This document shows, piece after piece, positions 1-64,000 of a DNA stretch of 64,000 nt. The number at the start of each line of letters is the position of its first letter. The stretch's first letter is position 1. Where the stretch lies: contig NZ_CP098401.1 of assembly GCF_023674425.1 (NCBI RefSeq), forward strand, positions 248,001 to 312,000, written 5' to 3'. The DNA is from Sphingomonas donggukensis (lineage in GTDB: Bacteria > Pseudomonadota > Alphaproteobacteria > Sphingomonadales > Sphingomonadaceae). A model generated the notes under the pieces. The model ran no database searches. It was not told where the DNA came from and saw nothing but the letters and a program-made list of their open reading frames with translations. A program made the translations under genes and the position numbers.

Positions 1-150
1 GTAGACGACGCGCCCGCCGATCTTCGAATAACGGGGGCCCGTGCCGTAGCAGCGGTGCTTCTCGAGCGTGCGACCGGAAAGGCTCAGGAAGCGCGCCGCC
101 TCGGGGGTTCGCAGGTAGCGCGGTGGCAGGGACAGTGTGGCATCGGGCAT
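1..150 (-). CDS. AlpA/excisionase-like helix-turn-helix protein, C-terminus cut by window edge
   Basis: The reverse strand from 150 gives an open frame of 50 codons that runs off the window. It contains YLRTPEAARFLSLSGRTLEK followed by a GTGPRYSKIGGRVVY segment. This is the layout of the MerR-like AlpA/Xis helix-turn-helix family (residues about 12-50): an 'EAA.FL..S..TL' recognition helix, then a small wing ending in 'VVY'. Such proteins act as excisionases or transcription regulators of mobile elements. The wing closely resembles the C-terminal domain fused to the integrase at 57378-58883 (GTGPAFRKVGRRVVY). Neighbours are backbone genes of the element. The ATG at 150 is the only start seen; the remainder of the gene is outside the window. 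Confidence 0.7.
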   Translation of the reverse strand, partial: MPDATLSLPPRYLRTPEAARFLSLSGRTLEKHRCYGTGPRYSKIGGRVVY

Positions 151-348
151 GAGCGGTCTCCAGCGTTTGGGCGGCGGCGCTGGCGCGCGCCGCCGCAGCG
201 CTGGCTTGATTGGCAAAGCAGGCGTGGCGTGGGGCGGCTCGAAAACAGCGCGCGCGAAAATCGATCCCCGTGGGCGTGCCATCCGGGCCCTGGCGCGAAC
301 GGTCCCAGCCGGCGGCGGGTAGTGGCACCGCCGGTGGATCCTGTGCGC

Positions 349-516
349 TCAGGCCGCGAATGGATCGTAGGTGGTGATGATGGCCTGCGGATCGCCGTCG
401 AATTCGGCGGCTTCGAGCACCCCGAAGCGACGATCGTCGAACTGGATGATCAGGATTTCGACCATGAGGGTCCGGGCGAGGTTCCACGCGCGGCGTTGGG
501 CCTGTTGAAGCGACAT
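349..516 (-). CDS. small hypothetical protein (55 aa)
   Basis: A 55-residue frame begins MSLQQAQRRAWNLARTLMVE and ends TTYDPFAA. The ATG at 516 is preceded by AGGAG about 9 nt upstream, a good ribosome binding site; longer in-frame starts lack one. The middle, EILIIQFDDRRFGVLEA, looks like two beta strands. No known domain is recognised and there are no membrane segments or cysteines. It lies on the same strand as the AlpA-like gene at 1-150, about 200 nt upstream of it, so the two may be cotranscribed as part of the element backbone. Calling it a real gene rests on the ribosome binding site, protein-like composition and position. Confidence 0.5.
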   Translation of the reverse strand: MSLQQAQRRAWNLARTLMVEILIIQFDDRRFGVLEAAEFDGDPQAIITTYDPFAA

Positions 517-827
517 CTCGTTGGCTCCTGTCTTCGGAGCGAGGCGCATCCCCGCTCGACAGGCGCCCGGCAGGCCGGGGCCGCGCTGCACGTCACCGCG
601 CAGCGGTCGCACGCGCCAGCGTAAGCGAACCCTTTACGGGTTGACGGAAAGCGGCGCGGACTCGGCCAGGGCAGCCTTCGAGAGAGCGGGGTGCGGTTTG
701 TCTCCGGGCGGAAGCCGCAGGATCGTTCGGCGCTCAGCCAAGTGTGGATGCTCCCCACCCCCAATAAGGGGACCGGCAATCGCTACTGGTCTGGCGCGAA
801 CCCGCGACCCTGTGCGAATGCGCGTAG
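517..827. other. non-coding stretch between divergent genes
   Basis: No convincing gene is seen. This interval separates the minus-strand small gene (start 516) from the plus-strand gene starting at 828, so it should hold both promoters. A short hairpin, AACCC-tttac-GGGTT, sits at 628-642. No clear -35/-10 pair or operator was recognised. Confidence 0.4.
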
Positions 828-2435
828 ATGCCGATATCCCAAGCCTATTTCGAACTGGGCGACATCCAGCCGCTGAAGCAGCGCGCTTGGATTCCGCTGC
901 GTGAGATCACCGAGACGACGCTCGAGCCGCCGGAGACCAATATCGTCCGGCTCGAAACATGGTCCGGCATCGCGACGGCGGCGGTCGAGCGTGGGCACCG
1001 GACGGCGGCCGAGGCGATGGGCTGGTCGAACGGTCTGGGCGTCGACGCCCACCGCGCCGGCGTCGAGAGCTGGGGTTACAAATCGTCCGATGTGTTTCGC
1101 GATTGGAGCAAGCCGCTCGGCGTCAACCTAGTGATTGACCAGCACGTCGAACAGGACGACCGCTCGATCTGGCACCTCCATCCTGATCTGGTGACGGCGC
1201 TCGGATTGGTCCGCGAAGGCGATAGCTGGTTTCGGCCCGAGGAAGGCTGGGTCGAGGTCGTCCGCTTGAAGCATGACGAGACCGGCAAGCCGCGGCTTGT
1301 CGAGATAAGACCCGAGTTCCTCGGCGATTACCTCGCCGCCCGCGACATGGCGCTCTACTGCTCGAGCTATCACGAACGCGTGCAGGTCACGGCGACGAAG
1401 CCCAAGTTCACCTGGTCGAAGGATCACTACCAGCAAGCGAGCGGACGCGATCGGCGCGAAGGGATTATCACCGAAGCGGACTATCCCGATCCCGACGAGC
1501 ATTTTTGGACGCGCGGCGCGCTGTGGCGGACCGAATGGGTCGAGGCCGGTACGCTCAGTACGCGCGTACGCGGCGACGACGATCCGTACACGACGACTTT
1601 CGCGCTGAAGAACGACGGGACGCGCGCCACCGCAGCGCAACTCTCAGGCGCCATGAGCTGGCTTTATTTCGAGCCGGCCGTCGTCGCGACGCTGCTGCGC
1701 CACCGAAGCGCCAGACTGCACTGGTTCTCGCAGGAGACGGGATCGCTGGGCGCGACGAACTTCGGGGTTCATTTTGGTGTAAACGACCTTGGTCTGATCA
1801 CCGTCTTCGCCAAGGACATCGGTGGTCTCGCGCCGTGGGAACAGCGCCTGTGGAGCGCCCAAAACGTGACCCCCGACGGCGGCGTTTCGAAGGAGTTGTT
1901 CGCTGCGCAAATGGAGGTCAACCCGGCTGCGACGGTCGCGCCCGAGCAGGAACTTCCGGACGCCCTGACAAAGCTCAATGTGGCATTCGCGGCGCGGCAC
2001 GGGGCGCCGCTGCTGCGCGATCACGACACCGTCCCGGCGCTCCTCAAGCGGGCGCACCGGTTCGTGGCGGCGGAACCGGACGGCTTGCTTGACCTTGCCA
2101 AGGAACTGACCCGGCTGTTTGCGGAACGCATCGACGTCGACGCCGTGATGAGCGCGATCGGGCTTCCCAAGTCCGACAAGAAGCCGGGATCGATGAAGGT
2201 GCTGGAAAAGCTGATCGAACACCATCGGACCGCAGCCGAGGCGAGCACGACGATGGCACCGCTGTTTGGCATTTACGACCTGCGCTTGGCCGACGCCCAT
2301 CTCGGCTCGGGAAAAGTTGCAAGCGGCAAGGCGCGTGCGGAGGTGGTCGATGGTGACCCTGCGGCGATGCAGGGGCGACAGCTGCTACGCAGCTTCGTCG
2401 ATACGCTGCGGGCGATCACGACCGTCCTGACATAG
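828..2435 (+). CDS. hypothetical protein, 535 aa, possible HEPN-like C-terminus
   Basis: A full-length frame from ATG 828 encodes a mainly soluble protein without signal peptide or membrane segments. No family is recognised. The N-terminal half is rich in W, Y and charged residues (for example SWGYKSSDVFRDW near 85 and FTWSKDHYQQASGRDRREG near 195). The C-terminal 150 residues look helical and contain DLRLADAHLGS near residue 485. This fits an R-x4-H pattern of the kind seen in HEPN RNases and in C-terminal helical domains of abortive-infection proteins; that link is inference. It is the only plus-strand gene among minus-strand backbone genes, so it looks like inserted cargo, possibly defence. 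The start is tentative because no strong ribosome binding site precedes 828. Confidence 0.6.
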   Translation: MPISQAYFELGDIQPLKQRAWIPLREITETTLEPPETNIVRLETWSGIATAAVERGHRTAAEAMGWSNGLGVDAHRAGVESWGYKSSDVFRDWSKPLGVNLVIDQHVEQDDRSIWHLHPDLVTALGLVREGDSWFRPEEGWVEVVRLKHDETGKPRLVEIRPEFLGDYLAARDMALYCSSYHERVQVTATKPKFTWSKDHYQQASGRDRREGIITEADYPDPDEHFWTRGALWRTEWVEAGTLSTRVRGDDDPYTTTFALKNDGTRATAAQLSGAMSWLYFEPAVVATLLRHRSARLHWFSQETGSLGATNFGVHFGVNDLGLITVFAKDIGGLAPWEQRLWSAQNVTPDGGVSKELFAAQMEVNPAATVAPEQELPDALTKLNVAFAARHGAPLLRDHDTVPALLKRAHRFVAAEPDGLLDLAKELTRLFAERIDVDAVMSAIGLPKSDKKPGSMKVLEKLIEHHRTAAEASTTMAPLFGIYDLRLADAHLGSGKVASGKARAEVVDGDPAAMQGRQLLRSFVDTLRAITTVLT

Positions 2436-2489
2436 CCGGGCCGATCCGATCGCGATCACCCGCGGCGTCTGTCAAACTGCCTCGAAGCG

Positions 2490-2870
2490 CTACGCCGGCC
2501 GTCTTGGATGCGCCGAAAAGGCGACCGGCAAATCGACGTTGACGGGAGCATCGGCGAACATCGGCGCGATCTGGTCCGGGCGGTATCCGGCCTTGCCGCA
2601 GCCGATGGGCGTCAGTTCGAACGCAAGGTCGGGATGCTGGTGCGCGTAATCCAGGAACGCCGCGACATGGACCTGGATAACCTGCAGCGGCAGCACGTGC
2701 AGGTCGTGGTCCTTGGTGGGAATCGCGTAGGGGTTGCCCTGGCGACCGATCCCCTGGCCGTAGTTTGCTCCACGATGCCGGCGCGCCCACAGCGCCGCGC
2801 CCTTGCCGTGGCGACCGGCGAGATTGGATCCGAAGACGAAGATCGGGACGTAAGGACAGCGGGACATCAT
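2490..2870 (-). CDS. macro-domain-like protein (FGSNxAGRHGKGAA family)
   Basis: A protein of about 126 residues opens with YVPIFVFGSNLAGRHGKGAA, followed by GANYGQGIGRQGNPYAIPTK near residue 45 and LTPIGCGKAGYRPDQIAPMF near 95. The 'FGSN.aGrHGkGAA ... G..G.g...YAIPTK ... IGCG.AGY' pattern is that of a phage- and plasmid-borne family resembling macro (ADP-ribose binding) domains, with the GxG-rich loops expected to hold ADP-ribose. The likely role is ADP-ribose binding or hydrolysis, possibly against host or defence ADP-ribosylation; that is inference. Two ATG codons (2870, 2867) follow an AGGAGA ribosome binding site, so the upstream ATG at 2882 is less likely. It lies downstream of the DUF736 gene on the same strand, separated by a GC-rich hairpin. 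Confidence 0.6.
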   Translation of the reverse strand: MMSRCPYVPIFVFGSNLAGRHGKGAALWARRHRGANYGQGIGRQGNPYAIPTKDHDLHVLPLQVIQVHVAAFLDYAHQHPDLAFELTPIGCGKAGYRPDQIAPMFADAPVNVDLPVAFSAHPRRPA

Positions 2871-2890
2871 CGGTCTCCTCATCGTGATGA

Positions 2891-2918
2891 GCCCCGCCCG
2901 GCGCGAGCCGGGCGGGGC
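2891..2918. terminator. 12-bp GC hairpin with GCGA loop
   Basis: GCCCCGCCCGGC and GCCGGGCGGGGC pair perfectly around a GCGA tetraloop (GNRA type). The hairpin lies between the end of the DUF736 gene (2933) and the start of the macro-like gene (2870), both on the minus strand. There is no U-run, so it may act as a partial terminator, RNA stabiliser or processing barrier. Confidence 0.6.
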
Positions 2919-2932
2919 GTCGATCGGCGGGC

Positions 2933-3256
2933 TCAGTCCCGGCGGCCGTTGGGGCGCGACCAGATCAGGCTGTAGGTGCCGCCTTCGTCGTCCTCGAAGA
3001 GGTTGGCGTAGATCGGCGCGGTGAAGCTCGGATCGTCGAGCTTGACGGCGAGGTAGTCGCGACCGGTGGACTGCGCGGTTTCGGACCAGGCGGCGCCGAT
3101 CTCGGCGCGGCCGACGAAGACGCGGTGGGTGGGGGCCTTGTCGTTGCCGCTCTTGTCCTGGGGGACGATGCGGACGTTCTTTGCCTGCACCGAGAGGGTG
3201 ACGATCTCGCCGGCGAATTCGTTGCCGGTCTGCTTGAAGGTGCCGATGTTGGCCAT
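2933..3256 (-). CDS. DUF736 family protein
   Basis: The 107-residue protein starts MANIGTFKQTGNEFAGEIVT, the signature opening of DUF736. KNVRIVP, AEIGAAW and DYLAVKLDDPSF motifs follow, and the typical end contains 'LIWSRPNGR'. The full family length is present. The function is unknown; the family is abundant on alphaproteobacterial plasmids and integrative elements near Toprim, DUF2493 and ArdC genes, and all three are present here. ATG 3256 fits the family N-terminus; a longer in-frame extension to 3733 is leader sequence, not protein. A conserved structured element (3359-3458) lies about 100 nt upstream, and its relative sits upstream of the DUF2493 gene, suggesting shared control. Confidence 0.92.
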   Translation of the reverse strand: MANIGTFKQTGNEFAGEIVTLSVQAKNVRIVPQDKSGNDKAPTHRVFVGRAEIGAAWSETAQSTGRDYLAVKLDDPSFTAPIYANLFEDDEGGTYSLIWSRPNGRRD

Positions 3257-3358
3257 GTCGAAGTACCTTTCCTCAATTGCTCGGTTCCGCGCCCATCGCG
3301 GTCCCGATGGCTTGTCGACCGGCCGGGGCGAGCGGCGCCGCACCTGACAAGGCTGAAG

Positions 3359-3458
3359 CGCAGCGGAAGACGGTAAGCGGGGACTTTCTTGCCTCGCGAT
3401 GCAAAGGCGCTCGCCAGAGCGCCGGCGGAAGAAAGTCTGGAAGCGCACCGTTGCGGCC
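3359..3458. repeat. structured leader element, copy A (hairpin 3382-3437)
   Basis: A ~100-nt block is clearly homologous to 19435-19530. Both start GCAGCGGA(A/G)GACGG and share CTCGCGATGCAAAGGCG or TTCGCGATGCAAAGGCG in the loop. Here the outer stem is GACTTTCTT (3382-3390) with AAGAAAGTC (3429-3437), and an inner hairpin is GGCGCTC-GCCA-GAGCGCC. The other copy keeps pairing with different bases. It lies in the 5' region of the minus-strand DUF736 gene. Its role is unknown; an RNA leader, regulator site or single-strand DNA hairpin are all possible. Confidence 0.7.
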
Positions 3459-3852
3459 AGCCGATCGAGGGCGTAGCCCGGACCCGGCCAGACACCAGCC
3501 CATGGAGGGATCGCGTCGGGCGCGGAGCGGACAATGCCCCAAGGAAAGATCCTCGGCGTGGCCCAAGGATGGCGGCAAGAGGACGGGGACGGGCGGCGCA
3601 GAATGAGAAGCCTCGGCGCAACCAAGGGACGGCCGCGAGCGCCGGAGGAGTGCCGCACCAAAGGCCAACGCCCGTGTCCCAGCCTCGGCCGCAAAGTGAG
3701 TCGGCGCGCCTTGCCGCGCCGCTTCGTCACCAATCGCTACAGCGCCACAGGCATTGCCAATCGGGCTAGCCGCTCGACCAGTCTCCGACGCAGACGGGCA
3801 AACCACCGCTCGTCGAGCGCGCGCCCATCAACCGCCGGGGCCCGGTACCGCG
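3459..3852. other. non-coding stretch upstream of the structured element
   Basis: No convincing gene is visible on either strand. The frames open here look like shadows of GC-rich sequence, and none has a ribosome binding site or protein-like composition. Together with 3257-3458 it makes a ~600-nt spacer between the DUF736 gene and the membrane protein gene. It may hold the promoter of the DUF736 transcript, but I see no clear promoter. Confidence 0.4.
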
Positions 3853-4266
3853 TCAGCCCCGCGCGGATCGCGCCGTGGTAGCCAGTCGCGCAGCCGTTGT
3901 ACACGCGATCACGACGGACGCGATGCTCGAGAGCGCCGTCCGCCATCCGTCGGTCATGGCGCCAACTGCGGTCACGCCGAAGATCGCGTGATAGCCAGCG
4001 ACGCCAGCCGGAATACTGAACAGCGCGACCGTGACGATCCGGACCGATAGCGAGCGCGAACAGAGCAGCATACGGCCCGCATTCACTGCGAAGACCGCCG
4101 TAATCGTCGCGACAATTGCGGCGCCGAGCCACCCGGCACCGGTCCGATAGGCGAGGACAGCGCCGAAAAGGCCGAGGCCAAGTGGCAGCGCGTAAGTGGA
4201 GCACGTGATGAGCAGCCAGAGGAGGCCGACCAGGGCGACGAGCGCGAGACACAAAGCGAGGATCAT
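3853..4266 (-). CDS. small multi-pass membrane protein, unknown function
   Basis: The 137-residue protein begins MILALCLALVALVGLLWLLI and has about four hydrophobic stretches: residues 1-21, 25-42, 47-65 and 78-110. Positively charged short loops and an R-rich C-terminus suggest an integral inner-membrane protein. It contains no recognised domain. The ATG at 4266 has GGAG six nt upstream. That GGAG lies inside the 3' arm of a 7-bp hairpin (4272-4296), so translation may depend on opening the hairpin. A longer overlapping frame (3737-4369) has arginine-rich, unprotein-like composition and is rejected. It is probably a backbone gene. Confidence 0.7.
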   Translation of the reverse strand: MILALCLALVALVGLLWLLITCSTYALPLGLGLFGAVLAYRTGAGWLGAAIVATITAVFAVNAGRMLLCSRSLSVRIVTVALFSIPAGVAGYHAIFGVTAVGAMTDGWRTALSSIASVVIACTTAARLATTARSARG

Positions 4267-4271
4267 GTTGA

Positions 4272-4296
4272 GCTCCGGACAAGAAAAAGCCGGAGC
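4272..4296 (-). promoter_or_regulatory. hairpin sequestering the ribosome binding site
   Basis: GCTCCGG (4272-4278) and CCGGAGC (4290-4296) form a 7-bp stem around an 11-nt loop. On the minus strand the 3' arm ends in GGAGC, six nt before the ATG at 4266, so the Shine-Dalgarno is paired. It could equally be a fortuitous hairpin. Confidence 0.5.
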
Positions 4297-4630
4297 GTCG
4301 CCACCACCACCATGACGCTCGTTGCTTTGATATCACACCGGCCGCACCTGTAAAAGTCGCGCCGGACAAGGTCTTGCGGCGCGACTCGAAAGCGTTAGAC
4401 TCGTGCCTGCACCGGGCTTGGGGCCGCGGGGCCAGGGCGTGAGAACCCTGCTTGCATTCGTTCTTCCCGCCGGCACATCGCCGCGTCCGGGCGGCCGACG
4501 CATATGTCCAGGCTCCTAGCGAGCTAAAGGCGGCGGCGCATGGTCAAGCATGTTCTCAACGCCCGGCACCCGCCGTCAGCGGTGCTGGATGAGGGAGATG
4601 CGCGGTGGTGCGTGGCGTGAGGACGGAGCC
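4297..4630. other. intergenic region upstream of the ECF sigma gene
   Basis: No gene is supported. The region separates backbone (minus strand) from the iron/lasso-type sigma-receptor block (plus strand) and should carry the promoter of the sigma factor gene. I could not pick a convincing promoter or operator. It may mark a junction between backbone and cargo. Confidence 0.4.
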
Positions 4631-5206
4631 GTGACGGCGCAGCGCGCGGTGCGAGCGGCAACCGAGCCGTTCGGCGCGATCGGCGACGAGACGGTGCTGA
4701 CCGACGCCGATCGCGCGGCGATGCGCGAACAGTGGCGGACGGTCGAGGCGCTCTACCGCGACGAGGCGCCGCACTTGGCGCGCTACTTCGAGCGGCGCGT
4801 AGCGCGCGACGACGTGCTCGATCTCGTGCAGGAAAGCTTCCGTCGCATCCTCGGTCATCGCCCGGAGCATCCGGGATCGTTTCTCGGCCGTACCGCGGCC
4901 AATCTCGTGCTCGAATTCCGCCGCGTCGCGGCGCGTCGCCAGGCGCGAGCGCACGAGAGTTACGAGGAGCATCATTCCCCGTCGGTCGATCCGCTGCCGC
5001 ACCTGGAGGCGCGTGATACGCTCGCCCACCTGCACGCGGCGCTCAATCAATTGAAGCCCAAGACGCGCAACATCTTCCTCATGAGCCGGATCGAAGGCAT
5101 GACGTATGCCGAGATAGCGGAAGCTTACGGCATGAGCGAAGAAGGTGTGAAAAAGCAGGTCGCCACCGCGATGCACCATGTGCGGCGCCGGGTCGGCGAC
5201 CTTTGA
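4631..5206 (+). CDS. ECF RNA polymerase sigma factor (FecI type)
   Basis: This is a 191-residue sigma-70 family ECF factor. Region 2 spans about 40-105 (LYRDEAPHLARYFERRV, then DDVLDLVQESFRRIL). Region 4 spans about 130-185 (LNQLKPKTRNIFLMSRIEGM, then YAEIAEAYGMSEEGVKKQV). It would direct RNA polymerase to the downstream TonB receptor promoter when released by the FecR-like partner. The GTG at 4631 is chosen because GAGG/GGAG lies just upstream and the family rarely has longer tails; an in-frame ATG at 4550 gives 27 extra, poorly structured residues. The stop TGA overlaps the ATG of the fecR-like gene, so the two are translationally coupled. Confidence 0.9.
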   Translation: MTAQRAVRAATEPFGAIGDETVLTDADRAAMREQWRTVEALYRDEAPHLARYFERRVARDDVLDLVQESFRRILGHRPEHPGSFLGRTAANLVLEFRRVAARRQARAHESYEEHHSPSVDPLPHLEARDTLAHLHAALNQLKPKTRNIFLMSRIEGMTYAEIAEAYGMSEEGVKKQVATAMHHVRRRVGDL

Positions 5207-6123
5207 TGATCCCGCGCGCGCGTCGGCAAGCGCTCGACTGGGACGACCGGCTCAAGCGCGATCGCTCGCCCGAAACGCGTGCCGAGTTCGAGGCGTGGCT
5301 CGCAGCCGATGCAGCCAATCGCGCGGAGTATGCGCAGATCAGTGCGCTCGACACGCTGATGGCGGAGGGAAAGTTCCGCTCAACCCGACCGGCGCCGCGC
5401 GAATCCCGGCGGCTGTGGCCCGCGCTGGCGACCGCCGCGGCGGTCGGCGCGGTCGCCGTCGTCGCACTGGTCGGGTCGCCGTTCTCCAATCGGCTCGGCG
5501 GCCCGTCGCTGACCTCTTCGGCGGAGGCGCAGCTGACGCGACCGATCCGGCTTGAGGATGGCACGCTGGTGATCCTCAGCGCCCAGGCTAGGGCGGAGCC
5601 ACGCTTCTCGACCGAGCGGCGGCAGGTGACGCTACGGGACGGCTCGGCACGGTTCCTGGTCGCCCGCGATCCGGCCCGGCCGCTCGTGGTCGTGGCCGGC
5701 AAGGTGCGCGCGACGGCCACGGAGGGCGTATTCGATGTCGATGCGGTCGCGGCTGGCGGACGGGTCACCGCGCGACGCGGATCAGTCGCGGTCGAACCCC
5801 GCGACGGCGGACAGACCTCACCCACACAGACTGTCGCGGCACTGCAGAGCATCGACGTCGCGACCATGACCGTCTCGCCTGCCCCCCAGCGCGAACGCGT
5901 GACGGTCATCGAGGCGGATGGACTGGCGCTCGACGACGTGATCCGCATTGCGAACGACGGCGGCGGCGTTCCGCTGGCGGTTGCGTCGCAGGCGCTTGGC
6001 GCGCGGCGCGTCACCGGTCGCTTCGACCTGAGCGACCACCGCGTCCTGGCCCGCCGCCTCGCTGCGGCCCTTGGCCTAGGGAGCAACGACGAGGGCGGCC
6101 GCCTCCTGCTCGCGCCGCCGTAA
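5206..6123 (+). CDS. FecR-type anti-sigma factor
   Basis: This is an inner-membrane sensor of the FecR family, about 305 residues. The cytoplasmic N-terminus holds an 'RDRSPETRAEFEAWLAADAAN' type DUF4880 region (20-40), which binds the sigma factor. One membrane segment lies at about 68-88 (ALATAAAVGAVAVVALVG). The periplasmic FecR domain includes LEDGTLVILSAQARAEPRFS and VTLRDGSARFLVARDP. The C-terminal part (VIEADGLALDDVIRIA ... RVTGRFDLSD) resembles the STN-like domain that contacts the receptor. The ATG at 5206 overlaps the sigma stop. With the sigma gene and receptor it forms a surface-signalling cascade, here in front of a lasso isopeptidase. Confidence 0.9.
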   Translation: MIPRARRQALDWDDRLKRDRSPETRAEFEAWLAADAANRAEYAQISALDTLMAEGKFRSTRPAPRESRRLWPALATAAAVGAVAVVALVGSPFSNRLGGPSLTSSAEAQLTRPIRLEDGTLVILSAQARAEPRFSTERRQVTLRDGSARFLVARDPARPLVVVAGKVRATATEGVFDVDAVAAGGRVTARRGSVAVEPRDGGQTSPTQTVAALQSIDVATMTVSPAPQRERVTVIEADGLALDDVIRIANDGGGVPLAVASQALGARRVTGRFDLSDHRVLARRLAAALGLGSNDEGGRLLLAPP

Positions 6124-6201
6124 CTATTTCCGGCCCCTCCCGACGCCGCCGTCATGGGGGCCCGCGGACCGTCATGACGACGGCCGGGGAGAGGGGCGGC
6201 G

Positions 6202-9108
6202 ATGAAGGGCTATCCATATTATCTGGCGTGTACCGCGGCGGTGGCGCTGATCGCCGCTCCGGCAGCGGCGCAGGCGCCCGCCGAGCGACAGCGCTACGAA
6301 ATCGAAGCGCAGGAGCTTGGCGCAGCGCTCCGGGCATTTTCTCGCGCATCGGGCCGGGATGTCCTGGCCGACGATGCGATCATCGCCGGCAAGCGCTCGA
6401 AGCGCGTCGCCGGCGAGCTTGATGCCCGCGCCGCACTGACCCGGTTGCTGAGGAGTTCGGGACTTCGAGCCGAGCTCGTCGATGGCGGCTTCGTCATTCA
6501 GCTAGCGTCCGGCGCGGGCGAGGAGGGAAACGCGACAGAGATCGTCGTGACCGGCACGCGCATCCGCGGCGCCGCCCCGGTGGGTTCTCCGGTCACCGTC
6601 GTTGACCGCACGGCGATCGAGCGCAGTGGTCGCGGGACGGTGCAGAGTCTCTTCGAGACGATCCCCAGCAATTTCGGGGGCGGATTCAACGAGAGCGTCG
6701 CCGGGACGACTTCGCGAAACGCAGCAGGCGAAAATGCCGCGCTTGGATCGAGCATCAATTTGCGCGGTCTCGGCGCCTCGTCGACCCTGGTGCTGTTCGA
6801 TGGCAATCGACCTGCACTTGGCGGCGTCAACGGTACGTTCGCCGACATCTCGCTAATCCCGCAGCTCGCGATCGAGCGCATCGAGATACTGACCGACGGA
6901 TCGTCGGCGCTTTACGGAAGCGACGCGGTCGCCGGCGTGGTCAATTTCCGCTTTCGCAAGAACTTCTCTGGATTTGAAAGCTTGGCGCGAGCGGGAACGG
7001 CCGATGGGGACTTTGGCGAGTATCAGCTTGGCCAGCTCGCGGGCGTCACCTGGGGCGGCGGCAGCGCGACGGCTGCTTATCAGTATAGCGAGCGCGGCAG
7101 TCTGCCGGGCGCGCAGCGCCGCTATGCGACCGACGACCTTCGGCCATTTGGCGGCGGCGATTTCCGTTCACTCTTTACGACGCCCGGCACGCTGATCGCC
7201 GCCAATGGGGCAATCTTCGGCATTCCGGCGGGGCAGGACGGACGCTCGCTGACGCGAGGGCAGCTGATACCCGGCCAGATCAGCCGGCGCGACGTGCGCA
7301 AGGAGACCGATCTGCTCGCGGCGCAGCGCAGCCATGCCGTCTATGTCGCGGCCGATCAGAAGGTAACCGACTGGTTGAGCGGCTATGTTCGTGGATTCTA
7401 TGCGCGGCGCGAGTTCGACTTCACGCGGTCGCTGGCACCCGAAGTGCCGGTCCGCGTGCCGGTTACCAACGCCTTTTATGTCGACCCTATCGGCACGCGC
7501 GAGCCCGTCACCGTGCGCTATGACTTCAAGGCCGATTTCGGGCTCGAGCGGCGGATCGGCAGTGTCGACGGTGCCACCGGCACCGCCGGTCTGGCCGCGC
7601 GGTTCGGGCCATGGCGGGTGGATCTGTCGGGCAGCTATGGCCGGCAGGTCGAGCATCAGGACGCGCTCAATCTCGTCAACAGCTTCCGCTTGACGGCAGC
7701 GCTGGCCGATCCCGACCCTGCGACGGCGTACAATGTCTTTGGCGACGGCAGCGACACCAATCCGGCGACGATCGATCGCATCCGCGGAAGCCGGCTGACG
7801 CGCACGCGATCCGTGGTGTGGTCGGGAGCGCTCCGCGCCGACGGTCCGCTATTCGCGCTTCCCGCCGGAAGCATCAGGCTGGCGGTGGGCGCCGAACACC
7901 GCGACGAACGGCTCAGCACGGTCACTACCACCGATTTCCGCGGTCCGGGTCCGACGACCGCCAATCTGATGGGATTGCCGGCGTCGCGCGGCATCGACGC
8001 CGTCTATGGCGAGTTGCTGGTTCCGCTGCTGGCGGCAGCACCGGCGTTTCCCGGGTCGCTCGACGTCACGATCGCGGCGCGCCACGAGCGATATAGTGAT
8101 TTCGGGGCGACCACCAATCCCAAGGTCGGGATCGCCTGGCGGCCGCTCAAGGGCATGACGCTACGGGGCTCATTCGGCCGATCGTTCCGTGCGCCTGGAT
8201 TCGGCGATCTCGTCGGGCCCTCGGGCAATCTTTATCAAACGCTCGAGCTGGACGATCCACAGTCGCCAACGGGCAAGTCGATCGCGCTGGGATTGTTCGG
8301 CTATTCCACCGGCATCGGCCCAGAGAAGGCCACCACTTGGACGACCGGCGCCGACCTCGCCGATTGGCCGATCGACGGCCTCAAGGCCAATGTCACCTAT
8401 TTCAACATCGGCTATCGGGACCGGATCGCGTCGGCGACGGCAGACTTCGCCAACTATCTCACCCGGCGCGACGTTTATGGGGCGTTGATCGACGAGAATC
8501 CCGCGCCTTCGGCCGTTGCGGGCTATTTCGCGGATCCGTTGTTCTTCAACCCGCTCGGCGTCACGCCCGGCCAGGTCACGGTCATCATCGACGCACTGCT
8601 TCGCAACCTTTCGTCGACGACGGTGCGGGGGCTGGATGTCGATGTCGAACTGTCGCGACCGTTAGGGACTGGAACGGCGATGCTCGGCCTTTCCGGGACG
8701 CGGCTGTTCGCGATCGACCAGCAGATCACCGCGACATCGCCCGCGGCCAACATCGTGTCGACGATCGGCAATCCCGTGCGGTCGCGCTGGCGCGCCCGCA
8801 CCGGCTGGAGCTCGTCCACTGTTGATGCGACGCTGTTCGTCAACCGCGTCGGCGGCTATCGCAACCAGACCGTTACGCCGGTCGAGACGGTGCGCTCCTG
8901 GACGACCGTCGATGCCTCGATCGGCTATCGCTTTCCAACGCCCGGGCCGCTGCACGCTGCGCGGCTGGCGCTGAGCGCGCTCAACCTGTTCGATGCCGAC
9001 CCGCCCTACGTCACCAATCGCTCGTTCGATTCGACGCTCGGCTATGATCCCGAACAAGCGAGCGCCGTGGGGCGCCTGCTCGCAGTTCAGCTGACGATCG
9101 GCTGGTGA
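6202..9108 (+). CDS. TonB-dependent outer-membrane receptor with STN signalling domain
   Basis: This is a 968-residue receptor. A signal peptide ends near AAPAAAQA (about residue 25). An STN (secretin/TonB short N-terminal) domain runs to about residue 95. It is followed by the TonB-box-like EIVVTGTRIRG near 112 and a plug domain (VQSLFETIPSNFGGGF, GLGASSTLVLFDGNR, IERIEILTDGSSALYGSDAV). The beta-barrel includes FGRSFRAPGFGDL, and the C-terminus ends in aromatic W (LTIGW). GGGGAGAGG precedes the ATG. The STN domain pairs it with the upstream FecIR-type regulators. Its stop overlaps the isopeptidase GTG, so it probably imports the lasso peptide, or a complex of it, for cleavage; that substrate is inference from the Atxe2-type arrangement. 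Confidence 0.92.
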   Translation: MKGYPYYLACTAAVALIAAPAAAQAPAERQRYEIEAQELGAALRAFSRASGRDVLADDAIIAGKRSKRVAGELDARAALTRLLRSSGLRAELVDGGFVIQLASGAGEEGNATEIVVTGTRIRGAAPVGSPVTVVDRTAIERSGRGTVQSLFETIPSNFGGGFNESVAGTTSRNAAGENAALGSSINLRGLGASSTLVLFDGNRPALGGVNGTFADISLIPQLAIERIEILTDGSSALYGSDAVAGVVNFRFRKNFSGFESLARAGTADGDFGEYQLGQLAGVTWGGGSATAAYQYSERGSLPGAQRRYATDDLRPFGGGDFRSLFTTPGTLIAANGAIFGIPAGQDGRSLTRGQLIPGQISRRDVRKETDLLAAQRSHAVYVAADQKVTDWLSGYVRGFYARREFDFTRSLAPEVPVRVPVTNAFYVDPIGTREPVTVRYDFKADFGLERRIGSVDGATGTAGLAARFGPWRVDLSGSYGRQVEHQDALNLVNSFRLTAALADPDPATAYNVFGDGSDTNPATIDRIRGSRLTRTRSVVWSGALRADGPLFALPAGSIRLAVGAEHRDERLSTVTTTDFRGPGPTTANLMGLPASRGIDAVYGELLVPLLAAAPAFPGSLDVTIAARHERYSDFGATTNPKVGIAWRPLKGMTLRGSFGRSFRAPGFGDLVGPSGNLYQTLELDDPQSPTGKSIALGLFGYSTGIGPEKATTWTTGADLADWPIDGLKANVTYFNIGYRDRIASATADFANYLTRRDVYGALIDENPAPSAVAGYFADPLFFNPLGVTPGQVTVIIDALLRNLSSTTVRGLDVDVELSRPLGTGTAMLGLSGTRLFAIDQQITATSPAANIVSTIGNPVRSRWRARTGWSSSTVDATLFVNRVGGYRNQTVTPVETVRSWTTVDASIGYRFPTPGPLHAARLALSALNLFDADPPYVTNRSFDSTLGYDPEQASAVGRLLAVQLTIGW

Positions 9109-11090
9109 GCGCGCTCGCGGCCGCCTTGCTTGCCGCCACCGCGCCGCTCTCGGTGGCCGATCTCGTCGAAACAGTCGACTTGTCGGGCGTCTCGGCGTCG
9201 CCTGATGGAAAGTGGATCGCGTTCCGCATCGAGCGGCCATCGATCGCGCGTAATCGGGTGTCGCTGGACTGGATGGTCGTTGCGGCGGACGGCAGCGCGC
9301 CGCCGCAGCGGCTCGCCGATGGCGGGACGGCAACGTCGAACGGCGCCGGCGTGCTTGAGAACGAAAAACCGGTCTGGCAGCGCGACAGCCAGGCGTTTTA
9401 CTTCCGGGCTCGCATCGCCAGCCGCTCGCAGCTCTGGCAGGCAGCGCTGTCCGGGGCGATCACGAAGCTCACCGACCTCCCCGGCGACGTCATGCGCGTC
9501 GAAGGCGCGCCGGGCAACGCGATAAGGGTCACGGTCGCGCCGACAGCGAGGAGCACCGCGACTGCCGAAGCGCAGCTGCGCGACACGGGGGTGCGGCTCA
9601 CGTCGGCGATCGATCTGAGCGTCGGGGCGATCGGTGGTTTCGATCGAGGCGCGGGTCCGGAAAGCGTAAGAATGACAGGCGACTGGTTCGACCGCGCGGC
9701 CTCGGCGTTTGGCCAGACCGACTATGTGCTTGACCCCGCCACCGGCACACTGGGCCGCCCGGCAGAGGTCGGCTCTGAGTCAGGGTCGCAGCAGATCGAC
9801 GATGCGCGCGCTGCGGCCTTGTGTGGGCGGATCGACTGTACGATGCTGCGGCCGATCTGGACAGCGCCAATCCCGGGCACGCGTGACCAGCTGGTGATGG
9901 TTCGTGCCGGCATAGGCGAGCAGAAGCTCTACCGGCTCGAAGACAATCATCGGCAGCTGATCCTTGAGACCGCCGGACAGATGAGCGGGAGCCGGCACCC
10001 CCGTACGCCGTGCGCGGTCGTCGCGAGCGCCGCGATTTGCGTCTCCGCCGATGCGGCGGATCCGCCACACTTGGTGCGGATCGATCTCGCGACCGGTGCG
10101 GTCATCACATTGTTTGACCCTAACGCACGCCTGGCCGGGTTACTCCCTGCAAGCGTCGAACGATTGAAGTGGACGGCGCGAGGGGGGGACCGCTTCTCGG
10201 GCGTTCTGTTCCGTCCCACCGACAAGCGGCCAAGACAGCCGTGGCCGCTCGTTGTGAATTACTATGTGTGCGAAGGATTTCTGCGCGGCGGAGTAGGCGA
10301 TGAGCTTGCCTTTCAGCTGCTGGCCGCGCGGGGCATCGCGTCGCTGTGCATCGTCAAGCAATCGGCAAAAAGTGGCAAAGCGGCGGACGATTACCGCGAC
10401 GCCCAGGCCGGCATCGACGCGATCGTCGCCCGTTTGGTGGCGGAGAACCTTGTCGATCGTCAGCGGATCGGCATGCAGGGATTGAGTTTCGGCAGCGAGG
10501 TGACGATGTGGATGTGGCGTCGCCCGGGATTCCTGCGCGCGGCGGCGATCGCGTCCGGACAGATCGAGCCTGCACTGTTCTGGTTTGGCGGACTGAGCGG
10601 CCGCGACACGGCTGCTCAGTTGCGTGCACGCTGGGATATCACCGCCCCGGATGATCACCGCGCCTGGCGCCACATGTCACCCGCCCGGTCATTTGGCGCG
10701 ACGCGAACGCCGCTGCTTCTTCAGTTGCCCGAATCCGAGGCGCGTTGGTCGATCGAGCTGATCGCGCGGCTGTCGCGCAGCGCCGTTACCGTCGACACTT
10801 TCGTGTTTCCGGACGCAGGCCATGTCAAGTTCCTGCCGCGGCAGCGTGCCGCGGCGATGTGCCGAACGCTCAACTGGTTTTCATTCTGGCTCATCAGCGA
10901 ACCGGCAACCCCGCGCAAAGATCATGAAGCGCTCGCGGCGTGGCGCGCCCACGAGGAGGTTTCAAGGGGCGCTCCGGACTGCGCGCGCCCAGAGCTCGGC
11001 GTCGGCAAGCTCGAGAATTCGGGTGTAGATGCGCCCGTCCGAGCCGGCCTCGTACCGGCACGCAGCTTCCAAGGCAGGTCGATCGAGTAG
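9105..11090 (+). CDS. Atxe2-type lasso peptide isopeptidase (S9 family)
   Basis: An S9 prolyl-oligopeptidase-like enzyme. The N-terminal hydrophobic signal-like stretch is followed by VADLVETVDLSGVSASPDGK, matching the beta-propeller start of lasso isopeptidases. The alpha/beta-hydrolase part carries the nucleophile motif GMQGLSFGSEV (Ser near residue 460) and the catalytic His in FPDAGHVKF (near 570). Known members linearise lasso peptides by cutting the macrolactam. The GTG at 9105 overlaps the receptor stop by 4 nt. The signal region has no basic N-terminal residues, so export is uncertain. The last 43 residues overlap the convergent cyclase gene by 129 bp and look like read-through past the usual 'AAWRAHEE' end. 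Confidence 0.9.
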   Translation: MSALAAALLAATAPLSVADLVETVDLSGVSASPDGKWIAFRIERPSIARNRVSLDWMVVAADGSAPPQRLADGGTATSNGAGVLENEKPVWQRDSQAFYFRARIASRSQLWQAALSGAITKLTDLPGDVMRVEGAPGNAIRVTVAPTARSTATAEAQLRDTGVRLTSAIDLSVGAIGGFDRGAGPESVRMTGDWFDRAASAFGQTDYVLDPATGTLGRPAEVGSESGSQQIDDARAAALCGRIDCTMLRPIWTAPIPGTRDQLVMVRAGIGEQKLYRLEDNHRQLILETAGQMSGSRHPRTPCAVVASAAICVSADAADPPHLVRIDLATGAVITLFDPNARLAGLLPASVERLKWTARGGDRFSGVLFRPTDKRPRQPWPLVVNYYVCEGFLRGGVGDELAFQLLAARGIASLCIVKQSAKSGKAADDYRDAQAGIDAIVARLVAENLVDRQRIGMQGLSFGSEVTMWMWRRPGFLRAAAIASGQIEPALFWFGGLSGRDTAAQLRARWDITAPDDHRAWRHMSPARSFGATRTPLLLQLPESEARWSIELIARLSRSAVTVDTFVFPDAGHVKFLPRQRAAAMCRTLNWFSFWLISEPATPRKDHEALAAWRAHEEVSRGAPDCARPELGVGKLENSGVDAPVRAGLVPARSFQGRSIE

Positions 11091-12638
11091 CCCTAGCTCG
11101 GCGAGCACGCCCTCGCATAGCAGGGCGCGCAATTGGGCGCGTTGGTCGTCAAATGCCGGAGCCAGCAGCGATGCCAGCCGCCCCTTGGTTCTGCGGCTAT
11201 AGACCGGCGCTGGCAGATGACCCCGAAACGCGTCGCGGGCAAAGGCGCGGTCGCGACCGCCGGCGACCCATTCCCAGCTCGGTATGCGCAGGCAGAGCTC
11301 GATCACTGGTTGCGCGAGAAACGGAAAAATCATCGTCCGGCGTCGCGCCCGCTCGATATCGGCGATCACATCATGTCCGCGCAGGAGAAGGGCAATGTGC
11401 GCTCGTTGCCCGGGCTGCAAACGTGCCTTCGTGAGCCAAGGATGCGGCGCAAGCGGCGGCCGCGTGCCGGGCATGAGCAGGCTGCCGTCCGCGCGCCAGC
11501 GGATAGGGTGCAGGCGATGCCGCAGTGCATAGCGCGCGGCGCTGAGCGCGACCTTTGAAAGCGACGCCCCGGTCAGACGGCTGACGTCGCGCAGGGTATG
11601 CCAACAGCTCGCGCCGCTTGCTATTGCTGCATCGACCACAGGCGCAGCGGATCGCAGCGAACCAAAGACATTGTCGCCGCCCGTGCCGCTCAAAAGAATC
11701 CGGTCATCGCGCTCGGCTTCCGTCAGCATGGTGCGGTCAAGGGCGGCCAGCATGCCGTAGCCGGTCGGACGCAGCGTCAAGCGGGCCGGCGGCATGAGCA
11801 GATCGACGGCGTCCGGCGCGACGTGCCGCTCCTCAAGCCGCGCAGCATGGGCTGTAGCGACAAGCCGGGCATAGTGCCGTTCGTCACCGTCCTTGCCGGG
11901 CGTCACAATCGTCGCGGCACGCCAATCGGCGCGGCTCTCCGTGAGCGCTGCAGCTAGGATGCTCGAATCGAGTCCGCCAGACAGTTCGACGAGCACGGGG
12001 CGGTTGTCGACCAGCAAATTGGTCGTCTGAAAAACGGTCTCGCGAAGGTTGTCGTGCGTTGGAAGCCCGGCGCTTGCGATTGCCGCGGCCGGTGTCCAGA
12101 TGGAGTGATGCACCGGCGCAGGTCCAAAGACGGCCGTTTCGCCGGGCAAAATCTCGACAAGGCCATCGAGTGCGGTCTGGTGGCTGGCGATGCCGGGGTA
12201 CCAGAGGCGATGCGCAAGACCGGTCGTGTCGATGCGCATCGGCATGCCTGCGTCAGCGAGCGTGCTGGGCTCAGAGGCGATTGCGGTACCGCTGCTCTCG
12301 GAACGGTACAGTGCCAGGATCGCACCGCTGGGATCGCGGGCTGCGCAGAGGCGGCCGGTTGCCGGCTCGCGCCAAACAGCAACATAGCGGCCCCAACAGT
12401 GCCTCATCAGCCATGCACCGCGCGAGGTCACGATCGCATCGGCTTCCCCCGACGTGAATTCGTGCTTGCGCTCATTGGCGCGAAACAGCTGGCCGAAGAT
12501 TATCAACGGCGCGGCGGGCGCATGCAGGACAGGCGTGTCAGCGTCCGCGTAGCCGATCGCGCCATCTAGGGCGAAGGCTCGTTCCAGTCCCGCTGGCAGC
12601 GTGTCATCGTTTGGCCGGTCCAAGACGAGAAAGCGCAT
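10962..12638 (-). CDS. lasso peptide cyclase (asparagine-synthetase-like, C protein)
   Basis: This 558-residue enzyme combines an N-terminal glutaminase-like domain (MRFLVLDRPNDDTLPAGLER onward, without an active-site Cys2) with an ATP-binding AANH/PP-loop domain carrying VELSGGLDSSILAAAL near residue 215. Further motifs are ILLSGTGGDNVFGS near 315 and FLAQPVIELCLRIPSWEW near 435. Lasso C proteins adenylate the ring Asp/Glu side chain and form the macrolactam with Gly1. It starts one base after the B protein gene stop (12640), so B and C are coupled. The 3' end overlaps the isopeptidase gene on the other strand by 129 bp; the 'ELWARAV' terminus is typical, so this is the genuine end. Confidence 0.9.
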   Translation of the reverse strand: MRFLVLDRPNDDTLPAGLERAFALDGAIGYADADTPVLHAPAAPLIIFGQLFRANERKHEFTSGEADAIVTSRGAWLMRHCWGRYVAVWREPATGRLCAARDPSGAILALYRSESSGTAIASEPSTLADAGMPMRIDTTGLAHRLWYPGIASHQTALDGLVEILPGETAVFGPAPVHHSIWTPAAAIASAGLPTHDNLRETVFQTTNLLVDNRPVLVELSGGLDSSILAAALTESRADWRAATIVTPGKDGDERHYARLVATAHAARLEERHVAPDAVDLLMPPARLTLRPTGYGMLAALDRTMLTEAERDDRILLSGTGGDNVFGSLRSAAPVVDAAIASGASCWHTLRDVSRLTGASLSKVALSAARYALRHRLHPIRWRADGSLLMPGTRPPLAPHPWLTKARLQPGQRAHIALLLRGHDVIADIERARRRTMIFPFLAQPVIELCLRIPSWEWVAGGRDRAFARDAFRGHLPAPVYSRRTKGRLASLLAPAFDDQRAQLRALLCEGVLAELGLLDRPALEAACRYEAGSDGRIYTRILELADAELWARAVRSAP

Positions 12639-12639
12639 G

Positions 12640-13284
12640 TCAAATGACCAGAATCGGGGTCAGTTCATCGACTTCGTCGATTGTGTCAGTGAGCAGCCAG
12701 TCGCCCGCCTGCACCCAGCAATGCGCGGCAAACGGCTTATCGCGCACCCCGAGCGCCAGCGTCGCGCGAAGCCCTGAGCGCGCCAGCAGTGCGTGCAAGG
12801 CAAGGCCATCGGGCAGACAGCGGCGCTCGAATGGCAGCCAGGCCCGGGCGTGCTCAAACGCGCGCGCTAGTGCAATGGCACGCATTAGATCATGCTGGAG
12901 GGGCGCGTTCACGGCGCGCTGGGCGCGCGCCAGCGCCGATGCAAAGCCGGCGATGCGCAGGAGCGTGCGCATGCGCGCCAGCGCCGCGACGCAAGCGATC
13001 CGAACGCGGAGCGAGGGCTCGTCGTTGCCGAGCTCGCTGAGAGCGGCATGGGTCGCACGGCACGGAAGGATTCTGGAAAATTGCACGGGCGACGCGCCGA
13101 CGCCAAGCAGACCCGCCCCGGCAAGCCGCGCACGCGTCTCGGCAGATTCCTGGCCAGACAGGGCTTGCTCGACCGCTTCGGCGATTGGCGCGCTCAGGCG
13201 GAGATAACGGTCGCGCCGCACATCGAGCGCGATCGTTCCGCTCGTAAGCCGGGCGAAATAGAGGGTTGGATCAAGCGATGTCAT
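12640..13284 (-). CDS. lasso peptide B protein (fused B1 recognition + B2 protease)
   Basis: This is a 214-residue fusion. Residues 1-75 (YFARLTSGTIALDVRRDRYL, LSAPIAEAVEQAL) have the PqqD-like RRE fold, which binds the leader peptide. Residues 95-214 are the transglutaminase-like protease. Its triad is Cys in RRCLPDGLAL (near 155), His in FAAHCWVQ (near 187) and Asp in LLTDTIDEV (near 200). It cleaves the leader after the penultimate Thr site. It lies between the precursor gene (with a hairpin in the 49-nt gap) and the cyclase gene. Unlike many clusters with order A-C-B, the order here is A-B-C. Length and motifs are complete. Confidence 0.9.
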   Translation of the reverse strand: MTSLDPTLYFARLTSGTIALDVRRDRYLRLSAPIAEAVEQALSGQESAETRARLAGAGLLGVGASPVQFSRILPCRATHAALSELGNDEPSLRVRIACVAALARMRTLLRIAGFASALARAQRAVNAPLQHDLMRAIALARAFEHARAWLPFERRCLPDGLALHALLARSGLRATLALGVRDKPFAAHCWVQAGDWLLTDTIDEVDELTPILVI

Positions 13285-13296
13285 TGCGCAGGATGA

Positions 13297-13321
13297 GGAC
13301 GCGCGGCAACGCCGCGCGTCC
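13297..13321 (-). terminator. 11-bp hairpin between lasso precursor and B genes
   Basis: GGACGCGCGGC and GCCGCGCGTCC pair perfectly around an AAC loop. The hairpin lies between the precursor stop (13334) and the B start (13284). Hairpins at this place in lasso clusters are thought to keep precursor mRNA more abundant than the enzyme message. There is no U-run, so termination would be partial. Confidence 0.7.
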
Positions 13322-13333
13322 CTTCACCCGGTC

Positions 13334-13462
13334 TCAGTCGTCGTCGGCGATACCGCTCAGGAAGGGCAGCTTGCCGCCCGACTCGGTCGCCTGATAGTCG
13401 CCGCCGCGCGTGAGCTCGCTCGCCGCACCCAGATCGACCGTGTCATTGTCATCGCGTTCCAT
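13334..13462 (-). CDS. lasso peptide precursor (42 aa)
   Basis: This is a 42-residue precursor with an AGGAGA ribosome binding site. The leader starts MERDDNDTVDLGAASELTR; its Thr sits two residues before the predicted core, as the B-protease rule requires. The predicted core starts GGDYQATE and ends SGIADDD, 23 residues in all. Gly1 and Glu8 would give an 8-residue macrolactam ring. The tail contains KLPFLSGIADDD, resembling the acidic tails of sphingomonad lasso peptides such as sphingopyxins. A ring closing elsewhere is less likely: starting one residue later gives a 7-residue ring and breaks the Thr rule. B and C genes follow directly; the isopeptidase is convergent. Confidence 0.88.
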   Translation of the reverse strand: MERDDNDTVDLGAASELTRGGDYQATESGGKLPFLSGIADDD

Positions 13463-13564
13463 GGCCTGTCTCCTGTAGCCGCCCGGAAATGGGCGGCGGA
13501 CCAAGGCTAAGCCGGGTGATCGCTATCGCCACTTTATACGGCCACGATCGAGCGATTGTTGGCG

Positions 13565-14173
13565 CTAGGTTTCGCGTCGCCGAAATGCTGCGGCGATCTC
13601 GGGAACGTGCCGTTGGCGCACGACATGGAAGCTTGCGCTCCAGCGCCGGACGTCGGCCCATTGGCGACGGTCGACGAGCGGCCAGAGCAGCTCGATCTCG
13701 TCCTCGGCTTCCGCCAAAATGCGCTGTTCGATGATCCGCACATGATGCAGGCGATCGTTGAGCGATGCGATCGCGGCGGCATGCTCATGATTTGCGGACA
13801 ATTGCGCCAGCCATGCGAAGGCGCCGCTGATTGCATCCGGCAGGCCGCCCTCTATCACCGGCCGCTCGGCCGGCGCCATCGCGCTGCGCTCTGCGAAGCG
13901 CAGAATTATCCGCAGCAAGTCCTCGCTCCAGCCATAAAGGTCGCGCAGCGTAGCTTCGGACACAAAGGGCTGGCGAAAGCCCTCATGCTGCCAGCTTTCC
14001 ACCAGTCGCTCGCCGGCGAGCCGATAAAGCGCATCCCGGATCGGTGTCGCGCTCGCCGCCAGGTCAATCGACAGCCGCGCCGGATCGATGCGTTCGCCAG
14101 GCGCGAACTCGCCGGCCATGACGCGCGCTTTCAGCGCTTGATAGACACGCGCCATGGTGCCGGCCGTACTCAT
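13565..14173 (-). CDS. GntR-family transcriptional regulator (FadR-like)
   Basis: This 202-residue regulator has an N-terminal winged helix: VYQALKARVMAGEFAPGERI, ATPIRDALYRLAGERLVESW and a 'GFRQPFVSEATLRDLYGWSE' linker. An all-helical FadR/FCD-like effector domain follows. The GntR winged helix begins about residue 8. The ATG overlaps the stop of the dioxygenase gene by 4 nt (ATGA), so the two are coupled. The lasso precursor gene starts about 100 nt downstream on the same strand, making this a candidate regulator of that cluster or of the luxI-phyH unit; the target is not visible. An AT-containing GTATAAAGT stretch in the gap could be the -10 of the lasso promoter. Confidence 0.88.
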   Translation of the reverse strand: MSTAGTMARVYQALKARVMAGEFAPGERIDPARLSIDLAASATPIRDALYRLAGERLVESWQHEGFRQPFVSEATLRDLYGWSEDLLRIILRFAERSAMAPAERPVIEGGLPDAISGAFAWLAQLSANHEHAAAIASLNDRLHHVRIIEQRILAEAEDEIELLWPLVDRRQWADVRRWSASFHVVRQRHVPEIAAAFRRRET

Positions 14174-15066
14174 GGCCTGTAAGCGCCGTGTCGTTGGTCG
14201 TGGACGAAGGCTTCCAGCTGTTCGGCCTGGTCGGGCCTGAGCGCGTCCACCGCGCCGAACCGATCGGGCACCGCGTCCTCAAGAAGCACTGACGGGCACC
14301 GGCCTTCGTAGTTGCCGAGGTTGGGACGGTGCTGACGATAGCCGACGAGCGCGGCCAGCTCGGGCGAAAAGCGACGGGCGACGGGAGGCGGATAGGCGAG
14401 CCACTGGTTCTCATAGGGTTTGAGCCAGCCCAGGCAGTAGCTGACGATCAGGCCTCGTCGCGGCGCATCGCTGTTGTTGGCGCCCGCGCCGTGCAGGGTC
14501 GAACCAAGGAACAGGATCGCATCACCGGGATCGCACTCCGCGACAATCGGCGTGCCTTCGGTCTCGGGCGCCAACGCGGCCACGCCGTGGCTGTCGGGCC
14601 AGATCAAGGTTGCTCCATTGTCGCGCCGGAACGGGGTCAGCGGCCACATCACGTTGAGCAAATATTCAACCTCGCCGGTGACGCCGCGCCACATATCCTG
14701 GTCACGGTGCGGAAATTGAGCGAGCGCACCGGGATGAATTTCGGTTGCCTGCGCAAGGTTGAGCTGGAGGCAGTCGCACCACGGGCCGAGCGCCTCGTCC
14801 GCCGCCGCGAGTACGGCGGGGTGCTGAACGAGCGCGGCCATGTGACTCGAGCGGGCGAGCAAGCGGCCGAAACGCTTGGTCCTCGCGCCATAGAAATCGC
14901 CGGAACAGAACGGCGTGGCGGCGAAGTGTGGCTCGAGGTCGCCCTCCACTGCCGCAATATCCCCCCGCGAAAGGGCGTTGCGGAGGATCGTGTAGCCGTG
15001 CGCCATCAGATCGTCGGTGAGCATGTAGTTCGGCTGCGCGGCGGCAGATGCACATTGGGTCGCCAT
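14170..15066 (-). CDS. phytanoyl-CoA dioxygenase (PhyH) family protein
   Basis: This is a 298-residue Fe(II)/2-oxoglutarate dioxygenase. The metal-binding HxD is in AQFPHRDQDMW (near 120) and the distal His in LGSTLHGAGANNS (near 190), followed by an Arg (PRRGLIVSYCLGW) for 2-oxoglutarate. The N-terminal 'GYTILRNALSRGDIAAVEGD' is typical of the family. The substrate is unknown. It is 11 nt downstream of the luxI-type gene and overlaps the gntR-like gene, so it belongs to the quorum-sensing operon. I recall luxI-phyH pairing as a recurrent arrangement in sphingomonads. Tailoring of the nearby lasso peptide or modification of a signal are both possible, without direct support. Confidence 0.88.
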   Translation of the reverse strand: MATQCASAAAQPNYMLTDDLMAHGYTILRNALSRGDIAAVEGDLEPHFAATPFCSGDFYGARTKRFGRLLARSSHMAALVQHPAVLAAADEALGPWCDCLQLNLAQATEIHPGALAQFPHRDQDMWRGVTGEVEYLLNVMWPLTPFRRDNGATLIWPDSHGVAALAPETEGTPIVAECDPGDAILFLGSTLHGAGANNSDAPRRGLIVSYCLGWLKPYENQWLAYPPPVARRFSPELAALVGYRQHRPNLGNYEGRCPSVLLEDAVPDRFGAVDALRPDQAEQLEAFVHDQRHGAYRP

Positions 15067-15077
15067 GGTGTTTCCTC

Positions 15078-15683
15078 TCAGGCAGCGATTGCGGGAGCGA
15101 CGTCGGCATGGATGCCGGCGGCAGCGAGCTTGGTGAGGCTGTCGGCATCGATGTCGATTTGCAGCGCGCCGAGCATGCGTCCGTCAATCACCAGAGGCAG
15201 CCCGAGCGGCCTGCACTCCCAGCCGAAGGCGAGGATTTGTTGCAGCCACCCGATCTCGGCGACGCCGGTGTAGGTGCGGATGCCGTGGTCGCGCGCGAAC
15301 CGGACGAGTCCGGTGACGAGCCGATCGCGTGCGAGGCGACGATCGACGGCGCGCTGCCCGCGCGACAGGCAAAAGCGCGTGATCTCGAATACGTCGGGGC
15401 CTTCGGGAGGCGGCTCATCGCAGAGCTGCGGATAGAGCGTGTTGAGAATACCAGGCCGCTCAGTCGGCAGCAGCCGAGTCGATGCCAGATGGCGGCGCTC
15501 GGTATCGGTCAGGATGAGATACGTCGCATGGCCGTCGTCGAACTGGTCGACCTCGAAGCGCCCGGCGAGGACCGGCACGTCCCAGCGCAACAGATCGACA
15601 AAGACTTGCTTCCGCGCCTCGAACATCGACCGGATCACGGCGCGTTCAGCGGCGCGATTTCGGTCATCGACAATCAACATCAT
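15078..15683 (-). CDS. LuxI-family acyl-homoserine-lactone synthase
   Basis: This 201-residue autoinducer synthase makes AHL from SAM and acyl-ACP. Conserved positions seen: Arg/Phe/Trp in ARKQVFVDLLRWDVP (near 25-38), EVDQFDDGHATYLI (near 45), RLLPTERPGILNTLYP (near 70-85) and the Glu-x-x-Arg in FEITRFCLS (near 102). The start MMLIV has CGGAGG eight nt upstream. It lies downstream of the luxR-type gene on the same strand. A CCCAT-N8-ATGGG dyad at 15738-15755 sits 55-72 nt ahead of the start, the usual place for a LuxR binding site. phyH and gntR genes follow closely. Confidence 0.93.
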   Translation of the reverse strand: MMLIVDDRNRAAERAVIRSMFEARKQVFVDLLRWDVPVLAGRFEVDQFDDGHATYLILTDTERRHLASTRLLPTERPGILNTLYPQLCDEPPPEGPDVFEITRFCLSRGQRAVDRRLARDRLVTGLVRFARDHGIRTYTGVAEIGWLQQILAFGWECRPLGLPLVIDGRMLGALQIDIDADSLTKLAAAGIHADVAPAIAA

Positions 15684-15737
15684 GAAAAGCCTCCGAAAAA
15701 AGAGAGGCCGTCCATGTGTCAGGCGTTCGCGCTCACG

Positions 15738-15755
15738 CCCATAACAAGAAATGGG
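15738..15755. promoter_or_regulatory. candidate lux box upstream of luxI
   Basis: An 18-bp interrupted dyad, CCCATAACAAGAAATGGG, lies just after the luxR-type stop and 55-72 nt before the luxI start. Spacing and length fit a LuxR-type operator, but the half-sites do not match the classical consensus, so the call rests on position and symmetry only. Confidence 0.4.
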
Positions 15756-15759
15756 GGTG

Positions 15760-16530
15760 TCAGCTCACCAGCACGTCGGCGAAACTGAGCGCGCCATCGT
15801 AAAGCGCGCGCACCGGCAGGACGGAGCGGGCCGCCGCATTATAGCGCTCGCGGGCGTTGCGCAGGTGCTCGACGACGGTGTTGTGGCTGAGGCCCAGGAT
15901 CTGCGCGATCTCGCCGTCGGTCTTGCCGCGGCCGACATACATGATGCATTCGAGCTGGCGCGTCGTCAGCTTCTGGCTAGCGTGGCACGGGCGGACCGCC
16001 ATCAATCGCCGGCTGGACTCAAAGGCGAACTGGCCGGCAAGCTGGGCGACCGGAATGGCCTGCGGGTCGATGTCGTCGTTCGCCGCCGATGCAAAGCTGG
16101 TCGAGCCGAGCAGCTCCCCCGGCACATGCGCGGGCACGGTGATTCCGTCGCCCAGACCCTGGGCGGTCGCCAGCGCCAGCACTTCGCGGTCCTGCGCGTT
16201 CAGCGGAATCATGGCGCCGACATCGTGCCAGCGAAAGGCGGTCAGCGTCGTGTGGCTGGCGCGATGCACCGGATCGGTCGGACCCAAACCGCGGCGATCG
16301 AAGAACTCCTGCCATTGGTCGGGGTAGTTATGCAGGCGGAACCCGCGCGCGGCCTTCCCGCCGAAATCGACATGCTGGACCATCGCGAAATAGCGAAAAC
16401 GCAACCGCGCCGACACATCGGTCAGCACCAGCGCAAGCTCGGCAAGCGTGGCGGCGCTTTGGAAGGCGCACAGGATTCCCGGGACGGCGGCGAGCGTCGT
16501 CATGTCTTCGTCGCGAACAGGGATCGCCAC
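15760..16530 (-). CDS. LuxR-type autoinducer-binding regulator
   Basis: A 256-residue protein (247 if the ATG at 16503 is used). The N-terminal autoinducer-binding domain covers about 20-165, with Tyr/Trp/Asp-type positions in YFAMVQHVDF, NYPDQWQEFF and GLGPTDPVHRAS. The C-terminal GerE/LuxR helix-turn-helix is KLTTRQLECIMYVGRGKTDG followed by EIAQILGLSHNTVVEHLRNA. It likely binds the AHL made by the next gene and acts on the dyad at 15738-15755. A second luxR-type gene is divergent at 16631; an inverted repeat CTGTCGC/GCGACAG (16552-16585) lies between them. Confidence 0.92.
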   Translation of the reverse strand: MAIPVRDEDMTTLAAVPGILCAFQSAATLAELALVLTDVSARLRFRYFAMVQHVDFGGKAARGFRLHNYPDQWQEFFDRRGLGPTDPVHRASHTTLTAFRWHDVGAMIPLNAQDREVLALATAQGLGDGITVPAHVPGELLGSTSFASAANDDIDPQAIPVAQLAGQFAFESSRRLMAVRPCHASQKLTTRQLECIMYVGRGKTDGEIAQILGLSHNTVVEHLRNARERYNAAARSVLPVRALYDGALSFADVLVS

Positions 16531-16630
16531 CGCGTATCAAGACGGCCGCGCCTGTCGCCCTTGCGTTCAAGCCAGGGAGCGACAGCTTCTCACGGCGGCA
16601 CCCCCAGACGATGGACCTGACGGACGATCA

Positions 16631-17512
16631 ATGTCCGCTTCATGCGGAAATTATAGCCACTTCATTGGAAATAAACAAAATATATTCAGAAAATCTCGCG
16701 AAGAGTTTGCGCGAGATTGGATCGACCATTTGCAGCGGCGTGAGTCCGTCGACGTTCCATCGAAAATCAGCCAGTCAACGGCGGTGCCGGATGTCGTCGC
16801 CGGCTTACGGCAAAGCCTGGCCGGGATCGGCGGAACCGACGATGCTGGACGCCTGCTGATCGCTGCCGCCGCGGCGCTCGGCTTCGACTATCTCGCGCTC
16901 GCAGAACACGGCGATCTTTCCGACACGCAGCGCTCGCTTGCATTGATATCCAATTATCCGGCGAGCTGGCAGAAGGTGTTCGTTACGCGCCGGCTCGACC
17001 GCATCGATCCTGTCCAGCAAGCCTGCCAGACCCAAGTTTCGGGTTTCTGCTGGTCGGCGCTGAACACGCTTATTGCGCTGCGACCAGAACAGTCGGCGTT
17101 GCTGAGCGAAAGCCGGCACTATGGGCTGGGAGCAGGCTTCACCGTGCCGCTTCACTTGCCCGGCGCCCGGGCCGCCTCCTGCTCCTTCGCGGTCCGTGCG
17201 GGCGCCGTCCTTCCGCGGGAAAGTTTGTGGGCGGCGGATCTCGTCGCCCGGATGATCTTCGACCACTTGCGCGCGGCAGCGACACCGACGAGGCCGACGC
17301 GGCTGTCGCCGCGGCAGCGCGCCTGTGTCGCACTGATGGCGGCCGGACTGACCGATCGCGGCATCGCGCGCCGGCTCTCGCTCAGCGAGGAGACGGTGAC
17401 GAAATATTTGAACGCCGCACGGCGCCGTTATGGGCTCGCGCGACGGACGCAGCTGGTTGCAGCGGCGCTGCGCGATGGCGTGATCGGCTACGAGGATCTG
17501 GCGCTCGACTAG
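16631..17512 (+). CDS. second LuxR-type regulator, divergent
   Basis: About 293 residues from ATG 16631. The autoinducer-binding-like domain runs from about 55 (DVVAGLRQSLAGIGG, LGFDYLALAEHGD, NYPASWQKVFVTRRLDRIDP, GLGAGFTVPLHLPG). The C-terminal helix-turn-helix is RLSPRQRACVALMAAGLTDR followed by GIARRLSLSEETVTKYLNAA. The start is uncertain. The first 40 codons are AT-rich (16645-16700) and unlike the rest; they could instead be a promoter region, with translation starting at a later codon such as the GTG preceding PDVVAG. Paired divergent LuxR genes around one luxI suggest two receptors or one antagonist. Confidence 0.8.
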   Translation: MSASCGNYSHFIGNKQNIFRKSREEFARDWIDHLQRRESVDVPSKISQSTAVPDVVAGLRQSLAGIGGTDDAGRLLIAAAAALGFDYLALAEHGDLSDTQRSLALISNYPASWQKVFVTRRLDRIDPVQQACQTQVSGFCWSALNTLIALRPEQSALLSESRHYGLGAGFTVPLHLPGARAASCSFAVRAGAVLPRESLWAADLVARMIFDHLRAAATPTRPTRLSPRQRACVALMAAGLTDRGIARRLSLSEETVTKYLNAARRRYGLARRTQLVAAALRDGVIGYEDLALD

Positions 17513-17584
17513 CCCCTTAAGGGTAGATCGCAGCGCCGGTCGCCGTGCGCTACCTTCCAGCCCAGCAGTTTAGGGGGGCGCGGC

Positions 17585-18357
17585 ATGGTGAGGGCCAGCG
17601 CGCCGCACGCTGCCTGGCGGCGCGGCGCGCATTATGATTTTTGCTGGCGGCCGAGCGGCCGATGTTCGCATGGGAGTGGCTGCGGCGGACTCCGGCATAT
17701 CGGCACAGCTGGGCGAGAACCCGCGGCAGTGGGTTGGTCGCGCAGGCTCGTGCCGCGCACGCGTTCGGACTCGTCGCACTTGCGCCGCCGACGCTGGCTG
17801 CCACCGAGGCGAGGCCGATATGGCTGGCGCGACACGATCCCCAGGTGTTGCGGGCGCACGTGTTGAGCGAAGCAGCCGTCGCACAGGAACTGCTCGATAT
17901 ACGACGGCTCGCCGTCAGTGCCGCAATCGGGTTCGATGAGGATGATGCCGAGCATTGGCGCCTCGTCGTCGCCGGCCACGCGATCCGGATCGACGTCCAC
18001 GACGGCACATTGCTGGGTGGCCCGACCCTGCTGCGGTTCGAGCTGCAAGGACTGGCCGCGGTGCGGCCGAAGCTCCCCCCGCTCGATCTGCTGGTGCGCG
18101 GCGCATTGGGGTTGCGACCGCGACCGACACCACCGCGTGAAGGGCGTGCAGCCCGGTGGATCGATGAACTGCGGACGGCCGATGCGCTCGATGACGGCGC
18201 CACTCAGCACGAAATCGCCCGCGCGTTGTTCGAGGCGTCCGTACCGGCTTCCGGGTGGCGCACGGAAGGCGAGAGCTATCGGCTCAGGGTCCAGCGGCTG
18301 GTCCGCGCGGCGCGCGCGCGACTGCGCAACCCGCTGGACCGGGCCTGGTTTCGCTAG
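17585..18357 (+). pseudogene. DUF2285 protein (DUF6499 N-terminus) with apparent frameshift
   Basis: The long frame (17641-18357) encodes FAWEWLRRTPAYRHSW near its start and a C-terminal DUF2285-like part (DDAEHWRLVVAGHAIRIDVH, GATQHEIARALFE, ESYRLRVQRLVRAAR). The family N-terminus should precede FAWEWLRR. It is found in another frame from ATG 17585 (APHAAWRRGAHYDF). Adding one T to the T5 run at 17638-17642 joins the two as HYDFLLAAERPMFAWEW, the expected pattern. So either the gene is broken, the assembly lost one T, or translation shifts at the T-run. The protein is a mobile-element regulator family, found here beside the DUF2493 and Toprim genes. Confidence 0.75.
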
Positions 18358-18405
18358 ACGAGCACGCTTGGAGCACAGGCACTCGGTCGGCAGGTGGGGC
18401 GGCGC

Positions 18406-19329
18406 TCACGCGCCGCCCTTGCGGAAGTCGAATAGCGGAATGCCGAGCTTGCGGGATTTGTCGGCGAGATTGTCCTGGATGCCGGTGCCCGGAAACACGA
18501 TGACCCCGATCGGCAGTATGTCGAGCATCGCGTCGTTGCGCTTGAAGGGCGCGGCTTTGCGGTGCTTCGTCCAGTCCGGCTTGAATGCGATCTGGATCAC
18601 CTTGCGATTGTCGGCCCAGCAGCTGGCAATGCGCTCGGCGCCCCGGGTCGATCCGCCGTGGAGCAGCACCATGCCGGGATGCTTGGCGTTCACCCGGTCG
18701 AGCGCCGACCAGATGCCATCGACATCGTTGCACTCGAGACCGCCGGTGAAGGCCACCTTGGGCCCAGGCGGGAGCAAGGTTTCGGTCTCGGCCCTGCGTC
18801 GCGCGGCGAGAAAGTCGCGGCTGTCGATCATGGCCGCGGTCATCGTGCGTCGGCTGACCTGCGACCCGTGGCGGGCGAACCATGGCGAGCCGACATGGGT
18901 GCGATAGAGATCGCTCGCTGTGTCGCGCATCAGCTCGAAGGCGTCGCGGCGCTCCAGGCAATGGATGCCCTCGGCGATGGCGCGTTCGAGTTCAACCGAG
19001 CGGACCTCCGAACCGTCCTGCTCGCGCTGCATGCGCTGTTGCGCCTGCTCGTTGTCGTCGAGTTCGCGTTCGATGCGGTCGGCGGCGCGCTGGAAGAGAT
19101 TGACCTGGCCCCAGAGCACAGCTTCGAGATCGGGTTCGAGTCGGGTGTCCTGAAGCATCACGACCAGCGCATCGAACAGGTCGGCTAGGCCGCCGGTGAC
19201 GAGACGGCTCTCGGGGAGCGGGCGGGGATCGGGCTCGTCCTGGAAGGGGCGGTAGCCATAGAGCTGAAGCTCGTGGAGCAGTTCGCCGGTCGCGCTGGTC
19301 TCGGCCGGTTCGGTAGGATCAGTCGTCAT
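18406..19329 (-). CDS. DUF2493 (SLOG-like) domain protein
   Basis: This 307-residue protein has a helical N-terminal half with glutamine/arginine-rich coiled-coil character (ADRIERELDDNEQAQQRMQR near 85). A C-terminal Rossmann-like DUF2493 domain follows: KVAFTGGLECNDVDGIWSAL (near 195), VLLHGGSTRGAERIASCWA, and DWTKHRK..PFKRNDAML...PIGVIVFPGTG. The GGSTRGAE loop is the nucleotide-binding signature of SLOG-type folds. The role on mobile elements is unknown. ATG 19329 has AGGAGG seven nt upstream; the in-frame extension upstream to 19611 is the structured leader (19435-19530), not protein. It follows the Toprim and strawberry-notch genes on the same strand. Confidence 0.88.
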   Translation of the reverse strand: MTTDPTEPAETSATGELLHELQLYGYRPFQDEPDPRPLPESRLVTGGLADLFDALVVMLQDTRLEPDLEAVLWGQVNLFQRAADRIERELDDNEQAQQRMQREQDGSEVRSVELERAIAEGIHCLERRDAFELMRDTASDLYRTHVGSPWFARHGSQVSRRTMTAAMIDSRDFLAARRRAETETLLPPGPKVAFTGGLECNDVDGIWSALDRVNAKHPGMVLLHGGSTRGAERIASCWADNRKVIQIAFKPDWTKHRKAAPFKRNDAMLDILPIGVIVFPGTGIQDNLADKSRKLGIPLFDFRKGGA

Positions 19330-19434
19330 CGTCGCCTCCTGACTGGGGCCGCGCCTCTCGCGGCCTTCACGGGCGACGACGAGCGGGACCGGGTCGGGCT
19401 TGCACCGCGCCGCTATTCGAGCGCGGCCGGAGCG

Positions 19435-19530
19435 GCAGCGGAGGACGGCGAAGGCCGGCTCTTTTGCTTCGCGATGCAAAGGCGGCGTCAGCCGACGGCG
19501 GAAAAGAGTCGGCCGCAGCCGTTGTTGGCC
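19435..19530. repeat. structured leader element, copy B (hairpin 19457-19510)
   Basis: Homologous to 3359-3458. The loop shares TTCGCGATGCAAAGGCG. The outer stem is GGCTCTTTT (19457-19465) with AAAAGAGTC (19502-19510), where copy A has GACTTTCTT/AAGAAAGTC. Several stem positions differ between copies while pairing is kept. The inner stem is CGGC-GTCA-GCCG. It lies about 105 nt upstream of the DUF2493 start on the minus strand, matching the location of copy A upstream of DUF736. Confidence 0.7.
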
Positions 19531-19631
19531 CGAACCGGTTCCGGTTCGATCGCCCTCTTGGGAAGGCCGAAGGCGCCGCGCCAGGGCAGGCGGCATGACG
19601 GCGATGATCATCTCCAGCCGGTCGTGGACGG

Positions 19632-20705
19632 TCAGCCCGGGTCGCGACCCTTCACGCAGAGAAAACGCGCTGTGTCCTCCGGTGCGAGCTGGCCCCGCAC
19701 ACCCTCGGCGAGTGCGTCACGGCCAAGCTGGCGCAGATCGTCGTTGAAGTCGCCGAGGACGGCCACGATGGTCGGCGCCTCGATCCCGATCGCGTGTGCT
19801 CGTGACCTCAGGGTCGCCACCGCCGCGTGCCCGGCCTGATCGTCGTCACGCGCCAGATAGAGTCGACGCAACCCTGCGAACAGCGCGAGCGCGGCGAGGT
19901 GGTTGGCCGAAAGGGCAGCGACCATCGGCATCGTCGGGAGGATCTGGCGGAGCGAGAGGATCGTTTCGATGCCCTCGCCTGCGATCATCACCGCATCGGG
20001 GCGTCCAAACCATACGCCGTTGCCGAGCAGGTCGCCCATCGCACGGCGTGGCGTGGCGATCGGCGCCTTGCCGGAGCCGGCTGGGTCGAGCCAGGTGCGC
20101 TGGATGCCGGTCAAGGTGCCGGCATGATCCCGGGTCGCGGCGACCAGCGCCGGCCATGCTTCGCGCGTGCCCGGGGCGTCGTCCTGGTTCGGTCGATACC
20201 AGCAGCGGGGATGGAAGCGCAGCGATCCGTAATTGGCCACGTCGGCCAGTCCCCGATCATGGAGGTACGCCTCGGCGAGGGTGCCGCGGATCGGCTTTGC
20301 GATTGCCCAGAGCCGTCGGGCGGCTTCGGGTGAACCCCGTGGCGCGGGATCACGCAACGTCAGGTCGCCCGGCTCGGGCTGCGGCAACGACAGGAACGTG
20401 CGGGCTTCGGCGAGGGTCTCGCGCAGGCTTGTACAGCGGCGGCTTGCAGCGATCAGATCGAGCAGGTCACCATGCTCGCCGGTCGCGGCGTCCGACCATT
20501 TGCCGGCGGCGCCCTTGCCGTGATCGGCACCCGATAGCCGGACGAACAGCGAGCGCCCAGGCGAATCCGCGACGTCGCCCACGAGCCAATATCGGCCTTC
20601 GCGGCGCCCGCTCGGGAGATAATGGCGGCACGCCGCCTCGGCGTTGCGCGCGAGACGGTGGGCGAGCTCGGCGGCGGCGCTCCGCATGACGTCAGGCCGC
20701 GACAC
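19632..20705 (-). CDS. Toprim-domain primase-like protein
   Basis: This 357-residue protein has an N-terminal DUF7146-like region (ACRHYLPSGRREGRYWLVGD, GKWSDAATGEHGDLLDLIAA). A Toprim domain follows (about 220-320): VMIAGEGIETILSLRQILP supplies the catalytic Glu, and LYLARDDDQAGHAAV the DxD. Toprim proteins of this layout on plasmids and ICEs are primase- or helicase-associated. No zinc finger or helicase domain is present. Its first 14 nt overlap the end of the strawberry-notch gene upstream, so the two are coupled. DUF2493 follows after about 300 nt containing structured element B. Confidence 0.88.
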   Translation of the reverse strand: MSRPDVMRSAAAELAHRLARNAEAACRHYLPSGRREGRYWLVGDVADSPGRSLFVRLSGADHGKGAAGKWSDAATGEHGDLLDLIAASRRCTSLRETLAEARTFLSLPQPEPGDLTLRDPAPRGSPEAARRLWAIAKPIRGTLAEAYLHDRGLADVANYGSLRFHPRCWYRPNQDDAPGTREAWPALVAATRDHAGTLTGIQRTWLDPAGSGKAPIATPRRAMGDLLGNGVWFGRPDAVMIAGEGIETILSLRQILPTMPMVAALSANHLAALALFAGLRRLYLARDDDQAGHAAVATLRSRAHAIGIEAPTIVAVLGDFNDDLRQLGRDALAEGVRGQLAPEDTARFLCVKGRDPG

Positions 20706-23700
20706 GGTCGACTACACGGACGATCGGGTAGTGCGCAAGGACGCGCGCAAGCGTCGCTGGGCCGTCTGCCCCGACCGGCACGAACGCGCGAAGTTTCCAC
20801 GCGATGATTTCGGTGATGAGACCGTCGGCCTTCAGCCGCTCGACCATCGCGTCGCCGAAGCCCGTCAGTTCGACGCGCTGGCTGCCCATCACGAGCGACC
20901 GCCGGATGGTCATTCCCTGTTCGAGCTGCAGCACCCCGTTGCGGTCGAATACCGTTTCCCAGGCATCGGCGGTCGCGATTGCGGGCGCGGGCTCGCCGAG
21001 CGCCTGCGCCACCCAGTCGGCACTGACGCGCCGCCCGATGATGCGCGCGCCATCGTCGGTCTGCAGCCGATAGACGCGGCAACCGTCCTGCGGGAGGCGC
21101 CGCCAGATCGGCAGCAAGAGCCCGGTCACGATCCAGAAGCGGCTCTCGACGAACGGCGGCAAGGCCGCGACCTCGGTAGTCCAGGCGGCGGCGAAGGCGG
21201 CGCCATCCACGTCTTGCCAAAGCGAACCGTCTAGCGCGCTTGCCGCCATGTTCCGGCGATCGGTCGGCCGTACGAGCCGCACGCGCTTCTCGACCGTTCC
21301 GTCGTCCAACGTCACGCTCGCCGCACCGACCTGGACGGCCGCGTGCCCCGATTGGGCGTTGACCAGCAGGCGTCCGTTCTTCGCACCGGCGAGATCGAGC
21401 GCGTCGTCAAGCGGATATGGCTCGATCCGATCGAGTCGGTTGATCTCGAGCGCGAACGTCTCTGCACCTGTGCCGGGATGGGTGTAGACCGCGCGCCGGT
21501 CGATGATCGTCATCGATTCCGCGCGCAGCGTCTCGAGGCCGATATCGTAGGTGCCAGCGGCGACAGCGTTTTCGACCCGCGCGTTCAGGAGTCCGTCGAA
21601 CACGTCGAACAACAGGTTCTGCAAAGCGATCGGGAGCGCCAGGACCCGGTTCAGGAACTGGGTAATCGGTGGCAGGTCTTCCTTTACCGCGCCGTCGCGG
21701 GTCAGGAGCGCCAGCCCGGTCGCGTCCTCGAACCGCCCGAGCGAGCAACTCTCGACCTTGCCGGCGATCAGCAACATGTAGAGCTGGCGGAGAGCTGCGC
21801 GGGCATAATCGCTTTCGAGATTGTCCGAAGCGCGGAACAGGCCCTGCCCGCCGGTCTGCCGCTGGCCGCGGGTAATTGCACCCAGCGTGTCGAGCCGCCT
21901 GGCGATGGTCGACAGGAAGCGCTTTTCGCCGCGCACGTTGGTGGCGATCGGCCGGAACACCGGCGGCTGCGCCTGGTGTGTGCGGTTGGTGCGCCCGAGG
22001 CCCTGGATCGCCGCATCGGCCTTCCAGCCCGCTTCGAGCAGATAATGGACACGCAGCCGCGTGTTCCTGGCGCTCAAGTCGGCGTGGTAACTGCGGCCAG
22101 TCCCGCCTGCCTCGGAGAAGATCAGGATGCGCTTGGCGTCGTCCTGGAAAGCGGCGGTCTCGGCCAGGTTGGAGCCAGCCGGGCGGGTCTCGACCGCGAG
22201 CCGATCGATGTCGGTGCTGCCGCGTCTGCGGACGATGCGGCGGGTTCGCCCGGTCACCTCGGCGACCTCGTCGGTCCCGAAGCGCTGGACGATCTGGTCG
22301 AGCGCGCCGGCGACCGGCGGGAGCGCGGCGAGGCGTTCGATCAGCCGGTCGCGACGGTCGACCGCGTCCCGGCAGAGCAGCGGATGGCCGTCCTGATAGA
22401 CGGGTCGCGAGGCGAGGTTGCCGTCGCCATCGGTGAACGGCTCGTAGAGCTGCACGGGAAACGCGTGCGCGAGATAGTCGAGGACATATTCGCGCGGGGT
22501 GATGTCGATCTGGACGTCGCACCAATCTTCGGCCGGGATCGCGGCGATGCGGCGCGTCATCAGCGCCTCGCCGGTCGAGACAATCTGAACGACGCACGCA
22601 TGTCCCGCGGCCAGGTCCTCGTCGATCCGCGCGATCAGCGTAGGCGTCTTCATCGAGGTCAGCAGATGGCCGAAGAAGCGCTGCTTGGAGCTTTCGAACG
22701 CCGAGCGAGCCGCCGACTTGGCCTGAGCGTTGAGCGTCGCCGATCCTTCGGCGCTTGCCGAGGTGACGCCTGCGGCTTCCAGTGCGGCGTCGAGGTTGTG
22801 ATGGATGATCTGGAACGCACCGGCATACGCGTCGTAGATGCGCGTCTGCTCGGGCGTCAGCGCGTGCTCGACGATTTCATATTCGATACCGTCGTAGGAC
22901 AGCGACCGTGCGGTATAGAGGCCGAGGGCGCGCAGGTCGCGCGCCAGCACTTCCATCGCCGCCACGCCGCCGGTTTCGATCGCGGCCACGAACTCGGCGC
23001 GGGTGACGAAAGGAAAGTCCTCGCCGCCCCACAGGCCGAGACGCTGGGCATAGGCAAGGTTGTGAACGGTCGTGGCGCCGGTCGCCGAGACGTACAGCAC
23101 CCGCGCCTGCGGCAGCGCGTGCTGCAGTGAGAGGCCCGCGCGGCCCTGCTGCGACGGCTTGGTATCGCCGCGCTCGCTCCGGACACCGGCGGCGTTCTGC
23201 ATGGCGTGGCTCTCGTCGAACACGATCACTCCGTCGAAACCGCTGCCCAACCAGTCGACGATCTGCGTGACACGCGAAACCTTCTCGTCACGCGCGTCGG
23301 AGCGTAGCGTGGCATAGGTCGCAAATAGGATGCCTTCCGGAAGCGTGATCGGCTTGCCCTGGCGGAATCGCGACAGTGGCTGGATCAGCAGGCGCTCCTG
23401 CCCGAGTGCCGCCCAATCACGCTGGGCGTCTTCGATGAGTGTGTCAGACTTCGAGATCCAGAGCGCGCGCCGGCGCCCCTTGAGCCAGTTGTCGAGGATC
23501 ACGGCGGCGACCTGACGACCCTTTCCCGCGCCGGTGCCGTCGCCGAGCATGAAACCGCGGCGGAAGCGGACGGCACCATCGGCGTCCTCGGCTGCTGCCG
23601 CGATCGTGGCGAAAGTCTCGTCGACCTGCCACGCGCCAGCGAGTTCGGCGGAATGCGCCTCGCCGGCGAGAACGAGCGTCTCGAGCTGGGCGTCTGACAG

Positions 23701-25020
23701 GAGCCCGGCGACGACGAGACCGGCGGGGAGGTGAGGACGGTAGGACGGCCTGGGCGCGCGCACGCTGGCCATCGCCGCCGATTGTACGAGCGGGGTCGGG
23801 TGTGGCGCGGCACCTGACAGACGCACGGTCTGGAGCGTGAACGGTTCGTAGAGCGCGTCGCTGATCCTGGTTGCAGCGTCGGGCTCGGCTTCGATGATCT
23901 CGTACTCGAGCTCAATCGCGTCCGCTGCGACCGGCGCGAGTGCGAACGGCCTGATCGGCGCGCTGCCACTTCGCGCGGTCGATCGGACCACTGCCCGCGA
24001 TGAGCCGGACCGCCGGGGAATGCATGCCGCGCGGGGCGGGACATGCGCCTCGACGAGCGCCAGCAGGGCGGCAGCATCGGCGGCCATCGTCAGATGAGCC
24101 GCCGGCGAGATGTCCGCGCCGGGGGTTGCGCGATCGATGACGGTGAGGCGCGTCGCCACCGTCGTTCCGTGGCGCGCATAGGCTGACCCATGGAGCGCAG
24201 CCGAGAAGACGACGCGCCCGCGTTCGGCCAGTTGCGCGAAGGCGTTGGCCCAGGCCGGGTCGTCGGCCGCAAACCCGGCGCCGGTGATCGCGACGAGGCG
24301 CCCGCCCTCGGCGAGCCGCGCCAGCGCCGAGGCGATATGCCGATTGGCCGCGTCGCGCATCGTGCCATCGACGTGCGCCGCCACCGAAAAGGGTGGGTTC
24401 ATCAGGACGACACTCGGGCGCAGCTGTTCGTCGAGACGGTCGTGGATGTGTGCTGCGTCGAGTTGCGTGACGCAGGTGTCGTCGAACAGAAGGCCGAGCA
24501 GGTCGGCGCGACCGTCAGCGAGCTCGTTCAGCGCGAGCGCCGCCCCGGCGGTCTCGGCGAAGATCGCCAGCAGACCGGTGCCGGCGGACGGCTCGAGCAC
24601 GACGTCGCTCGAGCCCAGGCTCGCCGCGCGCGCGGCGACGAAGGCGAGCGGCAGAGGGGTCGAGAATTGCTGGAACGCCTGGCTCTCCTCGGAGCGCCGC
24701 GTGTGGGTGGGAATCAGACTGGCGACCTTGCTCAGCATCGCAAGCTGCATGGCGGGTGCGCGCCTGGCGATCGCCGCGCCATGCCGGCGCAGAAACAGCA
24801 CCTGCGCGACTTCGCAGGCATCATAGGCCAGTTTCCAGTCCCACGCCCCTTCGGCATCGGAGGCGCCGAACGCTTCAGTCATCGCGTCGCGCAAGACGGC
24901 GCGCTCGATCGCGACGCCCTGGGCGAGCGGCACGAGCAGGCGTTCGGCCGCTGCGACAACGGCGGCGGCGCGCGCGCTCGTGGTGGCGGCGGTTGGGCAC
25001 GCCGAGTGGTTCGATGACAT
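20692..25020 (-). CDS. strawberry-notch family helicase with N-terminal methyltransferase
   Basis: A 1442-residue protein. The N-terminal ~300 residues look like a SAM-dependent N6-adenine methyltransferase: VVLEPSAGTGLLAIFAE supplies motif I and SVVLMNPPFSVAAH the NPPF catalytic motif (near 205). A superfamily-2 helicase follows: Walker A in MLGDGTGAGKGRQ (near 500), DExH box VIVFDESHAMQN (near 600), and the strawberry-notch C-terminal domain with FSEAGGTGRSYHADLS and IQGLGRTNRTHQAQ (near 990). Homologues are common on sphingomonad plasmids and ICEs and are suspected anti-restriction or DNA-processing factors; activity is inferred. A hairpin (GCGGGTCG/CGACCCGC) lies in its 5' leader. Toprim and DUF2493 genes follow. 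Confidence 0.92.
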   Translation of the reverse strand: MSSNHSACPTAATTSARAAAVVAAAERLLVPLAQGVAIERAVLRDAMTEAFGASDAEGAWDWKLAYDACEVAQVLFLRRHGAAIARRAPAMQLAMLSKVASLIPTHTRRSEESQAFQQFSTPLPLAFVAARAASLGSSDVVLEPSAGTGLLAIFAETAGAALALNELADGRADLLGLLFDDTCVTQLDAAHIHDRLDEQLRPSVVLMNPPFSVAAHVDGTMRDAANRHIASALARLAEGGRLVAITGAGFAADDPAWANAFAQLAERGRVVFSAALHGSAYARHGTTVATRLTVIDRATPGADISPAAHLTMAADAAALLALVEAHVPPRAACIPRRSGSSRAVVRSTARSGSAPIRPFALAPVAADAIELEYEIIEAEPDAATRISDALYEPFTLQTVRLSGAAPHPTPLVQSAAMASVRAPRPSYRPHLPAGLVVAGLLSDAQLETLVLAGEAHSAELAGAWQVDETFATIAAAAEDADGAVRFRRGFMLGDGTGAGKGRQVAAVILDNWLKGRRRALWISKSDTLIEDAQRDWAALGQERLLIQPLSRFRQGKPITLPEGILFATYATLRSDARDEKVSRVTQIVDWLGSGFDGVIVFDESHAMQNAAGVRSERGDTKPSQQGRAGLSLQHALPQARVLYVSATGATTVHNLAYAQRLGLWGGEDFPFVTRAEFVAAIETGGVAAMEVLARDLRALGLYTARSLSYDGIEYEIVEHALTPEQTRIYDAYAGAFQIIHHNLDAALEAAGVTSASAEGSATLNAQAKSAARSAFESSKQRFFGHLLTSMKTPTLIARIDEDLAAGHACVVQIVSTGEALMTRRIAAIPAEDWCDVQIDITPREYVLDYLAHAFPVQLYEPFTDGDGNLASRPVYQDGHPLLCRDAVDRRDRLIERLAALPPVAGALDQIVQRFGTDEVAEVTGRTRRIVRRRGSTDIDRLAVETRPAGSNLAETAAFQDDAKRILIFSEAGGTGRSYHADLSARNTRLRVHYLLEAGWKADAAIQGLGRTNRTHQAQPPVFRPIATNVRGEKRFLSTIARRLDTLGAITRGQRQTGGQGLFRASDNLESDYARAALRQLYMLLIAGKVESCSLGRFEDATGLALLTRDGAVKEDLPPITQFLNRVLALPIALQNLLFDVFDGLLNARVENAVAAGTYDIGLETLRAESMTIIDRRAVYTHPGTGAETFALEINRLDRIEPYPLDDALDLAGAKNGRLLVNAQSGHAAVQVGAASVTLDDGTVEKRVRLVRPTDRRNMAASALDGSLWQDVDGAAFAAAWTTEVAALPPFVESRFWIVTGLLLPIWRRLPQDGCRVYRLQTDDGARIIGRRVSADWVAQALGEPAPAIATADAWETVFDRNGVLQLEQGMTIRRSLVMGSQRVELTGFGDAMVERLKADGLITEIIAWKLRAFVPVGADGPATLARVLAHYPIVRVVDRVAA

Positions 25021-25109
25021 GGGACGACCTTTCGAACGAGAGCAGAGCGGGTCGGCCGCCGGGGCGCTCTCTCTCGACCCGCCGCGGCCGACTCCTCACG
25101 GCCTCCCCC

Positions 25110-25352
25110 TCACTCTGGTTCGACGAAGCCGCCGTCGGGCGCCGGCGGGAGATAGGTCCCGAACGGGTTGGCCGGGGCGAGATGACCGAACGGGGTCATC
25201 ACAAAGTCCTCGTCGTCGCGCCCGATCGCCGCGATCACATACCGCAGTTCGCGCGTGCCGGCGTCGAGGCACTCAACGAGTGCGAGATCGCCGGCCGCGG
25301 CGGCGCGCAGCAGGGTAGCGAAATTGGTGCGAGCGTGGTCCGGGATCGCCAT
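25110..25352 (-). CDS. DUF6117 family small protein
   Basis: An 80-residue protein, MAIPDHARTNFATLLRAA at the start and LAPANPFGTYLPP near the end, matching DUF6117. The start ATG 25352 has AAAGGAG ten nt upstream. Function is unknown; the family travels with ParB, ArdC and strawberry-notch genes on mobile elements. The longer frame to 26120 is antisense/out-of-frame noise over parB. It lies between parB, from which it is separated by a hairpin (25386-25409), and the strawberry-notch gene, all on the minus strand. Confidence 0.85.
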   Translation of the reverse strand: MAIPDHARTNFATLLRAAAAGDLALVECLDAGTRELRYVIAAIGRDDEDFVMTPFGHLAPANPFGTYLPPAPDGGFVEPE

Positions 25353-25385
25353 GATCCGGCTCCTTTCGACAGTTTCGAGGAGGAT

Positions 25386-25409
25386 GCGGCGCCCGACCAC
25401 GGGCGCCGC
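25386..25409. terminator. 10-bp GC hairpin after parB
   Basis: GCGGCGCCCG and CGGGCGCCGC pair around ACCA. It sits 8 nt past the parB stop and before the DUF6117 gene on the same strand. No U-run is present, so it may be a weak terminator or an mRNA stabiliser. Confidence 0.5.
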
Positions 25410-25416
25410 CCCCCAT

Positions 25417-27495
25417 TTACTCGGCGGCGATCGCAAGCGGCGCGGAGCCATCCTCGTCGGCATCGACGAGGAAGTCTGGCAGTGGCGGTTCGGCGGGTGA
25501 TGCGTCGGGCGTCCGGAGCGGTCCGGGCACCCAGTTGCTCTCGGCCAGCAGCCGTTCGGCCTCGCGGGCCATATCGGGCTTCTTAAGGTGGTCGATGAGC
25601 TGAGCCGCCATCTCGCCGACGCCCTCGCGCACCGCGGCGATGATCTGCGGCTTGGTGACTTGCGAAAGGTAGTTTGCGACCGTGGGACGCCATCCAGTTT
25701 CGGCCAAGTCGAGCGCCACCGCCTGCGCCAGGCGATCAGCTTGTGCGATCCGGTTGGCCAGTCCCAGCGACGACAGGCTGCCGCCGCCATAGCGGTCGAC
25801 CTTCTCCCACCGCGCATTGACCGCACTGCCGACGCAATGCGCGAGCAGCGCCGCGCGCTCCTCGTCGGCCATCGTCGCGAGCAGTGTCCAAAGCGCATCG
25901 TCGTCATCGACCGGAAGCCGATCGCCCCAATGCGCGTGCCGCGCCGCGATCGCCTGCGCCGACGCGCTGTCATTGAGGTCGGCTGCCTGGACCGGCAAGT
26001 AAGTGGGCCGCGCCGCAACGTCGAGGCAGCCGCCGACACCGACGCCCGATCCGAACAGGTCGCGGACGAGTTTGTGCAGGAGCAGGGTGAGCGCGACCTC
26101 GGGGACCTGCGCGACGGCATCGCGGAGCGCCAGGGTCCGGTGCGCGGTCAGCTCGGCGACCAGTCGTTCGGGAAGCGGCTTGGGCGCATCATCCTCGGAA
26201 CTGTCGTCTTCTCCCGGATCGCCGCGCGACTCCTGGCCTTCGCTGCGGCCCGCGCCGTCGCCGCCACCGTCACCGGCTTCCAAGGGCGGGCCTGCTGCCT
26301 CCTCGTCCTCGGGTCGGACGAAGCCGCGCTCCACGCGCATCCGTCCGTCGCCGCCGAGACTGACGAAGACACCGGCGCGCGCGCGATCGTCGTCGTCGAA
26401 GCGGGCGGGGATGGAATCGAGCCGGTCGAGCGCGGCTTCGATTTCGCTCAGCCGCCGATCGACCGCCTCGGGCAGGTCGTCGGGATCGTCGGCATAGTCC
26501 GCTTCGAGCTGCTCGAGTTCGGCCTGCAACGCTTCGCGCTGCGCTTCCTCGTCGGTGGCGAGGCCTGAGCCAAGCGCAATCAGCCGCCGCAGTCCGGTCT
26601 GGTGGCCGTAAGGGAAGTCGAGCGCGATCTCGACCCAGCGCCATCCCTCGGCAGCGACCGGCGCTGCCTCGCCCTGCAGTTTTTCGAGCGCGAGCCGGTC
26701 GAGCAGCAGCGCGTCGTCGAGCCAGCCGTCACCGTCTTCGGTGAAGAGGTCGCGCAGGACGGTTCCGCCGGCGGCCTCATAGGCGGCGATGCCGAGATAG
26801 CGAACGCGCCGGTCGCGCGCGTCGATCGCGCCCTGGGTCAGCAGGCTGCGGATGTAATAGGGCTCCTTGTTCCAGCCCGACTGGATCCGCTCGAACACCT
26901 GCAGTTGGCGATCGTGATCGGTCGTCACGGTGAACGCCATCAGCTGGTCGAGGGTAAGCATATCCTCGGCATAACCGTCGAGCAGCGTCGGACTGACGGC
27001 GGCGAGGCGCAGCCGCTGGCGGACCACCGCCGGGGTCACGAACCAATTGGCGGCGATCTCCTCGTCGCCCTGGCCCTGGTCGGCCAGCACTTTGAACGCG
27101 CGGAACTGGTCGAGCGGGTGGAGCGCGACGCGGTGGACGTTCTCGGCAAGGCTGTCATCTTCGGCCGAGATGCCGCTATCCCCGTCCTTGACGATGCACG
27201 GCACCGGCGCGGTCCTGGCCAAGCGCTTCGCTTTGACCAGCCGCTGCAGTGCCTGGAAGCGGCGCCCGCCGGCCGGAACCTCGAAACTGCCGGTGTCGAC
27301 GCCGGCGTCGTCGCGCAGCGCACGAACCGCGAGCGCCGACACGAGGCCGCGGCGGGCGATGTCCTCGGCAAGGTCCTCGATCGAGACGCCTGGCTTGACG
27401 CGCCGGACGTTCGATTTGGAGGGAACCAGTTTGTCGAACGGGATGTCCCGAACGCTTCCGAGGACAACCTTCATTTGAGTCTTGGTCACGAGCAT
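25417..27495 (-). CDS. ParB/RepB/Spo0J-family partition-like protein
   Basis: This 692-residue protein has the ParB N-terminal domain: DIPFDKLVPSKSNVRRVKP (near 20), SFEVPAGGRRFQALQRLVKA (near 75) and ENVHRVALHPLDQFRAFKVL (near 125). A KorB-like HTH follows: DEEIAANWFVTPAVVRQRLR (near 150). The C-terminal 350 residues are a large acidic region typical of the mobile-element ParB family, with no ParA nearby. The likely role is DNA binding for maintenance or regulation of the element. The ATG at 27495 has a GAAAGG ribosome binding site whose bases lie in the 3' arm of a 12-bp leader hairpin (27500-27551). Confidence 0.92.
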   Translation of the reverse strand: MLVTKTQMKVVLGSVRDIPFDKLVPSKSNVRRVKPGVSIEDLAEDIARRGLVSALAVRALRDDAGVDTGSFEVPAGGRRFQALQRLVKAKRLARTAPVPCIVKDGDSGISAEDDSLAENVHRVALHPLDQFRAFKVLADQGQGDEEIAANWFVTPAVVRQRLRLAAVSPTLLDGYAEDMLTLDQLMAFTVTTDHDRQLQVFERIQSGWNKEPYYIRSLLTQGAIDARDRRVRYLGIAAYEAAGGTVLRDLFTEDGDGWLDDALLLDRLALEKLQGEAAPVAAEGWRWVEIALDFPYGHQTGLRRLIALGSGLATDEEAQREALQAELEQLEADYADDPDDLPEAVDRRLSEIEAALDRLDSIPARFDDDDRARAGVFVSLGGDGRMRVERGFVRPEDEEAAGPPLEAGDGGGDGAGRSEGQESRGDPGEDDSSEDDAPKPLPERLVAELTAHRTLALRDAVAQVPEVALTLLLHKLVRDLFGSGVGVGGCLDVAARPTYLPVQAADLNDSASAQAIAARHAHWGDRLPVDDDDALWTLLATMADEERAALLAHCVGSAVNARWEKVDRYGGGSLSSLGLANRIAQADRLAQAVALDLAETGWRPTVANYLSQVTKPQIIAAVREGVGEMAAQLIDHLKKPDMAREAERLLAESNWVPGPLRTPDASPAEPPLPDFLVDADEDGSAPLAIAAE

Positions 27496-27499
27496 TGCC

Positions 27500-27551
27500 T
27501 TTCGTGACGGGTGCCGGGAGCCACTCTCCCGACCCTCAACCCGTCACGAAA
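27500..27551 (-). promoter_or_regulatory. double-stem leader hairpin of parB
   Basis: The outer stem TTTCGTGACGGG (27500-27511) pairs with CCCGTCACGAAA (27540-27551), a perfect 12 bp. The inner stem CGGGAG (27515-27520) pairs with CTCCCG (27526-27531) around CCACT. On the minus strand the 3' arm contains the GAAAGG used to start parB, so it could gate translation. The ardC stop codon lies inside it. The ardC leader at 28549-28595 has the same two-stem layout with the same CGGGAG-N5-CTCCCG core. Confidence 0.6.
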
Positions 27552-28537
27552 ATCTCGCCTTCCTCTTCCTCTCCAAGCGCCGACGCATATCGCGCTCTCG
27601 CCGGGAGTCCCGCCGGTGCCACGAACGCCATCGCGTCGGGGACGAAGCCGAGGAGGATATCGGCTGCCTTCGAGGCCGCCGACGCCGCACGGACGATGGC
27701 GCGCGAGTCTTCGCGCAACACGTCGAGCCATCCGCCGAGATAATCAGCGTGACGGACGGTCGGTCGGATGCCGAGCGTCGCGCAGCAGAAGGCCGCGCAG
27801 AGTTCGGCGACGAGTTCCTCGCGCGCGTAGCCGGATGTGCCGAACCGGCCTTGCTGATCCCGATTGAGGCGCGATCTATGGCCGGTCCAGTGCCCGAGCT
27901 CGTGGAGCGCGGTTCGGTGCCAGTCGATCGGATGGAAGAAGGCCTCGGGCCGCGGCACCTGCACAAAATCGATGGTGGGGGAGTAAAAGGCCTGGTCGCC
28001 CCCCATCCGGAGGTCGGCGCCGCTGGCTGAGATCAGCGCCTGCACCGTCGGCGCGATCAATCCTTCGGGCAGCGGCGAAGGCACGGTCGCCGGGCGCTCG
28101 GGCAGGCCCTCGCACTGATCGGTCGAGAAGACGGTGAAGCGCTTGAGGAAATGGATTGTCTGGGGCTCGCCGTTGGGCGTCGACACTGCGTCATGCTTCG
28201 GCTCGAAGCGATCTGCATAGACCACCGTCGTGCCGCGCTCGCCCTTGCGGACGTTACCGCCAAGGGCGAGCGCCTGGCGGAAGGTGAGCCAGCTCTGGCA
28301 CGAGAAGCCGCGGGCGACCGCCGCGCCCCAGAGGATGAGGATGTTGATCCCGGAATAGGCGCGCGCGCTCGCGGCGTTGCGCGGCAGCCCGAGTCGCGCT
28401 GCGACGCCCGAGGATCCCCAGGGCTGCGCCCATGGGAAACGGCCGGCCTCGAGGTCGGCGATAATCGCTTGGGTGATTTCATCGTAGATGCACGGGCGCT
28501 CGGGTTTCGGACGGCGCGTCTTGGAGGTGATGGGCAT
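27536..28537 (-). CDS. ArdC-like antirestriction protein (ssDNA-binding + zincin)
   Basis: This 333-residue protein starts MPITSKTRRPKPERPCIYDE. An N-terminal ArdC/DUF1738 domain follows: ITQAIIADLEAGRFPWAQPW, GLPRNAASARAYSGINILIL and SCQSWLTFRQALALGGNVRK plus GERGTTVVYAD. A C-terminal zinc metallopeptidase carries HELGHWTGH (near 215). Residues such as ARSGYAREELVAELCAA complete the motif set. ArdC proteins are reported to protect incoming DNA from restriction; that role here is inferred from family. The chosen ATG (28537) is preceded by GGAG just after a two-stem leader hairpin (28549-28595); a longer frame to 28660 reads through the leader. It is upstream of parB on the same strand. Confidence 0.9.
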   Translation of the reverse strand: MPITSKTRRPKPERPCIYDEITQAIIADLEAGRFPWAQPWGSSGVAARLGLPRNAASARAYSGINILILWGAAVARGFSCQSWLTFRQALALGGNVRKGERGTTVVYADRFEPKHDAVSTPNGEPQTIHFLKRFTVFSTDQCEGLPERPATVPSPLPEGLIAPTVQALISASGADLRMGGDQAFYSPTIDFVQVPRPEAFFHPIDWHRTALHELGHWTGHRSRLNRDQQGRFGTSGYAREELVAELCAAFCCATLGIRPTVRHADYLGGWLDVLREDSRAIVRAASAASKAADILLGFVPDAMAFVAPAGLPARARYASALGEEEEGEIFVTG

Positions 28538-28548
28538 GGACCGGCTCC

Positions 28549-28595
28549 GCGGCGAAGCGCCGGGAGCTTCTCTCCCGAACTCCAACTTTCGCCGC
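28549..28595 (-). promoter_or_regulatory. double-stem leader hairpin of ardC
   Basis: GCGGCGAAG (28549-28557) pairs with CTTTCGCCGC (28586-28595, one bulged T). The inner stem CGGGAG (28561-28566) pairs with CTCCCG (28572-28577). The architecture and inner core match the parB leader, while outer stem bases differ. The ardC ribosome binding site follows immediately on the minus strand. Confidence 0.6.
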
Positions 28596-28695
28596 GCCAG
28601 GGCGCGCCACCCTCTCACTTTTTCGCCGGCGACGGCCGGGATACCGCGGAATTGCCACAAATGTACGGCGTATGGGGCGAGAAAACCGGATCGGT

Positions 28696-28754
28696 GTTCA
28701 ATGTTGCTTTAACAAAAGGGCGATACTATCTTCAGGTTGACGATTATATTGAAC
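28696..28754 (+). promoter_or_regulatory. promoter with flanking inverted repeats upstream of hipA
   Basis: A sigma-70-like pair, TTGCTT (28704-28709) and TATCTT (28727-28732), is spaced by 17 nt. It is flanked by GTTCAAT (28696-28702) and ATTGAAC (28748-28754), exact inverted repeats. The stretch is AT-rich compared with its surroundings. It is a plausible autoregulated toxin-antitoxin promoter, bound by the HTH of the giant protein; that binding is inference. Confidence 0.5.
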
Positions 28755-28785
28755 GAGGTGTGAGATCGCCGAGCGCGTAGCCCAT

Positions 28786-29934
28786 GTGACCTACAAGCGC
28801 CAGTTCGCGGGGACGCTCCGCGAAGTGGGGGCTGGCACGCGCTTTGAATATCATGACGGCTGGAACGAGACCATCGCGTGCAGTCTGCCTGTCAGCAAAC
28901 GTGATCACTACTGGCCAACCGGGCTATTCCCATTTTTTGAGCATCTGGCTCCCGAGGGCTGGCTACGTGCGCGTCAGGCACGCGCCGCGCGCGCGTCCGA
29001 CCAGGATGACTTGGGTCTGCTGCTACGCTTCGGCGCCGACTGCATCGGTGCGGTTGGGGTCCGACCGCCAGGCGGATTGCCCGAGCCTGGCACCGATGGA
29101 GATGCCCTCGAGGCGGCAGTTACCACTCCCGGCCGCACACTGTCTGGCGTACAGAGAAAGCTGCTCGCGCATCGCGCTGATAGCGGCGGTTTCGTGCCGT
29201 CGCATCAATTGGCTGACCCTGCGACGCACATCGCCAAACTCAACGCGATCGACCGGCCGACTCTCGTTCAGAACGAGGCCCTATCGCTCGGCCTCGCGCG
29301 GGAGGTGCTCGGGTCAGCAGAAATCACGGAAGCGTCGATCGGGGCTGTCGCCGGCATCGATGGCATCGCGTTGCTCGTCGAGCGTTTCGACCGCGTCGGC
29401 GAAAACCAGCTCAGGCTCGAGGATTTTGCGCAAATCCTCGGCCGACCGCACGGCCGCGATTTCAATGGCAAGTACAATGGCAGCTACGAAGAGGCTGCCG
29501 GCGTCGTGGCTGCGCATTCGGCGCGCGCCCGAATTGACCTCGATCGCTTCTTTCGTCTCGTCGTGTTCAATTTTGTGATTGGCAATGCCGACGCGCATCT
29601 GAAGAATTTCTCTTTGCTCGAGCGGCCTGAAGGGCTGCGGCTAAGCCCGGCCTACGACTTGGTCAGCACGTTGCTTTACGATTTTGATCCCGAAACCGGT
29701 CTTGAAATCGGCGGGCGAAAGCGGCCGATCGACACGCTTGATCGCGGCATCGTGGAGGCCTTCGGCGCTGAAATCGGCCTGCCGCCAGCAGCTGTGCGGC
29801 GCGCACTCGATCAGTTGGGCCAGCGCTTCGCCAAAGCGAAGACGCCGGCGCTTCCCGAGCGGATCGAGCCCACTGACTTCCGCTTGCGCTATCGCGATCT
29901 TGTGACGCGGCTGGCGACGAAAATCCTCGCATGA
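28786..29934 (+). CDS. HipA-family serine/threonine kinase (toxin-like)
   Basis: This 382-residue HipA-like kinase opens with YKRQFAGTLREVGAGTRFEY, then WPTGLFPFFEHLAPEGWLRA, the HipA N-terminal subdomain. LSGVQRKLLAHR (near 120) replaces the HipA phosphate-binding region. Catalytic IGNADAHLKNFSLL (near 265) and metal-binding LSPAYDLVST (near 285) are intact, so kinase activity is likely. Classical HipA phosphorylates GltX and is neutralised by the HTH protein HipB encoded upstream. No separate hipB is found; instead, the next gene, overlapping by ATGA, starts with a HipB-like HTH fused to a very large protein. GTG 28786 is the only usual start; the frame stays open for 11 more codons upstream without ATG/GTG/TTG. 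Confidence 0.88.
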   Translation: MTYKRQFAGTLREVGAGTRFEYHDGWNETIACSLPVSKRDHYWPTGLFPFFEHLAPEGWLRARQARAARASDQDDLGLLLRFGADCIGAVGVRPPGGLPEPGTDGDALEAAVTTPGRTLSGVQRKLLAHRADSGGFVPSHQLADPATHIAKLNAIDRPTLVQNEALSLGLAREVLGSAEITEASIGAVAGIDGIALLVERFDRVGENQLRLEDFAQILGRPHGRDFNGKYNGSYEEAAGVVAAHSARARIDLDRFFRLVVFNFVIGNADAHLKNFSLLERPEGLRLSPAYDLVSTLLYDFDPETGLEIGGRKRPIDTLDRGIVEAFGAEIGLPPAAVRRALDQLGQRFAKAKTPALPERIEPTDFRLRYRDLVTRLATKILA

Positions 29935-32900
29935 CCGGGCTGAGCATCGATTGGCGCGCGACCGTGGACGAGGCGATCCGACGGCGCAAAGCGGAGGGCC
30001 TTTCACAGCGCGCGCTCGCGTCGCTCGCGGGGGTCAGCGTACCTACTGTCAATGCCTTCGAGCAGGGCGACATCCGCCTGCGCTTCGAGCGTATCGTTGC
30101 GATTCTCGGGGCATTGGGCCTGTTCGCGCAGGCCGATGCGAGCGACGCTCTGTCAGGTTTCATCCGCGTATCGCGGGGCCGCTGGGACTCGCTGGTTGCC
30201 GGTCTGCCGCCCGAGCACCCCGCCCGGGCGCTGCGCGGAAGTTTCGAGTTCGTCTTCGAGCTGCCCGGTATCACACCAAGTCCCGCCAAGGCGCTGCGCG
30301 ACTGGTTGGAAGCCGAGCCCCGTCATACGGTTTGGCAACCGTTCGCGGCCGGCGGTGGCAAGCTGCGCGTCGTCGAGGGCGCACTCGAATATTGGGCCGG
30401 TGACGCAAGCGATGTCACTATCGGCGACTTTTGGCGGCTCGACCCCGCTGGGCGCGGCTTTGTCCGCCAGGGCTATCGCGAGGATGCTCCCGGCTCGCTT
30501 AGCCCCGGACTGGTCTTCGATCTAAGTCTGCCGATCCACCAGCTCACAAGCCTGCTGCGCCAGGCCGCCTCGCTGGCGCGCTTCGCCGGTGCCGACCGGG
30601 ACGCCGTGGTCCGTCTGCGCGGTGCTTGGCGCGGGCTTGCCGGCCGGACGCTTCACGCGTGGGCAGACCCGCGCTTGCGCGGCGCAGTCCCCGCCGACGC
30701 GCTGGCGTTAAGCGACAGCGCCGAGATCGACGTCGAGCTTACGTTGGGGGCGCTCGAAGGCGATCTGCCCTCGGCGGTAGCGACGGCACTCGCGCCATTA
30801 TTCGAGCGGTTCCAAGGCTTTGCACTACCGCGCGAATTGGTCGCTGGACAGATCGGGGAAACCGCTCGTCGTGAAGGCGTTAGTATTGGCCCGTTCGAAG
30901 TTCCCAAAGCGCTCGTCGCTGGCCTTGGCGACGAACAGCTGCGCACGTTGCTCGGCAAGCTGCTCGAGGCCGAGGCTTCGGCACGTGGCATTGCGCTGTC
31001 GGGCATCGATCTGGGCGGTAACCAGACCGCAGCCGATGGCGGCGTCGATGCGCTGCTGCGCTGGCGGGACGGACCCGAGCCTGGCGGCTGGTTGCCGGCG
31101 CGCGACATTGTCTTTCAGTGCAAGGCGCAGGTGTTGCGCCCCGCCCAGGTGGCCGACGAAATGCGGCCCAAAGGCGTGCTGCGACCGATCTTCACCGAAC
31201 TCGCGAACGATCGCGGTGCCTATGTGCTTTTCACCACCGACGATGTCGGCACCAAAGGCCAGACTGAGCGCCTTGCACGTATGAAGGATGCCCTCGCCGA
31301 TCTGCCTGGCGGTGAGCGCGTGACGCTCGATTTCATCGGTCCCGATCGAATCGCTCGCTGGGTCAACCAACATCCTGGCGTGGCCTTGTGGCTGCTCCAA
31401 TCGGCAGGCCGTCCTTTGCGCGGCTGGCGCCCGTATGGCGCTTGGTCGGCCGAGGCCAGCGCCGGTGCGCCTTACCTGCTTGACGAGAGCGTGCGTGCGA
31501 CCGTTGCCGGAGATGAAGGCGATATCCGTAGCGCGATTGGTGCGATCCGCGGCGCGTTGGCGACCGGCGGAAGCTGCGTGCGCCTTGTCGGTATCTCGGG
31601 GATGGGAAAGACCAGGCTCGCCGAGGCCTTGTTCGACCCGCGTGTGCCAGGCGGGCCCGCGCTATCGCCATCGCTCGCGGTGTATGCTGATGCCGGCCTT
31701 GAACTTGCCACCGGCGCGCCGCTTGTCGCTGAGCAATTGGTGCTGGCGGCCACGCAGGCGGTGCTCATCGTCGATAATTGCACTGCGCGTGCGCACGCCC
31801 AGCTGTCCGAGATCGTCCGGCGTGGCGAGAGTCGGGTCAGCCTGCTTACCATCGATTATGACGTGGGCGAGGAAGAACCGAGCGACAGCCTGGTCGTGCG
31901 GCTCGGCGCCAACAGTGAAGATCTTCTGCGAGCCTTGCTGAAGCAGCGCGTACCCTCGTTGCGCGAGGCCGAGATCGAGCACCTTGCGCGCTTCTCCGAA
32001 GGCAATGCCCGCGTTGCGCTCGCGATCGCGCGTGGCGCGGACAAGGGTATCGACTTGTCGAAGATCAGCGACACGGAGCTGCTCGACAGGTTGTTCCAGG
32101 CCGAGCGCGGCGGCGACCCCGAAGCGCGCCGGGCGGCCGATGCCGCGGCTTTGGTCTACGCCTTTCATGCCGATCCCTCCGACGTGCCCGTCGAGCATCC
32201 GGTGCTCGCCGCGGTCGCAGGCATGCCGCCGCAGACCTTTTATCGCCATGTCGAGACAATGCTTAGCTGGGGCATTGCCCAACAGCGCGGTGTCCAGCGA
32301 GCGGTGAAGCCGGATCTGATCGCCGACCAGCTAGCCGCTGCGACCTTGGCCGTGAGTGACGCCGATCATCTGCTTGTTACGTTCGCGTCCGGTCCTGAAC
32401 GGCTGTTCGCGTCGTTCGCGCGCAGGCTGGGGCGGCTGGATCGTGTTCCGCGCGCGCAAGCGATCGCCGCCCGGCTGCTCGCGCCGGGCCAATGGCTCGA
32501 CGATCCGCGTACATGGCGCGACGAACAGCGGCGCGCTTTCTTCGGCCTGGCACCCGCAGCACCCCTGGCGGCGCTCGAACTCATCGAGCGAACCCTTGCC
32601 GGCGACGACAGGTCGGCTCTTACGGCTTCTCACCGCGACCGAGACGATTTTGCCGAGCTGCTGGTGCATCTCGCCTACGACGAAACACTATTCCCCCGCG
32701 CGATGCGTAGCCTCGTACCGCTGGTGCTCGGCGAGACCAACGGAGCTGAGCAACGCAACCTGCGCGACTATTTTCTTCAGCGCTTCTGGCCAGCGTTGTC
32801 CTGGACGCATGCTCGCACGCGCGCACGATTGGATGTCGTCGATCAATTGCTCGATGAGGGCGATTCCGAGCAGCGCTCCCTCGCGCTCGAAGCGCTCGAT

Positions 32901-34652
32901 CACATGCTCGATGCCTGGCACATCACCTCGTCGTTCGATCCGTCATTCGGCTCGCAGCCTCGCCAGGACGAATGGCGACCGCGTGGTGAAGACTATCGCC
33001 ATTGGTACGAGGAAGCCTCGGCGAGGATCGAGCGCATCGCTAGTTCGGACGATCCCCTCGCGGAGCGCGCGCGCCAGATCGTCGCTGAACAGCTTCGTGC
33101 GCATGTCTCGGCCGGCATGGGAGATCTCGCCGTCGCTTCGATGCGGCGTGTGCGCCCGACCGGTTATTGGGATGCGGGCTGGCGTCAGGTCAGCGAAACC
33201 CTCCACTTTGGCGAAGGCGTGAACGACGAGGGATTGCGCTCGCTCGAGCGCGAGCTCCGCCCACATGGAATCAATGAACTCTTCGACGCCTTCGTGCTCG
33301 GCGAACCGTGGCGGCATTGGCATCCGCGCGCGCGCGAAAATCATTATACGCGCAACGTCCAGCGACTGGCACGCCGGGTCGGCGTGTCGCTGGTGCGCAG
33401 CGGCGTCCCTCTCGACGACTATCTGGCGCGCGCTCTTTCAATCACCAGCGAGAGCAGCGTGATGGCGTTCGGCGAGGGGCTTGCGCACGCGGTACCCGAT
33501 CTGCGCGCGCTGTGGGACCGGGCCTATCGTCTCTATGTGGAGCTGCCGGCCAAAACCCGAGATCCCGGTTTGCTGATCGGCATCGTGCGCGCCGGCGGCA
33601 AGCGCGATCGTCCCTGGAGCGATGGCGTACTCGACGCCGCCGCCATCGACCCCGAGCTGCGCCCACAGATCGTCTATTTCCACTCGGCGCGGCCACTGGA
33701 TGCACGCGACGTCGAACGCTTCATCGGCGCGCTCGACGGTGGCGCTAGTCCCGAACACTTGGGAGCACTCATGTTCGGGGGCGCCACCGATACGATCTCG
33801 GGGGAGGATCTGGCGCGGCTCCTGCGCAGGTTAATGGCGCATCCCGAAGGGGCACTGCCCGCGCTCCAGATCCTTCACATGCGCATCTATGGCGACAAGC
33901 AGAAAAAGCGCGAACTCGCACCCGAGCTAACTGAGGTCGCGCGTCTGCTGCTCCACGACAAGCGCGTCTACCGCCAGTCCCGCCGGCGCGGGGACCGCGA
34001 GCTGGCCGTGCTCGCAAAACTCGTTTTCAAGACCGAGCAGGGTGCCGCGACCGCGGTTGCAATCGCACGGGCATTGCGCGAGCTGCGCGGTTCCGACTGG
34101 ATGGACGAGGATTTCACCGAACTCGGCCGCACCTTGCTCGCTGAGCATCCGCGCGTCGTTCTAGACGAAATCCTCGCCGACATCGACAAACGCCGTGGTC
34201 GGCGCGGTCTGGTTGATGCGCTGTTCGGGGGAATTCTCGGCGATCGCGACAATCAGCCCGAGCAGGGCCGCCCGGTGCTCGACGCCGAGGTCGTGCGAAA
34301 CTGGGTCGCCGAGGAGCCCCAGCCGCGCAGCGTTCAGCTCGCTAGCCTGATTCCCTACACCAGTCAGGCCGCGGACGGCATACTCGGCTGGTCTGACCTT
34401 GCGCGCCTGCTGATCGATCTCGCGCCCGATCCGGTGCCGGTCCTGCGAACTTTCGAGGACCGTTTCTTCAACGGCGTGAGTACAGGGTCCTTCTCGTCAC
34501 GCTTCGTCCGTCGCCTGCCGATGGTGGGAGCGTTGAAGACCCATTTCGACCGACGCGTTCGCAGCTGGGCGCGGGAAGCCGAGGAGCGACTTCAGCAGAG
34601 CATCATCTATTGGGACGAACGCGACCGCGAGGGCGACAGCCGCTTCGAATGA
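29931..34652 (+). CDS. HTH–Mrr-like nuclease–STAND NTPase fusion, partner of HipA
   Basis: A 1573-residue protein. Residues 10-65 are an XRE helix-turn-helix (GLSQRALASLAGVSVPTVNA, FEQGDIRLRFERIVAILGAL), the position and style of HipB. Residues 70-330 are an unrecognised middle region. Residues 335-460 look like an Mrr-type PD-(D/E)xK nuclease: QTAADGGVDALLRW (near 370) and DIVFQCKAQ (QxK near 393). A P-loop follows, VGISGMGKTRLAEALF (near 553), with a Walker-B-like VLIVDNC (near 615), as in STAND NTPases. The C-terminal 800 residues are helical and repeat-like. The start overlaps the hipA stop (ATGA). The inferred role is a combined antitoxin/regulator and phage-sensing nuclease; no such fusion is known to me. 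Confidence 0.75.
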   Translation: MTGLSIDWRATVDEAIRRRKAEGLSQRALASLAGVSVPTVNAFEQGDIRLRFERIVAILGALGLFAQADASDALSGFIRVSRGRWDSLVAGLPPEHPARALRGSFEFVFELPGITPSPAKALRDWLEAEPRHTVWQPFAAGGGKLRVVEGALEYWAGDASDVTIGDFWRLDPAGRGFVRQGYREDAPGSLSPGLVFDLSLPIHQLTSLLRQAASLARFAGADRDAVVRLRGAWRGLAGRTLHAWADPRLRGAVPADALALSDSAEIDVELTLGALEGDLPSAVATALAPLFERFQGFALPRELVAGQIGETARREGVSIGPFEVPKALVAGLGDEQLRTLLGKLLEAEASARGIALSGIDLGGNQTAADGGVDALLRWRDGPEPGGWLPARDIVFQCKAQVLRPAQVADEMRPKGVLRPIFTELANDRGAYVLFTTDDVGTKGQTERLARMKDALADLPGGERVTLDFIGPDRIARWVNQHPGVALWLLQSAGRPLRGWRPYGAWSAEASAGAPYLLDESVRATVAGDEGDIRSAIGAIRGALATGGSCVRLVGISGMGKTRLAEALFDPRVPGGPALSPSLAVYADAGLELATGAPLVAEQLVLAATQAVLIVDNCTARAHAQLSEIVRRGESRVSLLTIDYDVGEEEPSDSLVVRLGANSEDLLRALLKQRVPSLREAEIEHLARFSEGNARVALAIARGADKGIDLSKISDTELLDRLFQAERGGDPEARRAADAAALVYAFHADPSDVPVEHPVLAAVAGMPPQTFYRHVETMLSWGIAQQRGVQRAVKPDLIADQLAAATLAVSDADHLLVTFASGPERLFASFARRLGRLDRVPRAQAIAARLLAPGQWLDDPRTWRDEQRRAFFGLAPAAPLAALELIERTLAGDDRSALTASHRDRDDFAELLVHLAYDETLFPRAMRSLVPLVLGETNGAEQRNLRDYFLQRFWPALSWTHARTRARLDVVDQLLDEGDSEQRSLALEALDHMLDAWHITSSFDPSFGSQPRQDEWRPRGEDYRHWYEEASARIERIASSDDPLAERARQIVAEQLRAHVSAGMGDLAVASMRRVRPTGYWDAGWRQVSETLHFGEGVNDEGLRSLERELRPHGINELFDAFVLGEPWRHWHPRARENHYTRNVQRLARRVGVSLVRSGVPLDDYLARALSITSESSVMAFGEGLAHAVPDLRALWDRAYRLYVELPAKTRDPGLLIGIVRAGGKRDRPWSDGVLDAAAIDPELRPQIVYFHSARPLDARDVERFIGALDGGASPEHLGALMFGGATDTISGEDLARLLRRLMAHPEGALPALQILHMRIYGDKQKKRELAPELTEVARLLLHDKRVYRQSRRRGDRELAVLAKLVFKTEQGAATAVAIARALRELRGSDWMDEDFTELGRTLLAEHPRVVLDEILADIDKRRGRRGLVDALFGGILGDRDNQPEQGRPVLDAEVVRNWVAEEPQPRSVQLASLIPYTSQAADGILGWSDLARLLIDLAPDPVPVLRTFEDRFFNGVSTGSFSSRFVRRLPMVGALKTHFDRRVRSWAREAEERLQQSIIYWDERDREGDSRFE

Positions 34653-34777
34653 ACGCGTCCGTGCACTGGAAGTGCCCCTGGAGGCCGACCTAAGCGGCGC
34701 ACTGCGCGGCAACGCCTTTGATCAGCGGCTTACTTATTTCGATTCAAACATCGGGCCGCACAATTCGGAGCAATGAG

Positions 34778-35791
34778 ATGACGGGACCTGCCGGCCTCGA
34801 CTTCGAACCCGAGATCCAATTTCCCGAAAATGCGTTCGATGCCGCGCGCGTGTTCTTGGGCGCGATGGCCTATCCCGAGCGCGGTGCGGGGCAACTTGTC
34901 GGGCTCGGAGCGCCATTCACGGCGGCACTTTGGAACTATGTCGTCTGGAACGGGCGCCAGGCCCGCGGTCTGCGCTATGTTCGCGAGAAATTCGCCGATC
35001 CGAACTTCAAGCCGCCCGCCAAGCGCGACTTCGAAGGCACGCTCGATCGGGGGCTGCGGCGGCTGCGACGAAGGAGCACGGCGTACAGCTTGATCGGTAC
35101 GCAGATGATCAATGGCTTCTTCGCGGTGCTGGAAGACTCGGCGCGGCTAACCCGCGCAGGCCGGCGCGACGAAGCGTTTGTCATCCACCCGGGCGCGAAG
35201 TTCGAGCCTTGCCGTCCGGAATTGTGGGCACGCAACACGCGCTCGCCTCGTCAGACTATCACAAATGATGTGGATCGCTGGGCTAAGCGGTTCGGGCTGA
35301 ACTCGACCGGAAAGGCGGCCGACAGCTCGCAAAAGGTCAAGGATCTGGTCCGCCGCGCCTATCTCCAGTCGAGGCCAGTGCTGCATATGACGCACGCCTT
35401 GAATGTCGTCTGCACCGAGATCGGTCCGAAGCTCGATGGTTGGGACGATTGGGACTGGCTGCTTGTGCTCCTTTGGAATCCGGAAGCGTGGGTGTGGGAC
35501 GCGATTGGAACGGCCAGTAGCTGGCGCGAGATATCAAGGTTCCACTTCACGCCCGATCTCGAGCCGAGCCACATGATCGACCTGATCCTCCCCGAAAAGA
35601 TGCAGGATAATGCACCCTGCCACGATCCGCTCAAGCGCGCGATACCCGCGACTGAGGAAGGTGCGGTCGATGCAAATACTGAGCGAACTGACGACATTCC
35701 TGGCCGCAGTGGCGGGTCTGCTGAGCGCGGTAGCGACGGTTATCACGGTCGTGCGGCGACGCCGGGACTGACCGGCCAAGGAACGACCTAG
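34778..35791 (+). CDS. hypothetical protein, 337 aa
   Basis: ATG 34778 is preceded by CGGAG ten nt upstream; an in-frame start at 34718 adds 20 poorly supported residues. No family is recognised. Residues 1-300 look globular and helical, rich in W and R (GAPFTAALWNYVVWNGRQAR, SLIGTQMINGFFAVLEDSAR, DDWDWLLVLLWNPEAWVWDA). The last 40 residues (EEGAVDANTERTDDIPGRSG onward) are low-complexity. That tail overlaps a small membrane-peptide frame at 35670-35771, so it may be coding for the other product. It follows the HipA/STAND pair by 125 nt on the same strand and could be a third member of that system. Confidence 0.6.
   Translation: MTGPAGLDFEPEIQFPENAFDAARVFLGAMAYPERGAGQLVGLGAPFTAALWNYVVWNGRQARGLRYVREKFADPNFKPPAKRDFEGTLDRGLRRLRRRSTAYSLIGTQMINGFFAVLEDSARLTRAGRRDEAFVIHPGAKFEPCRPELWARNTRSPRQTITNDVDRWAKRFGLNSTGKAADSSQKVKDLVRRAYLQSRPVLHMTHALNVVCTEIGPKLDGWDDWDWLLVLLWNPEAWVWDAIGTASSWREISRFHFTPDLEPSHMIDLILPEKMQDNAPCHDPLKRAIPATEEGAVDANTERTDDIPGRSGGSAERGSDGYHGRAATPGLTGQGTT
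35670..35771 (+). CDS. nested 33-aa membrane peptide
   Basis: A short frame inside the 3' end of the previous gene, in a different frame. It starts MQILSELTTFLAAVAGLLSA, continues hydrophobic through VATVITVV and ends RRRRD. This gives one membrane helix with a basic C-terminal tail, the look of type I toxins or small membrane effectors. GAGGAAGG precedes the ATG at a good distance. The overlapping frame of the larger gene is low-complexity here, which supports this frame as the selected one. No homologue is recognised; it could also be a chance ORF. Confidence 0.4.
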   Translation: MQILSELTTFLAAVAGLLSAVATVITVVRRRRD

Positions 35792-35882
35792 GGGGGTAGC
35801 TTGGCCGACGGTTGGAAACCGGTGGCTGACCCTGAGACCGCCACCATTTCGCCTGCGAACCGGCGCGAGGTTTCGCACCCGC

Positions 35883-37436
35883 TCAAGCACAGCAAACGGC
35901 AACCGTCGCCCTCGCCTCGTCTTCGGCCTTTTTCGGGAGCCCCTCCCGCAGCGCGCGGATGTGAGCGGCGTAGATGTCCCAGTCGTGCAGGACCCGATTG
36001 AACGGGTGGGCCAACACGCTCCCCCGGTTGCGCCATGCGGCGATGTCCCAATCCGCGTCGATCAGGTCGGAAGCGGCAAAGAAGAACTCGAGCGCACTGG
36101 TGAGAAACGACACGACGTCGCCGTTTTCGGCGTAGCTGAAGCTGCCCGGGCTCCCGTGCACATAATAGTTTCGACACTTGACCGCCTCGTCCGTGACAAG
36201 GTCGAGGTCCACCAGCGGCTCCCTCAGCGCTCCGGACACGAGCGCCGCGCGGTCGTGCACCTTGCTGCGGAGCGTCGGTCGGCCAAGTCGTCCAAGCGCG
36301 TTGAGGACGCTGCTCCGCTCCGGCGAGTTCGGCAACGCGCGAAACGCCCCGCGCGCCAAGGCCTTCGCCTTCAGCAGATCCGCGGCGAGCGGCGCCACCG
36401 TGGAAAACCCATCATCGGGCAGTATGTCGAACATGTTGGCCGCGCCGACGAGCCGGTCGATGGAGAAACTGCGTTGCTGCTCAAAGCCGCTCGCGAAGCG
36501 GACTCGCGCCTCGAGGCGCACAGGGTCGTTCGCTAACCAACGGCTTAGCACGGTGCCGAACTGCTCCGGCTCGTCGACGACCGGGATCAGTATCTCTGAA
36601 GGATGCGGACTGCGCTCTTCCCAAGCGACGGGGCGGCGGGGCGGATGGGTCCAGTAAAGATCGAGCGGTGGCGCGCGGTCGTCGCCGATGGTGTCGAGCC
36701 AGATGCCGTCGATGTTCTGGGGCCGCCCAGCGAGCATTCCGAGGAAGCGGAGCAGGCTCAGGACGGCGTCGAGCGTCCCGGCCAAAAGTCTGGGCTCGAC
36801 GAAGCAAATCTCGACCAGCGTTCGATTGCGCATTCCGACTTCGCGCGTCGAGAGCGGGTGGGAGGGTATGGGCCGATGGAAGACCCTGACTCGGCCTATG
36901 GCGGTCTCGACGTCGGCCAGCTCGGTCCGTCCAGCGAAGTAAGCGATGTCCGGCGACGGACCAGTGGGTATTTTCCGGTCGATGTGGCGCTCGTTGGCGG
37001 CCACCACCGCCTCGATCAGCGGTCGCGGGTCAATGACGTGGCCCATCGCGTCGAAGTCGTAGAAAACCTGCTCAGCGTCGTCGATGTGGAAGGTGACCTT
37101 CGTGATCTCCGCGACTTCTGCCGAGAGGTGGCGGTTCCCCGAAACGATGTAGGCCGGCATCAGCTCTGCGAAGCTAAAACTCTCGTCGTAGCGTGTCGCC
37201 GATCCGAGGCTCGAACGCACCGCACTCGCGAGCACCGTAACCTTGGTTCGGTCGTGAAGGGTACCTCGGATGCACTCAGCATGCTCGTCTTCGACGTGGA
37301 AAAAGTCGGCATCGTGCAGGTAGAGCATCGTTTCCGTTCCGCGGATCGACAGTTCGCCGAGAACGGACCTTGCCTCGCCGATGTCGAAGCGCCCTCCGAG
37401 CTTCGCACCCTCCACGATCTCCTCGTCTCTGGACAT
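35883..37436 (-). CDS. ApeA-like HEPN anti-phage protein
   Basis: This 517-residue protein starts MSRDEEIVEGAKLGGRFDIG. The N-terminal part (LGGRFDI, AECIRGTLHDRTKVTVLASA, SFSFAELMPAYIVSGNRH) fits the beta-rich ApeA N-terminal domain. The C-terminal third is helical with the HEPN RNase motif KCRNYYVHG (R-x4-H, near 421). ApeA-type proteins are reported abortive-infection RNases. The ATG at 37436 is chosen because the preceding 12 codons are arginine-rich and non-conserved. It converges with the gene ending 35791 and diverges from the MNT-HEPN gene starting 37564, which lies 127 nt away. Confidence 0.75.
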   Translation of the reverse strand: MSRDEEIVEGAKLGGRFDIGEARSVLGELSIRGTETMLYLHDADFFHVEDEHAECIRGTLHDRTKVTVLASAVRSSLGSATRYDESFSFAELMPAYIVSGNRHLSAEVAEITKVTFHIDDAEQVFYDFDAMGHVIDPRPLIEAVVAANERHIDRKIPTGPSPDIAYFAGRTELADVETAIGRVRVFHRPIPSHPLSTREVGMRNRTLVEICFVEPRLLAGTLDAVLSLLRFLGMLAGRPQNIDGIWLDTIGDDRAPPLDLYWTHPPRRPVAWEERSPHPSEILIPVVDEPEQFGTVLSRWLANDPVRLEARVRFASGFEQQRSFSIDRLVGAANMFDILPDDGFSTVAPLAADLLKAKALARGAFRALPNSPERSSVLNALGRLGRPTLRSKVHDRAALVSGALREPLVDLDLVTDEAVKCRNYYVHGSPGSFSYAENGDVVSFLTSALEFFFAASDLIDADWDIAAWRNRGSVLAHPFNRVLHDWDIYAAHIRALREGLPKKAEDEARATVAVCCA

Positions 37437-37563
37437 GCTCGAACCCTCTCTCCAACGACGGATACACCGCACCCTACGGAAAGCGCGCCGCCATCACGAC
37501 AGACTGCAGCAGCCACCTTCCCGGCTTGCTCCGGACGAAGCACGATGCCAGACTGCGAACACA

Positions 37564-38487
37564 ATGAGAACGGGGACCGATCACCTTCCGGCGGCGAAGC
37601 AGCGCGAACTCGAGCGCGTCGTCGCGCTGCTGTTCGCCGAATTCGCCGATGCGACTGCGATTGCGACGTCGGCCTGGAAGAAACAGGCGCGCATCCTCAA
37701 GGTCATTCTCTACGGCTCGTATGCTCGGGGCGACTGGGTCGACGAGCCGCACACAGCCAAGGGCTACCAGTCGGACTTCGACCTGCTCGTCATCGTCAAT
37801 CACGCGAAGCTCACCGACCGCGCCGGCTTCTGGTCGACCGCCGAGGACCGCTTGAACCGCGAGCTGGCGATCACGAAGACGCTCAAGACCCCGGTCAATT
37901 TCATCGTCCACACGCTGCAGGAAGTGAACGACGCGCTGATCGACGGGCGCTATTTTTTCATCGACATCGCGCGCGACGGCATCGTGCTCTACGAGTCCGA
38001 ACCAAGCGAACTCGCCGCGCCGCAGCCCAAGACGCCCGACCAGGCGCTCGCACTTGCGCAGGAGTATCTGGACGAGTGGCTACCTGCTGCACGGGGGATG
38101 TTGCGAACCGCTCAGTTCAGTTTAAGCGAAGGTCGTCTAAAAGATGCGGCCTTTTTACTGCATCAGGCAACCGAGCGCTTCTACCATTGCGCCTTACTAG
38201 TTTGCACCTTCTACACGCCTCACGTTCACAATCTCGGTTTCCTACGCACCCAAGCTGAGCGGATCGACCCGCGGCTGATCGAGGTGTGGCCTCGCGAGAC
38301 CAAAGCCGATCGCGCGCGCTTCGAGAAGCTCAAGGAAGCCTACGTCAAGGCGCGCTATTCTAAGCATTACCGGATCGATGAGAGCGAACTCGCCTGGCTC
38401 GGCGAGCGGGTGGAAGCGCTGGGCCAGGTCGTCGAAGTGGTTTGCGCCGAGCATATCGCCCAGCTGCGGCGCAGTGGCGCCGCGTGA
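37564..38487 (+). CDS. MNT–HEPN fusion (nucleotidyltransferase plus HEPN domain)
   Basis: This 307-residue fusion has the minimal nucleotidyltransferase motif GSYARGDWVDE (near 50) with the SDFDLLVIVN acidic pair (near 70). A C-terminal helical HEPN domain (160-300) holds AFLLHQATERFYHCALLVCT and EAYVKARYSKHYRI. In separate MNT/HEPN toxin-antitoxin pairs the nucleotidyltransferase AMPylates and silences the HEPN RNase; here both lie in one chain. The HEPN 'R-x3-H' is not a full R-x4-6-H motif, so RNase activity is uncertain. The ATG at 37564 follows the family N-terminus; the upstream frame from 37381 is not conserved-looking. An SNase gene follows by 19 nt. Confidence 0.85.
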   Translation: MRTGTDHLPAAKQRELERVVALLFAEFADATAIATSAWKKQARILKVILYGSYARGDWVDEPHTAKGYQSDFDLLVIVNHAKLTDRAGFWSTAEDRLNRELAITKTLKTPVNFIVHTLQEVNDALIDGRYFFIDIARDGIVLYESEPSELAAPQPKTPDQALALAQEYLDEWLPAARGMLRTAQFSLSEGRLKDAAFLLHQATERFYHCALLVCTFYTPHVHNLGFLRTQAERIDPRLIEVWPRETKADRARFEKLKEAYVKARYSKHYRIDESELAWLGERVEALGQVVEVVCAEHIAQLRRSGAA

Positions 38488-38506
38488 GCTGCGTCACCGC
38501 TAGCTG

Positions 38507-38917
38507 ATGAGGCGGTGGTCATGGCTCTCGCCTCTGCTGGTGATGGGATCGACGGCTGGAGCGGCGCTGGGGGCGCCGCCGTTAACCGGCCGCGTCGTCT
38601 GGGTGACGGATGGCGACACCGTGCGGCTCGAAAGCGGCGAACGCGTCCGGATCGCTGACATCGACGCACCTGAAACCCGGGCCGGTCAGGCGCACTGCCG
38701 CGCAGAGATCGTTCGCGGCGCGCGTTCGACCCGGATTGCGCGGGCGCTGCTAGACAACCGCTACGTTTCGATCGAGCGCGTGGGTATCAGCTATGGTCGG
38801 ACGGTGGCGAGGCTTCGCCTTAACGGAGCCGATGTCGCGACGCTGCTAGTCTCGCAGGACGTCGCCCGCTGGTGGCGACGTGGAAAGCCCAAGCCAATCT
38901 GGTGTCCCACCGGATAA
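38507..38917 (+). CDS. secreted thermonuclease (SNase-like)
   Basis: This 136-residue protein has a signal peptide (MRRWSWLSPLLVMGS, cleavage near AALGA). The SNase domain is VVWVTDGDTVRLESGERVRI followed by ADIDAPETRAG, and YGRTVARLRLNG supplies the distal Arg. The staphylococcal-nuclease residues (Asp in DGDT, Arg in RVRI, Asp/Glu in DAPE, late Arg) are all present, so it should be an active Ca2+-dependent DNase/RNase in the periplasm or outside the cell. It is close behind the MNT-HEPN gene and abuts the convergent DUF1810 gene (adjacent stops). It could serve nutrient use or defence against DNA. Confidence 0.88.
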   Translation: MRRWSWLSPLLVMGSTAGAALGAPPLTGRVVWVTDGDTVRLESGERVRIADIDAPETRAGQAHCRAEIVRGARSTRIARALLDNRYVSIERVGISYGRTVARLRLNGADVATLLVSQDVARWWRRGKPKPIWCPTG

Positions 38918-39364
38918 CTAGTCGGCGGTCAGCGCCCGCCGTCGATACAAGCGATCGAGCGTAGCTTCGTCCAATTGCCCGCTAAACCAGCGATCGAGCG
39001 CGGCACGGAATAGCGGTTCGCCCCCCGCCTCGAGAAACAGGGTCAGCGACGAGCGCAGCTTCGTCGCGTCGATCGCGCCGAACACTTCCTCGGCCGTGGT
39101 GCCGGTGAGATCCTGGAGAGCGGAGACGCACTCTCGAAGCCGTGGGCCAAGAGCCGGATGAGCAAGGTAAGCGTGCGCCTCGTCGAGCGAGTGGATCGCG
39201 TACCGACGCGACATCGCGCTGCTGCCGAGTCCAGCCAGTTGCGGGAAGATGTACCACATCCAGTGAGAGCGCTTAGCACCGCGGCCGATTTCCGCCAGCG
39301 CGGCGCGGTAGTCGTTCTCCTGAGCAGCAACGTATCGCTCAAGGTCATATCGATCGGTCATCAT
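38918..39364 (-). CDS. DUF1810 family protein
   Basis: A 148-residue cytosolic protein with the family landmarks YDLERYVAAQENDYRAALAE, SHWMWYIFPQLAGLG, SRRYAIHSLDEAHAYLAHPA and DATKLRSSLTLF. DUF1810 proteins resemble a calpastatin-like fold; their function is unknown. Its stop lies one base beyond the SNase stop (convergent). The start ATG 39364 faces the imu cassette, whose LexA box is about 140 nt away. Confidence 0.92.
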   Translation of the reverse strand: MMTDRYDLERYVAAQENDYRAALAEIGRGAKRSHWMWYIFPQLAGLGSSAMSRRYAIHSLDEAHAYLAHPALGPRLRECVSALQDLTGTTAEEVFGAIDATKLRSSLTLFLEAGGEPLFRAALDRWFSGQLDEATLDRLYRRRALTAD

Positions 39365-39506
39365 CAGCGCGATGACCTATCGGGCTGCTCGCTGCAAAGC
39401 CCCCGAAAATAATTTTCAGCCCGCGAAGTAGCCGGATTCCGCCGTGCGGACGCTCTTCGTTGATCTTTTGGGGACTGCCGTCGGATTGACAGTGGCATCG
39501 CATAGA

Positions 39507-39521
39507 GAACAAAAAAGGAAC
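39507..39521 (+). promoter_or_regulatory. LexA box of the imu operon
   Basis: GAAC-AAAAAAG-GAAC is a perfect alphaproteobacterial LexA site (GAAC-N7-GAAC). It sits 32 nt upstream of the imuA start and predicts SOS induction of imuA-imuB-dnaE2. Confidence 0.9.
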
Positions 39522-39552
39522 GAATCAATCGTCCCTGAGTCTGTTCGATGCC

Positions 39553-40284
39553 ATGCACCATGCCACTGTCCTCGCTGAATTGCGCGCCCGTATCGCCGAG
39601 GTCGAGGGGTCGCCGACGCATCGCGCAACCATGCCGTTTGGGGTGGATGCACTCGATCGGAAGCTTCCCGGCGGCGGATTGGCGACCGGCGCGCTGCACG
39701 AGGTGGCAGGAAGTCCCGAACTGGCCGACGATGCGAGCGCCACGATCTTCCTCGCCGGCATTCTCGCGCGAATGGAAGGCCCGGTCTTCTGGTGCCTGCG
39801 CTGGCGAGACCTGTTCGCGCCGGCGCTGCACCTCGCTGGGCTTCATCCCGACCGGGTAATCCACGTCGAGGCGGGCAGCGACGCAAATGTCCTGCTCGCG
39901 ATGGAGGAATGTCTGCGCCACCCAGGGCTCGCCGGTGTCGTCGGTGAGATCACGAAATACACGACGACCGCATCCAAGCGGCTCCAGCTCGCGGCAGAAA
40001 CGTCGGGCGTCACCGCCTTCGTATTTCGACGCGCGTCGAAACCCGAGGTTGTAGCCGACGGGACGGCCGCTGTGACGCGGTGGCGGGTGGCGGCAGCGCC
40101 GAGTGTGCCGCTCGGCATTCCGAGCCTTGGACGACCACGCTGGGAGGTCGCCTTGGAGCGTGTGCGCGGGGGCAACCCGCGCCGATGGATCGTGGAGGGA
40201 TGCGATGCGCAGGGTCGTATCGGTCTATCTACCGCACTGGTCGACCGACCGGCTGCGGCGGAAGACCGCCAAGCCGCCGCCTGA
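39553..40284 (+). CDS. imuA: ImuA, RecA-like translesion-synthesis factor
   Basis: This 243-residue RecA-fold protein starts MHHATVLAELRARIAEVEGS. FGVDALDRKLPGGGLATGAL (near 30) resembles the RecA/SulA-type region, and FLAGILARMEGPVFWCLRW follows. It lacks a full Walker A, which fits ImuA. ImuA assists ImuB and DnaE2 in mutagenic bypass of lesions. It is the first gene of the cassette behind a LexA box; its 3' end overlaps imuB by 80 bp in another frame. Confidence 0.9.
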   Translation: MHHATVLAELRARIAEVEGSPTHRATMPFGVDALDRKLPGGGLATGALHEVAGSPELADDASATIFLAGILARMEGPVFWCLRWRDLFAPALHLAGLHPDRVIHVEAGSDANVLLAMEECLRHPGLAGVVGEITKYTTTASKRLQLAAETSGVTAFVFRRASKPEVVADGTAAVTRWRVAAAPSVPLGIPSLGRPRWEVALERVRGGNPRRWIVEGCDAQGRIGLSTALVDRPAAAEDRQAAA

Positions 40285-41755
40285 CGGCCACACGGCGATC
40301 CCGCCGCTCATCACCGCAATTCCCGATCATGGCCGGCGTATCGTTGCAGCGGTTGATGCCGGTGCGCGCGCTCTTGGCATCACGCCGGGCATGACGGTGA
40401 CGAAGGCGCGATCCTTTGCGCACGGGCTCGACGTGATCGACGCTGATCCGGAAGCCGATTCGGCGGGTCTGCGGCGCCTCGCGCTATGGGCCGGGCAGCG
40501 CTATTCGCCGGTGGTAGCGCCCGACCTGCCCGACGGGCTCTGGCTCGACATCACTGGCTGCGCGTCGTTGTTCGATACCGAGCGCGCTCTGGTCAAGGAT
40601 TTGCACCGGCGTATCGCGGCGTTCGGCCTGTCGGTGCAGATCGCGGTCGCCGACACCGCTGGCTGCGCGCACGCGGTCGCGCGCCACGTGCCTGCGGGCC
40701 GGCCGGTAACGATCGAGCCTGGCGACCATCGCAACGCGCTCGGCCTGCTCCCGATCGTCGCGTTGCGGCTCGAATCCGGCATCGTCGAGGGACTGCGCAA
40801 GCTGGGGTTCGAGCGGATCGAACAGCTGATCGGCACGCCGCGTGGCCCGCTTGCCAAAAGGTTCGGCCGCACGCTTCACCGCCGTCTCGACCAGGCGCTC
40901 GGTCACGTACCCGAGCCGATCGAACCAGTCTTTCCCGAAGCGCTGCCGCGCGCCCGGCGCGGTTTCATGGAGCCGCTGCTGACCGCCGAAGCGTTCGGGC
41001 AAGTCATCGCCGATCTCGCCGCGGATATCTCGGAGCAGCTGATCAAGACGGCCAGCGGCGCGCGCCGTCTCGATTGTCATTTCCATCGTGTTGATGGCCA
41101 CAGCCAGGCGATCCGGGTTGGCACCGCGACGCCGTCGCGCGATTCGCGTCATCTCGCCAAGCTGCTGGCAGCGAAGATCGAGACAATCGATCCCGGCCTC
41201 GGCATCGAGGTGATGACGCTGATCGCTTCTCTCGTCGAGCCGCTCGGTCCAGGCCAACGCGAAGGCCTCGAGTCAATGGTGCGACGCGGGCCGGACCTGT
41301 CCGCGCTGGTCGATGCGCTGGCCAACCGGTTCGGGCAGCGTCGCCTTTACCGGTCGACGCCTCATCCGAGTGCGATGCCAGAGCGATCATTGTGGTCGGC
41401 GTCCCCTCTGTCGAATGCCGAGGGCGCGGTGTGGAATGCGGATCTGCCACGCCCAAGCCGGATGCTCAGCAGTCCGGAGCCGGTCGACGTGACGGCGATG
41501 CTGCCGGACCACCCGCCGGCGATGTTCGTCTGGCGGCGCAAGCGTTACCGGGTGGCGCAGGCTGACGGTCCAGAACGCCTCCATGGCGAATGGTGGCGTG
41601 ACGGCGGCGTCGAGGCCGATCGGCCCTATACCATCCGCGATTATTTCCAGGTCGAGACGACCGAAGGTGGGCGTTACTGGCTGTTCCGGCTCGGCGACGG
41701 CGAGAACCCGGCCACCGGGCCGATGCGCTGGTTCATCCACGGCGCGTTCGCGTGA
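40205..41755 (+). CDS. imuB: ImuB, catalytically inactive Y-family polymerase
   Basis: This 516-residue Y-family-like protein starts [20 protein letters not shown]; the catalytic acidic residues of DinB are absent at the expected 'YFDMDAFFA' position, as usual for Imu[34 protein letters not shown] and [17 protein letters not shown] are the finger/thumb landmarks. ImuB bridges the beta clamp, ImuA and DnaE2. ATG 40205 starts inside imuA; the upstream frame from 40103 is not conserved. Its stop overlaps the dnaE2 GTG by 4 nt. Confidence 0.92.
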
Positions 41756-44700
41756 CCGAGGCCGAACCGGGGTATGTCGAGCTGCAGGTCACGACGCATT
41801 TCAGTTTCCTGCGCGGCGCATCGTCGCCGGAGGAGCTGTTTGCCGCGGCCGCGCTGCTAGGGTTGCCCGCACTTGGCATCGTCGACCGCAACTCGGTCGC
41901 TGGGATCGTCCGCGCCTGGGATGCGGCAAGGACCACGGGCGTGCGTTCGATCGTCGGTTGCCGGCTTGACCTGACCGACGGCTCGGCGCTGCTCGTCTAT
42001 CCAACGACCCGTGCTGCCTATGGCCGAATGTGTCGATTGCTCAGCGTCGGGAAGGATCGCGCCGGCAAAGGAGCCTGTCACCTAGACTGGGCCGACGTCG
42101 AGGAATGGAACGACGGACTGATCGCAATGCTTGCGCCTGACCGCGCCGACGCGACCGCCGAGGCGGCGCTGGCGCGGACCAAGCGGATATTTGGAGACCG
42201 CGCCTATCTTGCCCTCTCGATCCGTCGCCATCCGCGCGACGCTGTGCGGCTGCGCGACTTGGCAGCGATCGCTGCGGCGCTGCGTGTGCCGACGATCGCG
42301 ACCGGCGACGTGCTTTACCATTCGCCCGATCGCCGGCTGCTCCAGGACGTGGTTACCTGCATCCGCGAGAAGTGCACGATCGACCAGCTGGGCGACCGGC
42401 GCGAACGTATCGCCGACCGTCATCTCAAACATGCATCCGAAATGGCGCGATTGTTCCGGCGCTATCTGAAAGACACGAGTCCGGTCGCGCGCAGCGTCGC
42501 GCTGGCGGCGCGCTGCACTTTCAGCCTCGACGAGCTCAAATATCAATATCCCGACGAGATCCGAGTGGCGGGACGCACGCCGCAGCAGGAGCTGGAGCGG
42601 CTGACGTGGGAAAAGGCGCCCGAGCGCTATCCGGACGGCGTCGATGGGAAGGTCCGCGCGCAACTCGAACACGAGCTCAGGCTCATCGCCGAACTCGATT
42701 ATGCCCCCTATTTCCTGACGGTTCATTCGATCGTGGCGTTCGCACGCAGCAAGGACATCCTGTGCCAGGGCAGGGGGTCTGCCGCCAATTCGGCGGTCTG
42801 CTACGTGCTCGGCATCACCTCGATCGATCCGGTACGCTCCGAACTGCTTTTCGAGCGCTTCGTCAGCGCTGAGCGACGAGAACCTCCCGACATCGACGTC
42901 GACTTCGAACATGAGCGGCGCGAGGAGGTGATCCAGTGGATCTATGAGACCTACGGCCGGACACGGAGCGCGCTGACCGCAGTCGTTACGCGCTATCGCG
43001 CGCGCGGCGCGGTGCGGGAGGTCGGCAAGGCGCTCGGGCTGAGCGAGGACGCGACGGCCGGCTTATCGTCGTCGGTGTGGGGCTGGAGCCGCGAAGGGGT
43101 CGAGGAGAAACATGCTGAGGAACTCAACATGGACCTCGGCGACCGGAGACTGGCGCTGACGCTCGACCTGGCCCGCCAGCTGATCAACACCCCGCGCCAC
43201 CTGTCGCAGCACCCCGGCGGGTTCGTGCTGACCCGCGACCGGCTCGACGAGCTCGTGCCGATCGAGCCGGCGGCGATGGACGACCGCCAAGTCATCGAGT
43301 GGGACAAAGACGACATCGACGCGCTCGGTTTTATGAAGGTCGATGTGCTGGCGCTGGGAATGCTCAGTTGCATGCGCCGTGCGTTTGAGTTTCTCGAGGG
43401 TGACAAGGGATTGAAAGTCGATCTGGCGACCATCCCGGCCGAGGATCCGGCGACCTATGCGATGATCCGCAAGGCCGACACGCTCGGCGTGTTCCAGATC
43501 GAGAGCCGCGCGCAGATGGCGTCGATCCCGCTGATGGCACCGCGCACCTTCTACGACCTCGTCATCCAGGTGGCGATCGTCCGCCCCGGCCCGATCCAGG
43601 GGGACATGGTCCATCCTTACCGCCGTCGTCGTAATGGTCAGGAGGAAGTGACCTATCCGACGCCCGAGCTACGCCGGGTGCTGGAGAAAACTTTGGGCGT
43701 GCCGCTGTTTCAGGAACAGGCGATGCGCGTCGCGATCGAATGCGCGGGGTTCACGCCGTCCGAGGCCGATTTGCTGCGCCGCGCGATGGCGACGTTCAAG
43801 CTGACCGGAGGCGTCTCACATTTCCGCGACAAGCTGATCGAGGGGATGGTGACGCGCGGCTATGAGCGCGAGTTCGCCGAGAAGACCTTCAAGCAGATCG
43901 AAGGGTTCGGTTCCTACGGCTTTCCCGAGAGCCATGCCGCCAGTTTTGCGCTCATCGCCTACGCCTCGTCCTGGATGAAGTGTCATCATCCCGATGCCTT
44001 CTGCGCCGCACTGCTCAATGCGCAGCCGATGGGCTTCTATGCGCCGGCGCAGATTGTGCGCGATGCGCGTCAACACGGCGTCGAAGTCCGGCCGATCGAC
44101 GTCAACTCGAGCCGGTGGGACTGCACGCTCGAAGCGAGCAATGGCCGGTTCAAGGCGGTCCGCCTCGGTTTGCGCATGGCACGCGACCTGTCGAATGCCG
44201 ACGCGGCCGCCATCGTGACGGCGCGGGGTGACGATCCCTACGCTAGCGTGGAGGAGATTCAGCGCCGCGCCGGCGTGGGTCGCGGCGCGCTCGACCGGAT
44301 TGGCGACGCCGACGGATTCGGCTCGCTCGGTGCGAGCCGTCGGGCCGGTTTGTGGGATGTGAAGGGGCTTGGCGATGCCGCGCTGCCATTGTTTGCGGCC
44401 GCCGACGCGCGTGACGGGAAGCTGCGGCAGGAAGCGATCGAGCCGGCCGTCATGCTTACCGCGATGGGCGAGGGTGCCGAAGTGGTCGAGGATTATCGTT
44501 CCTCCGGCCTGAGCCTGCGCGCCCATCCGCTCGCCTTCCTGCGCGACGAACTGACGGCGCGCCGAATGATCACCTGCGAGCAGCTGCAGACGGTCCGAGA
44601 CGGGCGCTACGTGGAACTCGCCGGCATCGTCCTTGTCCGTCAGAAGCCGGGGTCCGCCAAGGGTGTCATGTTCATCACGCTCGAGGACGAGACCAATGTC

Positions 44701-45069
44701 GCCAATCTGGTCGTCTGGACCAAGGTATTTGAGGCGAACCGACGAACCGTACTCGGGGCATCGATGATGGGCGTGCGCGGTCAGGTCCAGCGCGAGGGCG
44801 AGGTGATCCATCTTATTGCGCAGCGGCTGGACGACCTGTCCCCGCTGCTCGCCAGCGTCGGCAATCGCAGCGACATAGCCGACATCTATCGCGTGAGCCG
44901 CGCCGATGTCGTGAAGAGCCCGATGACGCCCGATCCGCGCGATCCCGCCGAACGGCCACTGGGACGGGCGGCGCGCGACATCTACATCCCCGACTTGCGG
45001 CTGGGTTCGGGTATCATCCCCGGTCAGCCGACGGAGGGCATCAAGATCAAGCCGCGCGATTTCCGCTAG
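41752..45069 (+). CDS. dnaE2: DnaE2 error-prone DNA polymerase III alpha (ImuC)
   Basis: This 1105-residue C-family polymerase starts [20 protein letters not shown] (PHP domain). The polymerase core has [17 protein letters not shown] (near 345), [15 protein letters not shown] (near 380) and [18 protein letters not shown] (near 620). DnaE2 lacks the replicative tau-binding tail and carries out lesion bypass together with ImuA/ImuB. The GTG at 41752 is coupled to imuB. The set is complete, so the element can raise mutagenesis in its host under SOS control; the host chromosome may hold another copy. Confidence 0.95.
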
Positions 45070-45102
45070 TTCGAAGTGACGAAATCGGAGTGGCTTTCGT
45101 AT

Positions 45103-45843
45103 TCAGGCGACCGACCGCGACGCAAGATCGCTAACCGCGTCCGATTTTGCGGCATGAGCCTTCCGCTCGGAATAGCGATCGACAAGCTGTTCGGCATGGC
45201 CGCGGGTCAGGACGGTGAACCGAACCAACTCCTCCATCACGTCGACGATTCGATCGTAGTAGCTCGACGCCTTCAGGCGACCGTCCTCGTCGAACTCCTT
45301 GAACGCCATCGCGATGCTCGACTGGTTCGGAATCGTGATCATGCGCATCCAGCGACCGAGCAGCCGTAAGGTATTGACCGCGTTGAACGACTGCGACCCG
45401 CCCGACACCTGCATGACCGCGAGAGTCCGTCCTTGGGTCGGGCGCATGCCCCCGAACTCAAGCGGCAGATGGTCGATCTGCGCCTTCATGATGCCGGTGA
45501 TCTGGCCGTGCCGTTCCGGGCTGCACCACACCATGCCCTCCGACCAGAGCGCGTGTTCGCGCAATTCGTGGACCGCGGGATGATCGTCGCCCTTCACCTG
45601 GTCGGGCAACGGCAGGTCGGCGGGATCAAATATTCGGACCTCCGCGCCGAAGTGGTTGAGGATCCGCGCTGCTTCTTCAGTGGCCAGCCGGCTGAAAGAA
45701 CGCTCGCGCAATGAACCGTAGAGCAGCAGGATACGAGGTTTGTGATCGAGCGAGCCCAGTCCAGCGCCCACGTTCGCCTGCACCAATCTGCGATCGAGCG
45801 CGGGCATATAGTCAGGTTCGGGGAGGGTGCGAAGACGCGACAT
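45103..45843 (-). CDS. arsH: ArsH, NADPH-dependent FMN reductase / organoarsenical oxidase
   Basis: This 246-residue flavoprotein starts [20 protein letters not shown]. The FMN-binding loop is [19 protein letters not shown] (near 35), and [20 protein letters not shown] (near 100) carries the family motif. ArsH oxidises trivalent organoarsenicals and quinones with NADPH. The ATG at 45843 overlaps the arsN2 stop by one base (TGATG), so it is the last gene of the ars operon. A longer frame to 45885 lies inside arsN2. Confidence 0.93.
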
Positions 45844-46274
45844 CAGGCTATTCGCTTGCAGAGGAAAGTCGCACTCGCCGGACAAAGTGTCCGAAACTCC
45901 GCCGAGCTAGCGATGGCCGCGGGAGCATCGTCGCGCCGAGCAGTCTCGTAACCGCGCCCACGGAAGAATGGCTCGGCAGTGGTAGTGAGCATGTACAGGC
46001 TGGCCGCGCCGTCATCGGCTGCGGCGCGCTCGATCGCCGCGAGCATCGCCGCCCCGAGTCCTTGTCCACGGCGGTTGGCCGTCACGACGAGCGAGCGCAC
46101 TAGCCGATCGGCGCCGAGGCCTTCGACACCGCCATAACCGACGACGCCGGCGGCATCCTCGAACCGAAAGAAGCGGCGATCAGGATCGGCGAGATCGCTC
46201 ACAACCAGGCCGGCCGCTTCCAGTTCTGTTGCGAGATCGGCCAGCGAACTCGCATCGATCGCTGTGGCTATCAT
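45843..46274 (-). CDS. arsN2: ArsN2, GNAT-family arsenic-resistance acetyltransferase
   Basis: A 143-residue GNAT protein, [20 protein letters not shown] at the start. The acetyl-CoA loop is [20 protein letters not shown] (R-x-x-G-x-G near 68-75), followed by [18 protein letters not shown]. This matches ArsN2, which sits in ars operons and is thought to acetylate an arsenic-containing molecule; the substrate is unsettled. The start overlaps the acr3 stop (ATGA). The 361-residue frame that extends upstream to 46928 is antisense-like noise across acr3. Confidence 0.88.
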
Positions 46275-47347
46275 GACGGAACCCGCCGTTCGTACCACGG
46301 CCGGGTCTTCCTCACGATCCTGACCACCGAGAGCATGACAGGAACTTCGACCAGCACGCCGACGACGGTGGCGAGCGCCGCGCCCGAATTGAGTCCGAAC
46401 AGACTGATCGCGGCGGCGACCGCCAATTCGAAGAAATTGGAGGCGCCGATCAGCGCGGCGGGTGCCGCCACGCACCATGCCACGCCGAAGCGATGGCTCA
46501 GCCAATAGGCCAGCCCCGCGTTGAAATAGACCTGGATGAGGATCGGGACGGCAATAAGAGCGATCACCAGCGGATGGGCGATGATCGCCTCGCCCTGAAA
46601 TCCGAAAAGCAGCACCAGCGTCGTCAGAAGCGCGATCAGCGAAACCGGCCCAAGCCGAGTGAGCAGCCGGTCGAGACCCGACGGACCGCCAGACGACAGG
46701 ATGGCGCGGCGAAGCAACTGGGCGACGATGACTGGCACGACGATATAAAGGGTGACGGAGATCAAAAGTGTTTCCCACGGCACCGTGATCGACGCGACGC
46801 CGAGCAGCAATCCCACCAGCGGCGCGAATGCGAACACCATGATGATGTCGTTGAGCGCGACCTGGCTCAGCGTATAGGTGGGATCGCCGTCGCAGAGGTT
46901 GGACCAAACGAAAACCATCGCGGTGCACGGCGCGGCGGCAAGCAAGATCAGGCCTGCGATGTAGGAGCTAATTTCAGTCTCCGGCAGTAGCGGGCGGAAG
47001 AGGAACCCGAGGAACAGCGTGCCGAGCAATGCCATCGAAAAGGGCTTCACCGCCCAATTGATGAAGAGCGTGACGCCGACACCTTTCCAGTGCTGTCTGA
47101 CCGACGCGAGCGCCGTCAGGTCGATCTTAAGCAGCATCGGGATGATCATCAGCCAGATTAACATGGCGACGACCAGGTTGACCTTGGCGAGCTCCGCCGA
47201 GGCGACCACCCGAAACACGTCGGGCAGCGCAAATCCAAGCGCGATGCCCACCACGATGCACAACGCTACCCAGACGCTGAGATAGCGCTCGAACATGCTG
47301 ATGGCGGGCTTGGTCGGCGCGATTGTCGCCGCGGTCGTGGCGGTCAT
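46271..47347 (-). CDS. arsB: ACR3-family arsenite efflux permease
   Basis: This 358-residue inner-membrane permease has about ten hydrophobic segments. It starts with a short cytoplasmic tail, then MFERYLSVWVALCIVVGIAL. The conserved Cys lies in AAPCTAMVFVWSNLCDGDPT (near 140), and YTLSQVALNDIIMVFAFAP follows, both hallmarks of ACR3. It exports As(III) using the proton gradient, following reduction of arsenate by ArsC. It overlaps arsC upstream and arsN2 downstream by 4 nt each. Confidence 0.95.
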   Translation of the reverse strand: MTATTAATIAPTKPAISMFERYLSVWVALCIVVGIALGFALPDVFRVVASAELAKVNLVVAMLIWLMIIPMLLKIDLTALASVRQHWKGVGVTLFINWAVKPFSMALLGTLFLGFLFRPLLPETEISSYIAGLILLAAAPCTAMVFVWSNLCDGDPTYTLSQVALNDIIMVFAFAPLVGLLLGVASITVPWETLLISVTLYIVVPVIVAQLLRRAILSSGGPSGLDRLLTRLGPVSLIALLTTLVLLFGFQGEAIIAHPLVIALIAVPILIQVYFNAGLAYWLSHRFGVAWCVAAPAALIGASNFFELAVAAAISLFGLNSGAALATVVGVLVEVPVMLSVVRIVRKTRPWYERRVPS

Positions 47348-47772
47348 GAAGCGATCCGCTTCCCTCTGTCGTCGATGACCCGCTGGCCGTCTTCCTTGGT
47401 GAATGCGCCGTGCTGCTCGCCTGGTAGCAGGTCGAGCACTTCTTCGGACGGCCGGCAGAGCTTGACGCCAAGCGGCGAGACGACGATCGGCCGGTTGATG
47501 AGGCTCGGATGTTCCATCATCGCGCTTATGAGATAGTCGTCGTCCAGCGACTTATCGTCTAGCGCCAGCTCCGCAAAAGGTGTGCCCTTCTCGCGTAGCA
47601 ACGCGCGAGGCGTCAGCCCCATGCGCTCGATGAGCGACACCAGCATCGGCCGCGATGGCGGCGTCTTCAGATACTCGACGACGTGCGGCTCGATGCCCGC
47701 ATTGCGGATCATCGCCAGTGTATTGCGCGACGTCCCGCACTCGGGGTTATGGTAAATCACGATATCCGTCAC
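47344..47772 (-). CDS. arsC: ArsC, glutaredoxin-linked arsenate reductase
   Basis: This 142-residue enzyme opens with VIYHNPECGTSRNTLAMIRN, holding the catalytic Cys near 12 (CGTSRNT). KTPPSRPMLVSLIERMGL and INRPIVVSPLGVKLCRPSE complete the ArsC fold; the Arg residues near 94 and 107 fit arsenate binding. It reduces As(V) to As(III) with glutaredoxin/GSH. The GTG at 47772 overlaps the arsR stop (GTGA); the extension to 47856 lies inside arsR. Confidence 0.95.
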   Translation of the reverse strand: MTDIVIYHNPECGTSRNTLAMIRNAGIEPHVVEYLKTPPSRPMLVSLIERMGLTPRALLREKGTPFAELALDDKSLDDDYLISAMMEHPSLINRPIVVSPLGVKLCRPSEEVLDLLPGEQHGAFTKEDGQRVIDDRGKRIAS

Positions 47773-48125
47773 TGGACCGCTCCCGGCTGACAGCATGCCG
47801 CTTTCGCCACCATGTCGGCGAGTGGTGCACAGATTTCCGGCTTGCCCGCGCAGCAATCCTCCATGAGAAATCCCAGCAGGTCACTCATATGGCCATATGC
47901 GGCAGTGTAGATGATCGAGCGTCCCTCGCGTCGCGACGCGACGAGACCCGCGTGCCCGAGGATCGCCAGGTTGCCTGAGAGGGTCTGCGGCACATGCCCG
48001 GTCGCGCGAGCGATCTCACCTGAAGCCATGCCCTGCTCGCCGACCCGGACGAGCAGTCGAAACACCTCGAGCCGACCGGGATGTGCAAGCGCCGACAGGG
48101 CGGCGATGGCAGCCTTGGGGTCCAT
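47769..48125 (-). CDS. arsR: ArsR arsenite-responsive repressor (C-terminal Cys type)
   Basis: This 118-residue winged helix starts MDPKAAIAALSALAHPGRLE. SGEIARATGHVPQTLSGNLA is the recognition helix. The As(III) site is at the C-terminus: EDCCAGKPEIC, a Cys-Cys-x5-Cys arrangement like that of Acidithiobacillus ArsR, rather than the E. coli type in the recognition helix. The ATG at 48125 overlaps the arsI stop by one base (TGATG). The palindrome at 48604-48621 ahead of arsI is its probable operator. Confidence 0.93.
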   Translation of the reverse strand: MDPKAAIAALSALAHPGRLEVFRLLVRVGEQGMASGEIARATGHVPQTLSGNLAILGHAGLVASRREGRSIIYTAAYGHMSDLLGFLMEDCCAGKPEICAPLADMVAKAACCQPGAVQ

Positions 48126-48577
48126 CAGCGGCAAATCTGCGCGCGTGCCGAGTCGGCCGAACCGCAGCAGGCGCTGGCCGGCGGCACGGAGAGGACTTCA
48201 TCCTCCCCGTATGTGGTGGCCTCGCCAAAAGTGAAGAACGTCTCCCAGCGGACACCCGCCGGATCGTTCACCCAGCTCTTGTCCGACTGGGCGTAGCAGC
48301 AGGTGGTCGCTTCTTGATCGAACGTATCCGAGCCCGCCGCCTTCAGACGATGGGCGAGATCGCCGAGTTCTTCGGCGCTGTCGACTTGGATGCCGATGTG
48401 GTCGACGCCGGCGGTTCGCGCCCTCTGTGAGATCGCGAAGTTGACCTTCGGATCGTCGAGCATCCATTTGGCATAATCGGCTTTCACGACGGTAGGCGCG
48501 GCACCGAAGAGTGTTCGGTAAAAAGCGATCGATTGCGAAAGATCGGGCACATTCACGTGCAGATGCATGCGCTTCAT
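48125..48577 (-). CDS. arsI: ArsI/CadI-family C–As lyase (VOC dioxygenase)
   Basis: This 150-residue VOC-fold metalloenzyme starts MKRMHLHVNVPDLSQSIAFY and contains AGVDHIGIQVDSAEELGDLA. The vicinal cysteines TTCCYAQSDKSW (near 96-97) bind trivalent organoarsenicals, and the metal His/Glu positions are present. ArsI cleaves the carbon-arsenic bond of methylarsenite; CadI-like roles are an alternative. It is the first gene of the operon, 27 nt downstream of the ArsR-type operator, with GGAG before the ATG. Confidence 0.9.
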   Translation of the reverse strand: MKRMHLHVNVPDLSQSIAFYRTLFGAAPTVVKADYAKWMLDDPKVNFAISQRARTAGVDHIGIQVDSAEELGDLAHRLKAAGSDTFDQEATTCCYAQSDKSWVNDPAGVRWETFFTFGEATTYGEDEVLSVPPASACCGSADSARAQICR

Positions 48578-48603
48578 CGTGATCTCCTGCCGACTCGATG
48601 TTA

Positions 48604-48621
48604 TTACGGATATATCCGTAA
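48604..48621. promoter_or_regulatory. ArsR operator
   Basis: TTACGGATATATCCGTAA is an 18-bp perfect palindrome, 27 nt upstream of the arsI start and in an AT-rich promoter region. Its position and symmetry fit binding by the ArsR dimer encoded in the operon. Confidence 0.75.
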
Positions 48622-48707
48622 AACAGGTAAGTCAATCGCCAGAGCTTCCATTTAGTTTCGCCGCGCGTTCGCGAAGCCCATGTCATCCCGCCAGGCACGC
48701 GATCTTT

Positions 48708-48722
48708 GTTCGATCTTTGTTC
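48708..48722 (+). promoter_or_regulatory. LexA box of the SRAP-like gene
   Basis: GTTC-GATCTTT-GTTC is a second perfect alphaproteobacterial LexA site, 48 nt upstream of the ATG at 48771. It predicts SOS induction of the two SRAP genes. Confidence 0.85.
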
Positions 48723-48770
48723 TGTGATAAGGTTGCGCCGTTCGAGTCGGCGAAGGAAGATTGGCTCGCC

Positions 48771-49430
48771 ATGTCGAGGCTCTACACGGTTATGGCGGGC
48801 GTCGCGGACGTAGCCACCCACTTCGGTGCGGAGATTCCCGCATCGGTCGGCGTTCCGCCGGAGACGATCGAGGGCAATCCTGGCCTAGTCGTGCTCGAGA
48901 GTGGCTACCGCCGATTGCTCAAGTTGATGAGCTGGGGATTTCCGCGCCTGACCCGGGAGATGAGGCTGCGCGGCGATCCACCTGGCCGTATCGGGCTCGT
49001 CGCCGATCTGACGAATCCGATGTGGGAGCACCTCGTGGTCGATCAGCGCTATCGCTGCCTGATTCCATTGACCCACTTCGCCAACCCCAATGGCGATCCC
49101 GGCGAAAAGACACGCACCTGGTTTTCTGTCACTGGTGAGCCGCTGGTGGCTTGGGCGGGTTTCTGCCGGAACACGTCAGAATTCGGGCCGGTCTATGCCG
49201 GGATGACAATGACGGCGAATGCGCTTGTCGAACCTTATAACGATCGGATGCCCGTCCTGCTGGCCCGCAGCGAATATGATAGCTGGCTGCACGGGACGAT
49301 CCAGGATGTGATCGCCTTTCAGTTCCGGCCGCCTGTCGCCAGCGAAAGCATGACGATTCTAAATACGGAAGATCGCTGGAAAAGTGGAAAACTGCCGCCG
49401 CAACTGCAGCCGCAGATGGCATTTTTCTAG
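48771..49430 (+). CDS. SRAP-domain protein with degenerate active site
   Basis: This 219-residue SRAP (HMCES/YedK) protein starts MSRLYTV where active members have MCxxY, so the Cys2 that links to abasic DNA is replaced by Ser. The position of the catalytic Glu (FYEW-type) reads THFANPN, lacking Glu, and the His of 'HxRMPV' is YNDRMPV, lacking His. Thus all three catalytic residues seem lost, while the fold motifs (MSWGFPR, AWAGFCR, NDRMPVLL) remain. A LexA box lies upstream. A canonical-start paralogue follows 38 nt downstream. Upstream extension to 48567 runs through the LexA box and is rejected. Confidence 0.85.
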   Translation: MSRLYTVMAGVADVATHFGAEIPASVGVPPETIEGNPGLVVLESGYRRLLKLMSWGFPRLTREMRLRGDPPGRIGLVADLTNPMWEHLVVDQRYRCLIPLTHFANPNGDPGEKTRTWFSVTGEPLVAWAGFCRNTSEFGPVYAGMTMTANALVEPYNDRMPVLLARSEYDSWLHGTIQDVIAFQFRPPVASESMTILNTEDRWKSGKLPPQLQPQMAFF

Positions 49431-49468
49431 GCGAGTGCGGATCAAGAAACCCGTGGTAGGATGCTGCG

Positions 49469-50119
49469 ATGTGCAATCTCTACACGGTTCGGAAAAGCGC
49501 GGCCGAGGTCGCGGCGCACTTTGGCGTCTCGGCCCCGGTTCAGCAGTTCAATGCGCCCGAGGAAAGTTACCCCGCTTCGCCCGGTCTGGTGGTACGCGAG
49601 CAGGACGGTGTTCGAATTCTCCAGTCGATGACATGGGGCTTCCCGCTAAGGCTCAAGGGCATGAAGCCGGAATCGAAGCCGAAGCCGGTCAACAACATCG
49701 CCGACGTGACAAAGAACATGTGGGTCGGCCTCGCACGCAAGCCCGAATGGCGATGCCTGATCCCGGTCACCGGCTTTGCCGAAGCAGAGGGGCCCAAGGG
49801 CGCCAAGACCCGGACGTGGTTCAGCGTGAAGGACCAGCCGATCTTTGCGTGGGCGGGGCTGTGGCGGCAGAGCGCTGAGTGGGGTGATGTCTATTCAGGG
49901 GTGATGACCGACTGCAACGAGGCGATCCGTCCGGTAAACGATCGTATGCCGGTACTCCTGCAGCCTCACGAGTATAATCGCTGGCTACATGGCAGCTTCG
50001 AGGACGTGTTGGCGTTCCAGGACCAATGCTTCCCTGACGACTTGATCGAGATGAGGCGCACTTCCGAGCTCTGGTCTAAACGGCCTGCACCGACATCCGA
50101 AGCGCCACTGTTTGCCTAA
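49469..50119 (+). CDS. SRAP-domain abasic-site DNA–protein crosslink protein (YedK/HMCES family)
   Basis: This 216-residue SRAP protein starts MCNLYTVRKSAAEVAAHFGV; Cys2 would form the thiazolidine crosslink with abasic ssDNA. The catalytic Glu is kept in VTGFAEAEG (near 105), while the usual His in 'HxRMPV' is replaced in VNDRMPVLL. SRAP proteins shield abasic sites at replication forks. It is probably cotranscribed with the degenerate paralogue from the LexA-controlled promoter; no separate LexA box is seen in the 38-nt gap. Confidence 0.92.
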   Translation: MCNLYTVRKSAAEVAAHFGVSAPVQQFNAPEESYPASPGLVVREQDGVRILQSMTWGFPLRLKGMKPESKPKPVNNIADVTKNMWVGLARKPEWRCLIPVTGFAEAEGPKGAKTRTWFSVKDQPIFAWAGLWRQSAEWGDVYSGVMTDCNEAIRPVNDRMPVLLQPHEYNRWLHGSFEDVLAFQDQCFPDDLIEMRRTSELWSKRPAPTSEAPLFA

Positions 50120-50202
50120 ATGAATGCGATTGGGCCGGCCTGATCGCTTTGGCGCGCCGCTGTACATTCTCCGAATGCTCTTAGTCCCGCTCGTAGGATG
50201 GG

Positions 50203-51567
50203 TCAGGGTTGAGGCGGAGGCAGGTGCTGCGCAGCGATAGTTGCCAAGTCTTTCGAGGCACGGATCTGCTGATGCAGCTCCTCCAGCGGCTTGCGCTTGA
50301 GCTTGAAAACCTCGGTGCCCGTCGCCTTGTCATATATCTGACCGGTGATTCCATCGATCACGAGACCTCGCTCATAATCGTGACCATGCAGTGGAGATGG
50401 CCACGGATCCGCGTCCGATTTATGGAATTGCCAGACATAACCGTCTAACCTCAATGTCTTCTCGACAAGCAGTATTGGTCCTGACGCTGCGACCGGCTCG
50501 ATATCATCGGCGTCGGTGCTGGCTTCGAACACAATCGCCGGTCGCCGGTCGAGTCCCGCCAAGCGCAGGCCGTAGGCAAGCCACGATAGTGGCACTACCC
50601 AATCGCCGTCGACGGCCTCATACTCGATGCTGAAGGCAACGCGGGTCGCTCCGTTCGCATATTCGGTCGATCCAACCTTTCTGCCCTCAAACAGGATAGT
50701 CCCGCTTTCGGGGTTAAACTGTAGAAGGTCGCCGCTCCGAGGTGGCTCAGGCGCCCGGCCGCCGCTGACCGGCGTGCCGCCCCCTTCGACAGCGACGATT
50801 GCCGCGACCTGTTCTTCGACCAGCCGCTGGAAAGCGTCGAACGCGGCGTAGCAATGGTCGCGCTCGACCTCGAGCAAATCGGCGATCTCACCGGTTCCGA
50901 GCGGTTCGTTGCCGCCGAAAGCATAAGACACCGCACCGCCTTTCGCGATCCGCTTGACGACCCCTGTCATCCCGACCAGGAATCGCGACGAGAACCCATG
51001 ATTGTACGCGTTGCGGAAGTCGTCGGAGGCCCGCTTGAATTTTTTGCCCGCAATCGGCTCGACCTTGAGCTTGAATGCGCGATACCGCTTCCACTGCGAG
51101 CAATAGGGTTCGATGTCGTTCAGATAGAGATTGAACGACGGGAAATCGTCGTTCCAGCCTGAACCGTCAATTGCTTGGTTCGCCTGGTGCGACAGATGGC
51201 CCGCGGCGAACGCAAAGCGGGACTTGATCGCATAAGGTTGGCCCATCGCCACCGTGCCGAGCATCTCGATGAACTCATGGCTTGCCTCGTGCTTGTCATT
51301 ATCGTCGAGCGTGGCAACGATCTGGTCCCATGCTCGCAGCCGATGCACATGATGCGTCAGGTCATTGATGATGTTGGCAAGCTCGGAAGCATACTCGCCG
51401 AGCATCTGGCTGTACGCCATCCATTCGGCATTGAGCCGGTCAGGCAAGGTCCACCAGCGATATGGCATCCAGCGTCCACCCACCGCGATCGAGTCGAGCG
51501 TTTCGCGATACCGCGTATAAAGCGCGGTTAGCTTCTCCGATCGGGCGAGCGAAAATTCGTCTGTCAT
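50203..51567 (-). CDS. HEPN-motif protein, 454 aa, unknown family
   Basis: The first 240 residues are helical (TDEFSLARSEKLTALYTRYR, WMAYSQMLGEYASELANIIN) and end with SDDFRNAYNHGFSSRF, an R-x4-H HEPN RNase motif near residue 184. The C-terminal half (about 290-420) is beta-rich (NPESGTILFEGRKVGSTEY, SIEYEAVDGDWVVPLSW) with a final helix. No named family is recognised. The ATG at 51567 is chosen; GTG 51573 adds two residues. It is divergent from the giant STAND gene, 163 nt away, suggesting a shared promoter and a joint defence function; that is inference. Confidence 0.6.
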   Translation of the reverse strand: MTDEFSLARSEKLTALYTRYRETLDSIAVGGRWMPYRWWTLPDRLNAEWMAYSQMLGEYASELANIINDLTHHVHRLRAWDQIVATLDDNDKHEASHEFIEMLGTVAMGQPYAIKSRFAFAAGHLSHQANQAIDGSGWNDDFPSFNLYLNDIEPYCSQWKRYRAFKLKVEPIAGKKFKRASDDFRNAYNHGFSSRFLVGMTGVVKRIAKGGAVSYAFGGNEPLGTGEIADLLEVERDHCYAAFDAFQRLVEEQVAAIVAVEGGGTPVSGGRAPEPPRSGDLLQFNPESGTILFEGRKVGSTEYANGATRVAFSIEYEAVDGDWVVPLSWLAYGLRLAGLDRRPAIVFEASTDADDIEPVAASGPILLVEKTLRLDGYVWQFHKSDADPWPSPLHGHDYERGLVIDGITGQIYDKATGTEVFKLKRKPLEELHQQIRASKDLATIAAQHLPPPQP

Positions 51568-51730
51568 CGCCACGTCTACCAGCTACGAGAGTCGATGCGC
51601 GAGCATCGCAACCCACTTTCCGGCTGGCAGGAACTGTCATTCACCAAGGCATGAGCTTTCTCTCAAAGCGAGCTTGTCAGGCATTGTTGGCATCTTCCGC
51701 AATCCTATAACTAGGCGATGAGAGCGCGTT

Positions 51731-54700
51731 ATGAATAAGGCCGAACTGACCGGCGGTCAGTTGTGCGTACGCGGGATCGTGCAGCAAGCCATGCGCGGTC
51801 TCGCGCACAGCACATCGCTGGTTCTCAAGCTGGCGCAATTCGAGAACGCTGAACTCCTTTCGGCGCAATTGACACTCGAGCCGAACGACGGGGGCGACTT
51901 TCAGTGTGAAGCGGCGGGTGAGCGGCTCGTTGAGCAGGACAAAATCCGGACCAACGGCAAGCCATGGACGTCAGGGAACATCGCCGCCGATGTTCTTCCA
52001 GACCTCCTGAAATCTGTTCAAGACGACGGGCGGTCAACTCGGTATCGCTTCGCGACCGATGGTTCACTGAATTGCGATACCCTTCTTGATCTTTGTGCAG
52101 CTCTGAAAGGGCGCGCTGCTCCCGACGATCCGCTTGCCGCTCTCGACGATAACAACAAGAAGGCGTTCAAGTATCAGGCCTGGTTGTCAGAACGCGGGTT
52201 CTTCAAGGCGCTCGCTAAAAGCGCGAGTTGCACGGACTATCGCCGGTTTTGGCGTCTGCTGGCTTCGCTCGAAATCGAGGGCGATCTGACCGAGCATACT
52301 CTGATCACGCAAATTGACGCTTTCTTGACCGATGTGGTCGACGCAATCGAAGACATCGTCGGCAAGCGCGATCAGCTAATCGGCCTGATCCTCCGTCTGG
52401 CGCGCGACGAAACCCAGATCACGGTCGCCAACCTGCTCAAGGAAGCCGGACTCCCGGTCCAACGCGTCCTGCATTATTCGCGACTTCCGCAGGCGACGCG
52501 GGCCGCTCTTGAACATCAGCTCGCATTGCTCGGGTATGATTTGAAGCACGACGTCCGCCCGCCGCCGGGGTTGGGTGATCTCGGACTGACGTTGATCGCC
52601 GGCGAGAGTGGTTTCGGCAAATCTTGGCAGCTGGCTGGCGAACTTGCGCGGCTCGACCGCGCCGGTCACCTGACCGTGCTCGTTCAAAACGCCGACTCTC
52701 TCACCGCGATCGTCTCAAAGGTCGCCGAGGTCGTGTGGCACACTTCGTTTGATGGCCCGCAAACCATGCCTGGGCTCCAGCGGCGGCTTGGGCATCGTTA
52801 CGTCGACGGTGACGGCGCCTGGCTTACCGTCGGCGTCGACGACGTGCAGAGCCGGTCGTTACTCAACGAAATGCGGGCAGCAAATTGGGCTGCATTTGGT
52901 GTTCGTTTGCTGGTCACCACGCCGACACCCCTCGCCGATGCGCTCACCAACATGCCGCTGCCACCACCGATTTTCCGCGTCGGTGAATTCTCGCTGCCGC
53001 AGCTACGCCAATTCCTGAAGTCGCACGACCGAGCAATGCAAGGGCTCCCCGACGATGTGATCGAACTCCTGCGGACGCCGATCTTCGCCGACCTCTACCG
53101 CCGGATCGAAAGCCCCGATTGGACACCGCTCAACGAATATAATCTGCTTGATCGGTTTTGGCGACATGCGACGTTCGAGGCGCGTGACATGGCGGATCAT
53201 CAGGATGATCCTGACGGGCTCGCCCAACTGGCGCTGACCCTGCTCGCAGCGGGCGGCGCCTATCCGTGGCCCGCCGGTGTCGCCAAGGCGGCTGGCCTTG
53301 ACCAGGAGGCGCGGAAGCGTCTTGTCGCGACTGGCATCCTGCGCCAGTCCGAGAACGGGTCGGTCATCATTCATGATCGCGTACTGAACTGGGTTGTGGC
53401 GCTTGGCCTCGCCCGGCGGCTCGAAAGCTCCGCCATCGACGCGCATGGTTCGGTCGCCGAACTGATCCGCATTGGTCAGCCTGACGAGTTGCCGATTGGT
53501 CTAAGCTATCGGCTTGGGTACGTCCTTCTCGACTTCCTGTGGCTGATCGCGGGCAAGGTCCCGGCACAAACTGTTGCCGAAATCCTGCTCGGCCTCATCG
53601 ACGACCCGCAATATCGCATTAACGCCGGCAATCTGATTGAAGTCCATCTGGCCGGGCTTGGTAGCCGGATTATTCCAGCCCTCGCAGAGATTGCCAAGAC
53701 GCCGAGCGGAAATCGCGGGCCAATCGCATCGCTTGCAGCACGTGCAATGGCCGCCGTCGGGCGAGCCGAACCGGGAAGCGTGGACCCGGCCCTTATCGGA
53801 TTGATCTCCAATCCGGCCGATCACCGGGCAGTTCGCGCGGGGTTAATCGCTGCGGCTCTTTATCCGCTGTCGGATGCGATCGAGCAATTGTGGGCAATCC
53901 ATCTCGAGCGGCGGCAGGCTACTGTCGATGCCGTCAACGCCGACTCTTCCGCCAAGCACGAGCTATTTTTGCGTCGGCAGGCGAGTTTCGACGCGTTGGT
54001 AACGACCGCGACCACAATGCCTGCGTGGATCGAGTCTAAACTCGATCAGACATCGGACGCCCCCACGGCTGAAGTCCTTCTGGAACTACTGCTGAAGGTT
54101 GAGCATGTCGTTGCGCAGGACATTTGGGTGCGGACGAAGGCGACGTTTCGTGCTCGGATAGCCGCCGGCAAGGCGATTTGGCCACGCGCGATTGGGCGGT
54201 TCGGGGAGAGCAGCGACGCCGAGCGACTGACGATCCCTAACGACCCGCAGGATCACTTCGAGCCGGCTGAGCGTTTCAGGGCGCTTGTACGGGTCGATCC
54301 TGTCCGAGCGAGCGCACATCTTGTCCAGGTCGAGGAACAGGTCGTTCGTCGCCACCTTTCCGACAGTCTCGCTCACCTGATCAGAAACGGCGGGCCGTCG
54401 GTGCCATCAAATTTGCGTGCGCGGCATGCTCCCGGTTGGGAAGGAATGAGCGATTTGGCAATCGCCTATGCGTCCGCCCCGCTATTAATCGACACCGACA
54501 GTTTTATGGCCCTGATTGCAGCACTCGAGGCGCGCTTAGCTGAAGTTGCCGGGCAGGCATGGCGGCCGACACGTGAGCGGCCCCTTGTCGAGTTTTTGGC
54601 TGGCACGACGCGCCCGGACCTGCTCGCCATTCTCGAAACCTATCGCGAAAGCGCATTGGAGACACTCTTGCGCGACCGCTTGATCGCAAATGGCGGGCGA

Positions 54701-56254
54701 GTGTCGCTAAGTGTCGATTCTGACGCAGACAATTTTGAGCGGTTGCTGCTTCTGATCGGCGGTGATGGATATGGCGCGGCCATAGCAGGGGCGATGATCA
54801 GCGATAAAGCATTCACCCGGCGTGACGGGTTCGAGTCCTCGATCATGCTTCCGCCTGGGTCGGCGCCCGCCAATCTACTCGCCGCCGGAGTGGCAGAACC
54901 CGATAACGGGAATCTGGATCAGTATTGGCTCATGATCGCGCTTGCTTTGCATGGTCCGGATGCGGCTCTGTATCAGCTCGTGATGCGGTCGCAGTCGGCG
55001 TACAATGACGCGATCGACGTTCGGATTAAGCGGGGACCTTGGCCCGCCGCCATTGCTGCCCAAATCGGGATCGATTTGGAAAGCGCCGATAGCGGTACGC
55101 GGATCGGTGCTACCTGTGCGCTCGCCATGGCACCGCCGCCGAATGCGGCCGACTTGCTTGCCAATACGCTAGCGCGGTGTCCAGACGATGATGAATCGGC
55201 ATTGACCGTAATTCGGATAGCGTCGCACCTCGGCTGCTATGAGCCTCGAATGCTCGACCAACTCAAGCGCATGGTGAACCTGCCAGACGCCACCCGGCGT
55301 GAAGAAGCCCTTCCGTACCTGGCAGAGCAGGGCGATGCGGACGCTCGCAAATTCGTGCACGACCAGCTCACCGCGGGCACGACCGGCACGTATGACCGCT
55401 CCACGCTGCGAGCTGCTTACGCGCTAAGCGAGCATCTGCCCGACGACCCCATCATCAACGCCAAGCTCATGCCCTTCGTTGATCGGCATCATGGCATCTA
55501 TCCGCTGGGACAGATTGCTGGGCGGCTGAGCGACAACGGCACGCTCGACGCCAACGATTTTATCGACTTGGGCTACTCGGCGAAGCGCCTGTCGGCGGAC
55601 GATACCTATCTGCTGGTCGAGCGCATCTCTCGCGGCGATCCGGAAGAGGGCTTGGCGATCGCCGAGCGTCGGTATGACCAGAACCCATCCGCCGGCGGCG
55701 CGCGACAGATCCTCGGGCTTGGAGGCGCAAATGGCCTCGCTTTCCTGGTCGATCGCTACGCGGTTGAGCAACGGCACGAGGTCCGCTGGATCATCGCGCG
55801 CGCCTTGCGCCGTCACGCAGACAGGCAAGCCTTAATGACGCGCCTGATGAACGCTGCTCAAGGCAGCGCGGTAGCAATGCGGTGCGCTGCCGCCGAGCTG
55901 CTAGGGTGGCTCCCCGATGACGAAGTCGCGGGTCAACTGAATGCTCTTGTCAGCGACAAAGTGCCGGAGGTGTCTGATGCAGCCCTTGAAGCGGAGGGGC
56001 GGCGCGACGCCGAACGTCACGCAAAAGCATTGATCGCCGGAATTGCTGACGCCGATCATCTCGGGCGATGGTCGCGGCTCTGGGCTGTGGTTGATCTGGC
56101 CGACCCCTACCTCTTAGAATTCGACAGCGATGGCCTGGCGATCGGTCCACTCTTGGATTCGATGGATGAGATATTCGCGATCTGGACAGAAAAAACACTG
56201 GTGCGAAGAAAAGAGGCATTAGCAAAACGGGCAAAACGCCTCGATCAAAGATAG
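51731..56254 (+). CDS. Avs-like protein: nuclease-like N-terminus, STAND NTPase, HEAT-like repeats
   Basis: A 1507-residue protein. Residues 1-110 resemble Cap4/Mrr-like nucleases: GGQLCVRGIVQQAMRGLAHS, NDGGDFQCEAAGERLVEQDK (Asp near 54, QxK-like EQDK near 70). Residues 275-480 form a P-loop STAND-type NTPase with AGESGFGKSWQLAGELARLD (Walker A near 290) and a possible Walker B LTVGVDDVQS (near 360). The remainder is helical repeats ending in HEAT-like MRCAAAELLGWLPDDEVAGQ and VSDKVPEVSDAALEAEGRRD. This matches the layout of Avs-type phage-protein sensors with a nuclease effector. It converges with the TIR gene (50-nt gap) and diverges from the HEPN gene. Confidence 0.7.
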   Translation: MNKAELTGGQLCVRGIVQQAMRGLAHSTSLVLKLAQFENAELLSAQLTLEPNDGGDFQCEAAGERLVEQDKIRTNGKPWTSGNIAADVLPDLLKSVQDDGRSTRYRFATDGSLNCDTLLDLCAALKGRAAPDDPLAALDDNNKKAFKYQAWLSERGFFKALAKSASCTDYRRFWRLLASLEIEGDLTEHTLITQIDAFLTDVVDAIEDIVGKRDQLIGLILRLARDETQITVANLLKEAGLPVQRVLHYSRLPQATRAALEHQLALLGYDLKHDVRPPPGLGDLGLTLIAGESGFGKSWQLAGELARLDRAGHLTVLVQNADSLTAIVSKVAEVVWHTSFDGPQTMPGLQRRLGHRYVDGDGAWLTVGVDDVQSRSLLNEMRAANWAAFGVRLLVTTPTPLADALTNMPLPPPIFRVGEFSLPQLRQFLKSHDRAMQGLPDDVIELLRTPIFADLYRRIESPDWTPLNEYNLLDRFWRHATFEARDMADHQDDPDGLAQLALTLLAAGGAYPWPAGVAKAAGLDQEARKRLVATGILRQSENGSVIIHDRVLNWVVALGLARRLESSAIDAHGSVAELIRIGQPDELPIGLSYRLGYVLLDFLWLIAGKVPAQTVAEILLGLIDDPQYRINAGNLIEVHLAGLGSRIIPALAEIAKTPSGNRGPIASLAARAMAAVGRAEPGSVDPALIGLISNPADHRAVRAGLIAAALYPLSDAIEQLWAIHLERRQATVDAVNADSSAKHELFLRRQASFDALVTTATTMPAWIESKLDQTSDAPTAEVLLELLLKVEHVVAQDIWVRTKATFRARIAAGKAIWPRAIGRFGESSDAERLTIPNDPQDHFEPAERFRALVRVDPVRASAHLVQVEEQVVRRHLSDSLAHLIRNGGPSVPSNLRARHAPGWEGMSDLAIAYASAPLLIDTDSFMALIAALEARLAEVAGQAWRPTRERPLVEFLAGTTRPDLLAILETYRESALETLLRDRLIANGGRVSLSVDSDADNFERLLLLIGGDGYGAAIAGAMISDKAFTRRDGFESSIMLPPGSAPANLLAAGVAEPDNGNLDQYWLMIALALHGPDAALYQLVMRSQSAYNDAIDVRIKRGPWPAAIAAQIGIDLESADSGTRIGATCALAMAPPPNAADLLANTLARCPDDDESALTVIRIASHLGCYEPRMLDQLKRMVNLPDATRREEALPYLAEQGDADARKFVHDQLTAGTTGTYDRSTLRAAYALSEHLPDDPIINAKLMPFVDRHHGIYPLGQIAGRLSDNGTLDANDFIDLGYSAKRLSADDTYLLVERISRGDPEEGLAIAERRYDQNPSAGGARQILGLGGANGLAFLVDRYAVEQRHEVRWIIARALRRHADRQALMTRLMNAAQGSAVAMRCAAAELLGWLPDDEVAGQLNALVSDKVPEVSDAALEAEGRRDAERHAKALIAGIADADHLGRWSRLWAVVDLADPYLLEFDSDGLAIGPLLDSMDEIFAIWTEKTLVRRKEALAKRAKRLDQR

Positions 56255-56303
56255 CGCGGTTACTGATCTGGGAGTTGGGTCAGCGACTGGATGTTCGCAC
56301 GAA

Positions 56304-57176
56304 CTACGGAAGTAGGCCAGCCCGCTCATGAATGAACCGCGCGAGTTGTTCCGGCGAAAAGCGCCGCGCATCGACAAAACCGTCGTGCCCCAGAACACCT
56401 TCGACTGCGCCATCGTCCATGCGGACATACATTATGCGTTCGGCCGCACGCCCGTTCAGCACTTCGCGGATGGCGCGAAACTCGATGCCGCACCATTCCT
56501 TGCGTTCATAATCTGAGCCGAGGAACACCACGATCAGCTTTGATCGATCGCGATAGATGGCTTGGAGAAAAGTATCGAGCGATGGCCGCGCGAGCTGCGC
56601 GACATAATTGTGGTCGTAGAAATATCGGTCGGGCCCGATCAGGCGTTCGAGGGCTGCCGCCACCTGCTGTACATAGGGGCGTGACTCCCCAGGGAACGAC
56701 AACGCAACATCGAAGAGGTGGTCGGCGAGATTGACGCCCTTGCGGGCACCTGAAACCCAAGCGGGCAAGACGATCCCGCGGGCCCTCGCTAGCTCCTGCT
56801 GGAGGTTGAGATTTTTGACCGCCCAATGGGTGCGGTTCATCTCCCATTTACTCAGGTCCAACTCGAATGCCAGCGTATCCATGTCTTGCCAGGTCAAAAA
56901 GGGCGCGACGGGGTGAAGTTCGTATTCAACGCGCACCTGCGCCGCGCGGCGTGTCACGTCGGTGATGATCCCGAAGTTGGGATTCTTGTTGTTCCCGTTT
57001 TCGTAGGCGAAGATGCACGGCAAGAGCTTGAGCTCGGCGATCGCGACGGCGTCGAGTTCGCCGAATTTCGCGGTGATGTCCTTATCGGTATATTCTCGAA
57101 CGCAACGTCCAATTTCGATTGTCCATGGCTGGCCGTTCCAAGCGTCGGCGCCGGCCGATACGAATAGATTGTACAT
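56304..57176 (-). CDS. TIR-domain protein with novel N-terminal domain
   Basis: This 290-residue protein starts MYNLFVSAGADAWNGQPWTI. Residues 1-145 are an unrecognised domain (PCIFAYENGNNKNPNFGIIT, LDLSKWEMNRTHWAVKNLNL). Residues 150-290 are a TIR domain: LFDVALSFPGESRPYVQQVA, FLQAIYRDRSKLIVVFLGSD and the catalytic Glu in YERKEWCGIEFRAI (near 227). Bacterial TIRs are often NAD+ hydrolases in anti-phage defence. It lies downstream of the integrase gene on the same strand and converges with the Avs-like gene, so it may serve either. Start 57176 is preceded by GAGAGGAG; upstream frame sequence is arginine-rich noise. Confidence 0.8.
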   Translation of the reverse strand: MYNLFVSAGADAWNGQPWTIEIGRCVREYTDKDITAKFGELDAVAIAELKLLPCIFAYENGNNKNPNFGIITDVTRRAAQVRVEYELHPVAPFLTWQDMDTLAFELDLSKWEMNRTHWAVKNLNLQQELARARGIVLPAWVSGARKGVNLADHLFDVALSFPGESRPYVQQVAAALERLIGPDRYFYDHNYVAQLARPSLDTFLQAIYRDRSKLIVVFLGSDYERKEWCGIEFRAIREVLNGRAAERIMYVRMDDGAVEGVLGHDGFVDARRFSPEQLARFIHERAGLLP

Positions 57177-57377
57177 CGTTGCTCCTCTCGATGTTTTTCC
57201 TACCCGAGCGCCTTGGCGGCGTCGCGTCTGATCGACAGAGCGATACTTGGCTAAAGATCGAGGCCGACGAAGCTTGGTTGGCGAGGTCACTCAGAAGCTC
57301 AAACAGGGCGTCGCCCACCACGATCGCAACTCACGCTCGGCGGCCGCAGACTGTTTCATCGTTACGAGTCTGCTGCT

Positions 57378-58883
57378 TCACGCCGCCTGCGAGAGTTCGA
57401 ATGTCCCCACCTCGCCAGACTTCCACGCCGCTAGTTCGCTTGTGGCATAAACGACGCGCCTGCCAACCTTGCGAAAGGCTGGACCCGTCCCTTGCCAGCG
57501 GTAGGTCTGAAGCGTTCCGACGGTGAGTCCGAGGCACTTGGCAGCTCGAGCTGTGTCGACCCATCGCGTTTGAACAATCGCACCGAGCACTGGATCGGCC
57601 TTTGCTCTCACGTGAGCAGCCAAGTGGATGTCTCGTGGAAGCTGGGGATCAGTTGCAGCATCTTGCTGAACAAATGTCTCTCCCATGCTCAAGGCGATCT
57701 GCTCGGAAATGCGATCAGCAGCGGCCTTGAGCGGGTGATCAAACAGGTGCGTGTAGCGCTCCGTTGTCTTCGGGCTGGCGTGACCGAGCAGCTTGCTGAT
57801 GATCAGCATGCTGTCGCCTAGATCGGCGCCGACCGACGCAAAGCTGTGCCGAAGATCGTGAAGGCGCACATCTTCGAGCCCGGCAGCCTTGCGGATGCGC
57901 TCCCAGACCGACTGGAGGTCGGTGACGTGCGTTCCGTCCTTCTTGCCGGGCAGTAAAAACGGATTACTCACGACTTCGGGAATGCCCTCGACCAGGCGCA
58001 TTGCAGCCGCACCGAGATGGACGACCTTCGCGCCGGTCTTGCTGTCAGGCAGCCGCAGGCAGCGATGATACCAGTCCACGAACGTCCGCTTCAGTGTCAG
58101 AACTTCGTTTTTGCGGCAGCCGGTCAGGATGAGGAGCTTGATCGCCGCCAGCGCATAAGCGCTCTCGACGCCAAGCGCCGTCGCAGCGGCCAGCACGTCG
58201 CCGAGCCTCGCCAGTTCGACCGGAGAAAGAAATCGGTCGAGCTTGCGCCCGGGGTACTGCTTCACGCCAAGTGCCGGGTTGTCCGGTCGGATCTTCTGCG
58301 CGACCGCATAATTTAGCGCGCCTGACAAGATGACCAGGGCATTGTTCGCAGCGCCTTTCCCGCCGCGCACCCTTGCGAGCCGCCGGCGACCCTTCTTGAC
58401 CGTGCGGGCGGTCTTGCCGGCTGCGACGTCACGCATCATCCGCTCGATATCGGCGCGGGTGAGCGTATCGGCGCGCCGGGTGCCCAGCAGCGGCGTGATG
58501 TGATTCTCGACGCAGCCCTGTGCACAGCTGATCGTGCTCGGCTTGCACGCGTACATTCCTTCTTCGACGTAGACCGTGCAAAGCTGGGCGGTGTTTGGGA
58601 TCCCACGGCACTCGAAGCGCCAGCTCTGCGGATCGCGCCCATCGGCGATTTCACCGATCAGGCGACGAGCCTCGATCCTTGCCGTCTCCGGAGTCCACGG
58701 CGCGCCATGCCGACCAATCTTGAACCTCCGCTGGCGACCCTCGACCCGATACTGGAAGACGTAGGTGATGACGCCCGCGCGTGACTGTCGCACACCGAAG
58801 CCGGGAAGTTCGCGGTCCCATACGAACCGCTCCTTGCCGGTCGGAACGAGCGCATCAACGACCCTTTTCGTTACCTTGGGCAT
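57378..58883 (-). CDS. tyrosine recombinase (integrase) with C-terminal excisionase-like HTH
   Basis: A 501-residue protein. Residues 1-85 are the P4-type arm-binding region (MPKVTKRVVDALVPTGKERF, GFGVRQSRAG). Residues 130-410 are the core-binding and catalytic domains; catalytic landmarks are LTGCRKNEVLTLK (Arg near 260), RLHDLRHSFASVGADLG (HxLRH near 350) and KLLGHASPKTTERYTHLF (His and nucleophile Tyr near 385). After that, an extra AlpA/Xis-like HTH appears: WVDTARAAKCLGLTVGTLQT and GTGPAFRKVGRRVVYATSEL, ending SQAA. Usual integrases stop before this. The start codon 58883 fits the family; the longer frame to 58943 crosses an inverted repeat. It lies beside the tRNA-Thr attachment site. 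Confidence 0.9.
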   Translation of the reverse strand: MPKVTKRVVDALVPTGKERFVWDRELPGFGVRQSRAGVITYVFQYRVEGRQRRFKIGRHGAPWTPETARIEARRLIGEIADGRDPQSWRFECRGIPNTAQLCTVYVEEGMYACKPSTISCAQGCVENHITPLLGTRRADTLTRADIERMMRDVAAGKTARTVKKGRRRLARVRGGKGAANNALVILSGALNYAVAQKIRPDNPALGVKQYPGRKLDRFLSPVELARLGDVLAAATALGVESAYALAAIKLLILTGCRKNEVLTLKRTFVDWYHRCLRLPDSKTGAKVVHLGAAAMRLVEGIPEVVSNPFLLPGKKDGTHVTDLQSVWERIRKAAGLEDVRLHDLRHSFASVGADLGDSMLIISKLLGHASPKTTERYTHLFDHPLKAAADRISEQIALSMGETFVQQDAATDPQLPRDIHLAAHVRAKADPVLGAIVQTRWVDTARAAKCLGLTVGTLQTYRWQGTGPAFRKVGRRVVYATSELAAWKSGEVGTFELSQAA

Positions 58884-58892
58884 GAAACATCC

Positions 58893-58941
58893 GCTTCCAA
58901 ATGCCCGAAACTGCTCTAAAGCCGTGCCCGAAGTTGGAAGC
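58893..58941. promoter_or_regulatory. inverted repeat in front of the integrase gene
   Basis: GCTTCCAA (58893-58900) and TTGGAAGC (58934-58941) are exact inverted repeats spaced 33 nt, just upstream of the integrase start. They could be operator or arm-type binding sites for the integrase or its HTH. The rest of 58942-59061 shows no gene. Confidence 0.4.
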
Positions 58942-59061
58942 ACATAGGAAGCAGTTGGGCGAAAACCGTGGAAAACAGTGTCGCGCTAGCTTCGGTCTAA
59001 GTCAATGAAACGAAACGGGAAGTCGTGCAAAGACAAGTCCTGGCGTAGGGGTGTTGGTCGG

Positions 59062-59105
59062 TGGTAAGGCTGAGGTCGTGAGTTCAATCCTCACCGGCAG
59101 CACCA
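59062..59105 (+). repeat. attachment site: displaced 3' half of tRNA-Thr(GGU)
   Basis: The 44 nt starting at anticodon-loop U33 match the 3' half of a tRNA: anticodon GGT (59063-59065), anticodon-stem GGCTG, variable AGGTC, T-stem GTGAG/CTCAC with TTCAATC loop, acceptor strand CGGCAGC, discriminator A and CCA. No 5' half (acceptor GCTGCCG) precedes it. This is the displaced fragment left when an element integrates into a tRNA gene; the intact tRNA should lie at the far left end, outside the window. The integrase gene is adjacent, as expected. Confidence 0.8.
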
Positions 59106-59162
59106 TTTTTCCCCGCACGATCGCGGTGTGAACCATAAGCCCGTCCGGCGCGTTCGGCGGCG

Positions 59163-59663
59163 ATGGCAAATAAAACCCGATCCTCCGCCCCGCGTCCCCT
59201 CGTTGGTCTCGCCGCCGGCGTCGCCGCGGGCCTTGCCGCGTCCGCTGTGATGGCGCTCTTCCAGGCCAAGACCGCCAAGGCCTTCGATGCCGAGGGCGAC
59301 CCGGCCGATTCGGCGACCGCAAAGGCCGCGAATGCGGCGAAGCTGTTGGCGACCGGTGAGCCGATGCGTCGCATCGACCGGCCCGCCGGCGGGCAGGTGG
59401 TCCACTATGTCTTCGGGGCGGCACTGGGCGGCGCTTACGGTCTCGCCGCCGAATACCGGCCCGGCATCGCCACCGGCTTCGGCAGCGCCTACGGCTTGCT
59501 GACGTCGGCGGTGTTCGACGAGGCGGCGGTGCCCGCGCTCGGCTTCGGGGATGCGCCGACCGAGACGCCGCTCGGCGTGCATCTCTACGGTGTGTCCTCG
59601 CACCTGGTGTATGGCCTTGCGCTGGAGGGCGTCCGCGCGCTTCTCGGCGGGCGCCGCGCCTAG
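59163..59663 (+). CDS. DUF1440-like membrane protein
   Basis: This 166-residue protein starts MANKTRSSAPRPLVGLAAGV. Hydrophobic segments lie near 12-32 (GLAAGVAAGLAASAVMALF) and 80-115 (VHYVFGAALGGAYGLAAEYR, TGFGSAYGLLTSAVFDEAAV). The pattern resembles DUF1440 (YagU) inner-membrane proteins of unknown role. It is the first chromosomal gene past the element; its end overlaps the rsh stop on the opposite strand by 4 nt. It should be present at this locus in strains without the element. Confidence 0.7.
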   Translation: MANKTRSSAPRPLVGLAAGVAAGLAASAVMALFQAKTAKAFDAEGDPADSATAKAANAAKLLATGEPMRRIDRPAGGQVVHYVFGAALGGAYGLAAEYRPGIATGFGSAYGLLTSAVFDEAAVPALGFGDAPTETPLGVHLYGVSSHLVYGLALEGVRALLGGRRA

Positions 59664-61756
59664 AGCCGCTCGGCCTCGCTGACCGCGTCGGCGGCGCGTA
59701 GCGCGGCGAGCAGTCGGGTGAGGTGGCTGGCATTGCGCACCTCGATCTCGATCGTGTTGGTGTGGAACGTCGTGTCGCGGTTATCCATACGAAGGCCGAG
59801 GATGTTCGCCTTGTGCGCGCCGATGACGGTCGCGATCGCGCCCAGCGCGCCCGGTTCGTTCTTCAGCGTGACTGCGATGCGCGCGGTGCCGCCCTCCGCT
59901 TTGTCGCCCCACGCCAGGTCCACCCATTCGCCGCCGTCCGCGTCGACGGTATCCCCGATCTGCGGGCAGGCGATTTCGTGGACGGTAATGCCCTCGCCCT
60001 CGCGCCGGATGCCGACGATGCGGTCGCCCGGCACCGGGCGGCAGCATTCGGCGAGCGTATAGGCAACGCCCGGCGTCAGCCCGGTGATCGAAATGGCGTG
60101 CCGCTGCGGCGGGGCGACATGGGTGTCGGCGCCGCCCGCCGATCCGGGCATCAGCGCCTCCATCACCGCCGCATCCGACACCTTGCGCCGCGCGATCGCC
60201 TCCAGCAGCGCATCCTCGTCCGCCAGTTTCAACCGCTTGACCGCTGTCGCGACCGCGTCGGGACCGACCGGGGCGGGCAGGCGCGCGGCGATGTCGTCGT
60301 ATAGCTTGCGCCCGAGGGCGTGCGTCTCTTGCCGTTCCTTCAGCCGCTGGTGCCGCCGGATCGCCGCGCGCGCCTTGCCGGTGGTGGCGAAGGCCAGCCA
60401 GTTGGGCTGCGGCGACTGACCCTTCGATCGCAGGATCTGAACCGAATCGCCGTTCGCGATCTCGGTGCGGAGCGGTACCATCCGCCCGTTGATCTTGGCA
60501 CCCACCGCCTGGTCGCCGAGGTCGGTGTGGACGGCGTAGGCGAAATCGATCGGCGTCGCACCCTTGGGCAGCTGGATCAGTTCGCCCTTGGGGCTGAAGG
60601 CGAAGATGCGGTCGGCGTACATCGCCATCTTGGTATGTTCGAGCAGTTCCTCCGGGCTGTCGGCCGCCTCCAGGATCTCGACCAGATCGCTGATCCACGG
60701 CACCTGCGTGTCGGGGCGCACCGCGTCCTGCTTGTAGGCCCAGTGCGCGGCGATCCCGAATTCGGCCTGCGCATGCATCGCGCGCGTGCGAATCTGCACC
60801 TCGATCCGCGCGGTGTCGCCGAAGAAGACGGTGGTGTGGAGCGAGCGATAGCCGTTGCGCTTGGGCGTCGAGATGTAATCCTTGAACCGCCCCGGCACCA
60901 TCGGCCACTTGCGGTGAATGACGCCCAGGGCCCGGTAGCATTCCTCCTCGGTCTCGACGATCGCGCGGAACGCCATGACATCGGACAATTGCTCCAGGCT
61001 GACGTGCCGCTCCGACATCTTGCGCCAGATCGAATAGGGATGCTTCTGCCGCCCGCCGACCTGCGCCTTGATGCCGGCGCGGTCGATCAGCGTTTCGATG
61101 GTCTGCGCGATCTTCTCGATCCGGTGGCCCTCGCTCTCCAGCGCCTCGAGCCGCTTCGTGATCGATTCGTAAGCCTCTGGCTCGAGTTCGCGGAAGGCGA
61201 GCGTCTGCATCTCCTTCATGAACTCGTACATACCGATCCGCTCGGCGAGCGGGGCGTAGATGTCCATCGTCTCCTTGGCGATGCGGCGCCGCTTCTCGGG
61301 CCGGGCGATGTAGTGGAGCGTCCGCATGTTGTGCAGCCGGTCGGCGAGCTTCACCAGCAGCACGCGGATGTCATCGGACATCGCCAGCAGGAACTTGCGC
61401 AAATTCTCCGCCGCGCGCTGGCTTTCGGTCTCGGCCTCTATCTTCGAAAGCTTGGTGACGCCGTCGACCAGCCGCGCGACCGAGGGGCCGAACAGCTGCT
61501 CGATCTGCTCGGGCGTGGCGACGGTATCCTCGACGGTGTCGTGCAGGATCGCGGTCGCGATCGTCTCGTCGTCGAGGTGCAGGTCGGTCAGGATGCCCGC
61601 TACCTCGATCGGATGGCTGAAATACGGGTCACCCGATGCGCGCTTCTGGGTGCCGTGGGCATTGACCGAAAAGACGTAGGCGCGGTTGAGCATGGCCTCG
61701 TCGGCCTGGGGATCGTAGCTCAACACCCGATCGACGAGTTCATATTGGCGCAGCAC
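59660..61756 (-). CDS. rsh: bifunctional (p)ppGpp synthetase/hydrolase (Rsh)
   Basis: A 698-residue RelA/SpoT homologue. The HD hydrolase domain has FSHPIEVAGILTDLHLDDET and AILHDTVEDT (HD near 75). The synthetase domain has FKDYISTPKRNGYRSLHTTV (near 300). A TGS domain (IFAFSPKGELIQLPKGATPI near 390) and a C-terminal ACT domain (IAVTLKNEPGALGAIATVIG) follow. Intact HD and synthetase motifs indicate both activities; alphaproteobacteria usually carry one such enzyme. The GTG at 61756 starts LRQYELVDRVLSYDP, the family N-terminus; the longer frame to 61795 lacks a ribosome binding site. This is core chromosome. Confidence 0.95.
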   Translation of the reverse strand: MLRQYELVDRVLSYDPQADEAMLNRAYVFSVNAHGTQKRASGDPYFSHPIEVAGILTDLHLDDETIATAILHDTVEDTVATPEQIEQLFGPSVARLVDGVTKLSKIEAETESQRAAENLRKFLLAMSDDIRVLLVKLADRLHNMRTLHYIARPEKRRRIAKETMDIYAPLAERIGMYEFMKEMQTLAFRELEPEAYESITKRLEALESEGHRIEKIAQTIETLIDRAGIKAQVGGRQKHPYSIWRKMSERHVSLEQLSDVMAFRAIVETEEECYRALGVIHRKWPMVPGRFKDYISTPKRNGYRSLHTTVFFGDTARIEVQIRTRAMHAQAEFGIAAHWAYKQDAVRPDTQVPWISDLVEILEAADSPEELLEHTKMAMYADRIFAFSPKGELIQLPKGATPIDFAYAVHTDLGDQAVGAKINGRMVPLRTEIANGDSVQILRSKGQSPQPNWLAFATTGKARAAIRRHQRLKERQETHALGRKLYDDIAARLPAPVGPDAVATAVKRLKLADEDALLEAIARRKVSDAAVMEALMPGSAGGADTHVAPPQRHAISITGLTPGVAYTLAECCRPVPGDRIVGIRREGEGITVHEIACPQIGDTVDADGGEWVDLAWGDKAEGGTARIAVTLKNEPGALGAIATVIGAHKANILGLRMDNRDTTFHTNTIEIEVRNASHLTRLLAALRAADAVSEAERL

Positions 61757-61827
61757 GGCGGCCCTAAGATGGGCTGCCGTGCTGCTGCATTGCAATGATT
61801 TTCAGATGCCCGGCGGGCAAATCGGCC

Positions 61828-62127
61828 TCAGCGGGCGCGCGCGTTGCACTTGTCGAGCGCCTCGGGAGCGAAGGCGGCACCGCCCGCGCTGAACGATTCC
61901 AGCTTGCCGACGCGCTGCACGACCAGTTCGCACAGCACGCTGTCGCGCTCGCCAGCCTTGTTCGCGGCGCAGACGCCATCTGCACACTTCCACAGCGTGC
62001 TGCGGGTCACCAGGCTCGCCTTCTTCAGCTCGGCGGCGGGCTTGGCGGTGTAATAGGACTGGGCGACCGCGGGCACACTGCCGAGGATGGCGAGCGAGGC
62101 GGCGGCGATCTTCAGGACGGTGTTCAT
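61828..62127 (-). CDS. CC_3452 family secreted protein
   Basis: This 99-residue protein has a signal peptide (MNTVLKIAAASLAILGSVPA, cleavage near VAQS). The mature part has YYTAKPAAELKKASLVTRST, then LWKCADGVCAANKAGERDSV and CELVVQRVGKLESF, the CC_3452 pattern with four conserved Cys likely forming disulphides. The function is unknown; the family is widespread in Caulobacter and sphingomonads. AAGGAG precedes the ATG. Confidence 0.9.
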   Translation of the reverse strand: MNTVLKIAAASLAILGSVPAVAQSYYTAKPAAELKKASLVTRSTLWKCADGVCAANKAGERDSVLCELVVQRVGKLESFSAGGAAFAPEALDKCNARAR

Positions 62128-62171
62128 GGGGATGCTCCTTGGATTTGCAGGCGAAAATTACTGGCAATCAA

Positions 62172-62213
62172 GTTGCAACACGCTACCTATCTGATTCGGT
62201 AGCAGGTTGCAAC
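62172..62213. promoter_or_regulatory. nested palindromes, candidate HxlR operator
   Basis: Two GTTGCAAC palindromes (62172-62179 and 62206-62213) flank GCTACC (62182-62187) and GGTAGC (62198-62203). The symmetric block lies between the CC_3452 and HxlR genes and could bind the HxlR dimer and control both. Confidence 0.5.
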
Positions 62214-62286
62214 CTGAAACCTGTGCTGCGCTGCAATAGGATAAACCGCTTCGCCGTCAAGGCATTTTGCGATAGGTTTGAACGAT

Positions 62287-62784
62287 ATGGATGCGAAGAT
62301 CCGGGAACCCTTGCGGGAGTTGTTCGCCCAGTGCAGCCTGCCCGCTGCGCTGGAGGCGATGGGGGAGCGGTGGGCGTTCCTGATCCTGCGCGCGGCGTTC
62401 AACGGCATCTATCATTTCGAGGAGTTCCAGTCGGAACTCGGCATCGCTCGGAACATCCTGGCCAACCGGCTGGCGCGGTTCGTCGAGCACGGCATCCTGG
62501 AGCGGCGCGCGCTGCCCGACGATCGCCGCAAGATCGAATATCGCCTGACCGAAAAGGGTTACGCGCTGCTGCCGACCATGATCGCGCTGCGGCAGTGGGG
62601 TGAGAAATGGGAAACGGGGGCGATCTCAAGCCCCGTGCTGGTCGACGCGCGCGACAGCCGCCCGATCCGGCAGGTCCGCGTGCTCTCGCAGGACGGGCGT
62701 GAACTGGAGAAGAGCGACCTCAAATGGCTGCTGCGTGAGGATGTCGTGTGGGACGATCCCGAACAGGTCGCCGCCGCTGAATAA
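62287..62784 (+). CDS. HxlR-family transcriptional regulator
   Basis: This 165-residue winged-helix protein starts MDAKIREPLRELFAQCSLPA. CSLPAALEAMGERWAFLILR resembles the HxlR start ('C.v..al.ligg.W.lliLr'). FNGIYHFEEFQSELGIARNI and LANRLARFVEHGILERR form the wing and recognition helix. The C-terminal 60 residues (SPVLVDARDSRPIRQVRVLS) are an extension seen in some members. HxlR proteins respond to redox or aromatic signals; the effector here is unknown. A symmetric operator candidate lies upstream. Confidence 0.9.
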   Translation: MDAKIREPLRELFAQCSLPAALEAMGERWAFLILRAAFNGIYHFEEFQSELGIARNILANRLARFVEHGILERRALPDDRRKIEYRLTEKGYALLPTMIALRQWGEKWETGAISSPVLVDARDSRPIRQVRVLSQDGRELEKSDLKWLLREDVVWDDPEQVAAAE

Positions 62785-63213
62785 TCAACCGCCGGGAATC
62801 GTCGCCAGATAGGCACGCACCGCATCGCCGATCGGCACCGCGCGCCCGCTCGCCAGATCGACGTTCACGATGACCATCGCGATCGTGCAGTGCAGGTCGC
62901 CGGTGTCGGCATGGGCAAGCTCGAAATATTGGGTCAGGCTCGACGTGCCGACGCGCTCGATGCGGATGTTCGCCTCGATCATGTCGCCGAACACGAACGG
63001 CTTCAGATAGTCGATCTCGGTCCGCCGCACGTGAAATTCGGTGTCGGTCCACGCCGTGCCCAGTGCATCGGCGATCCCTGTCCACGGCCAGAATTCGGTG
63101 ACCGCGACGTCGGCATATTCCAGATAGCGCGAATTGAAGACGACCCGCTGGCCGTCGATTTCAGCATAGCGCACGCGGAAGGTAGTGGAGAAGGCGAAGC
63201 CGGGACGGGTCAT
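62785..63213 (-). CDS. 4HBT-fold acyl-CoA thioesterase
   Basis: This 142-residue hot-dog protein starts MTRPGFAFSTTFRVRYAEID. RYAEIDGQRVVFNSRYLEYA is the 4HBT motif, with the catalytic Asp position shifted to Glu-Ile-Asp. DYLKPFVFGDMIEANIRIER and TSSLTQYFELAHAD follow the YbgC/FcbC pattern. It hydrolyses acyl-CoA, substrate unknown. The ATG at 63213 is preferred over 63237, which adds a proline-rich tail. It converges with the HxlR gene, the stops being adjacent. Confidence 0.88.
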   Translation of the reverse strand: MTRPGFAFSTTFRVRYAEIDGQRVVFNSRYLEYADVAVTEFWPWTGIADALGTAWTDTEFHVRRTEIDYLKPFVFGDMIEANIRIERVGTSSLTQYFELAHADTGDLHCTIAMVIVNVDLASGRAVPIGDAVRAYLATIPGG

Positions 63214-63253
63214 CGGCGGCGGATGGCGTGGCGGCAAGCGCCGGTCAACCGTC

Positions 63254-64000
63254 TCAAAGCAGCAGCTTTGCGCCCACGATCGCCAGCGTCACCGCCAGGA
63301 TCGGCGTCAGCACGCGCTCCGACACCCGCGTCGCGATCAGGCTGCCGGCGATGATCCCCGGAATCGACCCGGCCAGCAGCGACAGCAGCAACGCGAAATC
63401 GACCCCGCCCATTGCCCAATGCCCGGCACCCGCGATCAGCGTCAGCGGGACGGCATGGGCGATGTCCGACCCGACCAGCCGGTTGACCGGCAGCCGCGGG
63501 TACAGGACCAGCAGCGCCGTCATCCCCAGCGCGCCTGCACCTACCGACGTCAGCGACACCAGCGCGCCGAGGATCGCGCCGAGCAGGATCGTCAGGCCGG
63601 CGATCCGGCGCTCGGCGATGCCGTCGAACCACGGCCCCATCCGCGCGACGATGCGCGCGCGGAACAGGATCGCGACCGCGGTCAGCAGCAGGGCCGCCCC
63701 AAGCACCACGGCGATGGCTTCCCCCATCGCCTTCGTGCCGGTCCCTGCGCGGCTCAGGGTGGCGAGGGTGATGAGCGTCATGGGGATGCTGCCCGTCGCC
63801 AGCCGCCGCACCACCCGCCAGTCGACCGTCCCGCGGTGCCCGTGGACGACCGTCCCGACCGACTTGGTCGCCGATGCGTACAGAAGGTCGGTGCCGACCG
63901 CGGTCACCGGGTGGATGCCGAACGCCAGCACAAGGATCGGCGTCATCAACGATCCCCCGCCGACGCCGGTCATGCCGACGAGCATGCCGACGAACACCCC
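63254..64000 (-). CDS. TauE/SafE-family sulfite exporter-like permease, N-terminus cut by window edge
   Basis: The frame is open to the edge. MFVGMLVGMTGVGGGSLMTP is the TauE/SafE repeat 1 motif and ILLGAILGALVSLTSVGAGA the repeat 2 motif. About seven membrane segments are seen, ending SERVLTPILAVTLAIVGAKL. About 10-15 N-terminal residues are probably missing. The family exports sulfoacetate, sulfite or related anions, or moves others; the substrate is not inferable. Confidence 0.9.
   Translation of the reverse strand, partial: GVFVGMLVGMTGVGGGSLMTPILVLAFGIHPVTAVGTDLLYASATKSVGTVVHGHRGTVDWRVVRRLATGSIPMTLITLATLSRAGTGTKAMGEAIAVVLGAALLLTAVAILFRARIVARMGPWFDGIAERRIAGLTILLGAILGALVSLTSVGAGALGMTALLVLYPRLPVNRLVGSDIAHAVPLTLIAGAGHWAMGGVDFALLLSLLAGSIPGIIAGSLIATRVSERVLTPILAVTLAIVGAKLLL

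Follow-up and report, generated by a model that had tools for sequence, protein, structure and literature searches.

Why does a gene for a HipA-type kinase toxin overlap one whose product joins a HipB-like DNA-binding domain to an apparent nuclease and a STAND NTPase, and could these parts belong to a single defence unit? In the window, the 64,000-nt stretch of the Sphingomonas donggukensis genome that was analysed, hipA (28786..29934, + strand; 382 aa counted from the first canonical start, GTG at 28786), a member of the Ser/Thr kinase toxin family, is followed by a fusion gene (29931..34652, + strand) that encodes 1573 aa. The ORF coordinates confirm that the two genes share 4 nt, ATGA, the stop-start overlap described in an earlier note on this DNA. 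A frame or assembly artefact is ruled out, since the fusion recurs in a second genome, at about 60% identity, and the genome that contains the window is a single contig.

The HipA protein matches Pfam HipA_C (E 3.4e-42) and Couple_hipA (E 3.3e-19) and, as in HipBA systems, its catalytic residues are intact, with the kinase motifs SGVQRK, HIAK, GNADAHLKN and PAYD all present. Residues 17-63 of the fusion match HTH_3 (Pfam, E 6.5e-9), and the HTH also matches couple_hipB with an E of 6.9e-11, yet below the NCBIfam cut-off. The XRE/HipB-type HTH (residues 5-66; 29943..30128, + strand) most resembles HipB antitoxins when its AF2 model is compared with known structures (4pu7_B best, Z 10.8, rmsd 1.7, 61 residues; also 9u9g, 8ezt and 2wiu), and the HipB-like XRE HTH that had been read from the letters at the start of the protein is therefore borne out. 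A HipB-type HTH adjoins hipA, as in HipBA, and there is no small separate HipB upstream of hipA, the HTH gene here being downstream and fused. Residues 1-320 of the fusion constitute a 'long HipB', an HTH plus a domain of ~250 aa, that is normally encoded by a separate gene, is 319-348 aa long there and has hipA directly upstream in 37 of 40 loci. Its C-terminal domain (residues about 70-320, between the HTH and the nuclease; 30138..30890, + strand), which the earlier note had passed over, is a further conserved domain in alignments and forms an AF2 block with pLDDT 58-96; the structural match lists for long HipB were taken up by the HTH and not by this domain. In other proteins, those with SLFN_AlbA_2 at three loci (L005, L009 and L014), the domain follows a Schlafen AlbA_2 domain, which points to a conserved domain common to long HipB and Schlafen-like proteins.

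The remainder of the chain belongs to a known family. Residues 322-1571 match the PADLOC PD-Lambda-4_A profile over almost its whole length (positions 4-1277 of 1283, E 8e-193), which rules out a new STAND class for the large protein. At E 0.1, PADLOC, whose library we take to include Avs models, returned only PD-Lambda-4_A models for the fusion, and no other PD-Lambda-4 component was found among the nine neighbours scanned. PD-lambda-4, of which A is a component, is introduced as an anti-phage system in Vassallo et al. 2022 (PMC9519451). Homologues have the same motifs; long HipB, which precedes this part in the fusion, is absent from the PADLOC profile, and plasmid relatives are 24-33% identical among the best 30 of 71. 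The putative PD-(D/E)xK nuclease domain (residues 322-495; 30894..31415, + strand) has the D...D...QxK active-site signature, as D369-G-G-V-D373 and Q396-C-K398, and both D residues, the second G, the Q and the K are invariant in 16/16 aligned homologues, in keeping with the DGGVD/QxK motifs noticed earlier. The fold is proposed from this motif conservation and the predicted order of elements. Comparison of the domain with PDB by profile gave two chance-level matches only, six Pfam families were each matched by one of the 16 members (best RecX_HTH2, 0.0022, and DUF4365, 0.0025), and structural comparison, by which the domain was barely covered, gave no match. Neither Pfam nor PDB profiles, then, gave a convincing match for the nuclease.

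The STAND NTPase (residues about 496-723; 31416..32099, + strand) has the expected GISGMGKT P-loop, confirmed at residues 554-561, and DN at 615-616. The top Foldseek match is 6mfv (E 5.6e-6, with TM only 0.16/0.27), EfAvs5 (Z 9.4) and CED-4 are also among the structural matches, and the assignment as a STAND NTPase with helical repeats follows from the motif, the element order and the best match, the global scores being weak. From residue ~724 to 1516, where the AF2 model ends, the chain is almost entirely helical, in agreement with the helical stretch described behind the P-loop; this region (residues about 724-1573; 32100..34649, + strand), delimited from the AF2 model and the PADLOC profile coverage, is the probable sensor. 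A search of viral contigs with the complete fusion gave a single stretch that matched a pattern, and no relative.

The fused architecture is also present in a second genus (G355), with identities of 72% for HipA, 60% for long HipB, and 64% and 60% for STAND; the frame of this fusion is broken near residue 1151, and the copy may therefore be dying. In Croceibacterium salegens (L068), hipA, hipBL and an unfused STAND gene are intact, with the junction TGAGATG, and residue 319 of the window fusion, an Ile codon ATT (30885..30887, + strand) in the junction sequences, is the site of the ATG start of the unfused STAND gene. The same series in Tsuneonella (L069) is broken, with both hipA and STAND disrupted, and STAND fossils occur in the same order at L066, L067 and L070 (the latter two by eye). 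The linkage recurs, fused in two genera and unfused in C. salegens, and fused and side-by-side partners in related bacteria suggest that they work as one unit. The STAND copies linked to hipA do not form a single clade, and the linkage could have arisen either by one joining with a loss or by two joinings. In a family sample of 396 genomes besides the query, in which the counts are lower bounds with at most two candidates scored per genome and related genomes are not independent, STAND occurs in at least 12, long HipB in at least 9 and both in at least 3, against 0.27 expected if they were independent; in at least 2 of these 3 the two are adjacent or fused.

Neither half is confined to the pair. 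Most of the 37 hipA-long HipB loci are solo hipA-hipBL, and at three loci the STAND gene has decayed with hipA-hipBL still open, so the toxin-antitoxin module does not need STAND. Conversely, neither hipA nor long HipB was found in the flanks of PD-lambda-4 A homologues outside the hipA-linked group (0/18 loci, L112 without an upstream flank), beside homologues in prophage loci (0/15) or beside the close relatives L139-L142 (46-48% identity; 0/4). Homologues of the large protein are thus regularly without hipA, a pattern that the earlier note had itself named as counting against its proposal. Its central idea survives in part: an antitoxin-type protein, long HipB, is fused to a STAND-nuclease, in a linkage that recurs, and the large protein is not of a new class. 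The two mechanisms that it put forward, HipA set free by phage recognition and the partner phosphorylated by HipA, are conjectures. Given the solo homologues and the PD-lambda-4 A match, what is new is the coupling and not HipA, long HipB or the PD-lambda-4 A family; no description of the hipA-long HipB-STAND coupling was found in searches of open-licence PMC. The separate existence of each half, the loss of STAND with retention of the toxin-antitoxin genes and the mobile-element surroundings, with ArdC and a ParB-like protein just under the Pfam cut-off, would all fit a toxin-antitoxin module that merely stabilises a mobile defence gene, the fusion being incidental read-through and its halves not signalling to each other. 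We consider this rather unlikely, as it accords poorly with the recurrent adjacency in the family sample, with a fusion kept in two genera at about 60% identity and with Sphingomonas YR710, in which a different NACHT-like gene (NACHT 3.2e-5, below the Pfam cut-off) occupies the STAND slot with a 4-nt overlap.

Upstream of hipA, the conserved block TCAAtaTTGcTTtA is present in 16 sphingomonad loci, with some copies near-identical, and contains an operator-like imperfect palindrome, GTTCAA-TGTTGC-TTTAAC (28696..28713, + strand), that had the highest palindrome score in a scan (4.3 out of 8 pairs, against a mean of 2.2) and is common to fused and unfused loci. By eye, as is the -35/-10 reading, the palindrome overlaps a -35-like TTGCTT; a promoter scan gave no consensus site at hipA. 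The operator-like site, the HTH and the position in the operon would also be expected if HipA and long HipB chiefly controlled the STAND-nuclease, with HipA phosphorylating or altering its HTH partner and so lifting repression under stress, like CapK/CapS, and the repressor here fused to its own target. Also in line with such control, a LexA DNA-binding domain (4.6e-13) is joined at L135 to a PD-lambda-4 A protein near which no hipA was found. HipB-type partners in solved HipA complexes are, however, antitoxins, and most hipA-hipBL pairs of the 40-locus survey have no recognised immune gene directly downstream. The available text on CapK+CapS (PMC13373217) describes a kinase and a DNA-binding partner upstream of diverse immune operons, but these are GHKL and STAS proteins, CapK as a GHKL kinase has no relationship to HipA, and that text mentions no effector fusion; in the window, Pfam assigned the pair to HipA and HTH families and not to a GHKL kinase with a STAS-wHTH partner. 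Control as the chief role is, overall, a doubtful but serious alternative. That two unrelated DNA-binding domains are fused to one nuclease-STAND family might instead mean that the HTH directs the nuclease to particular DNA, its own or phage operators, a role made very improbable for an antitoxin-like HTH by its closest structural resemblance to HipB and by its homology to proteins directly after hipA in 37/40 loci.

The hipA gene may start upstream of 28786, at an ATC (28765..28767, + strand) located at the position of the ATG of relatives. Codon -7 is ATC or ATT in 14/17 sphingomonad loci versus ATG in 20/26 other loci, and codons -7 to 88, computed in other loci, have dN/dS values of 0.03-0.20. 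ATC/ATT is likely a non-canonical start codon, reached by an apparent ATG to ATC/ATT shift in sphingomonads. This replacement of the relatives' ATG was unexpected, and no AUC or ATC start is named among the matches listed in a search of the literature on non-canonical start codons; in a toxin gene family whose start has apparently moved in this way, non-canonical initiation can be tested directly.

The explanation that we prefer, at roughly even strength, is that a HipBA-type toxin-antitoxin module is wired to a PD-lambda-4-type nuclease-STAND as one defence unit. From the domains, intact active-site motifs, operon, fusion, recurrence and conserved operator-like site, all established by sequence, we infer neutralisation of HipA, repression of the operon, phage sensing and nuclease activity. 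The NACHT-like gene in the STAND slot of YR710, the LexA fusion at L135 and the defence-type neighbours also speak for this explanation; against it count the solo occurrence of each half, the decayed or broken copies, the several lineages of hipA-linked STAND and the lack of a PADLOC ApeA call for the neighbour. HipA would be a kinase toxin bound by long HipB (residues 1-320), which would also act at the palindrome over the promoter as repressor of the operon and in this way hold toxin and costly nuclease-STAND alike at a low level. The STAND part would sense a phage component and then assemble, whereupon the PD-(D/E)xK domain would cut nucleic acid. With antitoxin and sensor in a single chain, HipA could be freed as a second, growth-arresting effector when the sensor is lost, depleted or assembled; its release on STAND activation is plausible and the most speculative step. 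If this is correct, a kinase toxin-antitoxin system and a STAND nuclease, known separately as parts of immunity, would be tied into one switch, with a natural fusion telling which protein touches which. A bolder version, offered tentatively and probably wrong in some part, is a two-effector STAND receptor with its nuclease in cis and HipA in trans, the latter held by the built-in antitoxin and let go on assembly, on block by a phage inhibitor or on loss, and with the toxin throttled by its conserved AUC/AUU start, so that start-codon fidelity may gate HipA too.

Relative to HipBA (E. coli, Shewanella) and HipBST, the locus has in common the HipA kinase domain and motifs, a HipB-like HTH and overlapping genes, but here the toxin gene comes first and HipB is long and built into a chain of 1573 aa; HipA presumably includes the HipS-like N-domain here, unlike in HipBST. 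Avs and other STAND nucleases likewise have an N-terminal nuclease-like domain, a central STAND NTPase and a helical C-terminal part, whereas in the fusion the nuclease is preceded by an antitoxin domain. HipAD (DS-6), as outlined in PMC13092281, is likewise a defence locus, of two genes, with a kinase of the HipA family, but its partner is given there as DUF3037/DUF1829 and not HTH-STAND, and a Pfam scan here gave no DUF3037/DUF1829 match at E 1.

Downstream of the fusion, an ORF of 357 aa (34718..35791, + strand) matched nothing in the family libraries searched, Pfam, PADLOC and NCBIfam among them, and was rejected as a conserved third gene, with no tblastn match near the relatives searched. 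Beyond it, Pfam identifies two defence-type neighbours, an ApeA-type HEPN gene (35883..37472, - strand; ApeA_NTD1 2.6e-18, HEPN_Apea 7.8e-9), for which PADLOC gave only PDC-S58 (E 0.0081) and no ApeA call, and a nucleotidyltransferase-HEPN gene (37381..38487, + strand; HEPN 1.1e-7, Polbeta 1.3e-6).

The hipA gene (28786-29934, forward strand) and the gene for a 1573-aa protein that follows it (29931-34652, forward strand) are located as the earlier note described and share an ATGA overlap. The first encodes a HipA-family kinase (Pfam HipA_C, 3.4e-42; Couple_hipA, 3.3e-19) that, in an alignment including HipT and the HipA of E. coli, retains SGVQ, the HIAK lysine, GNADAHLKN and PAYD; its sole PADLOC match is short (residues 252-303, 5e-9), to the candidate family PDC-M03A. 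A HipA match is present in 40 of the 41 loci examined (compared loci are designated L, sampled genomes G), and all 40 have the catalytic aspartate. The second protein contains the elements that had been read from its sequence, a helix-turn-helix (HTH, residues 17-63), a D-G-G-V-D...Q-C-K signature (369-398) and GISGMGKT at 554.

Residues 322-1571 of this fusion match the PADLOC profile PD-Lambda-4_A (E 8e-193, profile positions 4-1277 of 1283). Alignment positions D48, G50, D52, Q75 and K77, which are fusion residues 369, 371, 373, 396 and 398, are invariant, as are the P-loop residues and a D-N pair, in PD-lambda-4 A alignments of 8 and 14 rows and in one of 16 rows that spans the first 179 residues. 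An AlphaFold2 model (14 sequences, mean pLDDT 80.6, pTM 0.50) begins with a domain ordered as helix, three strands, helices and strand, followed by the NTPase and then by helices to residue 1516, the model end. The best Foldseek match is the STAND protein 6mfv (E 5.6e-6, TM 0.16/0.27). EfAvs5 (Z 9.4 over 374 residues, with an rmsd of 18.7) is also among the structural matches, as is CED-4 (Z 8.6). Because Z scores of this size can reflect a common arrangement, the predicted STAND NTPase identity rests on motif, element order and best match combined. The putative nuclease was identified from its motif and the order of its structural elements, with no convincing match in profile searches with this domain. 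PD-lambda-4 is tabulated under P-loop NTPase in PMC10952713, and no description of it was found in the portion of PMC9519451 consulted.

Residues 1-320 match stand-alone proteins of 319-348 aa, here termed long HipB (gene hipBL), with an HTH and a conserved C-terminal domain. The long HipB model (39 sequences, pLDDT 86.5) has HipB antitoxins as its best structural matches, over residues 5-66. A scan with one genome per species identified 40 long HipB loci, 37 with hipA directly upstream, although damaged in three of these (fragmented in L069 and L093, a single stop in L095). The other three are two short matches to the HTH only (L103, L104) and a locus at the end of a contig (L075). The C-terminal domain is also found behind Schlafen AlbA_2 domains in proteins of ~450-490 aa (L005, L009, L014 and, by eye, L006-L008 and L015); of three checked against Pfam AlbA_2, L009 and L014 score above the cut-off and L005 slightly below.

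The coupling of hipA, long HipB and STAND is real and recurrent. The fused architecture occurs in the window and in genome G355 (L048), with identities of 72% for HipA, 60% for long HipB, and 64% and 60% for STAND; the G355 fusion has a frame change near residue 1151. At the junction, the ATG of the unfused STAND gene is replaced by ATT (window) or ATC (G355) in a common GPFEV/GPFAV context. Croceibacterium salegens (L068, the G980 locus) has an intact unfused hipA-hipBL-STAND arrangement, with a TGAGATG hipBL/STAND junction and a 1258-aa STAND protein 49% identical to that of the window. In Tsuneonella (L069) both the unfused STAND gene and hipA are broken. Fossil STAND starts directly follow the hipBL stop in Altererythrobacter xiamenensis (L066; E 7.7e-6 in one search, 3.9e-4 in another) and, recognised by eye, in Novosphingobium mathurense (L067) and Sphingomonas 35-24ZXX (L070; about a dozen codons, the former ATG now AGG). 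In Sphingomonas YR710 (L071) the position behind hipBL is instead taken by another STAND-like gene (4-nt overlap, 1351 aa, NACHT 3.2e-5, below the Pfam cut-off). Five of the 11 sphingomonad loci in the scan (L065-L075) have PD-lambda-4 A or remnants and one the other STAND-like gene; the remaining 29 of the 40 long HipB loci showed no PD-lambda-4 A match in the available downstream sequence, which ranged from 0.7 to 9 kb. The L071 run (487-10781) continues with a DUF4143 ATPase that matches the PADLOC candidate PDC-S01 (1.5e-50) and, farther on, a weak Mrr_cat ORF (E 0.012, below cut-off). A viral contig (L135, 5758-9777) encodes a LexA DNA-binding domain (4.6e-13) in frame ahead of a PD-Lambda-4_A protein (6e-295).

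Both halves also occur on their own, and STAND homologues are regularly found without hipA, an outcome that the earlier note had named as counting against its possible new system. Neither hipA nor long HipB is present in the available flanks of 18 of 18 STAND loci chosen outside the hipA-linked group (flank lengths differ; L112 lacks an upstream flank), in those examined at 15 of 15 prophage loci, or beside STAND in L139-L142 (G895, G1048, G1031, G1001; wider flanks for two). G1031 has a separate hipA-hipBL pair on another contig. Conversely, plasmid hipA-hipBL pairs in Sphingobium, Azospirillum, Ensifer and Sinorhizobium have no STAND annotated after them in an incomplete gene table, and tblastn also found none behind the L061 pair. 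Among 397 family genomes, query included, at least 13 have STAND and at least 10 long HipB (E 1e-20; lower bounds, because no more than two candidates were scored in each genome; G1064, whose match begins only at residue 59, was left out of the latter). The midpoint-rooted STAND tree (20 rows, L069 just 25% filled) places the fused pair (100/100) as sister to a group of two unfused hipA-linked and five solo copies, and hipA linkage requires two changes. In the tree of HipA plus long HipB (34 rows, selected from available loci), the fused pair and the unfused PD-lambda-4 group, which includes L153 (G1031), identical to L070, both have 100/100 support with no settled order between them; L071 stands apart. 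Together, the trees suggest either a single old joining with loss or two joinings.

For the coupled unit, we infer that long HipB would hold back HipA and the operon, that the STAND-nuclease would be sensor and cutter and, since antitoxin and sensor are tied together, that loss or assembly of the sensor would trigger HipA; HipAD (PMC13092281) is a comparison system. The unit might instead provide addiction only, or the HTH might serve DNA targeting.

Upstream of hipA, TCAAtaTTGcTTtA is present in 16 sphingomonad loci, which are not independent as several are near-identical, and scores higher as a palindrome than anything else scanned (4.3 of 8 pairs, against a mean of 2.2). In the window, TTGCTT and TATCTT, spaced by 17, were recognised by eye as a candidate -35/-10 pair. 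A rival to sensor-triggered HipA is transcriptional control, which might operate as in CapK/CapS (PMC13373217). Codon -7 of hipA is ATG in 20 of 26 non-sphingomonad loci; in 17 sphingomonad loci it is ATC (13) or ATT (1), the exceptions being L048, L071 and L146 (L069, L075, L093, L103, L104 and plasmid loci L062-L064 were left out). The ATC/ATT loci are the window (28765-28767), L065-L068, L070, L072-L074, L049, L053, L061, L145 and L147, and in 9 of these 14 the first ATG, GTG or TTG is at codon 9 or beyond. Purifying selection acts on codons -7 to 88: seven pairs drawn from six loci, none of them the window, give dN/dS of 0.03-0.20. Sphingomonad hipA is probably translated from AUC or AUU; alternative canonical codons are a GTG at codon 0 in the window and L049 and upstream codons in L073, L074 and L147. 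The Sphingobium CFD-2 record annotates hipA from 8219, short of the match start at 7853.

An ApeA-like gene, not called as ApeA by PADLOC, and a nucleotidyltransferase-HEPN ORF (35883-38487) adjoin the fusion, divergent and with overlapping 5′-ends. On the other side (20692-28660) are mobile-element surroundings, with an ArdC gene, a ParB-like protein (below cut-off) and a 1442-aa protein, methyltransferase/helicase-like by eye, with a weak mad2 match. PADLOC SIR2 and HerA defence-model matches lie on the opposite strand past the L065 pair (10560-13339), and upstream of hipA in C. salegens (L068, 1877-7227) are genes that, by eye, we take to be Ro60/RtcB/RtcA-like RNA-repair genes.
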